Notes under the pieces: generated by a model
Database searches by the model: none
What the model was told of the DNA's origin: nothing
The model's input: only the letters and a program-made list of their open reading frames with translations
Shown here: positions 1 to 64,000 of the stretch, piece by piece
How positions within the stretch are numbered: position 1 is the stretch's first letter
Layout of the letters: the number at the start of each line of letters is the position of its first letter
Made by a program: the position numbers and the translations under genes
Assembly: GCF_029029525.1 (NCBI RefSeq)
Contig: NZ_JAKJSC010000001.1
Span: 744,001 to 808,000, forward strand
DNA: 64,000 bases
Direction: 5' to 3'
DNA from: Labilibaculum sp. DW002
GTDB taxonomy: Bacteria; Bacteroidota; Bacteroidia; Bacteroidales; Marinifilaceae

Positions 1-2474
1 AATTTTCTATCGTTACCTGAAATATCAGATGTATTTTCGGTTAATGTTCCGTCTAATTTATACCACTGTGGATTTCCATTCTCAGGATTCACACCTGCAT
101 ATTTAGCACCCATAATCAAGGCTGTCGATTTTCCAACAATCAATCCTGCCGTACCGGAAACTAATCGATCAGAATAGATATTCAATTTATCCAATCGACT
201 CTTGTTAAAACCAATGTTAAAATTAGCCCTCCATCTTACTTCTCCCAGATTAATGTCATTGGCTTTTACTGTGAACTCTAATCCATAATTGGTTAAATCT
301 GCTGTATTAACAGCAATTCTATTCCATCCTGTTTCTGGTACCACACTTAAATTCATGATCCCATCCTTGGTTTTGTTGTTGTAATATTCAACATCTAAAC
401 CGAATCTCTTTAAGAATTTAATCGTTAAACCAGTATTGAATTTAAATGATGTTTGCCAACCTAAATCTTCATTTGGAGCAGTATAAGGTGTTGCAACCAA
501 TTTGCCGTTGTAATTTGAAGATGTATTGTAACCGTATAAACCTCTTGCTGAATACGAACCTACTTTAGCATTCCCCAACTTGCCGTAAGAAGCTTTCAAT
601 TTCACAAAATTGACAATGTCATTTTCAATCCAGAAATTTTCTTTTGAGATAATCCATGACCCACCAATTGATGCAAAATTTTCAACTTGTTGATCGCCTC
701 CAAAATAAGATGATGCATCAGAACGAAAACTGATAGCCATAAAATACTTTTTTGCAAAATTGTAATTCAATCTCCCATAATATGATCTACTCGCACTCTC
801 ACTTTCAGATCCCTTTACAGTACTATCCTCAGTGTCAGACTGCCCTGGAACCCTAATTTTCTCCGAAATCATATTCTTTTCGGTAACAGTAGTGCTATTG
901 GTTTGATCATGCTTTAACTGAATTCCAGCTGATGCACTAATCGTATTTTGCTTATAAGAACCATTATATTCCAATTGTGAATTAGCAATCCAATTCATAT
1001 TTTCACTTCTAGATTCTCTCAAGTAACCATTATTTTTTCGACCTCGTCCATTTTCTTTTGAATAAAAGGTGAATTTTTTGGTGCTCGTATAATCCAAACC
1101 AAACATAGAGCGAACACTAAAGTTTTTAGAAACTTTGGCCTTTAATGTCAAACTATTATTTGAATAAAATTTCTTCGAATTATTCTCATTTTGTGCTAAA
1201 TCGGCCAATGGGTTTGCATAAGTTTCCATTTGTGTATAATCTCCATTTTCATCATACACAGGAATGTTCGGCTTGTAAGCGTAAGTTGCAAAAGCGGAAT
1301 ATTTATCTGCCTTAAATGAGGTTAAACCTCCCCTATAAATCAAACTAATTCCTGAAGCCAATTTAGTATCTAAACTCAAACGAGAATTTATCGATTCAAA
1401 ATCATTCCCCTTGGTAGTTGTTTCGTTATCCTTATATCCTAATGATAAACGGAAAGTAGATTTTTCTGATCCACCTGATATGGTCAAATTAGAAAGATTT
1501 GACATGCCATTTTGCAGGGTTAAATCTCTCCAATTGGTATATACATCTGTACGGCCAACTTCATCTGGGATACTTTCTTCTGAATAACCAGAATTGCGAT
1601 AAAACTCTTCTGATAATTCAACATACTGCTCTCCATTCAAATACTCAATTTTATTGATTGGTGTGCTGTATATTGTTTTCTGCGAAAAAGTTACTCTTGT
1701 TTTCCCTACAGTTCCTTTTTTGGTGGTAATAATAATTACACCATTTGCCGCATTGGCACCATAAATTGCTGCTGCCGATGCATCTTTTAATATCGAAATA
1801 GAAGCAATATCTTCAGGGTTGATTAGGGCCAAAGGATTAATTACAGTTTCTGTTCCTGTATTCACATTCGGATTTAAAGCATCAATTAAGGGCACTCCAT
1901 CTAAAATATACAAGGGTTCACTAGATGCTGTAAAATTAGACGACCCTAAATCTGGCAAGGAATTGTTACCACGAATACGAACTTTAACAGGACTAGTTGG
2001 GTCTCCAGAATCAGATTCAATTTGCACTCCCGCAACCTGTCCCTCTAACATTTGATCGACACTTTGCGCATTAGAGTGCTTCAACAAATCTGCAGACTTT
2101 ACTTGTTCTACAGAACCTACAACAGCCTCTCTACTTTTCACACTTCCGTAACCCAGAACAACAACTTCTCCTAATTTCTGATCTGCTGATTTTAGTTTTA
2201 TATTAACTGTAACTTTTCCCTTTAAGGATACAAACTGCGTTTCGTATCCAATAAAAGAAAACAACAATATTGCATCCGCTTTACTTACTTTTAATGTGTA
2301 CTTTCCATCGATGTCTGTGGTTACTCCATTCGATGTTCCTTTCTCAAGCACTGTAACTCCAGGCATACCGAGTTTGTCTCCTGCCTCTACTACTTTTCCA
2401 GTTACCGTCAATTCCTGAGCAAAAACCTGAAATTGAAGGCAAACTAAAAGTGCTATTAGATAAATTTTATTCAT
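1..2474 (-). CDS. SusC/RagA-family TonB-linked outer membrane receptor, 3' end outside window
   Basis: The minus-strand frame opens with ATG at 2474 and stays open to base 1, giving about 824 residues; SusC proteins usually run to about 1000, so the C-terminal barrel strands lie outside the window. Translation shows a signal peptide ending VFAQ, a carboxypeptidase-regulatory-like domain (GKVVEAGDKLGMPGV, then GTSNGVTTDIDGKY), the linker ending VVVLGYG that is diagnostic for this family, and a plug domain (VRIRGNNSL, PLYILDGVPL, SILKDASAAAIYG, ANGVIIITTKKG). The family imports glycans, peptides or metal chelates with TonB energy. The usual partner susD would lie downstream, off the window. It starts 15 nt after a membrane polyferredoxin gene and is probably co-transcribed with it, which is unusual and hints at a metal rather than a glycan substrate. 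Family call is firm; substrate is unknown. Confidence 0.93.
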   Translation of the reverse strand, partial: MNKIYLIALLVCLQFQVFAQELTVTGKVVEAGDKLGMPGVTVLEKGTSNGVTTDIDGKYTLKVSKADAILLFSFIGYETQFVSLKGKVTVNIKLKSADQKLGEVVVLGYGSVKSREAVVGSVEQVKSADLLKHSNAQSVDQMLEGQVAGVQIESDSGDPTSPVKVRIRGNNSLPDLGSSNFTASSEPLYILDGVPLIDALNPNVNTGTETVINPLALINPEDIASISILKDASAAAIYGANAANGVIIITTKKGTVGKTRVTFSQKTIYSTPINKIEYLNGEQYVELSEEFYRNSGYSEESIPDEVGRTDVYTNWRDLTLQNGMSNLSNLTISGGSEKSTFRLSLGYKDNETTTKGNDFESINSRLSLDTKLASGISLIYRGGLTSFKADKYSAFATYAYKPNIPVYDENGDYTQMETYANPLADLAQNENNSKKFYSNNSLTLKAKVSKNFSVRSMFGLDYTSTKKFTFYSKENGRGRKNNGYLRESRSENMNWIANSQLEYNGSYKQNTISASAGIQLKHDQTNSTTVTEKNMISEKIRVPGQSDTEDSTVKGSESESASRSYYGRLNYNFAKKYFMAISFRSDASSYFGGDQQVENFASIGGSWIISKENFWIENDIVNFVKLKASYGKLGNAKVGSYSARGLYGYNTSSNYNGKLVATPYTAPNEDLGWQTSFKFNTGLTIKFLKRFGLDVEYYNNKTKDGIMNLSVVPETGWNRIAVNTADLTNYGLEFTVKANDINLGEVRWRANFNIGFNKSRLDKLNIYSDRLVSGTAGLIVGKSTALIMGAKYAGVNPENGNPQWYKLDGTLTENTSDISGNDRK

Positions 2475-2489
2475 AGATTGGTTATTTAA

Positions 2490-4379
2490 TTAGTCTAGTG
2501 GGTTAAGTTGGTTATCCAAAACAAAAGAGTATGGGTTTTCTTTTTGTTCTATTTCTCCGGTTGTATAAACCAAAGTCATTTCATCTTTGCTAATCCAATC
2601 CAAAATTGCTTGAGGCTGAATCTTATCTTGTATGTAATAAATTTTAAGCATTGGACTTTCGTTATAAGCAGCATCCATTCCTACAACTCCATCGTACTTT
2701 TTACCAATATGATTGGCTAACAAATTAAATTTACCTTCATTTTTAGGCCAGTCTTTTACCTCAACACTTAAAGAACGAATCTGTTCTTTAGGATAAGTTT
2801 TGATCTTATTAAATGTCGATTTGAAATTTCTGAAAGTTCTTTTCATTAAACCAAGTCCATTAATAGGTACAGGTGATTTTACAACACCAGCGACTTGATA
2901 TGGCGTATTGCGACCAATTTTCACAGATTGAATCAAACCTTCAATGGTAGCTTCGTTGATGCTAGCATCACAAAATGCCAACATTCTTATTTCCGTATCA
3001 AATTGAGTTTCTAACTGATAAATTTTTGTACCTAATAATCTTTCAGCAATCTTCGCTAAATCGTCTTTTGAAATGTAGTGCTTGAAACGTAGTTTGTGAA
3101 CGACAAGGTTTTGATCCAATGCAGGTGCTTCTATAAATTGCTTAGAACGTGTATAAAGCATTTTACGAATTCCCAATTCACTAACTTTAGTTGTATCAAA
3201 AATAATGTTGGCAGAATGATCGCTGATGTAGGTAGATACACCTAAAATACCATCAACTTCTTTCATTTGGCGAACAAAACCCATCGAACTACTAAAGCAG
3301 GTAATATGACTTAAGTGTTCTAATTTAAATTCTTTTGAAGTTTCCATTTGTTCTGGGCTACCCCATGCTTTGGATACTGTTGGTAAATCGTATTGATTAC
3401 CAATTACTAATCCAACAACAAACAAAACAACTACTATTACCGATGGCAACCATTTTACATTTAACTTCTCGTTTAGGGTTAATGCTCCTTCTTTTGGACA
3501 AGCAGAAACACAATCACCACAAATATTACAATCAGGATGTTTCACCAACTCCAAATCAGCTACATCAATTCCTTGAGGACAAGATCTTGAACACAAACCA
3601 CAATCGATACATGTATGAGGATGACGAATTATCTTTAAAACTGATTGCTTTTTAGTCTGTATTTTAAAAATCTCCAATGCATATCCCGCCAAGCAAATGA
3701 TTCCAACAATGTATGCAACATCAATACCCACTTCGAAAAAATACATAGAGCTTAAAACAACAATTACAATTGCTACACCAACCCAGTATTTGAAAATATT
3801 TGAAATCGCTCCAAGAGGACACATATACTTGCACCAAAATAATCTGAATACCACATTACCAATAACAAATATGGAAATTGAAATGGTAGCATATAAAAAG
3901 TTTACTCGATGGCCAAATAAGGTAATACTCGTATAAAAAGGATCGTATTCCTTGCAAAAAAGCTCACCTGTTTTTAATGTAATTGTTAAGGTTAAAAACA
4001 GAAGTATGTATTTTAAACTTCGAAGAAGTTTATCTGGAATTCCATTAATTTCTTTACGGATTTTAAAACGATCACCTATTTTCCCAAGAGCTTCGGAAAC
4101 TGTTCCTAGTGGACAAAGATGACTGCAAAATAATTTCCCCAACACCAATACAGTAAATATAAAAATAGCACCCAATACCATTTGAGTAACTGTCATATTA
4201 CATGCAATTAATCCGTCTTGCATTAAAGTTAATATGGCTTGGATTCCTCCCATTGGACAATACGCCTCAAAATCTACAACTCCTAAACCCAACTGATTCC
4301 CTATGAAAAAGAGAATAATAAGAGCTAATACAGAAAACTGTAATATATTTCTGAAAAGGCTAACTCGTTTTTTACTCAT
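2490..4379 (-). CDS. NapH/CcoG-like membrane polyferredoxin with C-terminal HMA-like domain
   Basis: This 629-residue inner-membrane protein has about six or more hydrophobic segments (around 12-35, 65-85, 122-138, 162-180, 198-230, 312-327). Cysteine motifs sit at the membrane: CPMGG at 41, CSHLCPLG at 85-92 and CKYMCPLG at 183-190, as in NapH, NosR and CcoG proteins. Two 4Fe-4S ferredoxin motifs follow (Cys257/260/263/267 and Cys284/287/290/294). After one more membrane span comes a soluble tail of about 290 residues whose part around 355-405 resembles a heavy-metal-associated domain (ITCFSSS, then GVSTYISDHSANIIFD), but with one Cys (361) instead of CxxC. CcoG is known to reduce Cu(II) during cytochrome oxidase assembly, so a role as a membrane metal reductase is an inference. 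It is the first gene of a likely operon with the SusC-type receptor 15 nt downstream. Confidence 0.85.
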   Translation of the reverse strand: MSKKRVSLFRNILQFSVLALIILFFIGNQLGLGVVDFEAYCPMGGIQAILTLMQDGLIACNMTVTQMVLGAIFIFTVLVLGKLFCSHLCPLGTVSEALGKIGDRFKIRKEINGIPDKLLRSLKYILLFLTLTITLKTGELFCKEYDPFYTSITLFGHRVNFLYATISISIFVIGNVVFRLFWCKYMCPLGAISNIFKYWVGVAIVIVVLSSMYFFEVGIDVAYIVGIICLAGYALEIFKIQTKKQSVLKIIRHPHTCIDCGLCSRSCPQGIDVADLELVKHPDCNICGDCVSACPKEGALTLNEKLNVKWLPSVIVVVLFVVGLVIGNQYDLPTVSKAWGSPEQMETSKEFKLEHLSHITCFSSSMGFVRQMKEVDGILGVSTYISDHSANIIFDTTKVSELGIRKMLYTRSKQFIEAPALDQNLVVHKLRFKHYISKDDLAKIAERLLGTKIYQLETQFDTEIRMLAFCDASINEATIEGLIQSVKIGRNTPYQVAGVVKSPVPINGLGLMKRTFRNFKSTFNKIKTYPKEQIRSLSVEVKDWPKNEGKFNLLANHIGKKYDGVVGMDAAYNESPMLKIYYIQDKIQPQAILDWISKDEMTLVYTTGEIEQKENPYSFVLDNQLNPLD

Positions 4380-4512
4380 AACAGTGATTAATTATTTTTT
4401 TTGATTCCAGCCGAAAAGTGCTAAACAATCTTTGCTCTATCGCTCCAAATTGCGATTTGAGACTTTGAATGAGGTGTCATTTCACAAATAGACACGTCCT
4501 ACCTCCTGTATT

Positions 4513-4725
4513 TCAATCACTTTTAATCCTAATTTGATTCACTCTAAAGAAGCTTGCAAAATTCTTATTCGAATCTATTCTCAATAAAAAATCAACATTT
4601 GATATTCCTGCATTTAAAGAACCATTCTCCTTCACACATATTTGATAACATGAGGGCACAAAGGTTGAAAACGGAGCATGTGTTTGCAATACCGTAATCT
4701 TGGTATTCTTACAATCCGCAATCAT
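4513..4725 (-). CDS. Possible small protein or 5' leader ORF upstream of the polyferredoxin
   Basis: A 70-codon frame starts with ATG at 4725, just after the T-run of the terminator of the preceding gene, and is closed by an upstream in-frame stop. The product has no recognisable domain, signal peptide or membrane span. No convincing ribosome-binding site or promoter is visible. It lies 133 nt before the polyferredoxin start in the same orientation, so it may be a small gene of that operon or only chance coding in a long leader. I cannot decide between these. Confidence 0.25.
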   Translation of the reverse strand: MIADCKNTKITVLQTHAPFSTFVPSCYQICVKENGSLNAGISNVDFLLRIDSNKNFASFFRVNQIRIKSD

Positions 4726-4741
4726 TTGCGTTCATTTAAAT

Positions 4742-4780
4742 AAAAAAAGAGCTAATACCTTAAGTAGATATTAGCTCTTT
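4742..4780 (-). terminator. Rho-independent terminator of the 4804-5430 gene
   Basis: Perfect 12-bp stem (4746-4757 with 4769-4780, loop 11 nt) read on the minus strand and followed by seven U residues. It sits 24 nt after the stop codon of the minus-strand secreted-protein gene. Confidence 0.85.
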
Positions 4781-4803
4781 CCTGTTCTAATTGTATTGAT
4801 TTA

Positions 4804-5430
4804 TTATCTTGGATTTTGATGGCGATTTTTTGCTTTTCTTTCAGCATGTCTTTCTTTGTGTAGTTTCTCAAAATCTTTTATTCTCTCAGGACTAGAACGC
4901 CAAGCCTGCTTCAAGAACATTTTATTAGTCATGGTCAGAACATCTGGATTACTTGATGCTTTTGCCACCTTTTTCCTTAATTTCAACATTCGTTTTTTCA
5001 TTGAGCCGTCCCACTTCTCTGGTTGTTTCATATATGCATAGAATCGATAGGTATGCTCAACATTGTATTTTTCACAAAGCTTCTTTGCTTTTGATTCTGT
5101 AATCCAAAGATGATATGCTAATCTTTTAAAGCTATAGGTAATATGTCCTGTTGCAATTCGACACTTATGCCAATTGTTAAACTCTCCCATAGTTACAACA
5201 CTAATGGAATCTTTCCACTCTTCTATCCTTTCTGGAATGAAACGATGTTGCTCAACAATTGACTGAAACTTCTCTGAAGAAATATGAATCTTAAAATTCT
5301 CATCCAAATGCTCATACTTGTGGCTTAAATAATCGTAATCCAATTCTTCCTGCGTCACAGTCCTATTTTGTGCACTAAGACCTATGGAAATTAATAGTAG
5401 TGGAACAATCAGGAATTTAATACTTCTCAT
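4804..5430 (-). CDS. Small secreted basic protein of unknown function
   Basis: The 208-residue product begins with a signal peptide (hydrophobic to about residue 19, ending GLSAQ) and has no lipobox. The mature part is hydrophilic and very basic toward its end (KKRMLKLRKKVAK near 145-157, then a Lys/Arg/His-rich tail over the last 30 residues). I recognise no family. It has its own terminator downstream, and the flanking gaps of 78 and 256 nt suggest a single-gene unit. The signal peptide and a clean terminator make it a credible gene. Confidence 0.7.
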   Translation of the reverse strand: MRSIKFLIVPLLLISIGLSAQNRTVTQEELDYDYLSHKYEHLDENFKIHISSEKFQSIVEQHRFIPERIEEWKDSISVVTMGEFNNWHKCRIATGHITYSFKRLAYHLWITESKAKKLCEKYNVEHTYRFYAYMKQPEKWDGSMKKRMLKLRKKVAKASSNPDVLTMTNKMFLKQAWRSSPERIKDFEKLHKERHAERKAKNRHQNPR

Positions 5431-5686
5431 ACACGTTTTGTTTTAGTAAATTATCTAGATCAAACAAAGGATTACAAGCGAACTAAATAATTATGAATTA
5501 GTAAAATTTTGTTTACTAAAAATAGAGGATATCACTTATGAAAGTTAGTGTATAAGAACCAAAATGTGTAGTATTTTAGAATATTGCACTCCTATTCAAT
5601 TCATTTTGCATCAATTAGCCATTACTTAGATTCTATCTAAAATAATATTGTAATTAAATGTTAAACTAAAAAAGGAATGAGAGTTT

Positions 5687-6796
5687 TTAATTAGAGCCTC
5701 TACTTTTTATGTACTCGGTAGGTGTTATTTCATGAAACTGCTTGAAAACTCTATTGAAGGAAGATTTTGAGTTGAATCCACATTCGTATGCCAAATAAAG
5801 CAAAGTTTGATCTTCGTGTGCATTTTGCTCAATTTGTTCAATGAAAAAATTGATTCGATAAGCATTAATAAAATCAGAATAAGATCGGTCGGTTACCCTG
5901 TTTATTAGCTGAGAAATTGTATGTTCTGGAATGTTTATTTTCGATGACAATTTACGAAGCGTTAGGTCTCCATCTTTGAACAACTGATGTTCTTCTATGT
6001 AAGCACATATTTCATTGTATTGTTCTTCTTCTTGCTCCAAATAATCATCCAATTTCTTAAATCCTTCTGTTTCTGCCGCAGCTACATTCTCAAATGGATG
6101 TGCAAAAATATATGCATATTTGGTATACATGTACACAAAGGAAATCACAAAAACAGAAACGATAATATTAATCAGCATTACCTGATCGATAACAAAATTG
6201 ATTTCCAGACTATCTAGAATTCGAATCGTAAATACCGTAGCTAGAAGAATTAAAACACCATTCCCAATACTAAAAATCCATTTTACACCATATGGATTTA
6301 TCTGTTTAAACTGATTATCCTTTTTGATTTTCCATACAATAGAATATGCTGATCCAACGTAAGCTATAATGATTAGGAATTTCATATATACTGAAATTAC
6401 AGCATAAATATTATCAGAATGTGAACAACCGCCTTCCTCTAAACAATCAACCAAGCCTAAAGACTTTGTTGTTGTTTTATAGCCCATATAAACTGCAAAC
6501 GGAATAACATGAAGTAAGTCTTTCTTTTTAAATTGAAAGGTGGGATTTACCAGGCTTAACACATAAAAATAAAATACAGTCCCATGCAAAACATGACTGC
6601 CACATGCAAACTCATAAACCCAATGGAAATCTTCGAATAAATTCTGAGAGGAAAGAAAAAATGTTAGTTCAGCAAGAAGCACCAACACCAACCAAAACAC
6701 AAAAATGCGGTCAGAAATATGATTTATCTCCCGTGAAAAAATGGATGCCATAAAAAATATCAATATGGCCAAACATATTACAAATAAATAATCCAT
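5687..6796 (-). CDS. Membrane-anchored AraC-family transcriptional regulator
   Basis: The 369-residue protein has an N-terminal half with about seven hydrophobic helices (first at 1-19, last at about 200-222), then a soluble linker and a C-terminal AraC/XylS DNA-binding domain over roughly 265-366. The second helix-turn-helix is clear (LAYECGFNSKSSFNRVFKQ, then ITPTEYIKSRG). This 7TM-AraC architecture is common in Bacteroidota and is thought to sense a membrane or extracellular signal directly; the ligand is not known. It is divergent from the NYN gene at 7007 with 210 nt between them, so the two may share a control region. Family call is firm, target genes unknown. Confidence 0.9.
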   Translation of the reverse strand: MDYLFVICLAILIFFMASIFSREINHISDRIFVFWLVLVLLAELTFFLSSQNLFEDFHWVYEFACGSHVLHGTVFYFYVLSLVNPTFQFKKKDLLHVIPFAVYMGYKTTTKSLGLVDCLEEGGCSHSDNIYAVISVYMKFLIIIAYVGSAYSIVWKIKKDNQFKQINPYGVKWIFSIGNGVLILLATVFTIRILDSLEINFVIDQVMLINIIVSVFVISFVYMYTKYAYIFAHPFENVAAAETEGFKKLDDYLEQEEEQYNEICAYIEEHQLFKDGDLTLRKLSSKINIPEHTISQLINRVTDRSYSDFINAYRINFFIEQIEQNAHEDQTLLYLAYECGFNSKSSFNRVFKQFHEITPTEYIKSRGSN

Positions 6797-7006
6797 CTTA
6801 TAATAATCCTTCTTTAACTTTTCTACCTTGCCTCTAAATCAGGCACAATCTTAATAATTTTTAAGCTTAGATACAAGATGTATAAAGCCCTAAAATCGTA
6901 CTATTTACAAATACCGTTTCTTAAAATAACATAATTAACACTTTAAATAATTTACAATTCTTCAATACAATTCCTTACCTTAGTAGTATATCAATTACGA
7001 TAAACA

Positions 7007-7753
7007 ATGAAAGAAAAAACAGATTTAAATCTTGCGGTATTAATTGATGCCGATAACATACCTTATAAAAACATAAAAGGAATGCTTGATGAGATTGCTA
7101 AGTTAGGGACTCCCAGCATTAAACGTATTTATGGTGACTGGACGAGGCCAACAGTTGCTGGATGGAAACCAGCACTTTTAGAGCATGCCATTACACCAAT
7201 TCAACAATATTCTTATACCACTGGAAAGAATGCAACCGACTCTGCCATGATTATTGATGCTATGGATATTTTACATAGCGACAAGGTTGACGGATTTTGT
7301 TTGGTCTCTAGTGATAGTGATTTTACTCGCTTGGCCACACGACTTCGTGAATCGAGCAAGTTGGTTATTGGTATTGGTGAAAAGAAAACACCAAATCCCT
7401 TTATTGTTGCTTGTGATAAATTCATCTACATCGAAATTATTGGCGCAAAAGAAAATGAAGAAAAGAAAAAGGAACCATCTGCAAGCGATGCAAATAAATT
7501 CGATAAAATCGATAAAAAGTTCATTCGCCTTCTGAAAAATTCCATTGAGGATATTGCCGATGATGATGGTTGGGCATTCTTAGCTGAACTTGGTTCGTTA
7601 ATCAACAAAAAGAAACCCGATTTTGATCCTCGAAACTATGGTTTCGCCAAATTAACTCCGCTGATCAAATCAATGCAAAAGCATTTTGACATTGATGAAA
7701 GAGATAGTGGAAAGCGCAATATCAAACACATTTACGTGCGCATTAAAGAATAA
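7007..7753 (+). CDS. NYN-domain ribonuclease-like protein with C-terminal OST-HTH/LOTUS domain
   Basis: The 248-residue protein begins with a NYN (LabA/DUF88, PIN-like) domain over about 8-145. Candidate metal-binding acids are visible: IDADN at 13-17, ATDSAMIIDAMDIL in the middle and SSDSDF near 101-106. A Lys/Glu-rich linker follows, then a domain over about 165-247 that fits OST-HTH/LOTUS (WAFLAELGSLINKKKPDFDPRNYG), an RNA-binding winged helix. NYN plus OST-HTH proteins are predicted RNA-processing or RNA-decay enzymes; substrate not known. TACCTTAG at 6974-6981, 25 nt before the start, is a plausible -7 element. A strong terminator follows the gene, so it appears monocistronic. Confidence 0.88.
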   Translation: MKEKTDLNLAVLIDADNIPYKNIKGMLDEIAKLGTPSIKRIYGDWTRPTVAGWKPALLEHAITPIQQYSYTTGKNATDSAMIIDAMDILHSDKVDGFCLVSSDSDFTRLATRLRESSKLVIGIGEKKTPNPFIVACDKFIYIEIIGAKENEEKKKEPSASDANKFDKIDKKFIRLLKNSIEDIADDDGWAFLAELGSLINKKKPDFDPRNYGFAKLTPLIKSMQKHFDIDERDSGKRNIKHIYVRIKE

Positions 7754-7830
7754 CTCTTAAACTTTTAAGGGGTGCATTGAACTGAATCAAATACACCCCG
7801 AAAAACACACTAACTAAATCATTGAATTGG

Positions 7831-7865
7831 CTTCCTTGTAATCGTTAAACAAGGAAGTTTTTTTT
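7831..7865 (+). terminator. Terminator of the NYN gene
   Basis: Stem of 9 bp (7831-7839 with 7849-7857, loop 9 nt) followed by eight T residues on the plus strand. A second, weaker GGGGTG/CACCCC hairpin lies between it and the stop codon. On the minus strand there is no T-run, so it serves the plus-strand gene. Confidence 0.85.
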
Positions 7866-10011
7866 ATTGCATCTCACCCAAAAGTGATCGTTTAATTTCT
7901 GCTGTGTTGTAATTTGACAAATCAATTGTTCTGTTCAAATTAAATATCATTGGAGAATCTAAAATTGGAAACATACCTTTTAATGTATTCTTGCCTTCAG
8001 CGCCTTCAAAACCTAAAAATGAATAGCCTCCATAATGTCCCATTTTCATAAATATTCGGGTAAGCTGCTTTGTATCCTTTGAAGCCATAAAAGCAATTTC
8101 CTGCTCTTCTACAGATTGAATATAGAACAAACTACCAGTATTATTTTCAAACGATTCTTGTACTTCGCGACTTAAACCAGCCGTCAGCTTTGATTCAATC
8201 TTAGCTTTATTTGCAAATTTATTGTCTTCTCCTAAAACCAAGACATAGTCTGTAGATGGAAATGTCTCTAGTTCATCATCTCCTACAATTTCAACCTGCT
8301 TTCGAAGCCTCAGTTGTTTCATTTTGAAAGCGTTTGCCATTGCCTGGTAATCTGCAACATTTGGATTTTCTCTTGGCAAAACAACAGTACACTTCTGAGC
8401 TCCTAGCATTCCAGATAAAGTGACGGCTACCTCTTTAGAGTCCATACCTCTCATTACATCAAATTCTGGATCAAACTCAACTCTTTCAATCTCAGAATCG
8501 AACTCAAAAGTGAAATTATTCGATTGTTTATTGATATTTATCGTTTTCTTCACAAGCTTACCAATTCCTTTCTGGAAGATAGAAATAGGCAAATCAAAAC
8601 AAAATGGAGCCGTATTTTGTGTTTGCACAATTGTAAAAAACAACTTGTATTTCCCATTCGTTTCTTCTTGAGTTAAATTTTTCACTTCTATTTCAGGAAC
8701 TCCTTTCCGCTTAGTCCATTGCTGGAAGTAATCACTAAGATCGTCTCCTGTTACTTTTTCAAAACTTGCTTTAATTTCATCGAAAGAAACTTTCTTGAAA
8801 CGATTTGTTTTATAAAAATCAGCATAAGACTTCAAAAAGATCTCTTCACCATACTTTACTCTAAGCATATGATTAAACATCACCACCTTATCGTAACCAA
8901 TAGCACTACTGGCTTTTGTTGTTCTACTTTTAAACTCAACAACTGGAAAATCGTTCTCTGCATTCACATAGCTCGAATATTTCTGTAGGCTTGCTTGACG
9001 ATATTCAGCACCTTGCCCTTTCATTTCCTTTAACAAATGATCAGCCATATAAGTGGTAATCCCTTCGCACCAATTTCCTTTATCGTAATCTACAAATACA
9101 CTGTTTCCCCAATAGTTGTGCAACAATTCATGTGGGTATGAGGAACTAATTATCCAAGGCATACGAATTACCCGTTGCCCTAACAAGGTAAATGAAGGCA
9201 TTCCATAACCCGTTTCCCAAAAATTCTCTACCAATGCAAATTTCGAATAAGGATACTCTCCAATTAACTTCTCATACATTTGTAAATATTCCGAAGTTGC
9301 CGACATGTATTTATTTGCCAATGCTTCATCTGCATTTATCAAGAAAGCTTGTACATCAACATCGCCACTCTTGATGCTATACTTTGTCCACTTATTTCCT
9401 AATAAATAAATCTGATTTGTTGGTTTCGAAGACTCATAGACAACCTGTCTTTTATTATTTATGATTTCATTAGATACTTCTTGTCCTTGCGCAACAACAT
9501 TCCATTCTTTATTAAGAGTGGCTTTAATTTCAAAAGTAACTAGCGGTATATTATTAAATCGAGGCACCCAAGCTGTTGATCCAGACAAATAAATACCTTT
9601 CTCAAATACAATTCCTGATGTTTCTTTACTCTGACCATGTCTTGGAGGAGCACTTAATTTTTCTTTTTGATCAGCAATTACACCAGCGTATCGAATAAAT
9701 AACTTCTTGTTCGGATTAGCATTCTTAATACTATAGGCATTCCATTCCTTACTATCTTCACTCGTTAATTTTTCAAACGTATAATTACAAGAATCGATTA
9801 CCAGATTCTTATTTAAAGAAAATTGCATTGCCTCGTTTTCCGAAAGATTAAGACCAGATAAATCGATATAATTATCAACCTTTATTTTCGATTGCTCAAC
9901 ATCAATTCTCACATTAACTTTGTGATGAATTAAATTATCATTTTTCATTTTTCCATTGGCACATGAACCAGAAAAAAGTAGAATAGAAAATAAAATTAAA
10001 GCGTTTTTCAT
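7864..10011 (-). CDS. M1-family (aminopeptidase N-like) metallopeptidase lipoprotein
   Basis: I start the gene at the ATG at 10011 rather than at an upstream in-frame start at 10062, because this places a typical lipoprotein signal at the N-terminus (hydrophobic run, then FSGSC, Cys17); the product has 715 residues. The zinc site is HELLH at about 294-298 followed by the glutamate of WCEG at 316, with 17 residues between rather than the usual 18. The GAMEN-type exopeptidase motif is replaced by ENFWETGYGMPSF. This fits the Bacteroidota branch of M1-like gluzincins, exported to the periplasm or outer membrane and probably acting on peptides. It stands alone, convergent with the NYN gene. Family sure, exact activity unsure because of the altered exopeptidase motif. 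Confidence 0.88.
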   Translation of the reverse strand: MKNALILFSILLFSGSCANGKMKNDNLIHHKVNVRIDVEQSKIKVDNYIDLSGLNLSENEAMQFSLNKNLVIDSCNYTFEKLTSEDSKEWNAYSIKNANPNKKLFIRYAGVIADQKEKLSAPPRHGQSKETSGIVFEKGIYLSGSTAWVPRFNNIPLVTFEIKATLNKEWNVVAQGQEVSNEIINNKRQVVYESSKPTNQIYLLGNKWTKYSIKSGDVDVQAFLINADEALANKYMSATSEYLQMYEKLIGEYPYSKFALVENFWETGYGMPSFTLLGQRVIRMPWIISSSYPHELLHNYWGNSVFVDYDKGNWCEGITTYMADHLLKEMKGQGAEYRQASLQKYSSYVNAENDFPVVEFKSRTTKASSAIGYDKVVMFNHMLRVKYGEEIFLKSYADFYKTNRFKKVSFDEIKASFEKVTGDDLSDYFQQWTKRKGVPEIEVKNLTQEETNGKYKLFFTIVQTQNTAPFCFDLPISIFQKGIGKLVKKTININKQSNNFTFEFDSEIERVEFDPEFDVMRGMDSKEVAVTLSGMLGAQKCTVVLPRENPNVADYQAMANAFKMKQLRLRKQVEIVGDDELETFPSTDYVLVLGEDNKFANKAKIESKLTAGLSREVQESFENNTGSLFYIQSVEEQEIAFMASKDTKQLTRIFMKMGHYGGYSFLGFEGAEGKNTLKGMFPILDSPMIFNLNRTIDLSNYNTAEIKRSLLGEMQ

Positions 10012-10561
10012 TGGTGTGAAATTTTGATATTTCGGTAACGTTTGTATTAAATAACAATTCAAATGTAGCTGCTTAATTGTAAAATTGAGAAAACCATTTT
10101 GAGTATTTTGATGTAATTTTCAAAGCCACTACAGACTTCAATTCATTTTTATTCAATACATTAACACAGTGCAACATGAGAAAGAATCTATTTTTGTTGA
10201 TGTACAAGTTATGTAGTTTAGACTTGAGATATTAGAATCATCATGAATTTTATAATTCGCTGTTTCCCCTTTAATATGCGCCTTTTGAAAATTTCAAATG
10301 AAAACAAGGCTCTTTTCCCAATATATCACCATAACAAGGCTTCTGAAATACTAAATCAATATAATTTCAAATACATCAACCCCATCAAAAACACTTCATA
10401 TACATTTTATCACTTTCTCACCTTTTACTTACTCTTTCTCCTCATTTACTGATTTTTACAACTCAGACTCTACTCTAGAATTACATCAATTTACCCTATC
10501 ATGCTTTTGTACCTAGCATTGTCAACTACTACATTTGGAATAACCAATAACCATTTGCATA
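10012..10561 (+). other. Intergenic region between divergent M1 peptidase and TonB-receptor operon
   Basis: About 550 bases, AT-rich, holding the promoter of the receptor operon at its right end. Two short plus-strand frames occur here (10243-10452 and 10501-10722) but neither shows a domain, and the second overlaps the receptor start, so I do not call them. No structured RNA was recognised. Confidence 0.6.
10506..10537 (+). promoter_or_regulatory. Bacteroidota-type promoter of the TonB receptor operon
   Basis: TTTG at 10506-10509, a 20-nt spacer and TACATTTG at 10530-10537 match the Bacteroidota sigma-ABfr consensus TTTG-N19-21-TAnnTTTG exactly. The start of transcription would be near 10543, leaving a leader of about 20 nt before the ATG at 10562. 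Confidence 0.75.
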
Positions 10562-13219
10562 ATGAAATTAACCAAAGCTCTAATCCCTATTTTTGTTTTG
10601 TTATTTGTCTCAATTACTGCACAAGCACAATCATTGAGTCTAAAAGGAAAAGTATTCGATTCCAAAACAAAAGCTCCTCTATACTATACAGTAGTGAACC
10701 TAAAAGGAACTCACGTGTATGATTTAACCAAGGAAGATGGTTCCTTTTCTTTAAATGAAATAAAGAAAGGAAAATACACCATGTTTATTTCCGTGCTAGG
10801 CTATCAAGCTCAAGAAAAAGAAATAGATGTTCAAACTTCGCAAAGTGATATTAAAATTTACTTAAATCCATCGAGCCTCGATTTGAAAGAGGTTACCGTT
10901 ACAGCAAAAGTTAGCTCAAGCAAAGCCGGTAGCACAACCTACAAAATTGGAAGCCAAGCTATACAACAAGTACAACCGATAAGTGTAAGTGATATTCTAC
11001 AGTTAATTCCGGGTAACCAAGTTGGTGCAACCAATTTAGCTCAGGTTAGTCAAGTAAACCTTCGAAGTGCAGGAGGAAACAATGACATCAATTCGTTTGG
11101 AACAGCTGTTATTATTGATGGAAACCAATTAAGCAACGACGGTAACATGCAAGCTTTTAATACAGCAATTGGTGATGCTGGTGGGAATAATGTAGCAAAC
11201 CAAGGTGTTGATTTAAGAGATATTCCAGCGTCTAATATTGAGTCCGTTGAGGTTGTTTCGGGTGTTGCCAGTGCAAAATTTGGGAATATTACTTCTGGTG
11301 CTGTTATTATCAAGCGTAAAGCTGGCTACACACCATGGAGGGTTAGTTTTAACAGTAATCCAACCTCATACCAAGGTGGCATTAACAAGGGGTTCAAGTT
11401 AAACAAAGGTGGATTCCTAAACGCTGATTTCGATTACACTTACGCAAACAACTCAGCAACTTCAAGAAGAAATTTTTATCAAAGAATTAACACAGGACTT
11501 AGATGGACCAAAGAATTCTCCAAAAAGCTATCCTGGTCAAACAATCTTGCTTTTAGCTATAGTCTTTCCTTTGATGGTCAAAGAAAAGATCCAGATGAAA
11601 AGGTAGTCATTAGTGATACCGAATACAAAAATCAGAGTTATCGATTGTCAAACAATGGTAGTCTAAATATATTCGGAAGAACAAACTATAGTTTAAGTAT
11701 AAACTATACCGATCAATATTCAAGAAAGGATATTCTATCAGCAGGTCCAATTCCAATTATTGAATCTCTGGAAGAAGGAACCTATTTCACAAATTACACA
11801 CCAATTTCATTTCATCAGAACACTGAATTGTATGGTGCACCACTTAACATTAATGGTCGTTTTGATACAGAACAAATTTTCACAACTGGAAAACTGAAAC
11901 ACAACACCAATATTGGTATTGAATACTCTTTCAATAAAAATTATGGAAAAGGCAAAGTATTAGACAAGGATGGGCAAACAGCAAGTATTAGTGGGCCAGG
12001 ATCTAGAGAAACAGATTTTTATAATGTTCCAGCAAGTCTAATCTATTCGGCCTATTTTCAAGATGATATTAATTACTCAAGAGCCAAATCAAATTATCTT
12101 TTAAAATTAGGCGCTCGTTATGATTACATGATTGAGAAATATCATTTGCTATCTCCTCGACTTTCACTTTCGGCAAAATATTTTGACAAATTTAGAATTC
12201 GAGCCGCCTATGGATTATCCTACAAAGCTCCATCAATGCTACAATTAAATCCAGCTCCTGCTTATTTCGACATTCTTAACCTTAACCATTATGCCAACGA
12301 CGAAGCTCGTAGGCTAGCCGTAGTAACAACCTACATTCACCAACCTGAAAATGGATATTTAAAACCTTCAAAAGGAGAAACTTTTGAAGGTGGTATTGAC
12401 TTCGAACATAAAGAATGGAATTTTAGACTTACCCTATTCCAGAAAAAAATTACCAATGGAATAACGAGTAATAGCATATTAAAAACATTTGAAAAAGAGA
12501 TTTGGGAAGTTTTAGAAGAGTATCCAGACAAACAACCATTAGTTGGTCCTACTGGTAATTCAATTTATGTATCAAGTAAAATGAATACTTACGTAAATGC
12601 TTCTAAATCGAAAACAACAGGTATAGAACTGAGTGCACAATTTCCTAAAATAAAAGCGACAAATACCAGATTTAATTTATCAGGAAGTTATCTAAAAACC
12701 AACTCGCATAGAGATGTCCCATCTGTTAAATCTTCAGGCTCCTTAACGGGTAGTCAGACAAACAGATATGGCGTTTATGAAACACCTGCCTATAATGCGT
12801 ATATATGCCGATCTAACCTTACGGTAATTCAGCATATTCCTGAAATTAAATTAATGGTAACCTTAACGGGAGAAGCCAATTGGAAAAATAAGAATGAAGT
12901 TTCAAAATACCCTAGCATCTACCCTATTGCATATTACGAAAAGACTGGAGAATATGTTGAGATTCCTGAGAACATGAGATCTAGTGATGAATTCTCTGAC
13001 CTTTTCAACTCAGACAATCGCTATAAGAACACACCAATCCCAACATATTTCAATTTTCACCTTCAAATTAGAAAAGAAACAAAGCAAGGGCATAGCTTTT
13101 CTTTTTATGCCAACAATTTCATGTGGTATAATCCCTCATATATTGACGAAAACAACAAGACTAGGGTATACCAGAATTCCAAAGTTACATTTGGTTTCGG
13201 GATGAATTTTAAATTGTAA
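10562..13219 (+). CDS. TonB-dependent receptor with carboxypeptidase-like N-terminal domain
   Basis: The 885-residue outer-membrane protein has a signal peptide (to about 22, ending AQAQ), a carboxypeptidase-regulatory-like domain (about 27-110: LKGKVFDSKTKAPLYYT), a plug (about 125-255: VSDILQLIPG, VEVVSGVASAKFGNITSGAVII) and a 22-strand-type barrel ending in an aromatic-rich strand (VTFGFGMNFKL). It lacks the SusC linker motif and has no SusD next to it, so it is a stand-alone TBDT of the kind used for iron complexes, haem, vitamins or proteins. It heads a six-gene run with DUF4876, DUF6850, ChaN-like and two M16 genes (gaps of 28, 161, 10, 124 and 4 nt). The ChaN and M16 neighbours suggest haem or iron-protein uptake; that is inference. 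Confidence 0.93.
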   Translation: MKLTKALIPIFVLLFVSITAQAQSLSLKGKVFDSKTKAPLYYTVVNLKGTHVYDLTKEDGSFSLNEIKKGKYTMFISVLGYQAQEKEIDVQTSQSDIKIYLNPSSLDLKEVTVTAKVSSSKAGSTTYKIGSQAIQQVQPISVSDILQLIPGNQVGATNLAQVSQVNLRSAGGNNDINSFGTAVIIDGNQLSNDGNMQAFNTAIGDAGGNNVANQGVDLRDIPASNIESVEVVSGVASAKFGNITSGAVIIKRKAGYTPWRVSFNSNPTSYQGGINKGFKLNKGGFLNADFDYTYANNSATSRRNFYQRINTGLRWTKEFSKKLSWSNNLAFSYSLSFDGQRKDPDEKVVISDTEYKNQSYRLSNNGSLNIFGRTNYSLSINYTDQYSRKDILSAGPIPIIESLEEGTYFTNYTPISFHQNTELYGAPLNINGRFDTEQIFTTGKLKHNTNIGIEYSFNKNYGKGKVLDKDGQTASISGPGSRETDFYNVPASLIYSAYFQDDINYSRAKSNYLLKLGARYDYMIEKYHLLSPRLSLSAKYFDKFRIRAAYGLSYKAPSMLQLNPAPAYFDILNLNHYANDEARRLAVVTTYIHQPENGYLKPSKGETFEGGIDFEHKEWNFRLTLFQKKITNGITSNSILKTFEKEIWEVLEEYPDKQPLVGPTGNSIYVSSKMNTYVNASKSKTTGIELSAQFPKIKATNTRFNLSGSYLKTNSHRDVPSVKSSGSLTGSQTNRYGVYETPAYNAYICRSNLTVIQHIPEIKLMVTLTGEANWKNKNEVSKYPSIYPIAYYEKTGEYVEIPENMRSSDEFSDLFNSDNRYKNTPIPTYFNFHLQIRKETKQGHSFSFYANNFMWYNPSYIDENNKTRVYQNSKVTFGFGMNFKL

Positions 13220-13247
13220 ATTTTTAACCATTATATCTATTAACACT

Positions 13248-14483
13248 ATGAAAAACAAAAGAAGTTTATTAATTGGAATGTGCACGTTATTTGCACTTGG
13301 CTCAACACTGATTTCGTGTAATGACGACACTGAAGTTAAATTGGCAAACCTAGACGTAACTGTCGGTACTTCTGAAACATTTAGCGGTATTACTACTGAT
13401 AACCTATACGTTTATCTTCAAAACACAACGGATCAAGCTAAAGATAGTGCCATGACCAATGCAAGTGGCGTTGCAAGCTTTTTAGATATTGCACCGGGTA
13501 CATACAACCTTTCATGCGTTAAGAATCTAACAGCTTCAGAAGCTTCAGATGCTTCTGGTTACTACGAAGCCATTACCCTAAATGGAACGAAAGCTAATGT
13601 TAGCCTATTTGGTGGTGTTGATTCTGTTGATGAATTGGTATTGGATGGCAAGCCTTCTAGTTCTTTAGTCATTAAAGAATTTTACTACAGTGGAGCAAAT
13701 GATCCATCTTGGGGCGTAATGTTCAAAGATCAATTTGTTGAAATCTATAACAATTCGGCAGAAGTTGTTTATGCTGATGGCTTATACTTAGCAAGTATCG
13801 TTCCACAAAGAAATGGTAGCAACGATAATGATGTAATTTCAACTTTATCATTCGAAGAATTTATTTATGCTGACAAAATTGCACAAGTACCAGGTTCTGG
13901 ACAAGATAATCCAATCCTACCAGGAGAAAGTATTGTAATTGCATTTGATGCAATTGACTGGACAGATGGTGGAACTAAAGATTTCACTGTTGATTTAAGT
14001 GGTGCAGACTTTGAATTGTACGCTATTGATTGGTTAGAGTCTTTAGGACGTACAGGTAGCACATGGTTTGATCTTGATAATGCTGATGTACCAAATATGA
14101 ATATGGTTTATATGAATATCGAAAACAATGGTTTTTTCAGTTTTCTTTCAACTGGTGCTAGTGTTGCGATTTTACGTTGCGATGAAACTCCAAGTGAAAT
14201 CATTACTGATCCTGAATCATCAGATAGTAACCCAATTTATTTTACGAAATTAAAAGTAGAAGATGTAATTGATGGTATTGATATGCTTGCAAATGCAGAT
14301 GCAGGAGCATACAAAAAACTTCCATCAAGTATTGATGCGGGATTCAATTACGTTGAAGGAACAAGTTACACTAGTTTAAGTGTTTCTCGTAAAGTTTCAA
14401 AAACAACTGCTGACGGACGAATTATTTATCAGGATACAAACAACAGTTCTGAAGATTTTGAGTCTGGAAATGTTGCTGAGTAA
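13248..14483 (+). CDS. DUF4876-type surface lipoprotein
   Basis: The 411-residue protein has a lipoprotein signal with lipobox LISC (Cys24), followed by an acidic stretch, which in Bacteroidota often marks surface lipoproteins. An N-terminal Ig-like or carboxypeptidase-regulatory-like segment (about 33-120) is followed by a section (about 144-330) resembling a lamin-tail fold (VIKEFYYSG, then DQFVEIYNNSAEVVYADGLYLA). The architecture and position after a TonB receptor fit the DUF4876 family, whose function is unknown. It lies 28 nt after the receptor and is probably its extracellular capture partner. A hairpin follows it that may reduce read-through. Family name is from memory of architecture and context, so moderately sure. 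Confidence 0.75.
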   Translation: MKNKRSLLIGMCTLFALGSTLISCNDDTEVKLANLDVTVGTSETFSGITTDNLYVYLQNTTDQAKDSAMTNASGVASFLDIAPGTYNLSCVKNLTASEASDASGYYEAITLNGTKANVSLFGGVDSVDELVLDGKPSSSLVIKEFYYSGANDPSWGVMFKDQFVEIYNNSAEVVYADGLYLASIVPQRNGSNDNDVISTLSFEEFIYADKIAQVPGSGQDNPILPGESIVIAFDAIDWTDGGTKDFTVDLSGADFELYAIDWLESLGRTGSTWFDLDNADVPNMNMVYMNIENNGFFSFLSTGASVAILRCDETPSEIITDPESSDSNPIYFTKLKVEDVIDGIDMLANADAGAYKKLPSSIDAGFNYVEGTSYTSLSVSRKVSKTTADGRIIYQDTNNSSEDFESGNVAE

Positions 14484-14532
14484 GCTATACTCATACTTAT
14501 AGATTTGATTCTTTAAATCTATAAATACTAGA

Positions 14533-14570
14533 ACTAGGTGGAAAATATGATTTCCACCTAGTTATATATT
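14533..14570 (+). terminator. Strong hairpin between DUF4876 and DUF6850 genes
   Basis: A perfect 12-bp stem (14533-14544 with 14551-14562, loop 6 nt) is followed by a T-rich but interrupted tract. It may terminate most transcripts after the receptor-lipoprotein pair or protect the upstream message, giving more receptor than downstream proteins. Confidence 0.6.
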
Positions 14571-14644
14571 AATTTATTTATTGTGAATTTCTACTCTCAA
14601 TAAGAATTCAATTAAAAACCACAATTTCATTCAAGCTTAATCGT

Positions 14645-16195
14645 ATGAAAAATCATTTGTTCCTTTTCATATTACTTCTTTCCTTTTATTCAACTAAAGG
14701 CCAGGAAAACAATACTCACAAAAAAGAAATCCTCAATTTAGATGTTGAAAGAGATTTTTTTATTGAAAAACAACTTGATTTATATACGGTTCTTCCTTCC
14801 ACCCTATCCCTTTGGGCTCATAGCGATTGGTCTACTATTTCATTTAATGGAACCTATAGCGAAGGTGATTTTAAAACAACTGATGAGTGCAAAACGAATT
14901 CGGAACTCGCATTTAAAACAGAATCCGTTCAATCGTACGATTCCAAGTCTCTAAAGCTATATGGTAGTTTTTCATTCAGTAGCGGAAATCATGAAGAGGC
15001 AAACTGGAATCAATTTTACAAAAAATCTACTATTGGTAGTCCATTTAAAATCGTAACAAAAAGAATTGGTGACTGGCGTACTAAGCATTATGGTTTAAGT
15101 GGAATGCTTACAAAAAAAATTAACAAACGCATTGAATTAGGAGTAAGCCTAAAGTATGATGGCGATCTATATTTAAGAACTCTTGATACCAGAAATGAAC
15201 AATATAACTTAAGGATAAATCTTCAATCATCTATGACCTATTCTATGGGGCAAGATAAATATCTTTCCCTAGGAATTGCATATAAGCGAAAGAAATCAAA
15301 ACCAGAATTTCACAATTCATTTAAAGCTACGAGTGAGGAATACTATCTATACCCTTTATCAGATATGGGAAATTTTGATGATGTATTAAATAGCGAGAGC
15401 GTAATCATTACAGATCAAAATCCCTCATTTACTCTAGCCTTTCACAGTGGAAGTAAAAACAAATTCTCAGCCAGCTACACTTATTATCCTGGTCTGGAGA
15501 AATGGAAAAACCCAATTACCTCAGTAAAAGGAGATTTATCTGATAAACTATTCAAATATGATTACAATAGACATAATCTAGTTGGATCCTATTTAACAAA
15601 CAGCACACAATATTATTTGCTTAGTAAAGCTAAAGTGGAGCTAATTAGTGGAAAGGGATTTAAGTACAATAAAGGATATCGCGATTCCTACATTTACGAT
15701 GGTATTAAATTTAATAGTTCAATTGATTTATTGCGAAATCAAAAAAATATATTTGATCAATCAGGTTTAGAATTAGATGTGGAAAATGTTAGCAAGAAAG
15801 ATTTAACGAATGCCCATTTAATGGAATACACCAATCTTAAAATTAATTTACATACAGGTTTTAATTTTGACCTAAACACTCCAAATAAATTCAAATTTAC
15901 GATGAATGGAGGATACAAATACAACTTATCCTATAACCACGATCTAGCCTCTGCGTCATCTATGCATTACACGACCAACTTAGCGCATAACGAAATGGCA
16001 TTCTATACGGCCGATTACTACAATATTGGTGCAAAATTATCATGGTTTCATAAGTTCAAAAACATTAAAACAGAATGGGCTTTAAATTATGATAAGATAA
16101 GTCCTACTAATATTAAAATCAACAACCAGTACTCAATACTCGAAAAATCAACTAACCAAACTTATATCGGATTAAGTTTCAACCTTATTTTTTAA
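14645..16195 (+). CDS. DUF6850-type outer membrane beta-barrel protein
   Basis: The 516-residue product has a signal peptide (about 1-19, ending TKGQ) and then alternating hydrophobic/polar strands with many aromatic residues, ending in a typical barrel-insertion strand (TYIGLSFNLIF). There is no plug domain, so it is not a TonB receptor. Length, pattern and location between a DUF4876 lipoprotein and a ChaN-like gene fit the DUF6850 family of Bacteroidota, function unknown. It lies 10 nt before the ChaN-like gene. It could be an export or accessory pore of the uptake system. Barrel nature is well supported; the family number less so. Confidence 0.72.
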   Translation: MKNHLFLFILLLSFYSTKGQENNTHKKEILNLDVERDFFIEKQLDLYTVLPSTLSLWAHSDWSTISFNGTYSEGDFKTTDECKTNSELAFKTESVQSYDSKSLKLYGSFSFSSGNHEEANWNQFYKKSTIGSPFKIVTKRIGDWRTKHYGLSGMLTKKINKRIELGVSLKYDGDLYLRTLDTRNEQYNLRINLQSSMTYSMGQDKYLSLGIAYKRKKSKPEFHNSFKATSEEYYLYPLSDMGNFDDVLNSESVIITDQNPSFTLAFHSGSKNKFSASYTYYPGLEKWKNPITSVKGDLSDKLFKYDYNRHNLVGSYLTNSTQYYLLSKAKVELISGKGFKYNKGYRDSYIYDGIKFNSSIDLLRNQKNIFDQSGLELDVENVSKKDLTNAHLMEYTNLKINLHTGFNFDLNTPNKFKFTMNGGYKYNLSYNHDLASASSMHYTTNLAHNEMAFYTADYYNIGAKLSWFHKFKNIKTEWALNYDKISPTNIKINNQYSILEKSTNQTYIGLSFNLIF

Positions 16196-16205
16196 ATAAA
16201 ACACC

Positions 16206-17153
16206 ATGAAAAGAATTTTAACAATTGTGTTTTCATTGCTAATACTATGTTCCACTAACGGAGCCTTTGCAAAGAAAAAAAAGTCAAAAGCTGAAGAGAA
16301 AGCATTCCAGAATGATTTGCCAGCATACATGATCTATGATAAGGAAGGCAAAAAAGTCACTTACTCTGCAATGATAAAGGAGTTAAAGAAACATGAAATA
16401 CTTCTTTTTGGAGAATTACATGACGATCCAATTGCACATTGGTTAGAAAAATTAGTTACGAAGGAAATTGTTGCTGCTAAAAAGGATAGTGTTATTCTTG
16501 GTGGTGAAATGTGGGAAACAGATCAGCAATTGCTACTAAATGAGTTGTTAAATAGAACAATCGACAAAAAAACATATATGCAATATGATGTGAACTGGCC
16601 TAATTTTCGAGATTACAAGCCTTTGATTGGTATTGCAATGAAGAATAATCTTCCATTTATTTGCACCAATATCCCTCGTCGTTATGCAAATATCATTTAC
16701 AAACAAGGTGAACAATATTTAGATAGCTTAAGTGATGCGGCAAAGAGCTACTTACCTCCTATGCCAGTTTATTACGATTTAGAGCAACCTGCTTATGCTA
16801 ATATGCTATCTCTATTTGCTTCGGATGATGATAAAGGACACAAAAGTCACAATCCAATGGCAAAGTTTAAAGGCCCTAACCTGGTAAAAGCACAGGCTAT
16901 TAAAGATGCGACCATGGCTCACAACATTTTAAAGCACTGGAAAAAAGGAAAATACTTTATTCACTACAATGGTGTATACCATTCACAAAACTATCAAAGT
17001 ATTTACTTCTATCTAAAACACTACAAACCTGAGGTAGATATTGTTACCATCTCTGTGGCTCGACAGGCTAATGCATTAGAATTAGAAGGTCGTAACAAAA
17101 CAGGTGATTTTAATATTATCGTGAATGGATCTATGCATAAAACTTACGATTGA
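16206..17153 (+). CDS. ChaN-like haem/iron-associated protein
   Basis: The 315-residue protein has a signal peptide ending GAFA and no lipobox, then a Lys-rich patch. The core matches the ChaN / erythromycin-esterase-like fold: ILLFGELHDDPIAHW at about 65-79, MWETDQQ near 108, NIPRRYAN near 155, and His residues in HYNGVYHSQN near 253-262. ChaN of Campylobacter jejuni is an iron-regulated lipoprotein that binds two stacked haems, which is the basis for linking this gene to haem or iron. It follows the barrel gene by 10 nt and precedes the M16 pair by 124 nt. A periplasmic soluble form is expected here. Family fairly sure; haem binding is inferred from homologues. Confidence 0.83.
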   Translation: MKRILTIVFSLLILCSTNGAFAKKKKSKAEEKAFQNDLPAYMIYDKEGKKVTYSAMIKELKKHEILLFGELHDDPIAHWLEKLVTKEIVAAKKDSVILGGEMWETDQQLLLNELLNRTIDKKTYMQYDVNWPNFRDYKPLIGIAMKNNLPFICTNIPRRYANIIYKQGEQYLDSLSDAAKSYLPPMPVYYDLEQPAYANMLSLFASDDDKGHKSHNPMAKFKGPNLVKAQAIKDATMAHNILKHWKKGKYFIHYNGVYHSQNYQSIYFYLKHYKPEVDIVTISVARQANALELEGRNKTGDFNIIVNGSMHKTYD

Positions 17154-17277
17154 TCTCTCTTCGCTTCACAACAATATTAATATAGAAAAAATAATCAAGT
17201 GGGTTCTAGGCAATGAATAAAAGTGCTATTCTTTTGCTCGTTTCCTAGATACCCTATGCATTTACACCCTTAGCAAA

Positions 17278-18600
17278 ATGAAAAAAATAATATCATTATT
17301 ACTTATTCTATGTCCGCTGTTAACTTTTGCGGACGACGGATATAAAATAAATTTCACTGAGTATAAGCTCGATAATGGATTGCATGTAATACTGCATAAA
17401 AATAGCAGCTCCCCTAATGTTGTTATCGGCGTAAAATATCATGTCGGTTCTAAAAATGAAGATCCAGAATTAACTGGTTTCGCTCATTTCTTTGAACATT
17501 TATTATTTCATGGATCAAAGAACATTCCACAAGGAGAATTTAGTAAGTACACTTCAAATGCTGGCGGTTACGACAATGCCTACACAAGCTACGACATAAC
17601 TTACTATTACGATTTTCTTCCTTCTCATGAATATAAATTGGGCTTATGGCTAGAATCTGAAAGAATGCTACAGCCAATCATTACCCAAGAAGGAATTGAT
17701 ACTGAAAGAGAAGTGGTAAAAGAAGAAAAAAGATTGCGTTATGACAATAAACCATTGGGTAATGTATATAATGATCTATTTTGTAGTGCTTTTAAAGAAC
17801 ATGGTTACAGCCATCCCATTATTGGCTCTATGGATCATTTAAATGCTGCCACAACTGGAGATTTTAAAGAATTTTTTGATACCTACTATGTTCCCAACAA
17901 TGCCTGTTTAGTAATTGCCGGGGATATAAATATTGAGGAAACTAAAAAATATGTAGCTCAATATTTTAAAGATATTCCGAGAGGAAAAGATATTGTACGC
18001 CCTGTTTACGATGAAGAAAGACCAGGTAAAGAGGTGGTAATTGAAAAAAACTTAAAAGGCATTAAAAAACCTCATATCGCAATGTCTTATTTTGGTGCTC
18101 CGGAAAATACTCAAGAGGCCAACGTAATGACAATGATGATGGTGCTTTTATCGGGAAATGGAGAAGATTCATTCTTGAAAAAACACATTCAATTAGATGA
18201 TGAATCTGTTAGTAAACGAATTACTTCATCATGCGAACTGTATGAGCAAGCAGGTATGCTTTGGGTTAGAGGAGACATTGAAGATGGTAAAAGCCAAGAT
18301 GAGTACTTTAATGCAGTTGAAAATGAACTGGATAAATTAAAGAATGGAGACTATTCTAAATCTTTATTATTAAAAGCAAAAAATAGTATTAAATCACAGT
18401 ACATGGATATGTACTACGATATGGAAAGTGTAGCCGATATGCTTACCTCCTCTTATCACATTTGGGGAGAAGCTGCTGAATTCAATAACAAAATTGATAA
18501 TTACATGAAAATATCTGTTAAAGATATCCAGCGAGTTGCTAAAAAATACTTGAATACTGATAACAGAACAGTAATTATCTATCACCCAGAAAAAGAATAG
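17278..18600 (+). CDS. M16 zinc peptidase, catalytic subunit
   Basis: The 440-residue periplasmic protein has a signal peptide (to about 18) and the inverted zinc motif HFFEH (His70, Glu73, His74) with the third ligand in the downstream glutamate cluster near 144-150. It lacks the Arg/Tyr pair that the C-terminal half of M16 enzymes contributes to substrate binding. Members such as FusC and PqqL are tied to TonB-dependent uptake of iron-containing proteins and cleave the imported protein. It ends 4 nt before a second M16 gene that has the complementary defect, so the two very probably form a heterodimer. Catalytic role is firm; substrate is inferred from the operon. Confidence 0.9.
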   Translation: MKKIISLLLILCPLLTFADDGYKINFTEYKLDNGLHVILHKNSSSPNVVIGVKYHVGSKNEDPELTGFAHFFEHLLFHGSKNIPQGEFSKYTSNAGGYDNAYTSYDITYYYDFLPSHEYKLGLWLESERMLQPIITQEGIDTEREVVKEEKRLRYDNKPLGNVYNDLFCSAFKEHGYSHPIIGSMDHLNAATTGDFKEFFDTYYVPNNACLVIAGDINIEETKKYVAQYFKDIPRGKDIVRPVYDEERPGKEVVIEKNLKGIKKPHIAMSYFGAPENTQEANVMTMMMVLLSGNGEDSFLKKHIQLDDESVSKRITSSCELYEQAGMLWVRGDIEDGKSQDEYFNAVENELDKLKNGDYSKSLLLKAKNSIKSQYMDMYYDMESVADMLTSSYHIWGEAAEFNNKIDNYMKISVKDIQRVAKKYLNTDNRTVIIYHPEKE

Positions 18601-18604
18601 ATCC

Positions 18605-20059
18605 ATGAAAATTATATACATACTATTAATTGCATTATTTCATGCAGGAGTTTTGTCGGCCCAAGTGGATCGTTCTCACGAACCAAACCCTGACAAACCA
18701 AAGGAAATTAATCTTGGAGATTTAAAATCTATAGAACTAGATAATGGATTAAAAGTGTTTTTAGTACCAAAAGCTGGTTATGGAAAATTCGCATTTTCCC
18801 TTACTGTATCGCAGCCCGATATTAAGAAGGATAGTGAACCTGAATTAAGAGCAATACTTGGAAAGGTTTATTACCAAGGGCATTCGCAAAACTATACCGA
18901 AAGCTTGACCGATTCCATAATTGATTTTAACGGAGCAAAGGTCGGCGTTACAATTAATGGTGGTTTTGTGATTGGATTGCATGATAACCTAAATGAATTG
19001 ATGGATCTTTATACGGATCAATTGTTTAATCCATCAATTACAAATGGCGACATTCGAAAACTTATCGATGAAGCTAAAAAGAAACAGGAAGCTAAAAAAA
19101 CTCAAAAAATAAATAAGAGAGAGATTACTGGCTTGAGAGACTTTAGAATGATTGTAATGGACTCTTTACTGAATAAGGGTGGTCGTTCTCAAAAAATAGA
19201 GCAAAAAGAAAACAACTACGATCTAGTTACCGTTAAAAAGTTAAAAGAGTTTCAAAAAGAACGAATTGCAGCCTGTAATTCTACTGCTATTTTAATTGGT
19301 GATTTCACACCAAAATCAGCAGAAAGAATGCTAAAAAAACATTTTGGAAAATGGCAAAAAGGCAAAGAGTTCGTAAAAGAGGCTAATAAAAAAATCACAC
19401 CAAGCTTTTTAAAATCACGTAAGATATTTGTTATTGACAAACCTCAATCAGTACAAGCATCAGTTAGCTTTAATTGGAGTCTTGGTGATGCCTATTCATA
19501 CTCTGAAGATCAAGAAAATTTAGAAGTTATGAACCAGATTTTAGGAGGTTATACCGGTTCGTATATTTATGCAAATTTAAGAGAAGATAAAGGTTTGTGC
19601 TATTCTGCATTTTCAAGCATCTCTCCTTCTGCAGGCGGTGGTAGTGGTTTTATTAAAACTGATGTAAGAACAGAGAAAGCTCCTTTGGCTGTTGAGAATA
19701 TTATTTATGAGATGTTACGCATCCGAAATCAGAACGTTAGTGATAAAAACTTGCGTTTGGCTCAAAACAGCTTAATTGGTGCCTACGCTCGTTCATTAGG
19801 CGGAATTGCTCTTCAGCGTTTCTTATCTTTTGCAATGGTAAAAGATGATTATAATTTACCTGATGATTACCTAAAAACATATCCTTTTCATATTGGCGAA
19901 GTTAGTAAAGAAGATGTAAAGGCCATGGCTATAAAATATGTAAAACCAAACAATTGCCTAATATTTGTAGAAGGTAATGCGAAAGAATTACATGGTAAAC
20001 TAGAGCAATATGGACCAGTAGAATATTATACCAAAGAAGGTAAAGAAATAAAGTTCTAA
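18605..20059 (+). CDS. M16-family non-catalytic partner subunit
   Basis: The 484-residue product has a signal peptide (to about 20) and M16 fold landmarks (LDNGLKVFLVP near 45-55), but the HxxEH site is replaced by YYQGHSQNY. The C-terminal half keeps the Arg/Tyr substrate-binding pair in NLREDKGLCYS (about Arg326 and Tyr333). This is the classic inactive partner of a heterodimeric M16B peptidase. It starts 4 nt after the catalytic subunit, consistent with translational coupling, and a strong terminator follows. A role in degrading imported peptide or protein ligands of the receptor encoded upstream is likely but inferred. Confidence 0.88.
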   Translation: MKIIYILLIALFHAGVLSAQVDRSHEPNPDKPKEINLGDLKSIELDNGLKVFLVPKAGYGKFAFSLTVSQPDIKKDSEPELRAILGKVYYQGHSQNYTESLTDSIIDFNGAKVGVTINGGFVIGLHDNLNELMDLYTDQLFNPSITNGDIRKLIDEAKKKQEAKKTQKINKREITGLRDFRMIVMDSLLNKGGRSQKIEQKENNYDLVTVKKLKEFQKERIAACNSTAILIGDFTPKSAERMLKKHFGKWQKGKEFVKEANKKITPSFLKSRKIFVIDKPQSVQASVSFNWSLGDAYSYSEDQENLEVMNQILGGYTGSYIYANLREDKGLCYSAFSSISPSAGGGSGFIKTDVRTEKAPLAVENIIYEMLRIRNQNVSDKNLRLAQNSLIGAYARSLGGIALQRFLSFAMVKDDYNLPDDYLKTYPFHIGEVSKEDVKAMAIKYVKPNNCLIFVEGNAKELHGKLEQYGPVEYYTKEGKEIKF

Positions 20060-20085
20060 TACTTAAATTAGACGATCGTAAAAAC

Positions 20086-20115
20086 AAAAAGGACACCGGA
20101 AAGGTGTCCTTTTTT
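20086..20115 (+). terminator. Terminator ending the receptor/protease gene run
   Basis: Twelve-bp stem (20086-20097 with 20103-20114, loop GGAAA) ending in a T-run, 27 nt after the M16 stop codon. The A-rich 5' arm makes it potentially bidirectional for the convergent regulator gene. Confidence 0.88.
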
Positions 20116-20175
20116 AATGCTATAATTTTTAGTTAAAGAATAGAAAATCTTATTCAACTCACTCAATTATCCTGA

Positions 20176-23037
20176 CTATAAGCTATTCAAAAAAGAGGTG
20201 AAATTTATATTTCGATCCAATTCCAATTTTCGTCTTAATCGATACCTTCCAATCTCTACCCCTCTAACGGTAATATTCATTAATGGAGCAATTTCTTTGG
20301 TGGCCAAATTCATTCTTAAATAAGCACAAAGCCTAAGATCTTTAGAGGTTAGGTTTGGATATTTCTTTTTCAATTTAATAAAGAAATTCTCATGTACTGT
20401 ATCAAAATAATCTTCGAATACTTCCCAATTTTCTTCTTTATCAATATCTCTATTTACTTTTTTTATTAACCTACGGATATCTTCAGTTACCAATTTGTTT
20501 GTCTCCGAATACTTCTTTATTTGCTCTAAATCTCCTTTAAAATCGGTTAAAACCTGATTTTTTTGAATCAAATTAAAGGTGAGATTTGCCAATTCTTTTG
20601 CCTTATGCAAGTTATCTGATCTCAGTTTCTCATTTCTTAATCGAATTAGCTCCTTTTCAGATGTTAATTTATCTTGAGTCAATTGCTGTTTTACTCTTTC
20701 AGCTTCCTCTTTCTGCTGTTTTATTAACTTACTTTTGGCCTTATCAATTGCATAATGAACTACTATAAACACTGAAAACAAAATCAATAGAAATAAAACA
20801 ACATAAGCTATTTTCATAAGTCTTGTGAGATACCAAGGAGGTAAAATTGTAAACTCGCAAACTGCAATTTTACTGTATTCCTCTGCATCGTTAATTGCAC
20901 GAACTACAAAACGATAATCTCCTGCTGGCAGATTGGTAAATTCACGACTATTATCTCTACTCCATTCTGACCACTTTTCGCTAAACCCATATAGGTGTGT
21001 TTGATAATAAGCCCGATTGTAATTTGGCGCACCTGCAGCAAAAATAAATTCTATAGAATTGTCAACAAATGCAATTGGTTCTTTAATATCTAGCGAATAA
21101 CTATTCCTACTGTCAGAAATGTCACCCCAAATATTTCGACCTCCTTTAGATCTTGAGGATATATTAATATTTCTAAAAATCACTGAAGAATAGGTTCCTG
21201 TATTATATTTTTTCTCTTCATAATAGTAAAACCCTTCTTCACAACCAATTAGGTAAGCAGAATCATTAATGTGGTAAACATTCTCAAATCCGATGGGATA
21301 AGTTCCATCTATAAATTTAAAAGGCTGGTTTCGAGTCTGATAGAATGTATTATTTTTTATCTGATAATGCTTTAATTGCTCTCCAGTATATACCCAAATA
21401 TCATCAGAATTTTCGCTTACAATATTGCTTACATTCTCATTTTTTGAATTTATTCCTTTCAATAAGTTTGGCGCATAAAACTCCTTTAATTCTCTGTTGT
21501 AAAAATAAACCCCACTATCTGCAATGAAATAGAGTTCATTTTCAATCTTTCTAATTTTTTTAATCCTATTCTCCTTCCCTACTCGAGTATGGAATCTTTT
21601 CTTCTCCGGCTTGTCCCAATTAAAAGAGTAGATTCCATTATCATATTCTACCCATACGTTCCTCAAGCTATCAAATTCAAAATTATGAATCTCCCTATTT
21701 TTTCCATTCAAAAACCCACTTGGTTTTAATATTCCATTTTGTTTTTTTAGCACTATTAAACCATTAGTACTACTGGTAATATAAATATCCTCCTCAAAAG
21801 GAACTTCTTTAATAATAGCACCTCCTGGCCTGTGAATTACAGGTTCCATTCTTTGACCATTTATTAAATAAATTCCCGAAGGATGTCCTACATACAATAC
21901 ATCATCAATGGCTGTTAAACCAAAAACATGGCCTGGCAATAAAGATTCAAAATCATTTTCATTCTTGTTATCTAAATTCTTTCTCCACAAACCATGGCTG
22001 GTACCTAAATAAACCTCCTGTTTAATTTTTATTGCTGAATAACCAGTTCCCAAGCCTGATTGTGAATTGTAAATCGTAAAAGGAAGATCTTGACGTAATA
22101 CCGAGATTCCAGCCGAAGTTCCTACCCATAAATTTCCGTACGCATCTAAATTTACCCCAAAAACCGTATTGTTTATTAAACCTCCCTTTTGGTTGATTTT
22201 TTTTATAATTTCACGATCAGAACTAACCAACAATAAGCCTTTGTAAAAGGTTTTAAAAACGTATTCATTTGAATCAATTTGTTGTATCCCATCAACAATA
22301 TAATCCTTCAAAACATTATTCAATTCATTTTCAACAACAACAAGTTTATTATCTTCTATTTGATAAGAATCACCTGAACGTTCCCAAATTACAACACCCT
22401 TTGAACCACTTGTAAAACCCCAAATGTGTCGATTTTTCATTTCATCGCTTGTAGTAACATCATTAACTTCACCATCAGAATACTTATACAAACCTGATTT
22501 TGGGCTATACAAAAACAACTCGTCATCTACTTTCTGAGCAATACGATAGCTATTATTATTCTCGATAATCCTTATTCGTTTATCTGAATACACCACCAGC
22601 TTATTATCAACAACAAATAAGGTTTCATCGTTAATTTGAAAAACTTCGGCTTTACGAAAAGCATTAGAATTGATATGATTTGTAACCAGATGATTTAAGG
22701 AATGATACTCTATTTGATTCAATGAATCTCTTTGCAAATAACCAATTCCTTCTTTACCTGCTACATACACTTTATCTTTATGACTTACAGCTAAGGAGTT
22801 AATAGGAAATCCTGTTTGTATTTTTTGCCAACTCTCTCCATCAAATTCAATAATTCCATTTTTATCTCCGGCATACATTAATCCATTAGTTGTAGTTACT
22901 ACAGAATAAATTTTACTTCCACCCTCATACTCTGTCGGACTAAAATTTCGAACCAGCAAAGATCCTTTTTCGTCAGCAAAAAGAGAATAAGGAATTACAA
23001 TCAGAAATAAAATTAATGAGATATTGGTAAGTTTCAT
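20176..23037 (-). CDS. Beta-propeller/Y_Y_Y sensor with LuxR-like HTH, no kinase domain
   Basis: This 953-residue protein has a signal peptide (to about 22), a long periplasmic region of propeller repeats (about 40-620; repeated patterns such as NLWVGTSAGISVLRQDL and LYVGHPSGIYLING), a Y_Y_Y domain (about 690-745), one membrane span (about 750-775), a charged coiled coil (about 780-880) and a cytoplasmic helix-turn-helix of the LuxR type (about 890-945; LRMNLATKEIAPLMNITVRGV). It is a one-component version of the Bacteroidota hybrid two-component systems, lacking histidine kinase and receiver. Ligand unknown; glycans are typical for propeller sensors. It is divergent from a histidine kinase gene 285 nt away and convergent with the M16 genes. 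Confidence 0.88.
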   Translation of the reverse strand: MKLTNISLILFLIVIPYSLFADEKGSLLVRNFSPTEYEGGSKIYSVVTTTNGLMYAGDKNGIIEFDGESWQKIQTGFPINSLAVSHKDKVYVAGKEGIGYLQRDSLNQIEYHSLNHLVTNHINSNAFRKAEVFQINDETLFVVDNKLVVYSDKRIRIIENNNSYRIAQKVDDELFLYSPKSGLYKYSDGEVNDVTTSDEMKNRHIWGFTSGSKGVVIWERSGDSYQIEDNKLVVVENELNNVLKDYIVDGIQQIDSNEYVFKTFYKGLLLVSSDREIIKKINQKGGLINNTVFGVNLDAYGNLWVGTSAGISVLRQDLPFTIYNSQSGLGTGYSAIKIKQEVYLGTSHGLWRKNLDNKNENDFESLLPGHVFGLTAIDDVLYVGHPSGIYLINGQRMEPVIHRPGGAIIKEVPFEEDIYITSSTNGLIVLKKQNGILKPSGFLNGKNREIHNFEFDSLRNVWVEYDNGIYSFNWDKPEKKRFHTRVGKENRIKKIRKIENELYFIADSGVYFYNRELKEFYAPNLLKGINSKNENVSNIVSENSDDIWVYTGEQLKHYQIKNNTFYQTRNQPFKFIDGTYPIGFENVYHINDSAYLIGCEEGFYYYEEKKYNTGTYSSVIFRNINISSRSKGGRNIWGDISDSRNSYSLDIKEPIAFVDNSIEFIFAAGAPNYNRAYYQTHLYGFSEKWSEWSRDNSREFTNLPAGDYRFVVRAINDAEEYSKIAVCEFTILPPWYLTRLMKIAYVVLFLLILFSVFIVVHYAIDKAKSKLIKQQKEEAERVKQQLTQDKLTSEKELIRLRNEKLRSDNLHKAKELANLTFNLIQKNQVLTDFKGDLEQIKKYSETNKLVTEDIRRLIKKVNRDIDKEENWEVFEDYFDTVHENFFIKLKKKYPNLTSKDLRLCAYLRMNLATKEIAPLMNITVRGVEIGRYRLRRKLELDRNINFTSFLNSL

Positions 23038-23322
23038 AAATGTGGTTTTTGGGTAGCTAAAAATAGTAGTTTTTTTCCACTTAGAGGTGATTACACCTTA
23101 AGTTGATTTGATTATTAATAGCCAATTAAAAGGCTAGAAAACATAAGATTACTTTTCATTGTCGGATAGGAGAACTAGCTTACACATGGGTTGAATATTT
23201 GTTCAATTAACAGTGCTATTTGAAAGTTTTCACTTTATTTTATCTAGAATAAAACTATTTCCAACTTGCCGCGTAAATAGATTAGCATTTGTAAATACAG
23301 TAGCCTTTATAATATTTCATTT

Positions 23323-25443
23323 ATGAGATTCCTTTTTACCTATATTCTTTTTAGTCTATTTGCCTTATCAGTATTAGGACAAAATAAAATTGATAGTCTT
23401 GAGCAAGTATTAAAAACATCTAAAGCTGAAGAGAAAGCTTACATTTACTACCAGTTATCTAAGGAGTTATATTATAAGGATGTGTTGCAAGTAAGATATT
23501 ATTCTTTAAAGGCAGATTCCCTTTCAGCTATTTATGATATCGACACTACTAGAGTAAATGCCTTGAATAATCTCACCTATGTTTCATTACAAACTGGCAC
23601 GGTTAGAGATGCATTAATGTATAATCAAAAAGCCCTAGAATTAGCAGAAAGGAAAAATCTGAAGAAAGAAAAAATAAAAAGCATATTCTTTAAGGGATAT
23701 TACCTATATGCCACAGGGCAGCCCGACAGTTCGCTCGTATATTTAGAAGAGGCATACAAAAAGGCCTTTATAGCCAAGGAAAGTAAAATAAAAATGCAAT
23801 GCCTAAACACTATGGCTGCTAACTATCTAAATCAGGGAAAATATGAGAAAGCGCTTTCCAATTTTACGAAAGCCTATGAAATTGCTGATAGCTTGCAACT
23901 AAAGAAAATGCTTCCAAATATTTCTTTAAATATAGGTACTACACTACTTTATAATGAGGATTTAGAACAGGCTATTGGTTACTTTGAAAATGTAATTGAA
24001 ATGTCAGATAGTACTGATGTCAATTTGGCCTATGCCTCAGCCTTGAACAATCTAGGATCCTGTTACAGCAGAATGGCAGATCATAAAAAGGCACTAACCT
24101 ATTTCGAAAAAGCCTTACCTCCTTACCAACAAATAAACAATAAGCTTCAAATTGCACAATTGTATGCAAACTTGGGGCAATCGAATTATCACCTAGGAAG
24201 AATTGAAGCCGCTGAGCCTTTTTTGAATAAAGCGATTGAGCTTAATCGGACGAGCAGATCGACCAACCAACTAATAATAAATCTAATAATACTAGGAAAC
24301 ATACAACTACAGGAGAAAGAGTATCTACACGCTAAATATTCTCTTTTTGAAGCCAAGGAATTGGTAGATAAATACAATATTAATTACAACAAAGTGGATT
24401 TGTACTTGGCCTTAAGCCATTATTATGAAAGTACCAATCAATATAAAAAGGCATTAGATTTCAAACAAAAACAACTTAACTATAAGGATAGTATTTTTAA
24501 TGTTGATCATCAGCGTCAAATTACTGAATTGGAAACTAAATTTCAATCCAAACAAAAGGAAAACGAGAATCAAATTCTTCGGAAAGACCTGAGTCTGGAA
24601 AAAATGCGAGTAAAAGAACAAATCAACATCCGTAATTTTCTTCTTGCATTAAGTCTACTCATTATTATCTTGGTTGTTATCCTCTTGAATCGTGCTCGAA
24701 TAAAAAAACGCACACACAAAATAATTGAAAAGCAAAAAATTGAGCTGGAGAAAGCGAATAATACAAAAGACAAATTCTTCTCCATTATAGCTCATGATTT
24801 AAAATCACCCTTTAGTGCATTATTAGGCTTTAGTGAATTATTGGCTACCTCGTATGATGATATGGATGATAAGGAACGAAAATCTTTTATTAATGACTTA
24901 CATACAGCATCGCAAAGCACTTACAGTTTAGTAGAGAACTTATTAACTTGGTCCAGAATTCAGCAAGGAAACCTTGCCATGACTAAAGAGAAAATCGATA
25001 TTTTCAATATAATCGCAAATGGAATACTTGCAAACCAATCCACTGCAAAGCTCAAAAACATCGCTATTAATAACAATATTAGCTCTCATGATACGATTTG
25101 GGTTAACAAATTTTCAATAGAAACAATTATTGGTAATTTAGTTAGCAATGCGATAAAATTCACCCCCAAAAAAGGAAGTATTGACATCTCGACTGAAGAA
25201 AAAAATGGAATGTTAATTGTTTCTATTACTGATACAGGAGTTGGTATGACTAGTGAGCAAGTTCAAAATCTGTTCAAAATTGATAAAAACATTTCTACTA
25301 CAGGAACAAACAACGAAACAGGAACTGGTTTGGGCTTAATTCTTTGCAAAGAATTTATTGAGCAAAACGATGGTAGTATTTGGGTGAAAAGTGAGCTAGG
25401 AAAAGGTTCTATCTTCAGTTTCTCGGTTCCCATTTACAAATAA
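23323..25443 (+). CDS. TPR-containing sensor histidine kinase
   Basis: The 706-residue protein has a signal peptide, about seven tetratricopeptide repeats in the periplasm (about 70-400), a coiled segment, a membrane helix (about 438-457), a HisKA domain with phospho-acceptor His491 (IIAHDLKSPFSALLGF), and an ATPase domain with N box (IIGNLVSNAIKFT), G1 (DTGVGM) and G2 (GTGLGL). No receiver or output domain is attached and no response regulator is encoded nearby, so its partner lies elsewhere. TPR kinases of this kind are common in Bacteroidota. The stimulus is unknown, possibly a protein contact through the TPRs. Confidence 0.92.
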   Translation: MRFLFTYILFSLFALSVLGQNKIDSLEQVLKTSKAEEKAYIYYQLSKELYYKDVLQVRYYSLKADSLSAIYDIDTTRVNALNNLTYVSLQTGTVRDALMYNQKALELAERKNLKKEKIKSIFFKGYYLYATGQPDSSLVYLEEAYKKAFIAKESKIKMQCLNTMAANYLNQGKYEKALSNFTKAYEIADSLQLKKMLPNISLNIGTTLLYNEDLEQAIGYFENVIEMSDSTDVNLAYASALNNLGSCYSRMADHKKALTYFEKALPPYQQINNKLQIAQLYANLGQSNYHLGRIEAAEPFLNKAIELNRTSRSTNQLIINLIILGNIQLQEKEYLHAKYSLFEAKELVDKYNINYNKVDLYLALSHYYESTNQYKKALDFKQKQLNYKDSIFNVDHQRQITELETKFQSKQKENENQILRKDLSLEKMRVKEQINIRNFLLALSLLIIILVVILLNRARIKKRTHKIIEKQKIELEKANNTKDKFFSIIAHDLKSPFSALLGFSELLATSYDDMDDKERKSFINDLHTASQSTYSLVENLLTWSRIQQGNLAMTKEKIDIFNIIANGILANQSTAKLKNIAINNNISSHDTIWVNKFSIETIIGNLVSNAIKFTPKKGSIDISTEEKNGMLIVSITDTGVGMTSEQVQNLFKIDKNISTTGTNNETGTGLGLILCKEFIEQNDGSIWVKSELGKGSIFSFSVPIYK

Positions 25444-25445
25444 AA

Positions 25446-25482
25446 AAGCCGATAAGCAATCAGTCCATCGGCTTCCATTCTT
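25446..25482 (-). terminator. Terminator between convergent kinase and DUF885-like genes
   Basis: Eight-bp stem AAGCCGAT/ATCGGCTT (25446-25453 with 25467-25474), followed on the minus strand by a six-T run. It serves the minus-strand peptidase-like gene; on the plus strand the T-tract is interrupted. Confidence 0.75.
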
Positions 25483-25493
25483 TTAATAATATT

Positions 25494-26792
25494 TTATCTC
25501 AAATTCTCAGGAACCTGAGGTTTCGAAATCAATTCTGTAAACAATTCCCAACGCTTAGCCGAATTTTCTTTTGTTCCTCCTCGGCTTTCAATATATTCTT
25601 TCACCAAATCTTGTCCCCAGTTGTAATTTATGATATAGCTACGATAAGTCTCAGGAAATCGGAATGTAGATTCTGATGCTCTTCGTAAAGCATATTTTTC
25701 CATCCAAACTCCTGTCTCCTCTTTGCTCCATTTTCCATCTAAATAATTTCGCATGGCAACTGTTCTTGCGTAAGTTAATTCATGTGTCAAAGCCTGAATC
25801 TGATAATACAAATCTACTTTTGAAGCATCCAATCCTGCTAAAGGAAAAAGAACCTCCTTTTCGAATTTCATACGATCCTCCTTCGGAAAAACAACATTAA
25901 TTCCATAATTTGCAGTTCCTTCTGCAATTAAAGATTGTGGGCTAAACAATGGATAAACTGAAAATTCTACCCATTCACGTTTCTTTACCAAATTCGTTTC
26001 CAATAAAGAATTGTATACATGATGTCCTGGATAACCTTCATGACTAGCCAAATCAATTGCTCTATCGATTAAAATTGGGAAATCGATATTCACCTGTATC
26101 AAGCTGAAATTATTTCCCTTGTACCAGTTGTATCCTGCCCACGCTTTATCGGTAACGTATTCCAACTCAAAATTTTCATTTTCTGGCAAATCAATATGCA
26201 TTTTCGTTCTTCTTCTCGACTCTTCAATGGCTGCACGAAAAACAGCATCTACCTTGTCTTTCGGAATAATAAAAGCTTTATTAAAAGCTGCAACTCTATC
26301 AATTAAATCTCCCTCACCAGATAAAATTTTATCAAGCTTTGCAATTACTGCGGCAAAGTGCTCATCTTCAAAATTAGGAACAACAGCATCATATAATCGA
26401 TTGGATTCTTCGTCGAATGTAAAGCTTTTGCCTCCTAACATTTCTACTCTGGCCTTAACTGCAATTAATTGCTTCTCCAAATATTGCTTTCGAAGACTCA
26501 ACATCTTCTCTTTTGGGTCAACCGAAATCTTTGCCAGTGTAGTTTCAAACTGTTCCAGCTTACTTAGAAGCTTTTTAACGGGTATCTCGTCTTCTTTTAA
26601 AGCTTCCACTTCCTTCTTCCATTCGTCAGGACCATAATATGCATCAACATACATTGGATCGTACAAGCCAATTTCTAATATAGTTTTTACATATTTTTCA
26701 GCTAAAGAATTCATCAAAACATTAGCATCTTGCTTTTTAGTACAGCCCAGAAAAAGCGAGCTTAACAGAAGTAGTAATAAAGTATTTTTCAT
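25494..26792 (-). CDS. DUF885-like putative metallopeptidase lipoprotein
   Basis: The 432-residue product has a lipobox (FLGC, Cys17). The helical body carries SHEGYPGHHVYN at about 252-263, a motif shared with DUF885 proteins (HExxPGHH) and related to gluzincin metalloprotease sites, and AEGTANYG about 40 residues later, which could give the third metal ligand. DUF885 proteins are usually about 550-600 residues, so this is a short or divergent member. A periplasmic peptidase role is plausible but undemonstrated. It is a single-gene unit with its own terminator. I am sure it is an exported protein with this motif, less so of the exact family. Confidence 0.75.
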   Translation of the reverse strand: MKNTLLLLLLSSLFLGCTKKQDANVLMNSLAEKYVKTILEIGLYDPMYVDAYYGPDEWKKEVEALKEDEIPVKKLLSKLEQFETTLAKISVDPKEKMLSLRKQYLEKQLIAVKARVEMLGGKSFTFDEESNRLYDAVVPNFEDEHFAAVIAKLDKILSGEGDLIDRVAAFNKAFIIPKDKVDAVFRAAIEESRRRTKMHIDLPENENFELEYVTDKAWAGYNWYKGNNFSLIQVNIDFPILIDRAIDLASHEGYPGHHVYNSLLETNLVKKREWVEFSVYPLFSPQSLIAEGTANYGINVVFPKEDRMKFEKEVLFPLAGLDASKVDLYYQIQALTHELTYARTVAMRNYLDGKWSKEETGVWMEKYALRRASESTFRFPETYRSYIINYNWGQDLVKEYIESRGGTKENSAKRWELFTELISKPQVPENLR

Positions 26793-26945
26793 CGGTTGTG
26801 TTTAAGCAGTTTGTTTAAAATCATACCAAAAGTAAGAAAAGCAAACTTATTTTTCGATCACATTTGACAATAGATACAAAGCCTATTAAGATTCTCACTT
26901 ATTTCTACTATTTTAGATTGAATTTATATAAATCAGATAATAAGA

Positions 26946-27374
26946 ATGGACCCTATATTACTCAAAACACCTCTCACTGCTGCCGATATTAATACATTAA
27001 TTGAAGGTGGCGCTAATGATATGGATATCAATCAAAACAAAAGAGATGAGATACAAGAAGAAGCAGAAAAGCTATCTCAAGATTTTGTTGACGCAATTAG
27101 CTACCACATGAAAAATGGTGAAGAGCCAGATGCTTCTTATGCATTTCAAATTGCCCTAGCATTTAATAAAATGCTTGAAACCTACCGACAAGTTTTTGCC
27201 GATAATCATAAAAAGGATTTGTTAGTTGCCTTCGGAATAAGTGCTATATGGATGGGAATTCTAAATGGGCTTGATGCTGAAAGTGGTATTATGCCCAATC
27301 ATCCATTCAAAAGGGAAATTGCCAATACGATCAGAGCAATTACCGATATTTTAGACGAACAAAAAAGACAATAA
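26946..27374 (+). CDS. Small cytoplasmic helical protein of unknown function
   Basis: A 142-residue, mostly alpha-helical, acidic protein without signal peptide or membrane span. It starts at the ATG at 26946 and is followed 3 nt later by a strong hairpin, which supports its being a true gene. I do not recognise a family. Neighbouring genes (DUF885-like and IorB) run on the other strand, so context gives no hint. Confidence 0.65.
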   Translation: MDPILLKTPLTAADINTLIEGGANDMDINQNKRDEIQEEAEKLSQDFVDAISYHMKNGEEPDASYAFQIALAFNKMLETYRQVFADNHKKDLLVAFGISAIWMGILNGLDAESGIMPNHPFKREIANTIRAITDILDEQKRQ

Positions 27375-27377
27375 CAT

Positions 27378-27420
27378 AAAAATCCCCGTAAGGAATTACT
27401 TCCAAACGGGGATTTTATTT
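27378..27420. terminator. Terminator between convergent small ORF and IorB
   Basis: Eleven-bp stem (about 27378-27389 with 27406-27416) flanked by A-run and T-run, so it can work in both directions. It lies directly after the plus-strand stop codon and 20 nt beyond the end of iorB. Confidence 0.8.
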
Positions 27421-27436
27421 TTAGTATAAAGCGATT

Positions 27437-28021
27437 CTATTTATTGTCCTGTGAGAATTTACGCCCCGCATGAAGAGCATCGATGTTCATTTTAACAACA
27501 TCCTCACCTTTTCTACCAAAAATCTTACGAATACCTTCTTCTAAATACTCAAAAGGCACATCAATAAATGGAGAAGCTGCACCTAACATGACGAAGTTGA
27601 AAGCTCTTGTAGAACCTGTTACTTCTTTTGCAATCTCATCAGCATCAATCAATACATAGTTTGGAAGAGCCTCAATCGTCTTTACCAACTCTTCTTCATT
27701 TGGATAATTAGGAATGTTGATGAAAGGAGATGAATTTGCTACCACATAACCACCTTTTTTAAGGAATGGCAAATAGCGCAATGCCTCCATTGGCTCCACT
27801 GACAAAATAATATCAGCGCCACCTTTAGGAATTAAATCTGAATAAATAGGTTTATCAGAAATTCTCATGAATGACTGAACATCACCACCACGCTGACTCA
27901 TACCGTGAGTTTCAGCTTGTTTCATGTGTAAATTGTTATCTAAAGCAGCAGATCCTAAGGCAGCAGCAATGGAAAGAATTCCCTGTCCGCCTACACCTGC
28001 AATAACCATATCTGTTTTCAT
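27437..28021 (-). CDS. iorB: Indolepyruvate:ferredoxin oxidoreductase, beta (gamma-domain) subunit
   Basis: The 194-residue protein matches the pyruvate/ketoisovalerate oxidoreductase gamma domain: DMVIAGVGGQGILSIAAALG at the N-terminus binds the substrate/CoA side, and HGMSQRGGDVQSFMR near 39-53 is the typical second block. With IorA it converts aryl-2-oxo acids such as indolepyruvate, with CoA and ferredoxin, to aryl-acetyl-CoA and CO2 in amino-acid fermentation, or the reverse. It lies 37 nt after iorA and is clearly co-transcribed. Confidence 0.93.
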   Translation of the reverse strand: MKTDMVIAGVGGQGILSIAAALGSAALDNNLHMKQAETHGMSQRGGDVQSFMRISDKPIYSDLIPKGGADIILSVEPMEALRYLPFLKKGGYVVANSSPFINIPNYPNEEELVKTIEALPNYVLIDADEIAKEVTGSTRAFNFVMLGAASPFIDVPFEYLEEGIRKIFGRKGEDVVKMNIDALHAGRKFSQDNK

Positions 28022-28058
28022 AATTCTATATTTTTGAATGTTTAGGTTTAAGATTAAA

Positions 28059-29681
28059 TTAAGCTTTTGCAGCTGCTTTTTTCAATGCTTTTTTGATCTT
28101 CTGGTCACGAACATTTTTCTGAACGCAAATACGACGTGGAATAATTACTGATACACCTTGGTAATCTAATTCCTTACGAATAATATCCTTTACATCATCA
28201 TGCTTCTTAGGTAAAGAAGTGTAAACATGAATATGATCAGGATGAACACCTAAACCAGCACATATATCTTCTAATTTACCTTTAGCAGAAGATTTTTGTC
28301 CACCTGTCATTGAGATAGACTCATTATCAGAAATAATAACAGTAATTGGAGAATTCTCGTTGATTGCATCCAATAAACCAGTCATACCCGAGTGAGTAAA
28401 CGTAGAGTCACCAATCATTGCTACTGAAGGAATAAGACCTGCATCAGCAGCACCTTTAGCCATAGTGATTGAAGCACCCATATCAACCACTGCATTAATA
28501 GCACGGTATGGAGGTAAAGCACCTAATGTGTAACATCCGATATCAGAGAAAACACGACCTTCACCATATTCAGCGATTACTTCATTCAGCGCCTTGTATA
28601 CATCATGATGATGACAACCAACACACAATGCTGGTGGACGTGCTGCTACCATTTCCGGAACCGGCATACCTTCAACAACTTCAAAACCTAATGCAGCTCC
28701 TACCATATCAGGGTTCAACTCCCCATCACGAGATAGTGTACCATCAAGACGACCAATTACCTTATCATTTTCTAAGAAGCCTTTTAACATCTCCTCAACT
28801 ACTGGATAACCATCCTCTAAAACCAGAACTTTATCACATTCGCTGGTGATTTTTTGAATCATTTTACGAGGAATTGGATACTGGCTAATTTTTACAACTG
28901 GATAAGGACAATCTCCATTCGGATAATTCTCCATTAAGTAGTTGTATCCTAAACCGCAAGCAATAACACCCATCGATTTATCGGCAGCATCAGTATACGT
29001 ATTGAATGAAGATTCTTCTGAAGCCAATTCGAATTTTTCCTGATTGCTCAACAACATTTTATAGCGCTTGCGAGCAATTCCTGGAAGCAATACAAATTGA
29101 ACCTTATCTTCAGGTAATTTCATGTGGTTTTGAGGAGTAACTTCAGTAGCCCTTGTGATCCCAGCACGAGAGTGAGCCAAGCGAGTGGTAATTCTCATTA
29201 ACACAGGAATTTCACAAGCTTCAGATAATTCAAATCCAAAACGAGTCATTTCATATGCTTCCTGCTGATTTGATGGCTCCAAGATTGGAATCATAGCAAA
29301 TTTGGCATACACACGTGAATCCTGCTCATTTTGAGAAGAGTGCATAGATGGATCATCAGCAATGGTAACTAACATACCACCATTAGATCCTGTAATAGCC
29401 GCGTTCATAAAACAGTCAGCTGCTACATTCAAACCTACGTGCTTCATACAAACCATAGATCTTTTTCCAGCATATGACATACCTAAGGCAGTTTCCATAG
29501 CCGTTTTTTCATTCGCAGACCACTCACTGTGAATCTTACGTTCTGCGGCAAGTTTTGAATGCTGAATGTACTCTGTAATTTCTGTAGAAGGTGTTCCTGG
29601 ATAAGCGTAAACACCTGACATTCCAGCGTCAATTGCTCCTTGAGCAATAGCTTCGACACCTAATAATAGTGACTTTTGCAT
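28059..29681 (-). CDS. iorA: Indolepyruvate:ferredoxin oxidoreductase, alpha subunit (TPP), without ferredoxin domain
   Basis: The 540-residue subunit has the pyrimidine-binding domain (AYPGTPSTEI near 26-35), the LCVGCHHHDVYKAL motif near 353-366 and the TPP/Mg site GDSTFTHSG with DNESISMTGGQ. Archaeal IorA is about 620 residues and ends with two 4Fe-4S clusters; this protein stops just after RRICVQ and a Lys/Ala tail, so the ferredoxin domain is missing. Electrons must therefore leave TPP through another carrier or a separate subunit. It is the first gene of the iorAB operon. Function of the pair is well supported; the electron acceptor is open. Confidence 0.93.
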   Translation of the reverse strand: MQKSLLLGVEAIAQGAIDAGMSGVYAYPGTPSTEITEYIQHSKLAAERKIHSEWSANEKTAMETALGMSYAGKRSMVCMKHVGLNVAADCFMNAAITGSNGGMLVTIADDPSMHSSQNEQDSRVYAKFAMIPILEPSNQQEAYEMTRFGFELSEACEIPVLMRITTRLAHSRAGITRATEVTPQNHMKLPEDKVQFVLLPGIARKRYKMLLSNQEKFELASEESSFNTYTDAADKSMGVIACGLGYNYLMENYPNGDCPYPVVKISQYPIPRKMIQKITSECDKVLVLEDGYPVVEEMLKGFLENDKVIGRLDGTLSRDGELNPDMVGAALGFEVVEGMPVPEMVAARPPALCVGCHHHDVYKALNEVIAEYGEGRVFSDIGCYTLGALPPYRAINAVVDMGASITMAKGAADAGLIPSVAMIGDSTFTHSGMTGLLDAINENSPITVIISDNESISMTGGQKSSAKGKLEDICAGLGVHPDHIHVYTSLPKKHDDVKDIIRKELDYQGVSVIIPRRICVQKNVRDQKIKKALKKAAAKA

Positions 29682-30153
29682 TTTGTGTATGTTTAACTAT
29701 TTTGTATAATTCTGAATATTTGACAGATAGCACTTATCAATGCTAAAAATCATGTATCTATAAATTATTCAATGATGCACATGTACATCACTTACAATTT
29801 ACTCCAAAAAAAAATATAACGAAAGAAAGATGACCCATATGGATCATGATAAGGAAAGGATATTAAAGTCCTCCGAAGATTTCAAGGTAGCATACAAGGT
29901 AAGCCATCACATAAAACTTAATTGCAAGAAAATCCATTTGTTTACTTAAAAATTGTAATTAAATACAAGTGTTATTCCTAATAATTGTTAGCAATATTAC
30001 CAATATTTGATTTAAAGTCAATAAAATTAAAAGTAAAAACAAGAAGTTTAGAATTATTTCAAATAACGAAAACGGTTGCATAGATTTAACCAAAAAGGCT
30101 TAAACCTTGCTTTTCAGTAGATTGAAAGCACAATACATTACAAAATAGCACTA
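29682..30153 (-). other. Intergenic region between iorA and fetB
   Basis: About 470 AT-rich bases holding the upstream region of iorA and the 3' region of the FetAB operon. A weak hairpin near 30093-30106 with an A-run on the plus side could end the FetB transcript. No credible ORF, RNA or repeat was seen, and I could not place a clear TAnnTTTG promoter. Confidence 0.5.
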
Positions 30154-30948
30154 TTATTTCTTTAAAAATAAATTTGCTTTAATTCGTCCAAAAGAATCAA
30201 AAACGAATCGGTTGGCCAAAAGAATACTCAACATCAAATTCAATGAGCAACCAACAAATATGGCTATCATGATTAGAATTTGGTATTTTATGGCAACAAC
30301 AGGAGAACTACCACCAAGAATCTGACCTGTCATCATACCTGGCAAGGAAATTAGACCAATAACCGACATGGTGGCAATTAAAGGATTTAAACCACTCTTT
30401 ATAGCAGAACGAATAAAAGGTGCAAGAGCATTCTTTTTGCTGTTGCCATTAATTAAAAGGAAGTAATACAATTCCTGTTCTTTACTTAAGCGGGTAAAAT
30501 AATTATTGATTCCAACAATGTTGTGATTTAGAGCATTTCCCAAAACCATTCCCGATATAGGTATGAAGTATCTGGCATCGAATACATAATCCAGTCGAAT
30601 TACAAATCCCAGAAAAAATGTATCTATTATAAGGATGCTAATAAATCCTGATAAGGCAAATGGTAGAATAAAATATCGATAGGCTAAACCTGCCCTTTTA
30701 ATGGTTGTAAAAGTGCCAACAAAAATCATGGAACAAACCCAAATCAAATTCACCCAAGCATTATTCCATTCGAAGATATACTCCAAATAAAAGGCAATTA
30801 AAGAAAGTTGAATCAGCATTCGAATCATCGAGATAACCGTCTCTTTAATAATTTTAACCTTAAAGTAGATAAAGCCTGCAATAGGAATTAGCATCAGTAA
30901 AAACCCCAATGCTAAACTCTCTATACTTATATCAATGATTTCCTTCAT
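30154..30948 (-). CDS. fetB: FetB-type iron export ABC permease (UPF0014)
   Basis: The 264-residue integral membrane protein has about seven hydrophobic helices and the family blocks IPISGMVLGNALN (about 130-142) and ISLPGMMTGQILGG (about 201-214). E. coli FetB (YbbM, about 259 residues) with FetA exports iron and protects against oxidative stress. Its start overlaps the end of the ATPase gene by 4 nt (ATGA type), showing translational coupling. Iron export is inferred from the E. coli pair. Confidence 0.87.
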   Translation of the reverse strand: MKEIIDISIESLALGFLLMLIPIAGFIYFKVKIIKETVISMIRMLIQLSLIAFYLEYIFEWNNAWVNLIWVCSMIFVGTFTTIKRAGLAYRYFILPFALSGFISILIIDTFFLGFVIRLDYVFDARYFIPISGMVLGNALNHNIVGINNYFTRLSKEQELYYFLLINGNSKKNALAPFIRSAIKSGLNPLIATMSVIGLISLPGMMTGQILGGSSPVVAIKYQILIMIAIFVGCSLNLMLSILLANRFVFDSFGRIKANLFLKK

Positions 30949-31541
30949 AGTTTAATCGTTCGATTGCAATAACTAATCCATTTCTCATTATGCGATGTAG
31001 ATATTATTGTAGTATTCTTCAAAGAATCCAAAGTCCGAAATAAAAGATCAATAGAACTATCGTCTAATGCAGAAACGGGTTCATCAAGAAATAAAATAGG
31101 CTTATTGAGACTTAAACATGCGGCCATTACAATTCGCTGCTTTTGACCTCCACTTATTTCGGTAAAGCTATTTTTTTCTCCGCAGTTTAAAACATCCAAT
31201 TGATTCAAAAACATTCGAAAATTTTCCTTTTGATCTTCATTCATTTGAAGCAAGTCAATTAATTCAGATCCAGAATCGACAGGAAGGTTAATGTTCTGAG
31301 GTAACCAAAGCATTCTACTTCTGATCTGTTCTATGTTTTCTCCATTCAATTCCAGCCCGTCTACATGTATTTTTCCAGATTGAGGTATCAAAAATCCCAT
31401 CAGCATTTTTAATAAGGATGACTTTCCCTTACCTGAAGGTCCACTGAAACACATAGATTCCCCTACTTCAAGTTCAAAACTAAGATCCTCACAAATAACT
31501 TGTTGGGGGAAACTTAAATTTATATTCTCACATTTTATCAT
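30945..31541 (-). CDS. fetA: FetA-type ABC transporter ATP-binding protein
   Basis: The frame can be extended to a TTG at 31601, but the ABC fold begins at MIKCENINLSF, so I place the start at the ATG at 31541, giving 198 residues. Walker A is GPSGKGKSS (about 34-42), the Q-loop follows, the signature is ISGGQKQR and Walker B is ILFLDEP. A short ABC ATPase paired with a UPF0014 permease is typical of FetAB. It overlaps fetB by 4 nt. A very short coupling ATPase without any periplasmic binding protein fits an exporter. Confidence 0.87.
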   Translation of the reverse strand: MIKCENINLSFPQQVICEDLSFELEVGESMCFSGPSGKGKSSLLKMLMGFLIPQSGKIHVDGLELNGENIEQIRSRMLWLPQNINLPVDSGSELIDLLQMNEDQKENFRMFLNQLDVLNCGEKNSFTEISGGQKQRIVMAACLSLNKPILFLDEPVSALDDSSIDLLFRTLDSLKNTTIISTSHNEKWISYCNRTIKL

Positions 31542-31798
31542 GACATTCGATCTATACCCTAAAGAAAATAATATTCTTTCAATTCTCGTATCAAATTGCA
31601 ATTCTTTCTTTCGTAATTCATGGTTTAATCAGTCAATCTGCATAATGGGAATATTCTCATTTAATTTACATGTGAAACAATTCACAATACCCCATAACAC
31701 CCTTATTTTAAGTTGACACAGCTCCTATAGAAAGTTTGAGGTGTTGTATAACATATCGACATTTCAATACTAAATGGTATTAAATTTCATTAAAACAT

Positions 31799-31835
31799 TA
31801 CTTTCGCACTTCATATATGTGGATATCTACATATA
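31799..31835 (+). promoter_or_regulatory. Probable promoter and palindromic operator of the sulfur flavoprotein
   Basis: TACTTTCG at 31799-31806 followed by CAC resembles the Bacteroidota -7 element with one mismatch; no good TTTG is seen at -33. Just downstream, 31814-31835 forms a 22-bp inverted repeat centred on GATATC (TATATGT and ACATATA arms) with one mismatched pair. Its place over the likely transcription start suggests a repressor site. Confidence 0.5.
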
Positions 31836-31868
31836 AAGATGATGAATATAACTTTTTGATATTATAAA

Positions 31869-34346
31869 ATGGCAAAATATTTAATCGTTGGAGGTGTGGC
31901 TGGTGGTGCAACAACGGCTGCGCGTTTAAGAAGAATAGACGAATCAGCAGAAATCATCATGTTCGAAAGAGGAGAGCATATTTCCTATGCTAACTGTGGC
32001 TTACCCTACTACGTAGGTGGAGTGATTACAGAACGTGAAAACCTATTACTACAAACTCCAGAGAGTTTTAACAAAAGACTTAATGTTGATGTTAGAATTC
32101 ACAATGAAGTCGTTAGAATCGATCGTGAGAACAAATTGGTAGAAATAAACGATCTTCTAAACAAAACTTCTTATACAGAATCATACGATAAGCTTATCGT
32201 TTCGCCAGGTGCTGAGCCTATTAAACCACCAATCCCGGGTATTAATGATGAAGCCATTTTCACCGTTCGCAATGTAAAAGACACGGATAAGATTAAAGGC
32301 TTTTACGATGAGAAAAAACCTAAGAAGGCCGTTGTAGTTGGCGCAGGGTTTATTGGTCTCGAAATGGCAGAGAATCTTCATCATATGGGTATGATGGTAA
32401 CTATAGTTGAAATGGCTGACCAGGTGATGACACCTCTTGATTATGAAATGGCAGCTGAGGTACACATGCATCTTAAAACTAAAAACGTTGAGTTTTATTT
32501 AAAAGATGGCGTATCTGAATTTAATCGCGAAGGTGATAAACTAAACATCCATTTACAGTCGGGTCGTAAGATAGATGCTGATATGGTTATTCTGTCCATT
32601 GGTGTGCGTCCGGAAACCAAACTAATTAAAGAAGCTGGCCTTGAATTGGCACCAAACGGTGGAATTAAGGTAAACGAATATTTACAAACGAGCGATTCAA
32701 ATGTATATGCCTTAGGTGATGCCATTGCATTTCCTCATCCTATCACAGGAAAATACATGAATGCATATTTGGCTGGTCCTGCAAACAAGCAAGGAAGAAT
32801 ATTGGCCAACAATTTAGTTTTAGGTCACAAGCAAAAATACAAAGGCTCTATTGCAACGGCTATTGCTAAAGTATTTGATATTACTGTAGCCTCAACCGGA
32901 CTTGCTGAGAAAGTTCTTAAAAAAGAAGGCATTAAGTATATTTCAAATATTACACATGGTGCATCGAATGCCGGCTATTATCCGGGAGCCATGCCTACTA
33001 CCATCAAAATCATGTTCGATCCTGAAACAGGCAAATTGTTTGGTGGACAAATCATTGGTTATGTAGGTGTTGATAAGCGTATCGATTTAATTGCAACCGT
33101 ACTCAAAAATAAGGGTAGCATTTACGATCTTCAGGAGATTGAGCATGCCTATGCCCCACCATTCTCATCTGCAAAAGATCCGGTGAACCAAGCAGGTTTT
33201 ACCGCAGGTAATATTATTGAAGGCTTAGTCAATATTATTCATTGGGATGAATTGCACCAACTACACGCACCCAATAACTTTATTTTGGATGTGAGAACGC
33301 CGGATGAGTTTGAGCTTGGACAAATTGAAGGTGCCGTAAATATTGAAGTCGATAAAATTCGTGAACGTATAGACGAAATTCCCAAGGACAAAAAGATTAT
33401 CATTTATTGCGGTGTTGGGCTACGTGGTTACTTTGCTGCCAGAATTCTGATGCAAAGAGGCTTTAAGGATGTTGTAAACCTAAGTGGTGGTTACAAAACT
33501 TACGAGCATGCTACTTGCAAACAAAGCAACGAAGATATTTTTGAGTCGAGTTATATTGCTAACGATGGTCATATCTACCGTGGGAAAGATAAGGATGCCG
33601 AAGACGAGAAAGATATCAAAACCATTGAGATTGATGCTTGTGGTTTGCAATGTCCCGGACCAATTATCAAACTGAAAAAAGAAATTGATAAACTTGAAGA
33701 TGGTCAACGTCTTCGTCAGAAGGTGACTGATGCCGGCTTTACAAAAGATGTGGCATCCTGGTGTAAAATGACAGGAAACAAGCTGATTTCTTGTGATTCA
33801 GAAAAAGGCATTATCTCGGCTGTTATCGAAAAGCAAAGGAAAAATGGTGCAACGACCAATACCAATATCGAATTACCAAAGAACAAAACCATGGTCGTTT
33901 TCTCCGATGATCTGGATCGTGCTTTGGCTTCACTGGTTATTGCAAACGGTGCAGCAGCTACGGGTAGCAAAGTCACCCTGTTCTTCACCTTTTGGGGACT
34001 TAACGTAATTAAGAAAACGGACAAACCTCGTGTTGAGAAAGATCTTATGGGTAAAATGTTCGGTAAAATGATGGCTAGCGATGCTGGTAATCTTAAGCTA
34101 TCGAAGATGAACATGATGGGCATGGGTTCTAAGATGATGAAGAAGAGAATGCTTTCGAAAAAGGTTGATTCTCTTGAGGATCTATTGAAAACTGCTATGG
34201 ACAATGGAGTTGAGATGATCGCCTGCCAAATGTCGATGGATGTGATGGGCGTTGATGCTGCTGAATTGCTTGAAGGTGTAGAAATTGGCGGTGTTGCCAC
34301 TTACCTTGAAGAAGCTGAACAATCAAATATCAACTTGTTCATCTAA
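31869..34346 (+). CDS. CoA-disulfide reductase-like flavoprotein fused to rhodanese, TusA and DsrE domains
   Basis: The 825-residue protein has a pyridine-nucleotide-disulfide oxidoreductase module (about 1-450; FAD site GGVAGGATTAARLRR, reactive Cys43 in YANCGLPYY, NAD site VVGAGFIGLEMAE), a rhodanese domain (about 460-550; Cys514 in YCGVGLRG), a TusA/SirA domain (about 585-655; DACGLQCPGP with Cys591 and Cys595) and a DsrE-like domain (about 665-825; Cys786). All expected persulfide-carrying cysteines are present. Such fusions reduce CoA-disulfides, polysulfides or sulfur and relay sulfane sulfur between domains. A single-gene unit with possible operator upstream and strong terminator downstream. 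Domain calls firm, physiological substrate open. Confidence 0.92.
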   Translation: MAKYLIVGGVAGGATTAARLRRIDESAEIIMFERGEHISYANCGLPYYVGGVITERENLLLQTPESFNKRLNVDVRIHNEVVRIDRENKLVEINDLLNKTSYTESYDKLIVSPGAEPIKPPIPGINDEAIFTVRNVKDTDKIKGFYDEKKPKKAVVVGAGFIGLEMAENLHHMGMMVTIVEMADQVMTPLDYEMAAEVHMHLKTKNVEFYLKDGVSEFNREGDKLNIHLQSGRKIDADMVILSIGVRPETKLIKEAGLELAPNGGIKVNEYLQTSDSNVYALGDAIAFPHPITGKYMNAYLAGPANKQGRILANNLVLGHKQKYKGSIATAIAKVFDITVASTGLAEKVLKKEGIKYISNITHGASNAGYYPGAMPTTIKIMFDPETGKLFGGQIIGYVGVDKRIDLIATVLKNKGSIYDLQEIEHAYAPPFSSAKDPVNQAGFTAGNIIEGLVNIIHWDELHQLHAPNNFILDVRTPDEFELGQIEGAVNIEVDKIRERIDEIPKDKKIIIYCGVGLRGYFAARILMQRGFKDVVNLSGGYKTYEHATCKQSNEDIFESSYIANDGHIYRGKDKDAEDEKDIKTIEIDACGLQCPGPIIKLKKEIDKLEDGQRLRQKVTDAGFTKDVASWCKMTGNKLISCDSEKGIISAVIEKQRKNGATTNTNIELPKNKTMVVFSDDLDRALASLVIANGAAATGSKVTLFFTFWGLNVIKKTDKPRVEKDLMGKMFGKMMASDAGNLKLSKMNMMGMGSKMMKKRMLSKKVDSLEDLLKTAMDNGVEMIACQMSMDVMGVDAAELLEGVEIGGVATYLEEAEQSNINLFI

Positions 34347-34360
34347 ATATTATTAAACAA

Positions 34361-34402
34361 AAAGAAGGGCTGTTTCATAATTTGAAACAGCCCTTCTCTT
34401 TG
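34361..34402. terminator. Terminator of the sulfur flavoprotein gene
   Basis: Fifteen-bp perfect stem (34363-34377 with 34383-34397, loop 5 nt), preceded by A residues and followed by CTTTG rather than a pure T-run. Strong stem 15 nt after the stop codon. Confidence 0.8.
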
Positions 34403-34827
34403 TATTAAATTAAATTTCACAACTCAATCCTAAGTTTTTTAAAATGAGATATTATCCGTTTGATTATCATTACTTAAACAAATCAATTTAATTTTTGCTC
34501 AAGCCAATAAATCATTCTTTTTTTCTGGACTTTAGTGTGTTTTTTTTGTAATTTGAGTATTACCATTTTTTAAGAGTTATTCGAAATATTTTGAACTGAT
34601 CCCCACCCTCTCCAATTCTAACAATTTTTTAAAATATTATAGTTTCAATTGCCTTCAACCTTAATCGGAAATCTCAAAACTCAACTTGGTAATTGATAAC
34701 ATGTTTTAGTGCAAATCTAATATTTCTCTCAAACCAAGGAGAATTATTAGTGGTTAGTGGTTAACCGAAATAGCAGAGTTTTTCCAGTCCCTTTTTTGAA
34801 AAGTTCTGCTATTTCTTTTTTAACAAT
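34403..34827. other. Intergenic region with an unassigned plus-strand hairpin
   Basis: About 425 AT-rich bases with no convincing gene. It contains an 11-bp perfect stem (34767-34777 with 34805-34815) followed by six T residues on the plus strand, although no plus-strand gene precedes it except one that already has a terminator. A short tandem AGTGGTT repeat and GGTTAACC palindrome lie just before the stem (34749-34766). Confidence 0.5.
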
Positions 34828-36978
34828 TCATTTCTTCCCAATTAACAAGGCTATAAGTAAGGCTCGTTCAATTAAGCTGTGTCGCAAAATATACTCTGAC
34901 TTTTGCTTATCAAAACCTCCAATCGGTCCCAATCCATCAATTTTAGGAATATGCTGATCGATATTGCAAATATCTGCAGAACTCCATCGATGTTCTGGTA
35001 AAACCCTTGCATCAATAGAGTTAGCAATCGACTTCACCCTATCGAATAAATCATTATTAAGTGTTGAATCAACCATTGGAGGTCGCATTACACCACCCTC
35101 AAATTGAGTCTGAAACATTCGATTTTTACTCCTTGGTATCGCAACAAGTTTCTTAATTTTTGTTTCTGCTTGTTGAAATTCTTCCATGGAATTAAATCGT
35201 ACACTAATCTTGGATGATCCGTATGCTTGAACTTTAAAAATATTCGATTTAAATTCGGACTGATAGGGTGCGATTACATTTTCTGGATTATTTTTACTTA
35301 AATCAACTATAGAAGCAATTGTTTTAAAGAAAAATTGGGATACCGTTGTCACATTCTCTGCAGCACTAGCATCTATCAACTTAATATCATACGAAAAAGA
35401 TGCCGATCCTGAACGTGAGGTGATTACAGTTCCTTCCGCTCCTCCTCCATGCATACTTAAAACTTCTTTTGCATTATTTGCTTTTTCACGAATAATATTC
35501 TTCGAGAATTTACCACTTATTGATGAATCAGTAATCAGCAATATTCCAACTTTTGTTTTGCGAATTAATTTAGAAAAACGAAGAGCTTGCAATGCTGAAA
35601 TACATGCTACAATTCCTCCTTTATTTTCCCAAACACCTGTTCCATAAAGATGGTGTTCTGTTTCTTGATAGCTCTCATGTTTTGGCATTGTAAGAAAATC
35701 ATCGACAGGCAAGAGCAAAAGATAATCAAGTTTTTCATCAAATGAATTTGAAAGGTACATCATATTCCCAACTTCAAACTGCGGAAATATTTCGTTCGTA
35801 AACCCTAACTGAGTAAGCTCTTCCTTTATAATATTTGTGCACTTGTTTACTCCTTCAATATTTCTAACGTGAGAATCGATATTGACCAGCTTCTCGAGTA
35901 ATTTTTCTGAATTTTGCTGTCTGCTTCTCAAAAAAGAACGCAATCGACTATTGAATGAGAGTTTTTTATGCTTTTCTCCTGGTAGTTCAGACATCAAACT
36001 ATTTGAAAAATAACGAACAGCTGCAACATCCAACATTTTATTAACCAGCTTAGGAAAATCATAACCCGCTACCTTTGCTGCTGTTGGATAGGAACCCGTT
36101 TCTCCCATACTAGCCATTGAATTGATTTCTAATAAGTAGATATTGTTATTTTCATCCATTCTAATATCAACTCTTGCAAAATCTCTTAATTGAAGAGCTT
36201 TAAAAGCTTCAATACTTTGACGCACCATTTCGTTTGTCACCTCTTTGGGTAAATCGGCAGGGCAAATTTTTCTTTTAGGAGCCTCTTTTTTATCAGTTAC
36301 CGTTTGTATGGCATCTGGATCATTGTTTAAATCAATTTCCAGAATAGGAAAAGTCTCAACCGGCTCATTGCCTAGAATTCCAACGCAAAACTCTCTTCCT
36401 CTAATAAATTGTTCTGCTAGCGCTTGTTGTTGAAATTCTTTTACAATAAAGTTTACAGATTCTCTAAGATCCTCTTCATTATAAACGACCTTTAATCCAA
36501 ATGAAACACTTTCCATTTTAGGTTTCACAATCACTGGAAACTTAACCACACTCAAATCTTCTTCAGGCGTATTAAATACCCAAAAGTCTGGCGTTGGCAA
36601 ATTGTTATTTTTCCAAATAACTTTCGTCAAAACTTTATCCAATGCAAGCGCATGTCCTGATGGAGAAGAACCTACATAAGGTATTCCCAGCATTTCAAGC
36701 ATTGATGGAATATGAGTGTAACGACTTTCTCCTTGGATACCATAAGCCATATTGAAAACCATTCCCATCTGTTCGCCATCAACGACTTTGGGCATAAAAT
36801 TTTCTAAGCGCTCTATAATTTGCTTGTTTCCATCAAGAATCGCAACATTATGCCCAGCTTTTTCAAGACTTTGGGCTACTTTTTTTACTGTTGCCTCATT
36901 ATAAAACTCCTTATTTTGCATTCCAAAAGTATTTATTACTCCATGAATGTCTTTGTTATAAATCAATGCTATTTTCAC
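34828..36978 (-). CDS. ATP-grasp (D-Ala-D-Ala ligase-like) enzyme fused to a degenerate M20 peptidase-like domain
   Basis: Residues 1-325 of 716 are an ATP-grasp ligase of the D-Ala-D-Ala-ligase type: Lys-bearing VIVKPKMESVSFG (149-161), grasp-loop acids AEQFIRGREF (188-197), metal site ARVDIRMDENNNIYLLEINSM (268-288). Residues about 345-716 match the M20/CPG2 fold, but the metal ligands are changed: HxD is PVDD (Pro424), the Asp of the second motif is Glu451 in VWENKGG, the catalytic Glu pair is TDSSISG (485-486), and the last His is Asp in GPIGGFDKQKSEYI. It therefore looks like an amide ligase with a non-hydrolytic peptide- or amino-acid-binding domain. It follows a class I glutamine amidotransferase by 66 nt. 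Product unknown. Confidence 0.85.
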   Translation of the reverse strand: MKIALIYNKDIHGVINTFGMQNKEFYNEATVKKVAQSLEKAGHNVAILDGNKQIIERLENFMPKVVDGEQMGMVFNMAYGIQGESRYTHIPSMLEMLGIPYVGSSPSGHALALDKVLTKVIWKNNNLPTPDFWVFNTPEEDLSVVKFPVIVKPKMESVSFGLKVVYNEEDLRESVNFIVKEFQQQALAEQFIRGREFCVGILGNEPVETFPILEIDLNNDPDAIQTVTDKKEAPKRKICPADLPKEVTNEMVRQSIEAFKALQLRDFARVDIRMDENNNIYLLEINSMASMGETGSYPTAAKVAGYDFPKLVNKMLDVAAVRYFSNSLMSELPGEKHKKLSFNSRLRSFLRSRQQNSEKLLEKLVNIDSHVRNIEGVNKCTNIIKEELTQLGFTNEIFPQFEVGNMMYLSNSFDEKLDYLLLLPVDDFLTMPKHESYQETEHHLYGTGVWENKGGIVACISALQALRFSKLIRKTKVGILLITDSSISGKFSKNIIREKANNAKEVLSMHGGGAEGTVITSRSGSASFSYDIKLIDASAAENVTTVSQFFFKTIASIVDLSKNNPENVIAPYQSEFKSNIFKVQAYGSSKISVRFNSMEEFQQAETKIKKLVAIPRSKNRMFQTQFEGGVMRPPMVDSTLNNDLFDRVKSIANSIDARVLPEHRWSSADICNIDQHIPKIDGLGPIGGFDKQKSEYILRHSLIERALLIALLIGKK

Positions 36979-37044
36979 TTGATATACTTATAATTGTTAT
37001 GACCTAACTTTTAAATTATCGTAATTCCAATACGATCCAAACTG

Positions 37045-37620
37045 CTAAATAATTTTGCAAATTCGGAGAAAATTCTCTACCATCATCATTCCGTCTTTAC
37101 CCGAAACCTCAGGATGAGATTGAAAACCATAAATCGGTTTGCTCTTATGTTTTATGATTTCGTTCGAACAAGTATCTGAACCAGCTAAGCTTTCAAACTG
37201 TTCTGGAAGTTCTGAAACATGAAAAGAATGCCGTTTAACCAAATTCACTTGCGCAGTATCTAGTCCGTTAAATATTGGATCATCAGATTTAGTAATGGTG
37301 ATGATTTCCTTTTTTGCATGATACTCAGGAAGTTTTTTAATTCTTCCGCGATAACTAACCGCAATAATTTCGTGTCCAAGACAAAAGCCCAATACAGGAA
37401 CATCAAAATTCATTAAGGCAACATAATTTGAGGTCAGATTTAATGGTTCATATGGATTCCCTTTCCCTCCAGATAATATTATTCCTTTTATCTTGGATTT
37501 AGCCGACAGCGTAATGGGTTGATTGTGGTCAAAAAATACATAATCAAAATCTTGTTCCGACAAGTATTGTCTCTTAAATTTTTTAATAAACGCACTCTGA
37601 TTATCAATTATCAGTAACAT
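37045..37620 (-). CDS. Class I glutamine amidotransferase-like protein
   Basis: The 191-residue protein is a stand-alone class I GATase: nucleophile elbow GFCLGHE (Cys near 79), oxyanion strand ILSGGKGNP near 49, and catalytic His-Glu in GFQSHPEVSG near 165-174. It resembles the amidotransferase half of GMP synthase, without a synthetase domain. Such domains supply ammonia from glutamine or hydrolyse gamma-glutamyl bonds. It is the first gene of a two-gene unit with the ATP-grasp/M20 fusion, separated from the polyamine operon by a terminator. A joint role in making an amide is an inference. Confidence 0.87.
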   Translation of the reverse strand: MLLIIDNQSAFIKKFKRQYLSEQDFDYVFFDHNQPITLSAKSKIKGIILSGGKGNPYEPLNLTSNYVALMNFDVPVLGFCLGHEIIAVSYRGRIKKLPEYHAKKEIITITKSDDPIFNGLDTAQVNLVKRHSFHVSELPEQFESLAGSDTCSNEIIKHKSKPIYGFQSHPEVSGKDGMMMVENFLRICKII

Positions 37621-37677
37621 ATCGATACATTTAAAACTGTTTGAAAAATTTAAACTTTAACACTGATAAGAAGGTAC

Positions 37678-37715
37678 AAAAAAGGCAACAAAATCATTCC
37701 TTTGATTTTCTTGCC
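37678..37715 (-). terminator. Terminator ending the polyamine operon
   Basis: On the minus strand a 13-bp stem with one mismatch (37703-37715 with 37684-37696, loop 6 nt) is followed by six T residues. It lies about 43 nt after the stop of the acidic protein gene and separates the speA-speB-DHS unit from the GATase/ATP-grasp pair. Confidence 0.8.
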
Positions 37716-37757
37716 CTTCTAATCCTTTAATTGATGTACTATGTAGTAATTACGGGC

Positions 37758-38096
37758 CTAATCATCATCGTCCTCATCATCTTCTGAGAATAAATAATCT
37801 ACATCAGCATACTTATCTTCATATTTTTCACGTCTATTTGAGAGCAAAACACCATCCTCATCATAATCAGAATCTTCCTCGATAAGTTCCAAAGCCTTAC
37901 GAATTGACATTCTAACCATGTAAATTTTTTCATCAGTTTCGAATGGAAGAGCACTAACCAGTTCTCCTTTCGAATTTGTAAATTCGATCAAATTATCAAT
38001 ATAGCCATCAGGATAATATAATTTTAATTGCTCCTGTATTTCTAGAGTGAGCTTTTCGTAATTCTGAATTACTTTGGGTTTTGAAATTTGAGTCAT
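37758..38096 (-). CDS. Small acidic protein at the end of the polyamine operon
   Basis: A 112-residue protein with a globular part to about residue 80 and a highly acidic tail (YADVDYLFSEDDEDDDD). No signal peptide or known motif was recognised. It starts 41 nt after the deoxyhypusine-synthase-like gene and is followed by a terminator, so it is the last gene of that operon. An acidic protein could bind polyamines or a basic partner, but this is speculation. Confidence 0.7.
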   Translation of the reverse strand: MTQISKPKVIQNYEKLTLEIQEQLKLYYPDGYIDNLIEFTNSKGELVSALPFETDEKIYMVRMSIRKALELIEEDSDYDEDGVLLSNRREKYEDKYADVDYLFSEDDEDDDD

Positions 38097-38137
38097 GATT
38101 ATTAATTATTAGAAATTAAGGCATAAATCTTAATAAA

Positions 38138-39115
38138 CTACCAGCCTAATAAATAGGCAAAAATTAAAGGAACGACTATTGTTGCATCAGATTCTATAAC
38201 AAATTTTGGCGTATCAATTCCTAATTTACCCCAAGTGATTTTCTCATTAGGTACAGCACCTGAATACGATCCATAACTGGTTGTTGAATCAGAAATTTGA
38301 CAGAAGTAACTCCAGAATGGCGTATCGCTCCTTTCCATATCCTGATAAAGCATTGGTACAACACATATTGGGAAATCACCTGCAATACCACCACCAATCT
38401 GGAAGAATCCGATTCCTTTGTCTTCGGCATTTTCAGTATACCAATCGGCCAACCATGTCATATATTCAATTCCTGACTTCATAGTTGATGCCTTAAGTTC
38501 TCCTTTAATGCAATATGATGCGAATATATTACCCATTGTAGAATCTTCCCAACCAGGTACTACAATTGGTAAGTTTTTCTTTGCTGCTTCTAGCATCCAA
38601 CTATTTTTTGGATCTATTTCATAGTATTGCTCCAAAACACCTGATAGGAGAAGTTTGTACATAAACTCGTGTGGAAAATAGCGTTCTCCATTCTTTTCGG
38701 CTTTTTTCCAAATATCAAAAATATGCTTCTGTAAGCGGCGGAATGCTTCTTCCTCTGGAATACAAGTGTCGGTAACACGGTTCAACCCACGCTCTAAAAG
38801 CCTCCATTCATCCTGAGGTGTCAAATCTCTGTAATGCGGTACTCTCTCGTAATGCGAATGAGCAACCAAATTCATAATGTCTTCTTCCAGATTTGCGCCA
38901 GTACAGGTGATGATTTGCACCTTATCCTGACGAATCATTTCTGCTAATGATCGTCCTATTTCTGCTGTACTCATTGCACCAGCAAGAGTAATCATCATTT
39001 TCTTCCCTTCAGCAAGATGTTTTTCGTAAGCCTGAGCCGCATCTATAAGAGTTGCCGAATTAAAATGACGATAATGCTCTAAAATGAATTTTGAAACAGA
39101 TCCTTTATTTTCCAT
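38138..39115 (-). CDS. Deoxyhypusine synthase-like polyamine aminobutyltransferase
   Basis: The 325-residue protein follows the deoxyhypusine synthase fold: NAD-binding blocks ITLAGAMSTAEIGRS (about 42-56), IITCTGANLEEDI (about 68-80) and VPGWEDSTMGN (about 187-197), and the catalytic lysine in ITWGKLG (Lys297), equivalent to Lys329 of human DHS. Bacteria have no eIF5A, so the acceptor cannot be the eukaryotic one; DHS-like proteins elsewhere act as homospermidine synthases. Its start overlaps the end of speB by 11 nt, and the operon makes putrescine, so a spermidine/putrescine aminobutyl transfer is the best guess. Confidence 0.87.
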   Translation of the reverse strand: MENKGSVSKFILEHYRHFNSATLIDAAQAYEKHLAEGKKMMITLAGAMSTAEIGRSLAEMIRQDKVQIITCTGANLEEDIMNLVAHSHYERVPHYRDLTPQDEWRLLERGLNRVTDTCIPEEEAFRRLQKHIFDIWKKAEKNGERYFPHEFMYKLLLSGVLEQYYEIDPKNSWMLEAAKKNLPIVVPGWEDSTMGNIFASYCIKGELKASTMKSGIEYMTWLADWYTENAEDKGIGFFQIGGGIAGDFPICVVPMLYQDMERSDTPFWSYFCQISDSTTSYGSYSGAVPNEKITWGKLGIDTPKFVIESDATIVVPLIFAYLLGW

Positions 39116-39959
39116 GATTTTCGAATTTGTAGCTTAAAAGCTTATAATACAATTTGGCAGTCAAAAAATCCGAGGCTTTTTGCCCTTCTTGTGGTGCCAA
39201 CTCCACAATATCAAAACCCACAACATTTTTGTTGCGGAATACTTGACGTAAATACGCAATAACGGTATACCAATCCAACCCTCCGGGTTCTGGAGTTCCC
39301 GTGGATGGCATAATCGATGGATCAAAAACATCCAAATCAATAGTGACATAAACATGATTGGTCATCCTATTCAAGGAAGCATCCATCCAACCCATTTTGC
39401 GATGAATATCCTCAGCCAGAAAACATTTGTCCCGATTTAAATAAGGCAATTCACAGCTATCCATACTGCGGATTCCCACCTGAATTAAATTGGTGTTCTT
39501 ACTCGCGTTGTGCAATGCACATGCATGATTGCATTTTGATCCATCGTATTCCGATCTCAAATCTGCGTGAGCATCTAACTGCAAAACCGTTAGATTTTTG
39601 TACCTCTCATAAAAAGCCTTGATAATACCAATGCTTACAGAATGTTCTCCACCAAAAAAAGTGGGGAATTTCCCTGTTTTTAAAATATCATTGCTTTTTT
39701 GATAGACCATGGAACACATCGATTCTGGTGAAGACGATTCCTTAATATCAGGTAAAATGTGAACCCCTGTTTTGTATACCTCCGAATCAGTCTCAATATC
39801 GTACAACTCCATGTTTTCCAATGCTCTTAAAAAAGCAGGGAATGCTTTATCTGCTCCTTTACCCCAAGTGCTTGTTCCATCATAAGGAATGGATTGCAAA
39901 AGAGTGGCAGCATCTTCAAACGAGCAATACTCATCTTCTATTCCTGCAAAATTTCTCAT
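39105..39959 (-). CDS. speB: Agmatinase
   Basis: The 284-residue ureohydrolase has all manganese ligands: GGEHS (His106), DAHAD (Asp129, His131, Asp133) and TIDLDVFDPS near 204-213. Agmatinase splits agmatine into putrescine and urea; arginase is the alternative, but the gene follows an arginine decarboxylase with a 4-nt overlap, which favours agmatine. It overlaps the DHS-like gene by 11 nt, so the three genes are tightly coupled. Confidence 0.9.
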   Translation of the reverse strand: MRNFAGIEDEYCSFEDAATLLQSIPYDGTSTWGKGADKAFPAFLRALENMELYDIETDSEVYKTGVHILPDIKESSSPESMCSMVYQKSNDILKTGKFPTFFGGEHSVSIGIIKAFYERYKNLTVLQLDAHADLRSEYDGSKCNHACALHNASKNTNLIQVGIRSMDSCELPYLNRDKCFLAEDIHRKMGWMDASLNRMTNHVYVTIDLDVFDPSIMPSTGTPEPGGLDWYTVIAYLRQVFRNKNVVGFDIVELAPQEGQKASDFLTAKLYYKLLSYKFENHGK

Positions 39960-41365
39960 TTTTTCTTGTATCCTAACAGTTTAAACATTTCATCGGCTGA
40001 TTGTTCATTTCTATACACGTAGTCGAAAAAATTACCCTTTTCATCCCTATCAATTATAACGTGCTTTGGAGATGGTATTAAGCAGTGCTTGATCCCGCCA
40101 TATCCACTAATGGAATCCTGATAGGCTCCCGTATGAAAAAATCCAACATACAAAGGTTCTTTTTCCTCTCTTGAATAATCAGGTAGTAAGACTTCTTGAT
40201 TTAAGTCTTCAGAGTTATAATAGTCGGAGTGATCACAACTAATGCCACCAATGTTTACACGCTTATATTCATTTTTCCATTTATTAATTGGTAGTAAAAT
40301 AAATTTTTCATGAATAGACCAGGCATCAGGTATCGTATTCATTAGACTGTTGTCAATAATATACCACGACTCCGTATCGTTTTGCTGTTTTTGTTCTAAA
40401 ACTTTAAAAATAATAGCTCCGCTTTCTCCAACCGTGTATTTGCCAAACTCGGTATAAATATTGGGTTCAGGAATATTTTCCGCTTCGCATGCATTTTTAA
40501 TGTTTGAAACAATTTCATTGATCATATAATCATAATTGTATTCAAAGCCTAAGTTGTTTCTAATGGGAAAACCACCACCTAAATTGAATGAATCCAGGGT
40601 ATCACTCTCTTTCTTCAATTCAGTATATACCTTTAACGCCTTTTGAAATTCTCCCCAATAGTAAAGGCTATCCTTAATTCCTGAATCCACAAAAAAATGT
40701 AGCATTTTCAATTCAAATTTAGGATTGTCTTTAATTTTTGTTTTATAGAATTCAATTATTTCTGAATGACTAATGCCTAATCTTGATGTATAATAAGCCG
40801 ATTGGGGTTCTTCATTAATTGCCATCCTTAAACCAACTTTCACCACTTGATCTTTCACAATATTTTCTAGTCGATCCAATTCTTTCACGCTATCAAAAAT
40901 GATGATACTATTTGTAAAGCCAAACTCCTGCATGGCAAGAATTCGTCTCAAATAGTCATCCGTTTTGTAACCATTGTGTACAATGATCCTGTCCTTTTCA
41001 ATTTTATTCTCTTTATAGAGGTTTAATATTAAATCGATATCAAACGACGATGAGGTTTCTAAATTGACATTATGCTTTAATGCTTCTCCAATTACATGTG
41101 CAAAATGATTACATTTTGTGCAATAACAATAATGATACTTACCATTATAGTTGTTTTTCTTTATGGCTCGATTAAAAAGATTACGAGCTTTTTTTATCTG
41201 ATCTCCAATTTTAGGCAAGTAGAAGAAACGGAAAGGAGTACCGTGTTTTTCAATTAGATATTTTAAAGAGATACCTTGAAAGGTTAGAAAGTCATCTCTT
41301 AAATCAAAGCCTTCCTGAGGGAAGTAGTAGCTTTGCTCGATCAAATCAAAATAAGTATTTTTCAT
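39956..41365 (-). CDS. speA: Bacteroidota-type biosynthetic arginine decarboxylase
   Basis: The 469-residue fold-III PLP enzyme has the cofactor lysine in YCYCTKCNHFAHV (Lys84), a glycine-rich phosphate site NLGGGFPIRN and the substrate-side motif GFFHTGAYQDSISGYGG. The first residues (SYYFPQEGFDLRDDFLTFQG) and the length match the short arginine decarboxylases of Bacteroidota rather than the 630-660-residue enterobacterial SpeA. It makes agmatine from arginine for the downstream agmatinase. First gene of a four-gene operon; the preceding small gene is separated by a terminator. Confidence 0.9.
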   Translation of the reverse strand: MKNTYFDLIEQSYYFPQEGFDLRDDFLTFQGISLKYLIEKHGTPFRFFYLPKIGDQIKKARNLFNRAIKKNNYNGKYHYCYCTKCNHFAHVIGEALKHNVNLETSSSFDIDLILNLYKENKIEKDRIIVHNGYKTDDYLRRILAMQEFGFTNSIIIFDSVKELDRLENIVKDQVVKVGLRMAINEEPQSAYYTSRLGISHSEIIEFYKTKIKDNPKFELKMLHFFVDSGIKDSLYYWGEFQKALKVYTELKKESDTLDSFNLGGGFPIRNNLGFEYNYDYMINEIVSNIKNACEAENIPEPNIYTEFGKYTVGESGAIIFKVLEQKQQNDTESWYIIDNSLMNTIPDAWSIHEKFILLPINKWKNEYKRVNIGGISCDHSDYYNSEDLNQEVLLPDYSREEKEPLYVGFFHTGAYQDSISGYGGIKHCLIPSPKHVIIDRDEKGNFFDYVYRNEQSADEMFKLLGYKKK

Positions 41366-41450
41366 TTATAAAACCATATAAGATAAATGTTGTTTTAATC
41401 TGCGTTTTTTTTGCAAATAAAAACATTTTTTCAATTCAAAATACATTTAC

Positions 41451-41484
41451 GAAAAAAAAATGCATCAAAAAGATGCATTTTTTT
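41451..41484. terminator. Terminator downstream of the small membrane protein gene
   Basis: Perfect 13-bp stem (41454-41466 with 41472-41484, loop AAAAA) with A- and T-runs on both sides, so active in either direction. It lies about 77 nt past the stop of the minus-strand gene at 41561 and upstream of speA. Confidence 0.85.
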
Positions 41485-41560
41485 CAACCGATGACATTCA
41501 ATCCCTTATAAACTCTATGATTCAACCTCCATGTACGTTCCATGGCCTTATGTTATTTTA

Positions 41561-41815
41561 TTATTCACCCTTTTCTTCAATCTTATTATCAATATATTCT
41601 TCTTCCAAGTTCTCTTCCTTTGATTTTCGAAGACGTAAATAAACCAAACCCATAACACTTAAAAAGCCAATCACCTTAACATATTGCTTAAATATCGCTC
41701 TTGATTGAGCTGTCCAGTCTTCTGTCAATTCTGGAATCCCATTTACAACTAATACGGTACAAATAGAAATCAGTAAAATAAATAGTAAGAGGATTGTAAT
41801 TGTTTTCTTATTCAT
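41561..41815 (-). CDS. Small two-helix membrane protein
   Basis: The 84-residue product has two hydrophobic helices (about 5-26 and 46-63) and an acidic C-terminal tail (KSKEENLEEEYIDNK). No family recognised. It is followed by a clear terminator and preceded by a 222-nt gap shared with the divergent acetyl-CoA synthetase gene. The membrane-helix pattern and terminator support a real gene. Confidence 0.6.
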   Translation of the reverse strand: MNKKTITILLLFILLISICTVLVVNGIPELTEDWTAQSRAIFKQYVKVIGFLSVMGLVYLRLRKSKEENLEEEYIDNKIEEKGE

Positions 41816-42037
41816 AAAATTTAAAATAGTAAGAATTATTTGATGTTAAAATAAATCCAAAAGGATCTTTTTGAACTGACAAGGTAAGCAAATCTATTAC
41901 GAAAATCATCTCATATTTTTACAATCCATCTATTAATCTGACTGATTATTACTGCTTCTTATTTTATTTTTTCATGAATGCAGAATTTCATATATTGAGA
42001 TATCTAGATTTAAACTATTAACCAAAATAGATAACAC

Positions 42038-43951
42038 ATGATTGATAAGATTAGTACTCTTGGTGGTTATATCCATGAATATCAAAAGAGTGTCGAGAAT
42101 CCAGAAGCTTTTTGGAGTCGAATTGCAGAAAGTTTTTTTTGGAGAAAAAAATGGGATAAGGTATTGGATTGGAATTTTTCGGAACCTCGAATCAATTGGT
42201 TTGTTAACGGAAAAATGAACATTACCGAAAACATTTTTGAAAGACACCTATTTACTCGTGGAAATCAGCCAGCAATCATCTGGGAACCAAATGATCCTAA
42301 AGATGAAAATAGAGTATTAACTTATTCTGAATTATTTGAAGAAGTTCAAAAATTTGCCAATGTCTTGCTTGAATTGGGCATAAAAAAAGGAGATCGAATC
42401 GCAATTTATATGCCTATGATTCCTGAATTGGCAATTGCTATGTTAGGCTGTGCAAGAATTGGAGCAATTCATTCCATCGTATTTGCGGGTTTTTCATCGA
42501 ATTCTTTAGCGGATCGAATTAAAGATGCTGAAGCCAAATTGGTAATCACATCGGACGGAGGATATCGAGGCAATAAAACAATCCCAATTAAAGATATTGT
42601 TGACGAAGCTGTAGCAACTTGTCCTACAATTGAAAAGGTAATTGTTGTTCAACGTACCAATACGAAGATTGCTTTTAATGATAAAATCGACCTGTGGTGG
42701 CACGAATGCATGGCCAATGCTGAAGAAGTAAATCAAGCTGAGTTAATGGATGCTGAAGATAATTTGTTCATCCTTTATACTTCAGGTTCTACTGATAAGC
42801 CAAAAGGTATTGTGCACACATGCGGAGGTTACATGGTTTATTCAGCTTATACTTTCAAAAATGTTTTTCAATACAGCGATGGAGACATTTATTTTTGCTC
42901 TGCTGATATTGGTTGGATCACTGGTCATTCCTATATTGTTTATGGTCCTTTATTAAATGGTGCAACAACAATGATGTTTGAAGGAATACCAACCTATCCT
43001 GATGCTGGAAGATACTGGGATATCGTAAATAAATACGAGGTTGCCCAATTTTATACTGCTCCTACTGCCATTCGTTCTTTAATGTCGATGGGACAAGAAT
43101 ACGTCGAAAATAAAGATCTTTCCTCATTAAAGGTCTTGGGAACTGTTGGAGAACCAATTAACGAAGAAGCCTGGCACTGGTATCACGATCATGTTGGAAA
43201 AAATCGTTGCCCAATTGTAGATACTTGGTGGCAGACCGAAACTGGTGGAATTTCCATTAGCCCTATTGCAGGAATTATTCCTACCAAACCAGGATTTGCA
43301 ACTTTACCTCAGCCAGGAATTCAACCTATTATTGTTGATGGCGAAGGGAAAGAATTGTCTGGGAAAAGTGTTGAAGGAAATTTATGTATCAAATACCCAT
43401 GGCCTGGCATGCTTCGAACCATTTGGGGAGATCATGAACGATTCAAGAAAACCTACTTTAGCACCTTCGACAATTTATACTTCTCGGGAGATGGAGTAAA
43501 GCGTGATGAAGATGGCTATTATCGCATTTTAGGAAGAGTTGATGATGTGATTAACGTATCTGGGCATCGAATGGGAACGGCAGAAGTAGAAAATGCCATT
43601 AATGAGCATCCATTGGTAAATGAATCGGCTGTTGTAGGCTTTCCACACGATATTAAAGGTCAAGGAATTTATGCCTTCGTAGTTTGTGGAGAATTATCAA
43701 CTGGTGGCGCAGAAGGCATCAAAACAAGTATCCGTAAAGGTGTTACCAAAATAATTGGCCCTATTGCGAAGCCAGACAAAATACTCTTGGTAAAAGGATT
43801 ACCGAAAACCAGATCGGGTAAAATAATGCGACGAATATTAAGGAAAATTGCCCAAGGAGACTTCGATAACTTTGGAGACATATCTACCCTATTAGACACC
43901 TCAGTGGTAGAAGAAATAATTAACGGCGCATTAGAAGATGTGAAACAATAG
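42038..43951 (+). CDS. acs: Acetyl-CoA synthetase (AMP-forming)
   Basis: The 637-residue protein has the full Acs layout: N-terminal cap, ATP/AMP loop [11 protein letters not shown] (Asp where Gly is usual), [10 protein letters not shown], the hinge region [20 protein letters not shown] and the acetylatable catalytic lysine in TRSGKIMRR (Lys595). It activates acetate (or propionate) to acyl-CoA. A SatP-type acetate transporter is encoded 8 kb away. Single-gene unit with its own terminator. The signature-loop Asp is unlikely to abolish activity but is worth noting. Confidence 0.92.
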
Positions 43952-43957
43952 AAAATT

Positions 43958-43988
43958 AAAAGCTTATCAATAGGATAAGCTTTTTTTC
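43958..43988 (+). terminator. Terminator of acs
   Basis: Eleven-bp stem (43958-43968 with 43974-43984, loop 5 nt) running into a T-run, 6 nt after the stop codon. Confidence 0.88.
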
Positions 43989-44063
43989 ATGACCTTTCAC
44001 CTCTAATAATAGCAAATCAAATTACAATTGATTATTTTGAAATACAAAGCAAAATAAATACAA

Positions 44064-44438
44064 ATGAAAAAAGAATTTCTGGGTTTAAGAACAACCGTTT
44101 ATAAAGTGAACGATTTAAAAAAGGCAAAAGAATGGTATGAGAAAGCATTCAATACTCAAGCCTATTTTAACGAAGATTTTTACGTTGGATTTACTATTGG
44201 TGGATACGAATTAGGCTTATTGCCTGATCCTAATTCATCGATAGCTAAAACCGAGAATGTTGTTGCCTATTGGGGAGTTGACGATATAAACGAAAGCTAC
44301 GAAAGACTAATTAAAGCTGGAGCAATTGCAAACGAAAAACCTGAAAATGTTGGTGGAGAACTTTGGGTAGCCAGTGTTAAAGATCCTTGGGAAAACGTAA
44401 TTGGAATTATTTACAATCCTCATTTTAAACTACCATAA
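44064..44438 (+). CDS. VOC (glyoxalase/bleomycin resistance) family protein
   Basis: A 124-residue protein with the paired beta-alpha-beta-beta-beta modules of the vicinal-oxygen-chelate fold (LRTTVYKVNDLKKAKEWYEKAF at the start; VAYWGVDDINESYERLIKAGA in the second half; DPWENVIGIIYNPHF at the end). The usual first metal-ligand His is not evident (TVYKVND), so metal binding may be absent or altered. Substrate unknown. Monocistronic between two terminators. Confidence 0.85.
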   Translation: MKKEFLGLRTTVYKVNDLKKAKEWYEKAFNTQAYFNEDFYVGFTIGGYELGLLPDPNSSIAKTENVVAYWGVDDINESYERLIKAGAIANEKPENVGGELWVASVKDPWENVIGIIYNPHFKLP

Positions 44439-44458
44439 TAAACTAAAATACAAGCAAT

Positions 44459-44489
44459 AAAAAAGCAGGCTTTAAGCCTGCTTTTTTTA
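44459..44489. terminator. Bidirectional terminator between VOC gene and cysteate synthase
   Basis: Stem AAAAAGCAGGC with GCCTGCTTTTT (44461-44471 and 44477-44487), A-run before and T-run after, directly between two convergent stop codons. Confidence 0.88.
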
Positions 44490-44491
44490 TA

Positions 44492-45799
44492 TTATATAAT
44501 TTCTGAACCTTCTATTTTAAAAAGTTTTTCTAAAACTTCTTTAACCGTGCTTACATCAGGATTAATATCGAAAACATGAGAAGGTTTTAAATAAATCACT
44601 TCTTTTTCTCTTTTGATACGCTCTTCGCCACCACCAGTGATGTTTAGCATGACACAAGCATCCTTATCAAGATTTCCAACCTTAGCTTCTTTAATTAAAG
44701 TTGCTACAGCTACAGCTGCTGCAGGATGAATATCATTCCCTTCGGTCTCAAGGAATAGTTTACCCGCCTCTATAGCTTCTTCATTCGTTGCTACTAAAAC
44801 ATCGCCACCCGCATCTTTCATTGCATCGAACAAACCACCAGCAATTGGGTATGGAGGCTTACGGTTAGAAAGAACTTTTGCGTCAATCTCCTCAACTTGC
44901 TTACGAGCTAATTCATCCTCTAATGGTAACATAGCTCTGGAATCTGCTTTCCAAGCATCATGAATTGGTAGAAATGGTACATTCTGAGAAACCATTAGTT
45001 TCATCTTATTTGCTCCGTAACGACCATCTTCAATAAATCTCATATTAGCTTCCCAAGCAGCAATTGCGCCCGTTCCACTACCTACAGCCTGGAAATAATA
45101 ATCAGGAATCTGACCTATTTCGCTCACAGCAGAAAGTACTGTTGTTCCCATACCATCGCGACGAGCAACATTCTTTGCTCCTCCTTCGGCAACAAAACCA
45201 TCAAGTCCACATACAATATTCGAGAGATGGATGGCATCGAAATAATCACTCCCTGATTTAGTTGCGATCAAACGAACGTTATCCTTTATCGGCTCATCGA
45301 ACCAAAGGGCCGATAAATTATCTTCAGGAACCGAAAGAAGCAATGGTATATTATTATCGGAACAAACACGTGCAAATGCTCTGGCCGTATTCCCGGCAGA
45401 AGCAACCACCAAAACCTGATCAGTTGAATTCAATCGTCCACTTACAGCATAAGCTTCCGTCTCTTTAAACGAACAAGTACGAAAGTTAGCACCTTTCTCC
45501 GGCCAGTAACCACTAAATGTGATATACAAGTTATTCAAGCCTAAATACTTTGCTAAGCCTTCACTTTTATAGGTAGCAGGTGCCGAAGACCCCTCCAGTG
45601 TTTTATGAATTGGCAACCAATCAGAAAACTTATAAATCCCTAAAGACTCATCTTTTACCTCCAATTGCTTCTTCTCATAAATTGCTCTAATCAAACAGGG
45701 TTTATCCTCCGCTGGTGCATCAAGAGTCCATCCTTCATCTTCAAACTTCTTTCCAGTCTGTAACGACTCAAGAGTATATTTAGTAGCTTTAAAATCCAT
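44492..45799 (-). CDS. Cysteate synthase (threonine-synthase-like PLP enzyme)
   Basis: The frame can start earlier (45865), but homologous sequence begins at MDFKATKYTLESL, so I choose the ATG at 45799 (435 residues); the ATG two codons upstream (45805) is equally possible. The PLP lysine lies in RTCSFKETEA, the phosphate site in ASAGNTARAF, and a second loop in AVGSGTGAIAAW. Overall it matches the cysteate synthase family, which makes L-cysteate from phosphoserine and sulfite, first described in methanogens for coenzyme M. In Bacteroidota cysteate feeds capnine-type sulfonolipids. Threonine synthase is the alternative; the N-terminal region of about 90 residues favours cysteate synthase. Confidence 0.83.
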   Translation of the reverse strand: MDFKATKYTLESLQTGKKFEDEGWTLDAPAEDKPCLIRAIYEKKQLEVKDESLGIYKFSDWLPIHKTLEGSSAPATYKSEGLAKYLGLNNLYITFSGYWPEKGANFRTCSFKETEAYAVSGRLNSTDQVLVVASAGNTARAFARVCSDNNIPLLLSVPEDNLSALWFDEPIKDNVRLIATKSGSDYFDAIHLSNIVCGLDGFVAEGGAKNVARRDGMGTTVLSAVSEIGQIPDYYFQAVGSGTGAIAAWEANMRFIEDGRYGANKMKLMVSQNVPFLPIHDAWKADSRAMLPLEDELARKQVEEIDAKVLSNRKPPYPIAGGLFDAMKDAGGDVLVATNEEAIEAGKLFLETEGNDIHPAAAVAVATLIKEAKVGNLDKDACVMLNITGGGEERIKREKEVIYLKPSHVFDINPDVSTVKEVLEKLFKIEGSEII

Positions 45800-46154
45800 A
45801 GCCATTCTTACATGTTTTGATTTTGAAAGCATAAAAATAGTCATTTTGAATGTCTTGTTAAACAATTTTCACCTATTTAGAAACATTTCCCCTAACAACT
45901 TCTTTATTTCACTACCATAGAATTGCCTCTACAATCGTAAAAATTACACTTGAATTTCTCAAAATTAATTGTTTGTCAATTCTCACTTGTAAAATGTGTT
46001 TTTGAAGAATAATTTGCTAAACAAGATAAATTAGACCTCAGTTTTTCAATCAAAAGCTTATATTTAACAATTCATATTTTATTTAACGGTTGTTGATTTT
46101 TCACTAGGAACTAATTCCTATTGTGGATATACAATTGACACAAATACTTTTGTT
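45800..46154. other. Intergenic region between divergent cysteate synthase and oxidoreductase genes
   Basis: About 350 AT-rich bases carrying the upstream regions of both genes. TACTTTTG at 46145-46152 matches the -7 consensus but is too close to the ATG at 46155 unless the message is leaderless. No gene or RNA seen. Confidence 0.5.
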
Positions 46155-47132
46155 ATGACGATTAAGTGGGGAATATTGGGTGCTGGTAGAATTGCAAAGA
46201 AATTTGCAGCTGATTTTAAAGTGGTAACTGAAGGTGATATAATTGCCGTTGGCTCAAGATCTAAAGACAGATCAAATCAATTTGCTAATGAATTTGGAAT
46301 CGCCAATGCGTATTCATCTTACGAAGAAATGCTAAAAAATGAAAATATTGATGTTGTATATGTAGCAACTCCACACAATTTTCATTTAGAACATGCTCAA
46401 CTTTGTCTTCATGCAGGGAAATCCGTTTTATGTGAAAAACCAGTAACAGTAAATTCTTCTGAATTTGATATTCTGCAAAAGCTTGCCAAAGAAAAGAACT
46501 TATTTTTTATGGAAGCGATTTGGACCTATTACTTACCAGCTATTATTCAAGCGATGCAATGGATAAAAGAAGGCAAAATTGGTAAGGTTAAACAAGTACA
46601 AGTCAGCTTTGGATTTAGAGGTGATATGGATAAAAAGGAACGATTGGCCAATCCAAACTTGGCTGGAGGTGCCTTATTGGATATTGGAATATATGGCATT
46701 GCCATAGCCGAATTAGTCTTTGATAAAGAAGTAGAAAAGATTCAGGCAATAGCAACCTTTTCAGAGACAGGAATTGATGCCTCCAATAGCATTCAATTGC
46801 AATACAAAAATGGAGGAATGGCACAAATTTCAAGTTCGCTTGTTGCAGAACTTAAAAATGAAGCAATTATTTATGGTGATAAGGGAAGAATTGAAATCCC
46901 ACAGTTTTGGATGGCAAAAAAGGCCATTTTAGTCAATGATAATGAGACTTTAGAATTTAAAGATGAAGCTCCACAAATGGGCTACAATCATGAAGCTGAT
47001 GCCGTTAACAATCTGATAAAGAATGAAAAAGCGGAAAGTCCTGTAATCCCTTTAGTAAAAAGTAAAAAAATATTATCTTTAATGGACAAGGTAAGAGAAC
47101 AGATTGGTTTAAAGTATCCATTTGAAGCATAA
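46155..47132 (+). CDS. Gfo/Idh/MocA-family NAD(P)-dependent oxidoreductase
   Basis: The 325-residue protein opens with a Rossmann site (WGILGAGRIAKKFAADF, 5-21), has the hallmark CEKPVTVN block near 93-100 and MEAIWTYYLPAI further on, and the C-terminal beta-sheet domain with GGALLDIGIYG. It resembles the dimeric dihydrodiol dehydrogenase/glucose-fructose oxidoreductase-like branch acting on sugars or polyols; exact substrate unknown. The next gene starts 3 nt after its stop and is likely co-transcribed. Confidence 0.9.
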   Translation: MTIKWGILGAGRIAKKFAADFKVVTEGDIIAVGSRSKDRSNQFANEFGIANAYSSYEEMLKNENIDVVYVATPHNFHLEHAQLCLHAGKSVLCEKPVTVNSSEFDILQKLAKEKNLFFMEAIWTYYLPAIIQAMQWIKEGKIGKVKQVQVSFGFRGDMDKKERLANPNLAGGALLDIGIYGIAIAELVFDKEVEKIQAIATFSETGIDASNSIQLQYKNGGMAQISSSLVAELKNEAIIYGDKGRIEIPQFWMAKKAILVNDNETLEFKDEAPQMGYNHEADAVNNLIKNEKAESPVIPLVKSKKILSLMDKVREQIGLKYPFEA

Positions 47133-47135
47133 TAA

Positions 47136-47606
47136 ATGAACTCAAACGACATCATATTAGGGAAAGGTATTCTTGGCATCCAGTTTGGTATGATTCAAGC
47201 CGAAGTGGAAAAAATTCTCGGGCAAGCCGATGATGTTGGTGAATATTCATTATCTCCAGAGGAAGCTAGTGTTACGCTTTTTTATCATGATAAAGGTCTT
47301 AGTTTTACATTTGAATCTATCGATCAAGACAAACTGAGTTACATTTCTGTTCTTAAGGAGCAATACAAATTATTCCAATTCATTCAAGTTGGCTTAAGCA
47401 AAAAAATGCTAATGGATGAATTGGAACATTTTCAATTGGGTGAACCGGAGTTTGAAAATGCCGATTCGGAAGAATTCCCTACCCACGAGTTGATCTTCTT
47501 TCCAAATGAAAACCTTCACTTATGGTTTGATAATAATAAAATTTCCGAAATCCAATTTGGCCCTTTTTGGGAAGATTTTAAGACAATAGTTTGGGAGGAA
47601 GAATAA
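47136..47606 (+). CDS. Uncharacterised small cytoplasmic protein
   Basis: A 156-residue acidic protein starting 3 nt after the oxidoreductase stop. It contains two similar blocks (GIQFGMIQAEVEKILGQAD near the start, IQVGLSKKMLMDELEHFQLGEP near the middle), each an x-G-x-x-x-x-x-V/L helix pattern like that of tandem BLIP/SmpA-like folds. No signal peptide. I do not recognise a family and the duplication reading is tentative. Confidence 0.65.
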   Translation: MNSNDIILGKGILGIQFGMIQAEVEKILGQADDVGEYSLSPEEASVTLFYHDKGLSFTFESIDQDKLSYISVLKEQYKLFQFIQVGLSKKMLMDELEHFQLGEPEFENADSEEFPTHELIFFPNENLHLWFDNNKISEIQFGPFWEDFKTIVWEEE

Positions 47607-47887
47607 TTCTCCCAACTTTCCTGAAATTAAAAATAGTACGCCACAAAGCAATTTTTCTGTTAAATGTTTTACAATCTCAAATAAATTATTGCACGATAAA
47701 AGATTTTTTATAAATTGCACACCATATTAAAACAAAGGAGTTCATGCTCCATCACAACAATATTACTTCCTAATCAATAGTTGAACTTATTCAAGTCAAC
47801 TTTAAAAGATGGTTTTTAGTTAACAACTGATGTTTAAATCACATCACGGAAGAGTTGCGCGCAATTCGTTCCGGAAAAATCATAAAA

Positions 47888-49510
47888 ATGAACAAACTAT
47901 CTTACGAGCATGGAAGCTCGAACCTACCGCTTTTAGGCGAAACGATTACAGAACGATTACGCAAAACGGTTGAACTTTATGCCGACAGAGATGCACTTAT
48001 AGTACCTTATCAAAACTATCGTGTTAACTACCGCGAATTTTGGCAACAAATTGAAGAGGTAGCAAAAGGATTACTGGCTTTTGGAGTTGAAAAAGGAGAT
48101 CGTGTTGGAATTTGGTCACCAAACCGACACGAGTGGGTAATTGTACAATTTGCTACTGCAAGGATTGGTGCAATATTGGTAAATGTAAACCCTGCATACA
48201 AAGCTTCTGAATTGAAATTTGCACTTCGTCAATCGGAAATTAGTTTATTAATCATGTCAGAAGGGTTTCGCAAAACCAGCTATTTTGAAATCATTCAAGA
48301 AGTTCGTCAATCGTGTATTCACCTGCAACAAATCGTAATTCTAGATAGAGATTGGCAAGCATTAATTGAAGCTGGAAAAAGAATCTCTACAGAACAAATC
48401 GAAGAAATTGAAGCTCATTTGCAATTCGACGATCCCATCAACATTCAATACACATCTGGAACTACAGGTTTTCCAAAAGGTGCAACCCTTACCCACCATA
48501 ACATCCTAAACAATGGATACTTTATTGGCGAGCGTTTAAAATATACTGAAAATGATCGTGTTTGCATTCCTGTTCCCTTTTATCATTGCTTTGGAATGGT
48601 TTTAGGAAATCTTGCATGTATTACTCATGGTTCAGCAATGGTGATTCCTGGAGAAGCTTTCGAAGCTGAAACGGTATTAAAAACCGTACAAGATGAAAAA
48701 TGCACATCTCTTTATGGCGTTCCTTTAATGTTTATTGCAGAATTAGAACATCCTAATTTTGAGAAGTACGACATGAGTAGTTTAAGAACTGGGATTATGG
48801 CCGGAGCCTCATGTCCTGAGAAAGCGATGCGCGAAGTACAGGAGAAAATGAACATGAAAGAAGTGGCGATTTGCTATGGCATGACAGAAACATCTCCAGT
48901 TTCTACTCAAACTTTTGTTAATGATGAAATTAGCAAACGTGTTGGAACCGTTGGTCGAGTGCATCCTCATCAGGAAATTAAAATTGTAAATCCGGAAACG
49001 GGAAAAATTGTTGAAAGAGGACAAGGCGGTGAATTTTGCACACGTGGTTATTCGGTAATGCTAAAATATTGGAATAACGAAGAAGCAACCCAGTCGGTTA
49101 TTGATGATGCAGGTTGGATGCATACAGGAGATTTAGCCAGTATGGATGAAGATGGCTATGTTACGATTACAGGAAGAATTAAGGACATGATTATTCGTGG
49201 AGGAGAAAACATCTCCCCTTTTGAGATAGAAGAATTTTTCCATTCGCACAACAGCATTAGCGAAGTGTATGTAATTGGTGTTCCTGATTATAAATATGGC
49301 GAAGTTGTTATGGCTTGGGTAAAATTCAAAGAAGGAAAATCGGCTACGGAAGAAGAACTTAGAGAATATTGCAAAGGGCAAATTGCGACTTACAAAATTC
49401 CTAAGTATTTTAAATTCACTACAGAATTCCCAACTACTGTTACTGGAAAAATCCGTAAAGTAGAAATGAGAGAAATATCGAGCAAAGAACTTGAGGTGAC
49501 CAGCAGATAA
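47888..49510 (+). CDS. Acyl-CoA synthetase (AMP-binding, fatty-acid CoA ligase type)
   Basis: The frame extends to a TTG at 47855, but the ATG at 47888 gives a normal N-terminus ([11 protein letters not shown]), 540 residues. Motifs: [13 protein letters not shown] (P-loop), [49 protein letters not shown] and catalytic lysine in TVTGKIRK. This fits medium/long-chain fatty acyl-CoA ligases of the FadD3/AcsF2-like type. Single-gene unit with terminator. Substrate chain length cannot be told from sequence. Confidence 0.9.
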
Positions 49511-49533
49511 GTTAAGCACCTATAAAATAATAT

Positions 49534-49570
49534 AGACCAGTAAACCAATTATGTTTGCTGGTCTTTTTTG
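49534..49570 (+). terminator. Terminator of the acyl-CoA synthetase gene
   Basis: Twelve-bp stem with one G-T pair (49534-49545 with 49553-49564, loop 7 nt) followed by a T-run, 23 nt after the stop codon. Confidence 0.87.
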
Positions 49571-49737
49571 TGCATGAAAGCCTATTAATTACCATTCTCT
49601 ATAATTATATTTTACTACATTAGCCACTCAACACACTAACTCTATTTATTAAAGTAATGATTCAAATATGAAAAGACCTAAACTTTTCTAAACTCAGCAA
49701 CAAACAATAATACAAATAAACCCTAAACCCTGCCTAA

Positions 49738-52047
49738 ATGAGACTCCTAATACCATTATGTTTTCTTTTTCTGATTTCCTGTGAAAATCAAACCAATAAA
49801 AAACAATTATTAGTTGAAAGCAATCTAATTGATTATGTAAACCCCATGATTGGAACCAAAAACATGGGACACACATTCCCTGGAGCTTGTGCTCCTTTTG
49901 GAATGGTTCAACTAAGCCCAGATACCAATCAGGAACCAATGTTTATTGATGGAGAATACAACAAAGACACATACAAATACTGTTCTGGATACCAATATGA
50001 AGACAATACAATTTACGGATTTAGTCACACCCACTTAAGTGGAACTGGTCATTCTGATCTGGGTGATTTTTTAATTATGCCAACAACGGGAAAACTAAAT
50101 TTGGAGCCAGGACAGGCGAGTATTCCTCAAAGTGGTTACCATTCACAATTTTCGCACGAAAATGAATTCGCTAAACCTGGATACTATAAAGTGTTGCTTG
50201 ACGATTATGGAATAAGCGCAGAACTAAGTACATCAGATCGTGTTGGTTTTCACCAGTACACATTTCAAAAATCAGATAGTGCTCATATTCTATTAGACCT
50301 TGTTTCTAATATCTATCATCATGAAGATAAAAATATATGGACTTTTATTAGAGTAGAGAATGATACTTTGGTAACTGGTTATCGTCAAACAAATGGTTGG
50401 GGACGAACACGTAAGGTCTTCTTTGCCATGCAATTTTCGAAAGCTTTCAAGTCCTACGGTCATAAAAAGTATGACAAAGAAATTTACAATGGTTTTTATC
50501 GAAAGTTCGATGAAGAAAATAATTTCCCTGAAATGGCTGGTAAAAACATCCGTGCTTTCTTCAATTTCTCAACCAAAGAAAAAGAACAGATTAAGATCAA
50601 ATTTGCTCTTTCATCAGTAAGTACAAATGGTGCCCTACTAAACCTAACAAGTGAAATTCCACATTGGGATTTCAACAGAACAGTAAAAGAAACCCAAGAA
50701 AAGTGGAATCAGGAACTTTCTAAGATATTGGTTGAAACAGAAACCAAAGAACAAAAAGAAACCTTTTACACAGCTTTATACCACAGCATGCTGAGTCCTT
50801 GTATTTACGAAGATGTTGATGGAAACTATCGTGGTTTGGATCAAAATATTCATCAATCGGACAATTTTACAAATTACACCGTTTTCTCACTTTGGGACAC
50901 CTACAGAGCTTTGCATCCCCTATTCAATATTATTCAGCCAGAAAGAAATAATGATATGATCAAATCATTATTGGCTCATCATGATCAAAGTGTGCATCAT
51001 GCGCTTCCAGTTTGGTCGCATTATGCGAATGAAAATTGGTGTATGATTGGCTATCATTCTGTTTCGTTAATTGCAGATGCCTTGGTAAAAGGAACAAGTA
51101 ATGTTGATAAACAAAGGGCTTTGCAAGCTTGTGTAAATTCAGCCACACTCTCCTATTTCGATGGAATTGATTCCTATATAAAATACAAGTATGTCCCTGA
51201 AGACAAAAGTTCATCTTCTGTATCCAAAACCTTGGAATATGCTTACGATGACTGGTGTATTTCTCAAATTGCTAAGTTAGCTGGTGATAAGGAAGAATAC
51301 GAAGAATTCACCAATCGCTCCTTGAATTACAAAAATGTTTACGATCCAAAGATTGGCTACATGCGACCAAAACTCTCTAATGGAGAATGGCGAAAAGAGT
51401 TTGATCCCTTGAACACTCACGGACAAGGATTTATTGAGGGAAATGCATGGAATTATGGCTTGTATGTTCCTCATCAAATCGATAATATGATAGAAATGAT
51501 GGGTGGACAAGAACAGTTCTCAAATCATTTGGATAAAATATTCACCACCAAAATAGAAGACAAATACATCGAAAAGAATGAGGACATCACTCGTGACGGT
51601 ATAATCGGAAACTACGTACATGGAAATGAACCCGGACATCATATTCCCTACCTATACAATTGGTGTAATCATCCGTGGAAAACGCAAGAACGTGTGCGAA
51701 TGATAATGGATAGCATGTACAGCAATCAAGAAGATGGTTTGTGCGGCAATGATGATGCTGGACAAATGAGTGCCTGGTATGTTTTTAGCTCAATGGGCTT
51801 TTACCCAGTACTACCTGGTTCTGACGAATATGCAATAGGAAGTCCATTGCTTAAAGAAGCAACTATTCAACTCCCAAATGGAAAAAAATTGCATATTAAT
51901 GCCATCAATCAAAGCAGTAAAAATATTTATGTGCAGAAAATTGAAATCAACGGCGAGGAACACAAAAGCAATATTTTAAAACATTCAGCTATTACAAATG
52001 GAGGAGCAATTACCTTCTACATGAGTGATTCTCCAATAAAGAAATAA
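49738..52047 (+). CDS. GH92 alpha-mannosidase lipoprotein
   Basis: The 769-residue protein has a short lipoprotein signal (LFLISC, Cys15). The GH92 blocks are clear: YVNPMIGTKNMGHTFPGA near the start, FSHTHLSGTGHSDLGDF near 98-114, the (alpha/alpha)6 core with SLWDTYRALHP and FIEGNAWNYG, and NDDAGQMSAWYVFSSMGFYP near 661-680 that carries the catalytic acids and calcium site. GH92 enzymes are calcium-dependent exo-alpha-mannosidases acting on N-glycans and mannans. No SusCD pair or other glycoside hydrolase is adjacent, so this is an isolated GH92 gene. Confidence 0.93.
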   Translation: MRLLIPLCFLFLISCENQTNKKQLLVESNLIDYVNPMIGTKNMGHTFPGACAPFGMVQLSPDTNQEPMFIDGEYNKDTYKYCSGYQYEDNTIYGFSHTHLSGTGHSDLGDFLIMPTTGKLNLEPGQASIPQSGYHSQFSHENEFAKPGYYKVLLDDYGISAELSTSDRVGFHQYTFQKSDSAHILLDLVSNIYHHEDKNIWTFIRVENDTLVTGYRQTNGWGRTRKVFFAMQFSKAFKSYGHKKYDKEIYNGFYRKFDEENNFPEMAGKNIRAFFNFSTKEKEQIKIKFALSSVSTNGALLNLTSEIPHWDFNRTVKETQEKWNQELSKILVETETKEQKETFYTALYHSMLSPCIYEDVDGNYRGLDQNIHQSDNFTNYTVFSLWDTYRALHPLFNIIQPERNNDMIKSLLAHHDQSVHHALPVWSHYANENWCMIGYHSVSLIADALVKGTSNVDKQRALQACVNSATLSYFDGIDSYIKYKYVPEDKSSSSVSKTLEYAYDDWCISQIAKLAGDKEEYEEFTNRSLNYKNVYDPKIGYMRPKLSNGEWRKEFDPLNTHGQGFIEGNAWNYGLYVPHQIDNMIEMMGGQEQFSNHLDKIFTTKIEDKYIEKNEDITRDGIIGNYVHGNEPGHHIPYLYNWCNHPWKTQERVRMIMDSMYSNQEDGLCGNDDAGQMSAWYVFSSMGFYPVLPGSDEYAIGSPLLKEATIQLPNGKKLHINAINQSSKNIYVQKIEINGEEHKSNILKHSAITNGGAITFYMSDSPIKK

Positions 52048-52058
52048 ACACTTTCTAC

Positions 52059-52093
52059 ATCCTCATCCTACTAAATGGATGGGGATTTTTTAT
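52059..52093 (+). terminator. Terminator of the GH92 gene
   Basis: Ten-bp stem with one G-T pair (52059-52068 with 52077-52086, loop 8 nt) followed by a T-run, 12 nt after the stop codon. Confidence 0.8.
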
Positions 52094-52285
52094 TTTCTAA
52101 GCGCTTATTCACTTTTAATCATAGTAGTTACACAACATTTTTCTCTAAAAATACTGCAATAAAGCGCCCTTAACACAACCTATACTACTATAAACCAAAA
52201 CCTTATAATTCACAAACAATTTCAGACAAGTAAACGTATGTTTCATAACTACTTAGAGCGATCACCTCACTTTTAATCAATTTGT

Positions 52286-52293
52286 TAGTTTTG
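52286..52293 (+). promoter_or_regulatory. Probable -7 promoter element of the SatP gene
   Basis: TAGTTTTG, followed by CGCAC, matches the Bacteroidota -7 consensus TAnnTTTG and lies 30 nt before the ATG. No TTTG is seen at the expected -33 distance, so confidence is moderate. Confidence 0.5.
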
Positions 52294-52323
52294 CGCACTG
52301 AAAAATCAAGATAAATTATAAAA

Positions 52324-52890
52324 ATGAGCGACGTAAAATTAGGAAATCCAGCAGTAGTTGGACTTGGAGGATTCGGATTAAGTACAATCTTATTGCAATT
52401 ACACAACTTAGGATTGTGTGGATTGGGTCCAGTATTGGCAGTAGGTTTTGCCTTTGGTGGTATCGCACAGTTATGTGCAGGATTATTAGAACACAAAAAT
52501 GGTAACAATTTCGGTTTTGCAGCATTCTCTGCTTACGGTTCTTTCTGGATTAGCATTGGTATTATTTGGGTACTAAACTATTTCGGAATGTACAAATCAT
52601 CAACAACAGATGTTGGTTACTTTCTAATTGGCTATACGTTTTTTACGCTAATTTTATGGTTTGCTTCTTTATTTATCCATTCAGCAATGGCAACTACTTT
52701 TAGTATTTTAATGGTTGGTTTTATTCTATTGGACTTAGGACACTTTGGTTTCCCAGCAATGAACATTGCAGCTGCTTACGTATTAATTGCATGTGCTCTT
52801 GCAGCTTGGTATATGATGGGTGCAATCATTATTAATGATGTTGCTGGTCGTGCTATTGTTCCTGTTGGAAAAGCATGGTTAAAAAAATAA
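52324..52890 (+). CDS. satP: Acetate uptake transporter, GPR1/FUN34/SatP family
   Basis: The 188-residue inner-membrane protein has six hydrophobic helices and the signature NPAVVGLGGFGLST at residues 8-21 (family NPAPLGLxGF). SatP proteins carry acetate and succinate, coupled to protons or by a channel-like route. Glycines and small residues are frequent, as expected. It stands alone with a strong terminator; functionally it pairs with the acs gene at 42 kb. Confidence 0.9.
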   Translation: MSDVKLGNPAVVGLGGFGLSTILLQLHNLGLCGLGPVLAVGFAFGGIAQLCAGLLEHKNGNNFGFAAFSAYGSFWISIGIIWVLNYFGMYKSSTTDVGYFLIGYTFFTLILWFASLFIHSAMATTFSILMVGFILLDLGHFGFPAMNIAAAYVLIACALAAWYMMGAIIINDVAGRAIVPVGKAWLKK

Positions 52891-52936
52891 ATTCTCTTGG
52901 ATTTTGTTCCTTATGAACAGAATTTATTAGATATAT

Positions 52937-52991
52937 AAAAGAGGTGAACCGATAATTCTCAAATCAGATCGGTTTGCCTCTTTTCTTTTTT
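52937..52991 (+). terminator. Terminator of satP
   Basis: Seventeen-bp stem with two wobble pairs (52937-52953 with 52968-52984) followed by a long T-rich tract. Its 3' arm shares GATCGGTTTGCCT (inverted) with the hairpin at 53364. Confidence 0.88.
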
Positions 52992-53361
52992 TATTACTTC
53001 CTGATCACAAAGATTCTTAGCTTATCAGCTTTGTAAACTACTCTTTGATCTTTACAATACTCTTTCTTCGTATTTAAGTTTTTTTCTGTATCACTCAGCG
53101 TTCTCTGTTGTGATTGTTTTTCTTTGCGCTTACACCATCTACCTTGTCCTCAAGTCGGACGGACTTTTACTTTCCCATTGATGAAAAGTAAACAATCCCG
53201 AAAGCTTTCGGGACTAGGAGAAAGCCCTCGGTGACCCATCACGAATCGACAATGCAATTAATCCTTTTGTGCTATTCTTTATTTTTATCTTCGTAGGTAA
53301 ATTTTGCTAGGTGTTCATTTTGATAGCGTTTTTTTCACACCAATAAGACACATTAGGCAAC
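52992..53361. other. Gene-free segment between two related hairpins
   Basis: About 370 bases without a credible ORF. It holds a perfect 18-bp palindrome at 53196-53213 (TCCCGAAAGC arm), an imperfect TTTACTTTC/GAAAAGTAAA inverted repeat just before it, and a locally GC-richer patch at about 53140-53255. It looks like an intergenic repeat or a decayed insertion, not a gene; copies elsewhere in the genome cannot be checked here. Confidence 0.5.
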
Positions 53362-53402
53362 AAAAAAAGGCAAACCGATCTAAGATCAGTTTACCTCTTT
53401 TA
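53362..53402 (-). terminator. Terminator of the monooxygenase gene
   Basis: On the minus strand, a stem of about 13 bp with two mismatches (53385-53397 with 53368-53380, short loop) is followed by seven T residues, about 30 nt after the stop codon of the minus-strand gene at 53429. Confidence 0.75.
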
Positions 53403-53428
53403 ATTTTATACTCTTTGCAAACTATTCC

Positions 53429-53743
53429 TTAAGGAAGAATCTCTTTGTGAAGACTCACATCAAATTCCTTAACGTGAGCAGGATTTCCATCCATAAAAAA
53501 GTCTACAATATATTTTTGATTGCAATGCTCATCAAAAGTTTTCTGATCGTAAAATTTCTCTACAAAAGTAATTACATGCGGATTATCAATACTTTGATTT
53601 AATTCGTAACGAATACAACCACCTTCCTGGTGAGTTGGCAACATCAAGGCATGTAAATTTTGGATTAGCTGATCTGCTTCTCCCTCTTTTGCAATAAATC
53701 TGGCAATACATACCAGTTGAGTTTCATTTTTTCTTATTTCCAT
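53429..53743 (-). CDS. Putative quinol monooxygenase (antibiotic biosynthesis monooxygenase fold)
   Basis: The 104-residue protein is a single ABM-type ferredoxin-like domain: LVCIARFIAKEGEADQLIQ at the start, GGCIRYELNQSIDNPHVITFVEKFYD in the middle and HCNQKYIVDFF near the end, like E. coli YgiN. Such proteins oxidise quinols or act as small cofactor-free oxygenases; in many cases the real substrate is unknown. It lies 65 nt downstream of the DUF3360 transporter on the same strand and may share its transcript. Confidence 0.87.
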   Translation of the reverse strand: MEIRKNETQLVCIARFIAKEGEADQLIQNLHALMLPTHQEGGCIRYELNQSIDNPHVITFVEKFYDQKTFDEHCNQKYIVDFFMDGNPAHVKEFDVSLHKEILP

Positions 53744-53808
53744 TTTGCTATTTTTTTTCGAAAATCAAACTTAAAGAAATTTTACGAAAGAAAATCATTT
53801 TACTGGTA

Positions 53809-55263
53809 TTAGAATATGCCCGGGATGCCTGGTAATTGACCAACTAAGGCTAGTGACACCACACAAACAATAAACATGGCACCTGGAATAATCAATTTCT
53901 CTTTTAGAGATAATTCCTTAGCACGCTCACGATCTCCAATTAAGCCCATATTATCAAGAAGCATCGTAAATGCCCATCCGAATACTGGGTTAACAAAAGC
54001 ACATGCAAAAATACATGTTCCTGCACTTAGAGAATCCTTGTGCTTGTGAACCATCTGCATACCTGCCTCAAGTAATGGTAAGAATACACCTACAATTAGA
54101 GCTATACGTAATACTGGTTCCCACATTGCTAAATCCATAGGGTAACCCAATACAGCAGCTAATACACAAAGGATAGCTGTAAGAATAGCACCACCTGGAA
54201 TAGGACGTTTAGCAATTGCTGCAGGAATCATATATGTTCCCCAGGATGAAGCAATATTACCACCGCCTAATGCAACACCAATAACCTGACGAATAGAAGC
54301 AACAGTCATTGTATCATCAACATCCATAAGAACGCTCTTTGCTTTCTTTGGGTAGTTTAATTCTTGGAAAACACGGTGTCCTAAATAATCAGGAGACCAC
54401 ATTGCTACAGCTAGAATAGCAAAAGGAATAACAGCAACAAAATGACCTATATTAGGCAAGCCAAGTTTCCATCCTGTATCTTCGCCCCACCACCACATTG
54501 GGTTAAAATGAGGAAGGCCAGGCTCTGTAGTAAAAGCAAAGTCGGCACCCATTGTAAAGGCAACAATACCTGCAATTGCCGAACAAAGAGGAATAGCTAA
54601 CCAACGTTTATTAACACGAGCCAAATAAGCATAGATAAGAATTGTAATACCAATAATGGCAAAGGATAAGGCATTGATACCGGTTCCTGATGACCAAATT
54701 TCTAGTTTGCTAATTTGACTGATTAGTCCAACTGCACCTAAGTAAATTAATAGACCACCACGAACACCGACACCAGTTAAGGTCATTAGCTTGGATCCAC
54801 CTTTAGTGATACTTAGTGCTAGTCCGAATACACCAATTAAAATACCCAAAGCAAGAGGGTGACCACCGGCGGCGGCAATAATAGGAATAAGTGGAATCAT
54901 GGGACCGTGAGTTCCAGCTAAGTTTGCAGTAGGGTTAAGAATTGCGGAAAATAGTAGTACAAAAATACCACCGGCAATTAAAAGTTCATAACGAACGTTT
55001 TCTGCAACAAATTCAGGAGAAAGCCCGAATTGTACCGCAAATACGGCAACCATTGCAGTCACCATTACAACTTTACCAATTGTTGCTGCAAGAGCAGGAA
55101 CTAAATCTTCTAATTCAACGTTGAAATCTCTGAATGGCAAGTGGATTCTCCATTTCCTAAACTTCATAATGGATAATTCGTGTTCCAAGTATTCTTCTCT
55201 ACTTGAAAACTCCTTAGCCTTCTTACGCTTCGATTGGTAAGAATTTTGTTTTTCTTCTGTCAT
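53809..55263 (-). CDS. DUF3360-family multi-spanning membrane transporter
   Basis: The 484-residue protein has a charged cytoplasmic N-terminus (about 1-50) and roughly 12 hydrophobic helices. Blocks such as FRDFNVELEDLVPALAATIGK, NPTANLAGTHGPMIPLIPI and GGGNIASSWGTYMIP resemble DUF3360, a family with SulP/NCS2-like elevator-transporter character and no well-defined substrate that I know. An anion or nucleobase substrate would be a guess. The gene may be co-transcribed with the small monooxygenase 65 nt downstream. Confidence 0.78.
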   Translation of the reverse strand: MTEEKQNSYQSKRKKAKEFSSREEYLEHELSIMKFRKWRIHLPFRDFNVELEDLVPALAATIGKVVMVTAMVAVFAVQFGLSPEFVAENVRYELLIAGGIFVLLFSAILNPTANLAGTHGPMIPLIPIIAAAGGHPLALGILIGVFGLALSITKGGSKLMTLTGVGVRGGLLIYLGAVGLISQISKLEIWSSGTGINALSFAIIGITILIYAYLARVNKRWLAIPLCSAIAGIVAFTMGADFAFTTEPGLPHFNPMWWWGEDTGWKLGLPNIGHFVAVIPFAILAVAMWSPDYLGHRVFQELNYPKKAKSVLMDVDDTMTVASIRQVIGVALGGGNIASSWGTYMIPAAIAKRPIPGGAILTAILCVLAAVLGYPMDLAMWEPVLRIALIVGVFLPLLEAGMQMVHKHKDSLSAGTCIFACAFVNPVFGWAFTMLLDNMGLIGDRERAKELSLKEKLIIPGAMFIVCVVSLALVGQLPGIPGIF

Positions 55264-55827
55264 CTTATTCCTTTTTTCGGTTTTACATACCCCTATTCAG
55301 TTACTTACACGTTTTCAGGGGCAAAAAATCGCCGTAAAACTAAAAAAATTAAGATGCTATGCAAACTCCACTAACCCCCACATTTACAAAAAGAAGCATC
55401 TATGAATTACCTCAAAAATATTTAGCAAAATGCATTCACTTTTTAAGATCAACAGAAATAAATAGTAACATCTAGATATCTTACTTTTCCTAGAAGTATC
55501 CGTTTGATTAATAGCAGCATTTCAAAAACAATTATATTATTTACCCAATAGATTTTATTTTGATCTACTGAACAGCTTCAAAAATATTTTTATGTTGACT
55601 AAAGGAATTTTACTTCAATATTTTTAAAGCAAAAAAACAAAGCTGCAAACGATATAATTTAGACTTAAACTAAATAACTCTATTTTAAATTATACTTACC
55701 CCGATTAATTATAAAACACAATATTGTCTAACTCATGAAAAAATTCCATTTGCACAAAAGGCTGCTAGCATAATGCCAACAGCCTTTCCCTCTAAACTAT
55801 TCTAATCAATATTTAAAAAAAATATTA
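55264..55827. other. Long AT-rich intergenic region
   Basis: About 560 bases with the upstream region of the DUF3360 gene and, at the right end, the terminator of the DUF2202 gene. No ORF with a recognisable product and no structured RNA was found. Confidence 0.5.
55752..55788 (-). terminator. Terminator of the DUF2202 gene / ECF operon
   Basis: Eight-bp stem AAAGGCTG/CAGCCTTT (55757-55764 with 55780-55787), on the minus strand ending in TTTTG, about 40 nt after the stop codon. The T-run is short. Confidence 0.65.
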
Positions 55828-56610
55828 TTAATTGCCACCTCTGTATCTTCTTCCTTTCTGATTTTGATTCTTGTTCTGATTCTTATATTTATTTTGAACC
55901 TCAGCTTGACAACCATTTCCTCTTTCCATATCCGAAGAGATAATCTCATTAAAATCTTCTTCGCTCAAAACGCTTGGCACGTAATCAACAGAATAGTTCT
56001 CCAATACGCGGTTAAAAGCCCGTAAATGATTTCTCGATCCCCTCATTAAATTATCGTACACCAAAAGGATATCCTCATTGTCTGTTTCAGCCATCAAATC
56101 AGCCAAATCTTTAATATCTACCTCTTCGATGTAAGCACCAACCTTCAAAGCCTCTTCAATCGAAACTTTACCCTTTTCTGTTAGCTCATCATACAAAGCT
56201 TGTAAAGTTTCATTCTTGTACTCTCCTTCTATTCCTATGGCAGGATCTTCAATCTCAAATAGATTCAACAAGCTTAATACGGCTTCTGCGTGCGTTGCTT
56301 CTGAACGAGTGATGTTACTGAAAATTCTCAAATCGTAAAGCCCCGAAAATAAATTGTAAACATCATGAGCAAACAACTCTTCTTCACGCATCAAAAGTAA
56401 GCCTTCTTTCTCGCTAGGCTCAACACTAGCCAATTTAGTTCCCAATACACTATTCAAATTAGAATTCAATAAATCTGTATAGCCATCAAGCGATACCTCA
56501 ACCAAAGGTAAATTAGCCAAAGCTTCCGTACCACTCTCTTCATTATCGCAAGCAAGAAAGCCGCTTATTGCGATAAAAACAATTAAAAATTTTGTCAATT
56601 TGCTTTTCAT
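55828..56610 (-). CDS. DUF2202 ferritin-like lipoprotein
   Basis: The 260-residue protein has a lipobox (GFLAC, Cys21) and a four-helix ferritin-like domain with candidate metal ligands: REEELFAHDVY (Glu76-78, His82) and RSEATHAEAVL (Glu104, His107, Glu109), then two further helices with acidic residues near 185-200. This matches DUF2202. It ends with an Asn/Gln/Lys-rich tail (NKYKNQNKNQNQKG). A periplasmic-facing di-metal protein in iron storage, oxidation or sensing is plausible. It is the last gene behind an ECF sigma factor system, 106 nt after the CpxP-like gene. Confidence 0.85.
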   Translation of the reverse strand: MKSKLTKFLIVFIAISGFLACDNEESGTEALANLPLVEVSLDGYTDLLNSNLNSVLGTKLASVEPSEKEGLLLMREEELFAHDVYNLFSGLYDLRIFSNITRSEATHAEAVLSLLNLFEIEDPAIGIEGEYKNETLQALYDELTEKGKVSIEEALKVGAYIEEVDIKDLADLMAETDNEDILLVYDNLMRGSRNHLRAFNRVLENYSVDYVPSVLSEEDFNEIISSDMERGNGCQAEVQNKYKNQNKNQNQKGRRYRGGN

Positions 56611-56716
56611 CTGTCTACATATTTAAAGTTAATTGGATAAAGTCTTCGATAAATATTATATTAACCTGTAAGCTATTTAATTCCACTTTATTCCTTTAAA
56701 ATCTCATTCTGACACC

Positions 56717-57172
56717 TTACGAATTTGCACTTCCTCTGCAACCTTTACCTCTTTTTCCTCTTTTTCCTTTGCCACAAGCATTCCCTTTACAGTTTCTCTT
56801 TCCATTACCATTCCTTACAGCACATTGGCCTTTCGAATTTTTATTTTGCTGATATTGTGCCATTTGTTCTGGAGTTAACAATTTTGCCACAGCAGCTTTA
56901 TGTCTGGTCAGTTCAACTTTCATTTGCTCTCTCACCTTCGCCTTTGCATCTGCATTTGTCGTTGCTCTTCTTTCTGCACGCAATCCTTCCATGATCTTTA
57001 AATGCTCTGTTCTCAATTGATCAATTTGCAAATTTTGCTCACTCGTTAAGTTGCTAATCTGACAATCTACACCTCCTCGTCGACTCTGATTCTGAGCGTT
57101 AAGTGCAGGAATCATTAATAGACACAATACAATTACTAGCCCTGTTTTTTTTAGTAAGTTCGTTGTTTTCAT
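56717..57172 (-). CDS. CpxP/Spy-like periplasmic protein with Lys/Gly/Cys-rich tail
   Basis: I start at the ATG at 57172 (an ATG three codons upstream is also possible), giving 151 residues with a signal peptide ending ALNAQ. The middle (about 45-105) is helical with LTSEQNLQIDQLRTEHL and LLTPEQMAQYQQ, the paired LTxxQ patterns of the Spy/CpxP family of periplasmic chaperones and metal sensors. The last 35 residues are very basic with six Cys-spaced Gly/Lys blocks (QCAV, NCKGNACGKGKRGKRGKGCRG). The cysteines could bind a metal or form disulfides. It sits between the sensor-like gene and the DUF2202 gene. Confidence 0.75.
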   Translation of the reverse strand: MKTTNLLKKTGLVIVLCLLMIPALNAQNQSRRGGVDCQISNLTSEQNLQIDQLRTEHLKIMEGLRAERRATTNADAKAKVREQMKVELTRHKAAVAKLLTPEQMAQYQQNKNSKGQCAVRNGNGKRNCKGNACGKGKRGKRGKGCRGSANS

Positions 57173-57257
57173 TATTTCCATTTTTTAAATTATAAGACAT
57201 AATTCTCCCGGGTTGCAACATTACATCACTACCTAACAATTTTATTATTATCTGTTT

Positions 57258-57794
57258 TTACTGATTTTGATGCCAGGGACCACGTCCTTTACCCCTGCCT
57301 TTTCTTTTTCCTTTTGGTATATTTACTTCATCACTTTTTTGCAATAAGCTGCTAAATAAATCGTAGAGTTTAGCTTGCTGATTCTCGTTCAGTTCAGCTT
57401 TCATATCCTGATAAAATTGAACGGTTTCCAATTTTAACGCCTCATGTTTTTTACCAATTTGTTCGGCTACACTCCTCAAAGCTATGCTATCGAATTGTTC
57501 TTCGCCTAAATATTGTACCATCTCAGATCGTAAATCATTAAGCTCAATCATAATCTCATTGGCATTGCGATTATAACTTCTATTTAAAATTCTAAATGCA
57601 TTTTTCTGTTCCTCGTTCAAATCCAATTGTTCCTTTAGAAAGCGCGTTCTGTACTCGGTAGGCAATTCAACTTTGCTGGAAACTTGTTTTTCTTGGTAAG
57701 TATGATACCAAAATGATCCAATGGTAGAAATATTAGTTGCCAAAAGGATTAAGGCCAACCACATCCATGTTTTATTTTTACTATTCATGATCAT
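57258..57794 (-). CDS. CnrX/ZraP-like periplasmic metal-sensor-like protein
   Basis: The 178-residue protein has an N-terminal membrane anchor (about 10-30) and a helical periplasmic domain with FLKEQLDLNEEQKNAFRIL and MKAELNENQQAKLYDLF, the LTxxQ-type pair of the heavy-metal sensor family (CnrX, ZraP, CpxP). A basic Gly/Lys tail follows (KGKRKGRGKGRGPWHQNQ). It overlaps the anti-sigma gene by 14 nt (8 nt if the ATG at 57788 is used), so the two are translationally coupled. In CnrYXH systems the equivalent protein signals nickel or cobalt to the anti-sigma factor; the metal here is unknown. Confidence 0.8.
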   Translation of the reverse strand: MIMNSKNKTWMWLALILLATNISTIGSFWYHTYQEKQVSSKVELPTEYRTRFLKEQLDLNEEQKNAFRILNRSYNRNANEIMIELNDLRSEMVQYLGEEQFDSIALRSVAEQIGKKHEALKLETVQFYQDMKAELNENQQAKLYDLFSSLLQKSDEVNIPKGKRKGRGKGRGPWHQNQ

Positions 57795-58218
57795 CTGTAT
57801 TTAGAAAAAACAATTCAATGGTTTCATTTTCAATCTCATTAAAGTAAGGATCAACCAAATCGGAGTGTTGAAATTTTTCTGTACCAACTACAAAATTCGA
57901 TCCCATAAAAACACCCGAACCAATTGCTACAACAAACAAAACCATTATAAGCACAGGTTTTAAAATCCTTGCAAATTCAAATTGAATCTCATTCTTTTCA
58001 CTCTCTTTTAATCGACTAACAGTTTTAGAAACAAAATAAGGATTCATCTCTATAGACTTCTCCTCTTCTATACTTCCCATTGCCTTTTCTAAAAAAGACA
58101 AACTCTCCGAACAAGATTCACATGCAGAAAAATGCTTATCCATTTCTAGCTTCTCTTTTATGGGAAGATCATTCTCCACATAAAAAATCAATTTGCTATT
58201 TATTCCTTTGCACTTCAT
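57781..58218 (-). CDS. Membrane anti-sigma factor with zinc-finger (zf-HC2) domain
   Basis: A GTG at 58242 extends the frame, but I choose the ATG at 58218 (145 residues). The cytoplasmic part carries the HxxxCxxC zinc motif HFSACESC (His29, Cys33, Cys36) typical of zf-HC2 anti-sigma factors, followed by one membrane span (about 92-112) and a short periplasmic acidic tail. It lies 45 nt after the ECF sigma gene and overlaps the sensor-like gene. It very probably binds and holds the sigma factor at the membrane. Confidence 0.88.
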   Translation of the reverse strand: MKCKGINSKLIFYVENDLPIKEKLEMDKHFSACESCSESLSFLEKAMGSIEEEKSIEMNPYFVSKTVSRLKESEKNEIQFEFARILKPVLIMVLFVVAIGSGVFMGSNFVVGTEKFQHSDLVDPYFNEIENETIELFFLNTDDHE

Positions 58219-58263
58219 TTGTTCTGTTTTTAGTTTAGACACCTATTGAAATAAAAACTTGCG

Positions 58264-58833
58264 CTACTTTTTAAGATTTTTGTAATAAATCAATAATTTC
58301 TTCTGTAAGTTAGTCTTTGCGCGAAACAAAAGTGACTCTACAGAAGATTTAGAAAGCTGCATTACTTCTCCAATCTCCTTATAACTTAGTTCTTCGTACT
58401 TGCTTAATGCAAATGCTATTTTCTGATTTTCGGGCAAAGCCTCCATCGCCGAATGAATGGCTTTTGCATGTTCTTTCTCCTCTAAACTTTTCTGAGGGTT
58501 TAAATTACTAGCAGCTAACTCCTCTTTATTGCCCTGGAAAAAATCTTCAATACGAGTAAAAAAATTTCTCTTTTTGCTATCGCGGATAAAGTTTAAGGAA
58601 CGAGTAATGGTGATTCGGTACAACCAGGTTTTTAAACTAGAATCACTCCTAAACTTAGTAATTGAATAATAAACCTGGATAAATACCTCTTGTGCTACAT
58701 CCTCAGCATCGGCCTGATTGTGAAGCATACCCATAGCAGTATTCACCACCATTGCCTGATAAGTCTCGACAAGCTGGCGAAAAGCACTTTCCTTTCCGGA
58801 TTTGAGTTGTTCTATTAGCTCCTTTTCAATCAT
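58264..58833 (-). CDS. ECF-type RNA polymerase sigma factor
   Basis: The 189-residue sigma-70 family protein has region 2 (about 20-90; AEDVAQEVFIQVYYSITKF and WLYRITITRSLNFIRD) and region 4 (about 130-180; LPENQKIAFALSKYEELSYKEIGEVM). No regions 1 or 3, as expected for ECF factors. It is the first gene of a five-gene run (sigma, anti-sigma, CnrX-like, CpxP-like, DUF2202). Autoregulation of the operon is likely, but I cannot identify the promoter motif with confidence. Confidence 0.93.
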   Translation of the reverse strand: MIEKELIEQLKSGKESAFRQLVETYQAMVVNTAMGMLHNQADAEDVAQEVFIQVYYSITKFRSDSSLKTWLYRITITRSLNFIRDSKKRNFFTRIEDFFQGNKEELAASNLNPQKSLEEKEHAKAIHSAMEALPENQKIAFALSKYEELSYKEIGEVMQLSKSSVESLLFRAKTNLQKKLLIYYKNLKK

Positions 58834-59103
58834 TCAAATGATTCGATACTGGTTATGTGAATTTAATTGCTTAGACACCCATTCGCAAAAAAACTTGCGC
58901 TTTACTCAAAAAAAATCTCTCATCAATCTCAAATAAGTTTATAAACCTAAAAAAACCGTAACTAAACAATAAATGATATGAAGACTGATTGTATTATCCT
59001 TCTTTTTGCTATGTTAAATGAAACACATTATCTATATTCACAAACTGATTATTAAAATCACTTACAATATTATTTACGATAAGAATATCTAAGTCCGTTA
59101 AAC

Positions 59104-59901
59104 ATGAAAAAATTCTTCTTCCGAGGCCTAAAAATCATCAGTCTACTTGTTATCATAGGGCTTGCACTATTCTATTTCAATCAAGAAAAATTGATTTTCC
59201 ACCCTCATCAATTAGAGAAAGAATATCAATTTACATTTGATAGAAGTTTCGAAGAAATAAACATCAAAACAAAAGATGATAAAATGCTAAATGGTATTTT
59301 ACTCACAACAGACAATTCAAAAGGCTTGGTCTTTTACCTTCATGGCAATGCCGGATCCTTAAAAAACTGTGGCGATGTTGCGCAAACCTATAGCAAGCTA
59401 AACTACGATGTTTTTATGCTCGATTACCGAGGATTCGGAAAAAGCGAAGGGGAAATTTCTAGTCAGCAAGAATTGTTTAGCGATGTTCAACTAGCATATG
59501 ATCATCTATTAAAACGATACTCAGAAGAACAAATAATTGTACTTGGCTACTCCATTGGAACTGGACCTGCAAGCTATTTGGCAGCCAACAACAATCCAAA
59601 CCTACTCGTATTGCAAGCGCCTTATTTCAATTTATCAGATATGATGAATCACTACTACCCTTATTTGCCAACGGTACTTTTAAAATACAAATTTCCAAAC
59701 GATGAATTCATCGCAAAGTGTAAAATGCCTGTCGTTATTTTTCATGGCACAGATGATGAAGTTATTCCCTATGAGTCTTCACAAATGCTTCATGAAATTT
59801 GCAAACCAGAAGACCAATTCATCACGCTAAAAGAAGTAGGACATGCCAATATCAACAGTAATCCTCAATTTAATAGCGAACTTGCTCGAATATTGAACTA
59901 A
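59104..59901 (+). CDS. Membrane-anchored alpha/beta hydrolase (BEM46/ABHD-like)
   Basis: The 265-residue protein has an N-terminal hydrophobic anchor (about 9-25), an oxyanion block LHGNAGSL (79-86), nucleophile GYSIG (Ser150), acid HGTDDEV (Asp217 or Asp218) and catalytic GHANI (His247). This matches the Bem46/ABHD13-like serine hydrolases; substrate unknown, an ester or thioester is likely. It precedes the helicase gene by 58 nt on the same strand, so they could be co-transcribed, though a functional link is not obvious. Confidence 0.9.
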   Translation: MKKFFFRGLKIISLLVIIGLALFYFNQEKLIFHPHQLEKEYQFTFDRSFEEINIKTKDDKMLNGILLTTDNSKGLVFYLHGNAGSLKNCGDVAQTYSKLNYDVFMLDYRGFGKSEGEISSQQELFSDVQLAYDHLLKRYSEEQIIVLGYSIGTGPASYLAANNNPNLLVLQAPYFNLSDMMNHYYPYLPTVLLKYKFPNDEFIAKCKMPVVIFHGTDDEVIPYESSQMLHEICKPEDQFITLKEVGHANINSNPQFNSELARILN

Positions 59902-59959
59902 GCAGTATCTCTGTTCCACGGATAATTCATATCTAAAAGCCTTCAAAATACAATCTACT

Positions 59960-62764
59960 ATGTCAGATACAATTACTAGACTTATCAGCTATTTTCATGA
60001 CTGCTATCAGGCAGACAATCGAGAATTAATCATTTATAACTTTTTAGATCAGAAAGTTGAGAACAAAATGTATTTTGAAGGTAAAGAAGATCTTCTTACC
60101 GATAACCATCCATTAATCCCAATTGATTCCGTTAAGGCATCAACAATTCTAAAGAAAATTGAACTTTTTCAGAAAGAGAAAGAATTGCTATATGGAACCT
60201 TTTTTATTTGTGGTAGCTATACAGACTTTAAAGGGGATGCTAAAACCTTGTGCGCACCGCTCTTCTATTATCCTGCTGAGATAAAGCAAAAAGATGAATT
60301 TTTCTATCTGTCAATTAACACGAATGAAAGAAGGTTGAACTATCCTATTGTTCAAATGCTTTCCAAGGATTCCAATGGAGATCTTCTTCAGGATCCTTTG
60401 TTCGAAGAATTACCTAAGGACTATATTCGATTTGAGCACATCGAATCAATTGTACGGCTATTTAAAAAATACTTTCCAAATGTTAACATCGATAACATTT
60501 ACGCTTACCCAGAAAATGCAAGCATAAGCTCAGTAAAAAAGACCATAACAAGATTATCGAAAGAGCAACAAGACGAGCATGTTCTTATGCCAACCAGTAT
60601 GCTGGGTATTGTAGCAAAATCATCAAATACAAGAGGCGTATTAAACGAACTGAGTGAAATGTCTTCTATGGTTGATCACTCCTTTCCATTGCAAGCATTA
60701 CTAACCAATGCAGACCAAAAAGAAAATTCTAAAAAATATAAAAAAGGAAACCTCCCTCTGATTTTGAGTGAAGCACAACAAGCAATTCTAAAGTCGAGCT
60801 CGATTAATCCACTGACTTTAATTGTTGGACCTCCAGGAACAGGAAAGACTTATACGATTAGCGCTATTGCTCTTGAACACATGAGCAGAGGTGAATCTGT
60901 ATTAATCGCCTCGCGAACCGACGAAGCTGTTGATGTCATTGTTGAAAAAATAAAAGATCAACTCGGGATTGATAAGGCAGTTGTTAGAACAGGTAAAAAA
61001 CGTTCCTACTCTACTCCGTTGAACAGATTTTTAAAATCTTTACTGATTCGTGTTCGAAAGCTAAGCTATCTTCTTAAAGAATTTGATTTGCCAAAGATGA
61101 CATTTGACGAATTAGAATCTAGAATAAAGTCATTATCAGATGAGATCGAATCGAGAGAAAGAACAATTAGAAAATTAGAATCTTCATTTTCAAAGGAAGT
61201 GGAGCATGAACTAAAATGGGGAGAACACCTAAGCAATCCAAAATCTAGTGTTTTTAATAAAATAAAAACGCGTTACATCAATATCAGAAATAAAATGCAA
61301 GTTCCTATTTGGGAATACAGCAACAAACTTAATCTGAACGATCACAATCAGATGAAGGATGTTCAACTGCTTATGCGCTTACAATATGTTTCCCAAATTA
61401 TTAAAGTAATGAATGTTAATCGGAAAAACATTCAACGTTTTCATGAAGCTCTTAAAATGTCGAGCGACACAGAAAAACTAGCTAAGTTTTCTGAAATTGA
61501 TTTTGATGCCGTTTTAAAAGCATTTCCAATTTGGCTAACGAAGCTTTCTGAAGTAAAAGATGCTCTTCCATTTGAAAAGGAATTGTTTGATGTGGTTATT
61601 ATTGATGAAGCTACGCAATGCGATATTGCCAGTTGCCTTCCATTAATACAAAGAGCAAAGCGTGTTGTTTTCGCAGGCGATCCAAATCAATTAAGACATG
61701 TATCTTTCTTGTCAAAAGGCATTCAAGCTATTTTTAGAGGTAAATACAATCTTCAAAAGATCGATAACAGCATCTTGAATTATCGAGACAAAAGCATTCT
61801 AGATGTAGTAATGAGTAGCTTACAATCGAATGATCAGGTAGCCATGCTCGACGAACATTTTAGAAGCCTATCACCAATCATTGCTTTTAGTAACGAGCAG
61901 TTTTACGATGATCAATTAAAAATTATGACCTCTCGGCCAGATGAGACAGAACAAGGATTATATTTCGTTGACAATAAAGGCACAAGAGATAAAAGTGGCA
62001 CGAACGAAAAAGAAGGGAATGCCATACTAACAGCCGTTCGTGAATTGGTTGTTAAAGAAAAAGAATTGGATGCAAAAATCTGTTCTAGCTTAGGCATTCT
62101 TTCTCCTTTTAGAGCACAAGTTGACTGGCTTGCAAAGCAGTTGTTAGAACAATTTGAGATGGAAGAAATTGAGAAGCACAAAATACGAGTTGGTACTGCT
62201 TATAGCTTTCAGGGAGAAGAGCGAGACATTATGCACTTGTCGATGGCTGTAGATGCAGAAAGTCATCATTCTGCAATTAACCACATCAACAAAGAGGATG
62301 TTTTTAATGTTGCCATTACACGTGCTCGAAACAAACAATTCATACATCACTCGGTTTCAAAAAAAGAACTTAAAGCAAATACTCTTTTGCGAACCTACTT
62401 ATCGCAATCTGTTACCATTGAAACAAAACCTGAAACCAAAGAAAGTTCGCATGATGAATACCTGAACGAGGTAAAGGAACTTTTAGAAACGTGGAAGATA
62501 AAAACCTATTGGGAAGGCTATTCTATTGCAGGCCTTAAGATTGACTTACTGGTGAAACACAATGGCAAATACTTGGGAATCGATTTGGTTGGTTACCCAG
62601 GCGAATACGCCGATATTTTTGGGATAGAACGATATCGCATTCTTAATCGAGCTGGTGTTCATGTATTTCCTCTTCCCTATTCCGATTGGCATTTTGAGAA
62701 TGAAAAATCGAAGAAGGTTTTGAAGGATTTTTTGTTCGGTGTTAATGCTGTTTCGGCTAATTAA
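59960..62764 (+). CDS. SF1 (Upf1/DNA2-like) helicase with C-terminal nuclease-like domain
   Basis: The 934-residue protein has an uncharacterised N-terminal domain (1-265), Q-motif region (ILSEAQQAI), Walker A GPPGTGKT (290-297), a helical insertion (about 345-480, coiled-coil-like), Walker B DEAT (549-552), GDPNQLRHVSF, and the second RecA domain with VGTAYSFQGEERD and NVAITRARNKQF. The last 120 residues carry KIDLLV...GKYLGIDLVGYPG (Asp862, Asp875), reminiscent of Vsr/MTES_1575-type restriction-endonuclease-like tails, though the usual E-V-D motif reads D-L-V. Such proteins occur in DNA repair, RNA metabolism and some defence systems; no defence partner is seen here. Helicase call firm, nuclease tentative. 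Confidence 0.9.
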   Translation: MSDTITRLISYFHDCYQADNRELIIYNFLDQKVENKMYFEGKEDLLTDNHPLIPIDSVKASTILKKIELFQKEKELLYGTFFICGSYTDFKGDAKTLCAPLFYYPAEIKQKDEFFYLSINTNERRLNYPIVQMLSKDSNGDLLQDPLFEELPKDYIRFEHIESIVRLFKKYFPNVNIDNIYAYPENASISSVKKTITRLSKEQQDEHVLMPTSMLGIVAKSSNTRGVLNELSEMSSMVDHSFPLQALLTNADQKENSKKYKKGNLPLILSEAQQAILKSSSINPLTLIVGPPGTGKTYTISAIALEHMSRGESVLIASRTDEAVDVIVEKIKDQLGIDKAVVRTGKKRSYSTPLNRFLKSLLIRVRKLSYLLKEFDLPKMTFDELESRIKSLSDEIESRERTIRKLESSFSKEVEHELKWGEHLSNPKSSVFNKIKTRYINIRNKMQVPIWEYSNKLNLNDHNQMKDVQLLMRLQYVSQIIKVMNVNRKNIQRFHEALKMSSDTEKLAKFSEIDFDAVLKAFPIWLTKLSEVKDALPFEKELFDVVIIDEATQCDIASCLPLIQRAKRVVFAGDPNQLRHVSFLSKGIQAIFRGKYNLQKIDNSILNYRDKSILDVVMSSLQSNDQVAMLDEHFRSLSPIIAFSNEQFYDDQLKIMTSRPDETEQGLYFVDNKGTRDKSGTNEKEGNAILTAVRELVVKEKELDAKICSSLGILSPFRAQVDWLAKQLLEQFEMEEIEKHKIRVGTAYSFQGEERDIMHLSMAVDAESHHSAINHINKEDVFNVAITRARNKQFIHHSVSKKELKANTLLRTYLSQSVTIETKPETKESSHDEYLNEVKELLETWKIKTYWEGYSIAGLKIDLLVKHNGKYLGIDLVGYPGEYADIFGIERYRILNRAGVHVFPLPYSDWHFENEKSKKVLKDFLFGVNAVSAN

Positions 62765-62933
62765 TTTTCACAACTTATAATTTATTAGTATTATCTCTGT
62801 CTATTGTAAAATGGAATTTATTGTAAGTCTATTCGGTAATGAAACAATCCTACAGAACAAAATACTTCTCGCTGAACACGAGCTACAAGCTCGCGCTATC
62901 TGCGGGCAGTTTAGGTTTTGCTAGCAGCAATTT
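62765..62933. repeat. GC-richer intergenic stretch with short inverted repeat
   Basis: Bases about 62870-62920 are clearly GC-richer than the surroundings and contain CGAGCT-ACA-AGCTCG (near 62879-62893) followed by GCGGGCAG. It looks like an intergenic repeat fragment, but no second copy is in the window. Confidence 0.35.
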
Positions 62934-63311
62934 CTACTTTTTTTCTTCACGCAAAATCTTTTCCATTTTTCGACCTCTTGCCAATTCATCAATGAGCTTT
63001 TCCATACGTCTGCATTGTTTATACAATTCAAATTCATCCTCTATTTCTTCAATCCGATAACCACAAACGACTCCTTTAATCAAGTGTGCGTTAGGATGTA
63101 TTTTAGCTTTTTGAAAAAATGTTCTAAAAGTTACTTTCTTTTCAATAAGTACTTGCAAAGCATCTTGATCAAAACCAGTGAACCATTCAATTACCTGGTT
63201 GAGTTCTTCTTTTGTTCTACCATTCTTCTCCAGTCTATCCAAATAAAGTGGATAAATGGATGCAAATATCATATTGGCAACCTTTTCATTTTTTTCGGCA
63301 GTAACTTTCAT
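62934..63311 (-). CDS. DUF2200 family protein
   Basis: The 125-residue cytoplasmic protein matches DUF2200: FASIYPLYLDRLEKNGRTKEELNQVIEWFTGF near 17-48 and FRTFFQKAKIHPNAHLIKGVVCGYRIEEIED near 73-103, the family's characteristic blocks. These small proteins are of unknown function and widely spread. It is convergent with the helicase gene and forms a single-gene unit. Confidence 0.88.
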   Translation of the reverse strand: MKVTAEKNEKVANMIFASIYPLYLDRLEKNGRTKEELNQVIEWFTGFDQDALQVLIEKKVTFRTFFQKAKIHPNAHLIKGVVCGYRIEEIEDEFELYKQCRRMEKLIDELARGRKMEKILREEKK

Positions 63312-63365
63312 CTCTATTTAATTTTGAATTAATTACCCTTAACCTTATACGTATAAACGAAGTAG

Positions 63366-63435
63366 CGGCTAAAAAAGCCGAAAATTTGAATTAAGCACGG
63401 ACTATGTAAATATACGAGAAACTTGAATTAAGCAC
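63366..63435. repeat. Small hairpin and direct repeats upstream of DUF2200
   Basis: A CGGCT-AAAAA-AGCCG hairpin (63366-63380) is followed by two direct copies of TTGAATTAAGCAC (63386-63398 and 63423-63435), 37 bp apart. Function unknown; could be a regulator site or an intergenic repeat. Confidence 0.5.
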
Positions 63436-63514
63436 TAATTTCGCTATTTTGCTTATCCTTTTTTAGCCAGTTTTACAATTCTTTATATCTTCCTTATTGA
63501 TTTTGTAATTACAT

Positions 63515-64000
63515 CTATTCTTGTTTAAAAAAAATACTTCTTTGTGCTCTCTTCTTATACCTGTCCTTAGGAATAATCTCTCTTGTCTTACTTGGACGGT
63601 AGCTGTTAATATTTGGATTTAGAATATATTCGACTTGATGCTCAATCATTTTTTCAAAAGGAATAAGGAAGTCCTTCGTCTCGCATTGTTCTACGTCACC
63701 TTCCTTAAGTAAATTTAAAACAGTATAGGTTGACTCGATAGTACTAAGACAAAGAGGTTCTGGCTGTTGCTTGATAATAAATTTTGATTTTATTTCATTA
63801 TCAAAACTCACTCTTTTTAGTTTTTGCAAGTTCTTACTTAGTTTAAGCATTTTACGGGCGCAGGGCCATGTGCCATCCAGAATAAAGATGTGTGGATTAT
63901 CACCCATAAAAGAATTTATTTCTGAACTTTTTCTTATCGATAAGTTGAAATTATCTTCTCCCGGATAAAGTAAGAAAGAAGAACTATTTTCTTTATTCAG
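63515..64000 (-). CDS. DTW-domain protein (tRNA uridine aminocarboxypropyltransferase-like), 5' end outside window
   Basis: The minus-strand frame stays open past an internal ATG at 63907 to the window edge, and the extra residues (FLLYPGEDNFNLS) belong to the family, so the true start lies outside. The hallmark DGTW is present (FILDGTWPCARKML), followed by LKRVSF and ESTYTVLNLL. DTW proteins (TapT/DTWD family) add an aminocarboxypropyl group from S-adenosylmethionine to uridine in the tRNA variable or D loop. At least 162 residues are visible. Family call firm. Confidence 0.9.
   Translation of the reverse strand: MNKENSSSFLLYPGEDNFNLSIRKSSEINSFMGDNPHIFILDGTWPCARKMLKLSKNLQKLKRVSFDNEIKSKFIIKQQPEPLCLSTIESTYTVLNLLKEGDVEQCETKDFLIPFEKMIEHQVEYILNPNINSYRPSKTREIIPKDRYKKRAQRSIFFKQE

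What the first reader, a model, noticed from the sequence alone, without database searches (positions are those of the whole stretch)
34828..37620. ATP-grasp ligase fused to a dead M20 peptidase, paired with a glutamine amidotransferase
The ATP-grasp half keeps its nucleotide and metal residues. The M20 half has lost almost every catalytic or metal residue (His to Pro424, Asp to Glu451, Glu-Glu to Ser-Ser 485-486, final His to Asp) yet keeps the fold-specific blocks. An upstream GATase has its full Cys/His/Glu set. This suggests amide or peptide formation with a dedicated binding domain; ATP-grasp plus amidotransferase plus peptidase-like sets are known in peptide-tag and small-molecule synthesis, but I know no described system of this form.
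Basis: partly seen in the sequence, partly recalled or inferred. Interest (0 to 1): 0.68.

Follow-up and report, generated by a model that had tools for sequence, protein, structure and literature searches.

The report
Amide ligase with a dead peptidase
Some marine Bacteroidales and a few relatives carry a conserved, apparently undescribed gene pair, an ATP-using ligase fused to a peptidase that has lost its metal site plus a glutamine amidotransferase, often near pressure-valve channel or polyamine genes, so it may build a protective small molecule.

Summary
Window 34828-36978 (-) encodes a 716-aa protein: a Ddl-type ATP-grasp half with conserved catalytic residues and a CPG2-like M20 half without a metal site. 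37045-37620 (-) is a class I GATase with its Cys/His/Glu. This is not local decay: in 29 of 29 fusions the M20 site is gone (two keep one of six residues) while fold and a new set of invariant residues remain; seven stand-alone M20 relatives that I aligned are intact. The GATase lies within 10 kb in 26 of 29 loci, and in one family both genes are present in 8 of 56 genomes and neither in 48. Every GATase aligned has GxCLGxE where GMP synthase subunit A has GxCLGHQ. An MscS channel gene lies within 3 kb in 12 of 29 loci, polyamine genes within 10 kb in 12 of 29. Best reading (0.4): an amide-forming ligase whose dead peptidase holds the substrate, serving osmotic/cation homeostasis; like the N-acetylglutaminylglutamine-amide system in logic, but not a member (its marker is below cut-off in 15 of 15 genomes). 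No activity, substrate or product is shown. The paper searches listed in the report showed no description of it.

The parts
34828..36978 (-). Fusion protein: Ddl-type ATP-grasp ligase (residues 1-~320) + CPG2-like M20 domain without metal site (residues ~345-716)
34837..35934 (-). pseudo-M20 half (residues 349-714): M20 fold kept, metal and base residues lost; invariant G404 N405, D426, W450 E451, R522 S523 G524, N579, R594, H663 R664 W665, D681
36013..36978 (-). ATP-grasp half (residues 1-322): K115, K152, E189, R269, D271, E284, N286 invariant in 29 of 29 and aligned with the same residue of a Ddl structure (5d8d)
37045..37620 (-). class I glutamine amidotransferase (GuaA subunit A-like), Cys80/His169/Glu171; GxCLG[HF]E instead of GxCLGHQ
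37758..38096 (-). 112-aa protein without a Pfam or NCBIfam match; a relative lies within 10 kb of the fusion in 10 of 29 loci
38138..39115 (-). deoxyhypusine-synthase-like (perhaps a homospermidine-type synthase), linked context gene
39105..39959 (-). agmatinase (TIGR01230 above cut-off), linked context gene
39956..41365 (-). PLP decarboxylase of the SpeA/LysA superfamily (arginine decarboxylase by context only), linked context gene

Best explanation
The pair is a small-molecule amide synthetase. The ATP-grasp half phosphorylates a carboxylate with ATP (inferred from conserved Ddl catalytic residues). The fused M20 domain no longer hydrolyses anything but still binds an amino-acid or dipeptide-like ligand and presents or senses it (inferred). 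The class I GATase supplies ammonia from glutamine or from a related gamma-glutamyl donor (inferred), so the product would be a carboxamide-capped amino-acid, dipeptide or polyamine-derived solute. It serves osmotic/cation homeostasis: made or controlled together with polyamine synthesis in some lineages, with MscS channels as release valves in others (inferred from gene linkage). Shown: anatomy, family-wide loss of the M20 metal site, kept fold, constraint, co-inheritance with the GATase, linkage to MscS and polyamine genes. Not shown: any activity, substrate or product.
For: ATP-grasp residues K115, K152, E189, R269, D271, E284, N286 identical in 29 of 29 and in Ddl 5d8d. GATase triad invariant in 22 of 22 rows. 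GATase within 10 kb in 26 of 29 loci, 25 within 3 kb. In the family both genes are in 8 of 56 genomes and neither in 48. M20 fold Z 33.1/32.8 to CPG2 with the metal site lost in 29 of 29, but N579 and R594, which align with the N-V-[IV]-P-type Asn and D-x-R Arg of intact M20s, invariant. dN/dS of the M20 half 0.02-0.07 in 7 of 9 pairs, the other two not computable. MscS within 3 kb in 12 of 29 loci, in 9 of them same-strand with a gap of at most 97 bp. Among 14 fusion genomes 6 have an MscS within 3 kb (counted by hand from positions) against about 0.9% expected each, binomial 1.5e-9 (relatedness not corrected). AGCS carrier gene 8 bp upstream in L101; a gene matching K-Cl cotransporters below cut-off within 4 kb in L102. 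At least one of decarboxylase, agmatinase and DHS-like gene within 10 kb in 12 of 29 loci.
Against: In L100 (G415) and L101 (G111) no GATase lies in the 5-9 kb held on each side of the fusion, and neither genome is among the 6 with a GATase match in a sample of 386 (that output does not show whether both were in the sample). The GATase has Glu84 where GMP synthase subunit A has Gln, so glutaminase activity is uncertain. MscS was not found within 10 kb in 16 of 29 loci, the window included, where the nearest is about 100 kb away; in several of these less than 10 kb was held on a side. The DHS-like gene also occurs in 14 of 48 family genomes without the fusion. In three Carboxylicivirga loci (L038, L040, L048) an IMPDH/GMP-reductase-type gene lies upstream of the GATase, which an osmotic reading does not explain. 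The ATP-grasp half is modelled with low confidence.
Confidence: 0.4

Rival explanations
1. Polyamine conjugation: the ATP-grasp joins a carboxylate (amino acid, dipeptide, gamma-glutamyl compound) to agmatine, putrescine or homospermidine made by the neighbouring decarboxylase, agmatinase and DHS-like enzymes, as glutathionylspermidine synthetase does; the pseudo-M20 is a remnant of a synthetase/amidase architecture and the GATase acts on gamma-glutamyl groups.
For: A polyamine gene lies within 10 kb in 12 of 29 loci (DHS-like 11, decarboxylase 11, agmatinase 10), in several families, including a locus with DHS 27 bp from the fusion and one with the decarboxylase alone (L043, L037). All 8 fusion-bearing genomes of the family have the DHS-like gene against 14 of 48 without the fusion (hypergeometric 2.3e-4, relatedness not corrected). 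Clusters of homospermidine synthase with glutathionylspermidine synthetase are reported in a phage and in beta-Proteobacteria (PMC9992855, passages).
Against: No polyamine gene was seen near the fusion in 17 of 29 loci, for example the Carboxylicivirga loci, where GATase and fusion stay together. The ATP-grasp is Ddl-type: the 25 shown of its 52 NCBIfam matches are Ddl-type ligase models plus two M20 hydrolase models.
Confidence: 0.25
2. Make-and-break pair: the ATP-grasp makes a gamma-glutamyl or other amide, and the GATase-like protein is not an ammonia donor but a hydrolase that removes the gamma-glutamyl group (PuuA/PuuD logic, recalled).
For: Glu84 replaces the usual Gln in 22 of 22 rows; second Pfam match is Peptidase_C26, E 4.7e-6; gamma-glutamyl peptidase 1 is among the PDB hits; the closest unfused ATP-grasp (41% identity, L093/L130) overlaps a gene that reads like a gamma-glutamyltranspeptidase (recognised by eye, not scanned).
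Against: Sequence is much closer to GMP synthase subunit A (1.9e-29) than to gamma-glutamyl peptidase 1 (1.3e-6).
Confidence: 0.15
3. A cell-wall enzyme: a D-Ala-D-Xaa ligase variant whose product is amidated.
For: Ddl-type ATP-grasp.
Against: Below the curated cut-off of every D-Ala-D-Ala, D-lactate and D-serine ligase model among the 25 NCBIfam matches shown. The own genome has a separate 325-aa ORF matching residues 75-300 at 27% identity, by length a Ddl candidate (not scanned), and similar ORFs recur in the family. No cell-wall genes were recognised by eye beside it, though most neighbours were not scanned.
Confidence: 0.07
4. The M20 half is a purely structural or regulatory domain (dimerisation, allosteric sensor) with no part in substrate presentation (can hold together with any of the above).
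For: Metal site and the AHSG/AHAG-type His segment of intact relatives are gone; the M20 half is less conserved than the ATP-grasp half in 8 of 9 pairs compared.
Against: A set of polar residues is invariant across 29 sequences, including the Asn and Arg that align with carboxylate-binding residues of intact M20s (role recalled).
Confidence: 0.2

Closest known systems
N-acetylglutaminylglutamine amide (NAGGN) system: AsnO amidotransferase + Ngg (GNAT/ATP-grasp) + M42 peptidase (protein types and M42 partner recalled; Sagot 2010 is not held; asnO and ngg as NAGGN genes seen in a passage of PMC8146288)
   Same: ATP-grasp ligase, amidotransferase and peptidase-like protein together, osmotic theme; a GNAT-nitrilase fusion is within 10 kb in 6 of 29 loci
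   Different: Amidotransferase is class I (GuaA-like) instead of asparagine-synthase type; ATP-grasp is Ddl-type and not fused to GNAT; peptidase-like part is a fused M20 without metal site; TIGR03104 above cut-off in 0 of 15 fusion genomes
D-alanine-D-alanine ligase (Ddl)
   Same: ATP-grasp fold by sequence and seven aligned catalytic-type residues
   Different: below curated cut-offs, fused to M20, paired with a GATase
Carboxypeptidase G2 / M20 peptidases
   Same: fold (Z 33) and sequence profile (8.1e-16)
   Different: metal ligands and catalytic Glu lost as a set
GMP synthase subunit A (GuaA-A)
   Same: closest class I GATase by sequence
   Different: 114 bits against a 198-bit cut-off, Glu for Gln in the nucleophile motif; no PP-ATPase partner was recognised next to it, by eye
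Glutathionylspermidine synthetase/amidase
   Same: ATP-grasp ligase joined to a hydrolase-type domain (recalled), polyamine gene context (hss-gss clusters in passages of PMC9992855)
   Different: other ATP-grasp family, other hydrolase fold, hydrolase site dead
Carbamoyl-phosphate synthetase
   Same: ATP-grasp ligase working with a class I GATase (recalled)
   Different: small Ddl-type ATP-grasp; GATase only distantly similar (3.7e-8)

Membership tests
Ddl-type ATP-grasp ligases | Dala_Dala_lig_C domain above Pfam cut-off | tested here: met
   121.5 bits against 24
Ddl-type ATP-grasp ligases | conserved ATP/Mg and acyl-phosphate residues | tested here: met
   K115, K152, E189, R269, D271, E284, N286 in 29 of 29, aligned with the same residues of Ddl 5d8d; roles recalled
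D-alanine-D-alanine ligase (function) | score above curated D-Ala-D-Ala ligase cut-offs | tested here: not met
   best 181 of 243 bits
M20 metallopeptidase (fold) | M20 fold | tested here: met
   Z 33.1, 354 residues, rmsd 4.2 to CPG2; Peptidase_M20 28.1 bits, cut-off 24.6
M20 metallopeptidase (active enzyme) | di-metal ligands and catalytic Glu | tested here: not met
   no member keeps more than one of six canonical residues, 27 of 29 keep none
Class I glutamine amidotransferase | Cys-His-Glu triad | tested here: met
   C80, H169, E171 invariant in 22 rows
Class I glutamine amidotransferase | Gln in the GxCxGxQ nucleophile motif (motif recalled) | tested here: not met
   Glu84 in 22 of 22 rows; the aligned GMP synthase subunit A has Gln
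Class I glutamine amidotransferase | glutaminase activity, ammonia transfer to partner | not testable with these tools
   needs assay
GMP synthase subunit A | score above NF001975 cut-off | tested here: not met
   113.7 of 198 bits
NAGGN system | asparagine-synthase-type amidotransferase TIGR03104 above cut-off in the genome | tested here: not met
   0 of 15 genomes (best 363 of 570 bits; none of the 14 control genomes is above cut-off either, so there was no positive control)
NAGGN system | osmotically induced peptide-amide product | not testable with these tools
   needs metabolite analysis
Glutathionylspermidine synthetase | GSP_synth ATP-grasp plus CHAP amidase (names recalled) | tested here: not met
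   the Pfam matches are five: four ATP-grasp-type models and Peptidase_M20

The most novel reading that the evidence does not exclude
A new route to a peptide- or polyamine-derived amide used as a compatible solute in marine Bacteroidota, in which a dead M20 peptidase has become the substrate-holding domain of an ATP-grasp ligase and a class I GATase with an altered nucleophile motif feeds it, with release through linked MscS channels.
Probability: 0.3. Interest if true: 0.72.

Novelty: new variant of a known kind. Interest (0 to 1): 0.52.

Why it matters
If true, it adds an amide-synthesis module to the few known ways by which bacteria make osmoprotective or polyamine-derived solutes, and it is a clear case of a peptidase recruited as a binding domain of a ligase. 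It gives a concrete, small system (two proteins, cultured genera among the hosts) in which substrate and product can be looked for directly.

Tried and rejected
Local decay of the M20 site: rejected, loss is in 29 of 29 members and the M20 half is constrained. Hydrolase activity kept with other metal ligands: not supported, at the six positions only Glu451 is an invariant acidic residue or His. Membership in NAGGN: not met. Ancestral unfused operon: looked for beside stand-alone M20 relatives (9 M20 ORFs found in 10 stretches, no ATP-grasp of the family recognised beside any; one stretch, L143, has an MscS-like gene about 7 kb away; in L150 the M20 ORF was not recovered) and beside the closest unfused ATP-grasp (L093/L130, no M20 or GATase gene seen). 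Intact relatives: 7 ORFs aligned out of 10 loci examined; the phylum search gave 21 genomes besides the two with the fusion. Tandem Ddl-like ATP-grasps next to GNAT and lysine-2,3-aminomutase-type genes were at first taken as a sister system; they are 28-34% identical and are kept as a lead, not as evidence. Promoters and terminators: no more sites than in shuffles. Structure: the whole-chain model is poor in the ATP-grasp half (mean pLDDT 56 over all), so only residues 340-716 were tested by fold search; nothing is claimed for the ATP-grasp half from it. Own genome: no second match to the M20 half at E <= 0.001. Literature: searches showed no description of this fusion; these are listings, several capped (for example 20 of 31 papers, 15 of 593, 8 of 28), and passages of PMC8146288, PMC11129491, PMC5760507, PMC9992855. 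A search joining the fusion with mechanosensitive channels failed on its wording.
Full report
OBSERVATION. The window lies in a 5.4-Mb genome whose same-species relative G050 appears to be the record Labilibaculum sp. MAG11 (same 77,977-base contig). It has at 34828-36978 (-) a 716-aa ORF and at 37045-37620 (-) a 191-aa ORF, 66 bp apart. The first matches Dala_Dala_lig_C (4.5e-35, residues 122-316) and Peptidase_M20 (2.2e-6, 437-713); the second matches class I GATase (4.7e-27). By NCBIfam they score under curated cut-offs for D-Ala-D-Ala ligase (181 of 243 bits) and GMP synthase subunit A (114 of 198).

M20 HALF. A profile of 22 M20 halves finds only carboxypeptidase G2 in the PDB at E <= 0.001 (8.1e-16). 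The AlphaFold model is usable for this half only; it matches CPG2 at Z 33 over 354 residues. Counted over 29 distinct full-length fusions: position 424 (His112) P 20, S 5, V 3, N 1; 451 (Asp141) E 29; 485 (Glu175) S 20, N 5, T 2, D 1, E 1; 486 (Glu176) S 18, T 5, A 4, I 1, N 1; 510 (Glu200) S 16, H 12, G 1; 691 (last His) P 16, K 8, five others, one of them His. 27 of 29 keep none of the six canonical residues and two keep one (L102 E485, L098 H691). Invariant instead: G404, N405, D426, W450, E451, R522-S523-G524, N579, R594, H663-R664-W665, S667, D681 (29 of 29 each); D669 in 28. Seven stand-alone M20 relatives (of 10 loci examined) have the intact residues. So a working M20 was probably captured, lost its metal site and was then kept: dN/dS for the M20 half is 0.02-0.07 in 7 of 9 pairs (two pairs not computable).

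LIGASE HALF. K115, K152, E189, R269, D271, E284 and N286 are identical in 29 of 29 and align with the same residues of the Ddl structure 5d8d (roles recalled). The own genome has a separate 325-aa ORF matching residues 75-300, by length a Ddl candidate.

GATASE. C80, H169, E171 are invariant in 22 aligned rows (GATases of L036, L040, L124, L125 and L126 were not in that alignment, L040 was). The Gln of GxCLGHQ in GMP synthase subunit A (alignment) is Glu in all rows. I recall a Glu at this place in human gamma-glutamyl hydrolase; that was not checked. This leaves ammonia donor and gamma-glutamyl hydrolase both open.

DISTRIBUTION. Full-length fusions: 8 of 56 genomes of the family; 20 loci in the named genome collection (Marinifilum, Ancylomarina, Carboxylicivirga, Draconibacterium, Saccharicrinis, Labilibacter, Plebeiobacterium, a Labilibaculum MAG and others); 7 full-length among the 10 of 393 genomes of the order with a match at 1e-40; in the phylum sample of 395 the window's own plus G786, while the other 66 of 68 genomes match essentially the ATP-grasp half only. 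GATase at 1e-40: 8 of 56 family genomes, the same 8 that have the fusion; 6 of 386 in the order, of which G072 also has an M20 piece cut by a contig end. G415 and G111 have the fusion and are not among these 6, but the output does not show whether both were among the 386.

CONTEXT. For 29 loci: GATase within 3 kb in 25, within 10 kb in 26 (missing in L043, a 5.6-kb contig, L100, L101). MscS within 3 kb in 12, within 10 kb in 13; in nine loci MscS is on the same strand with a gap of at most 97 bp. DHS-like within 10 kb in 11, decarboxylase in 11, agmatinase in 10, at least one of the three in 12; the 112-aa protein in 10, CorA in 6, GNAT-nitrilase in 6. Flank lengths differ and short contigs count as misses. 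Among 14 fusion genomes with 73 MscS genes the chance of one within 3 kb is about 0.9% per genome; 6 of 14 have one by my count from the positions (1.5e-9 if independent, which they are not). An AGCS carrier gene (above cut-off) lies 8 bp from the fusion in L101 and a gene matching K-Cl cotransporters (below cut-off) within 4 kb in L102. Gene order changes between lineages while links stay. Against a purely osmotic reading: the window itself has the polyamine genes but no MscS within about 100 kb, and in L038, L040 and L048 an IMPDH/GMP-reductase-type gene lies upstream of the GATase.

HOW IT MAY WORK. Shown: anatomy, loss of the metal site, fold, constraint, partnership, linkage. Inferred: acyl-phosphate chemistry, ligand binding by the dead M20, ammonia feeding, osmotic or cation role. 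I put 0.4 on the amide synthetase in osmotic/cation homeostasis, 0.25 on polyamine conjugation, 0.15 on a ligase/gamma-glutamyl-hydrolase pair, 0.07 on a cell-wall enzyme; the structural-domain reading of the M20 half can overlap with each.

KNOWN SYSTEMS. The nearest in logic is NAGGN synthesis, but its amidotransferase marker TIGR03104 is above cut-off in 0 of 15 fusion genomes (best 363 of 570 bits; no control genome was above it either) and the protein families differ. hss-gss clusters are a polyamine parallel (PMC9992855, passages). No paper describing the fusion was seen in searches (open-licence PubMed Central only, listings partly capped).

MOSAIC. Against its same-species genome (L034) the window locus alternates between 98-100% and lower identity; three stretches, 36.2-36.5, 38.0-39.2 and 39.8-40.7 kb, are 73-83% identical to L034 and 100% (300-bp bins) to Ancylomarina sp. 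DW003 (L046). This is recombination or a chimeric assembly; it does not touch the family-wide conclusions.

Loci without polyamine genes corrected from 16 to 17 of 29; the claim that two genomes lack the GATase softened; S296 dropped from the aligned catalytic residues; the GMP-reductase neighbour and the missing positive control added.

Noticed in passing
window 28000-46000, clearest at 36200-36500, 38000-39200, 39800-40700: Mosaic: at the three places named 73-83% identical to the same-species genome L034 but 100% (300-bp bins) to Ancylomarina sp. DW003 (L046), with 98-100% identity to L034 in other stretches; recombination tracts or assembly chimera.
   Followed up: partly
   Followed up: partly
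L093 7922-10592 (same contig as L130): Closest unfused ATP-grasp (41% identity) overlaps a gene that reads like a gamma-glutamyltranspeptidase, recognised by eye.
   Followed up: no
L038 8002-9039, L040 7997-9034, L048 6708-7745: IMPDH/GMP-reductase-type gene 0.3-1.6 kb upstream of the GATase in three Carboxylicivirga loci (L038 copy scanned; others by clustering).
   Followed up: no
window 37758-38096: 112-aa protein with an acidic end and no known family; follows the DHS-like gene, and relatives lie near the fusion in L099 and L101.
   Followed up: no
window 38138-41365: Decarboxylase-agmatinase-DHS-like operon; decarboxylase and DHS-like protein score far below curated equivalog cut-offs, so the polyamine made is not certain.
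   Followed up: partly
L037 6996-8516, L052 3223-4762, L099 1124-2656: GNAT-nitrilase gene (two ORFs in L052) beside the GATase or the ligase fusion; in L037 the nitrilase part is nearest to N-carbamoylputrescine amidase but far below cut-off.
   Followed up: no
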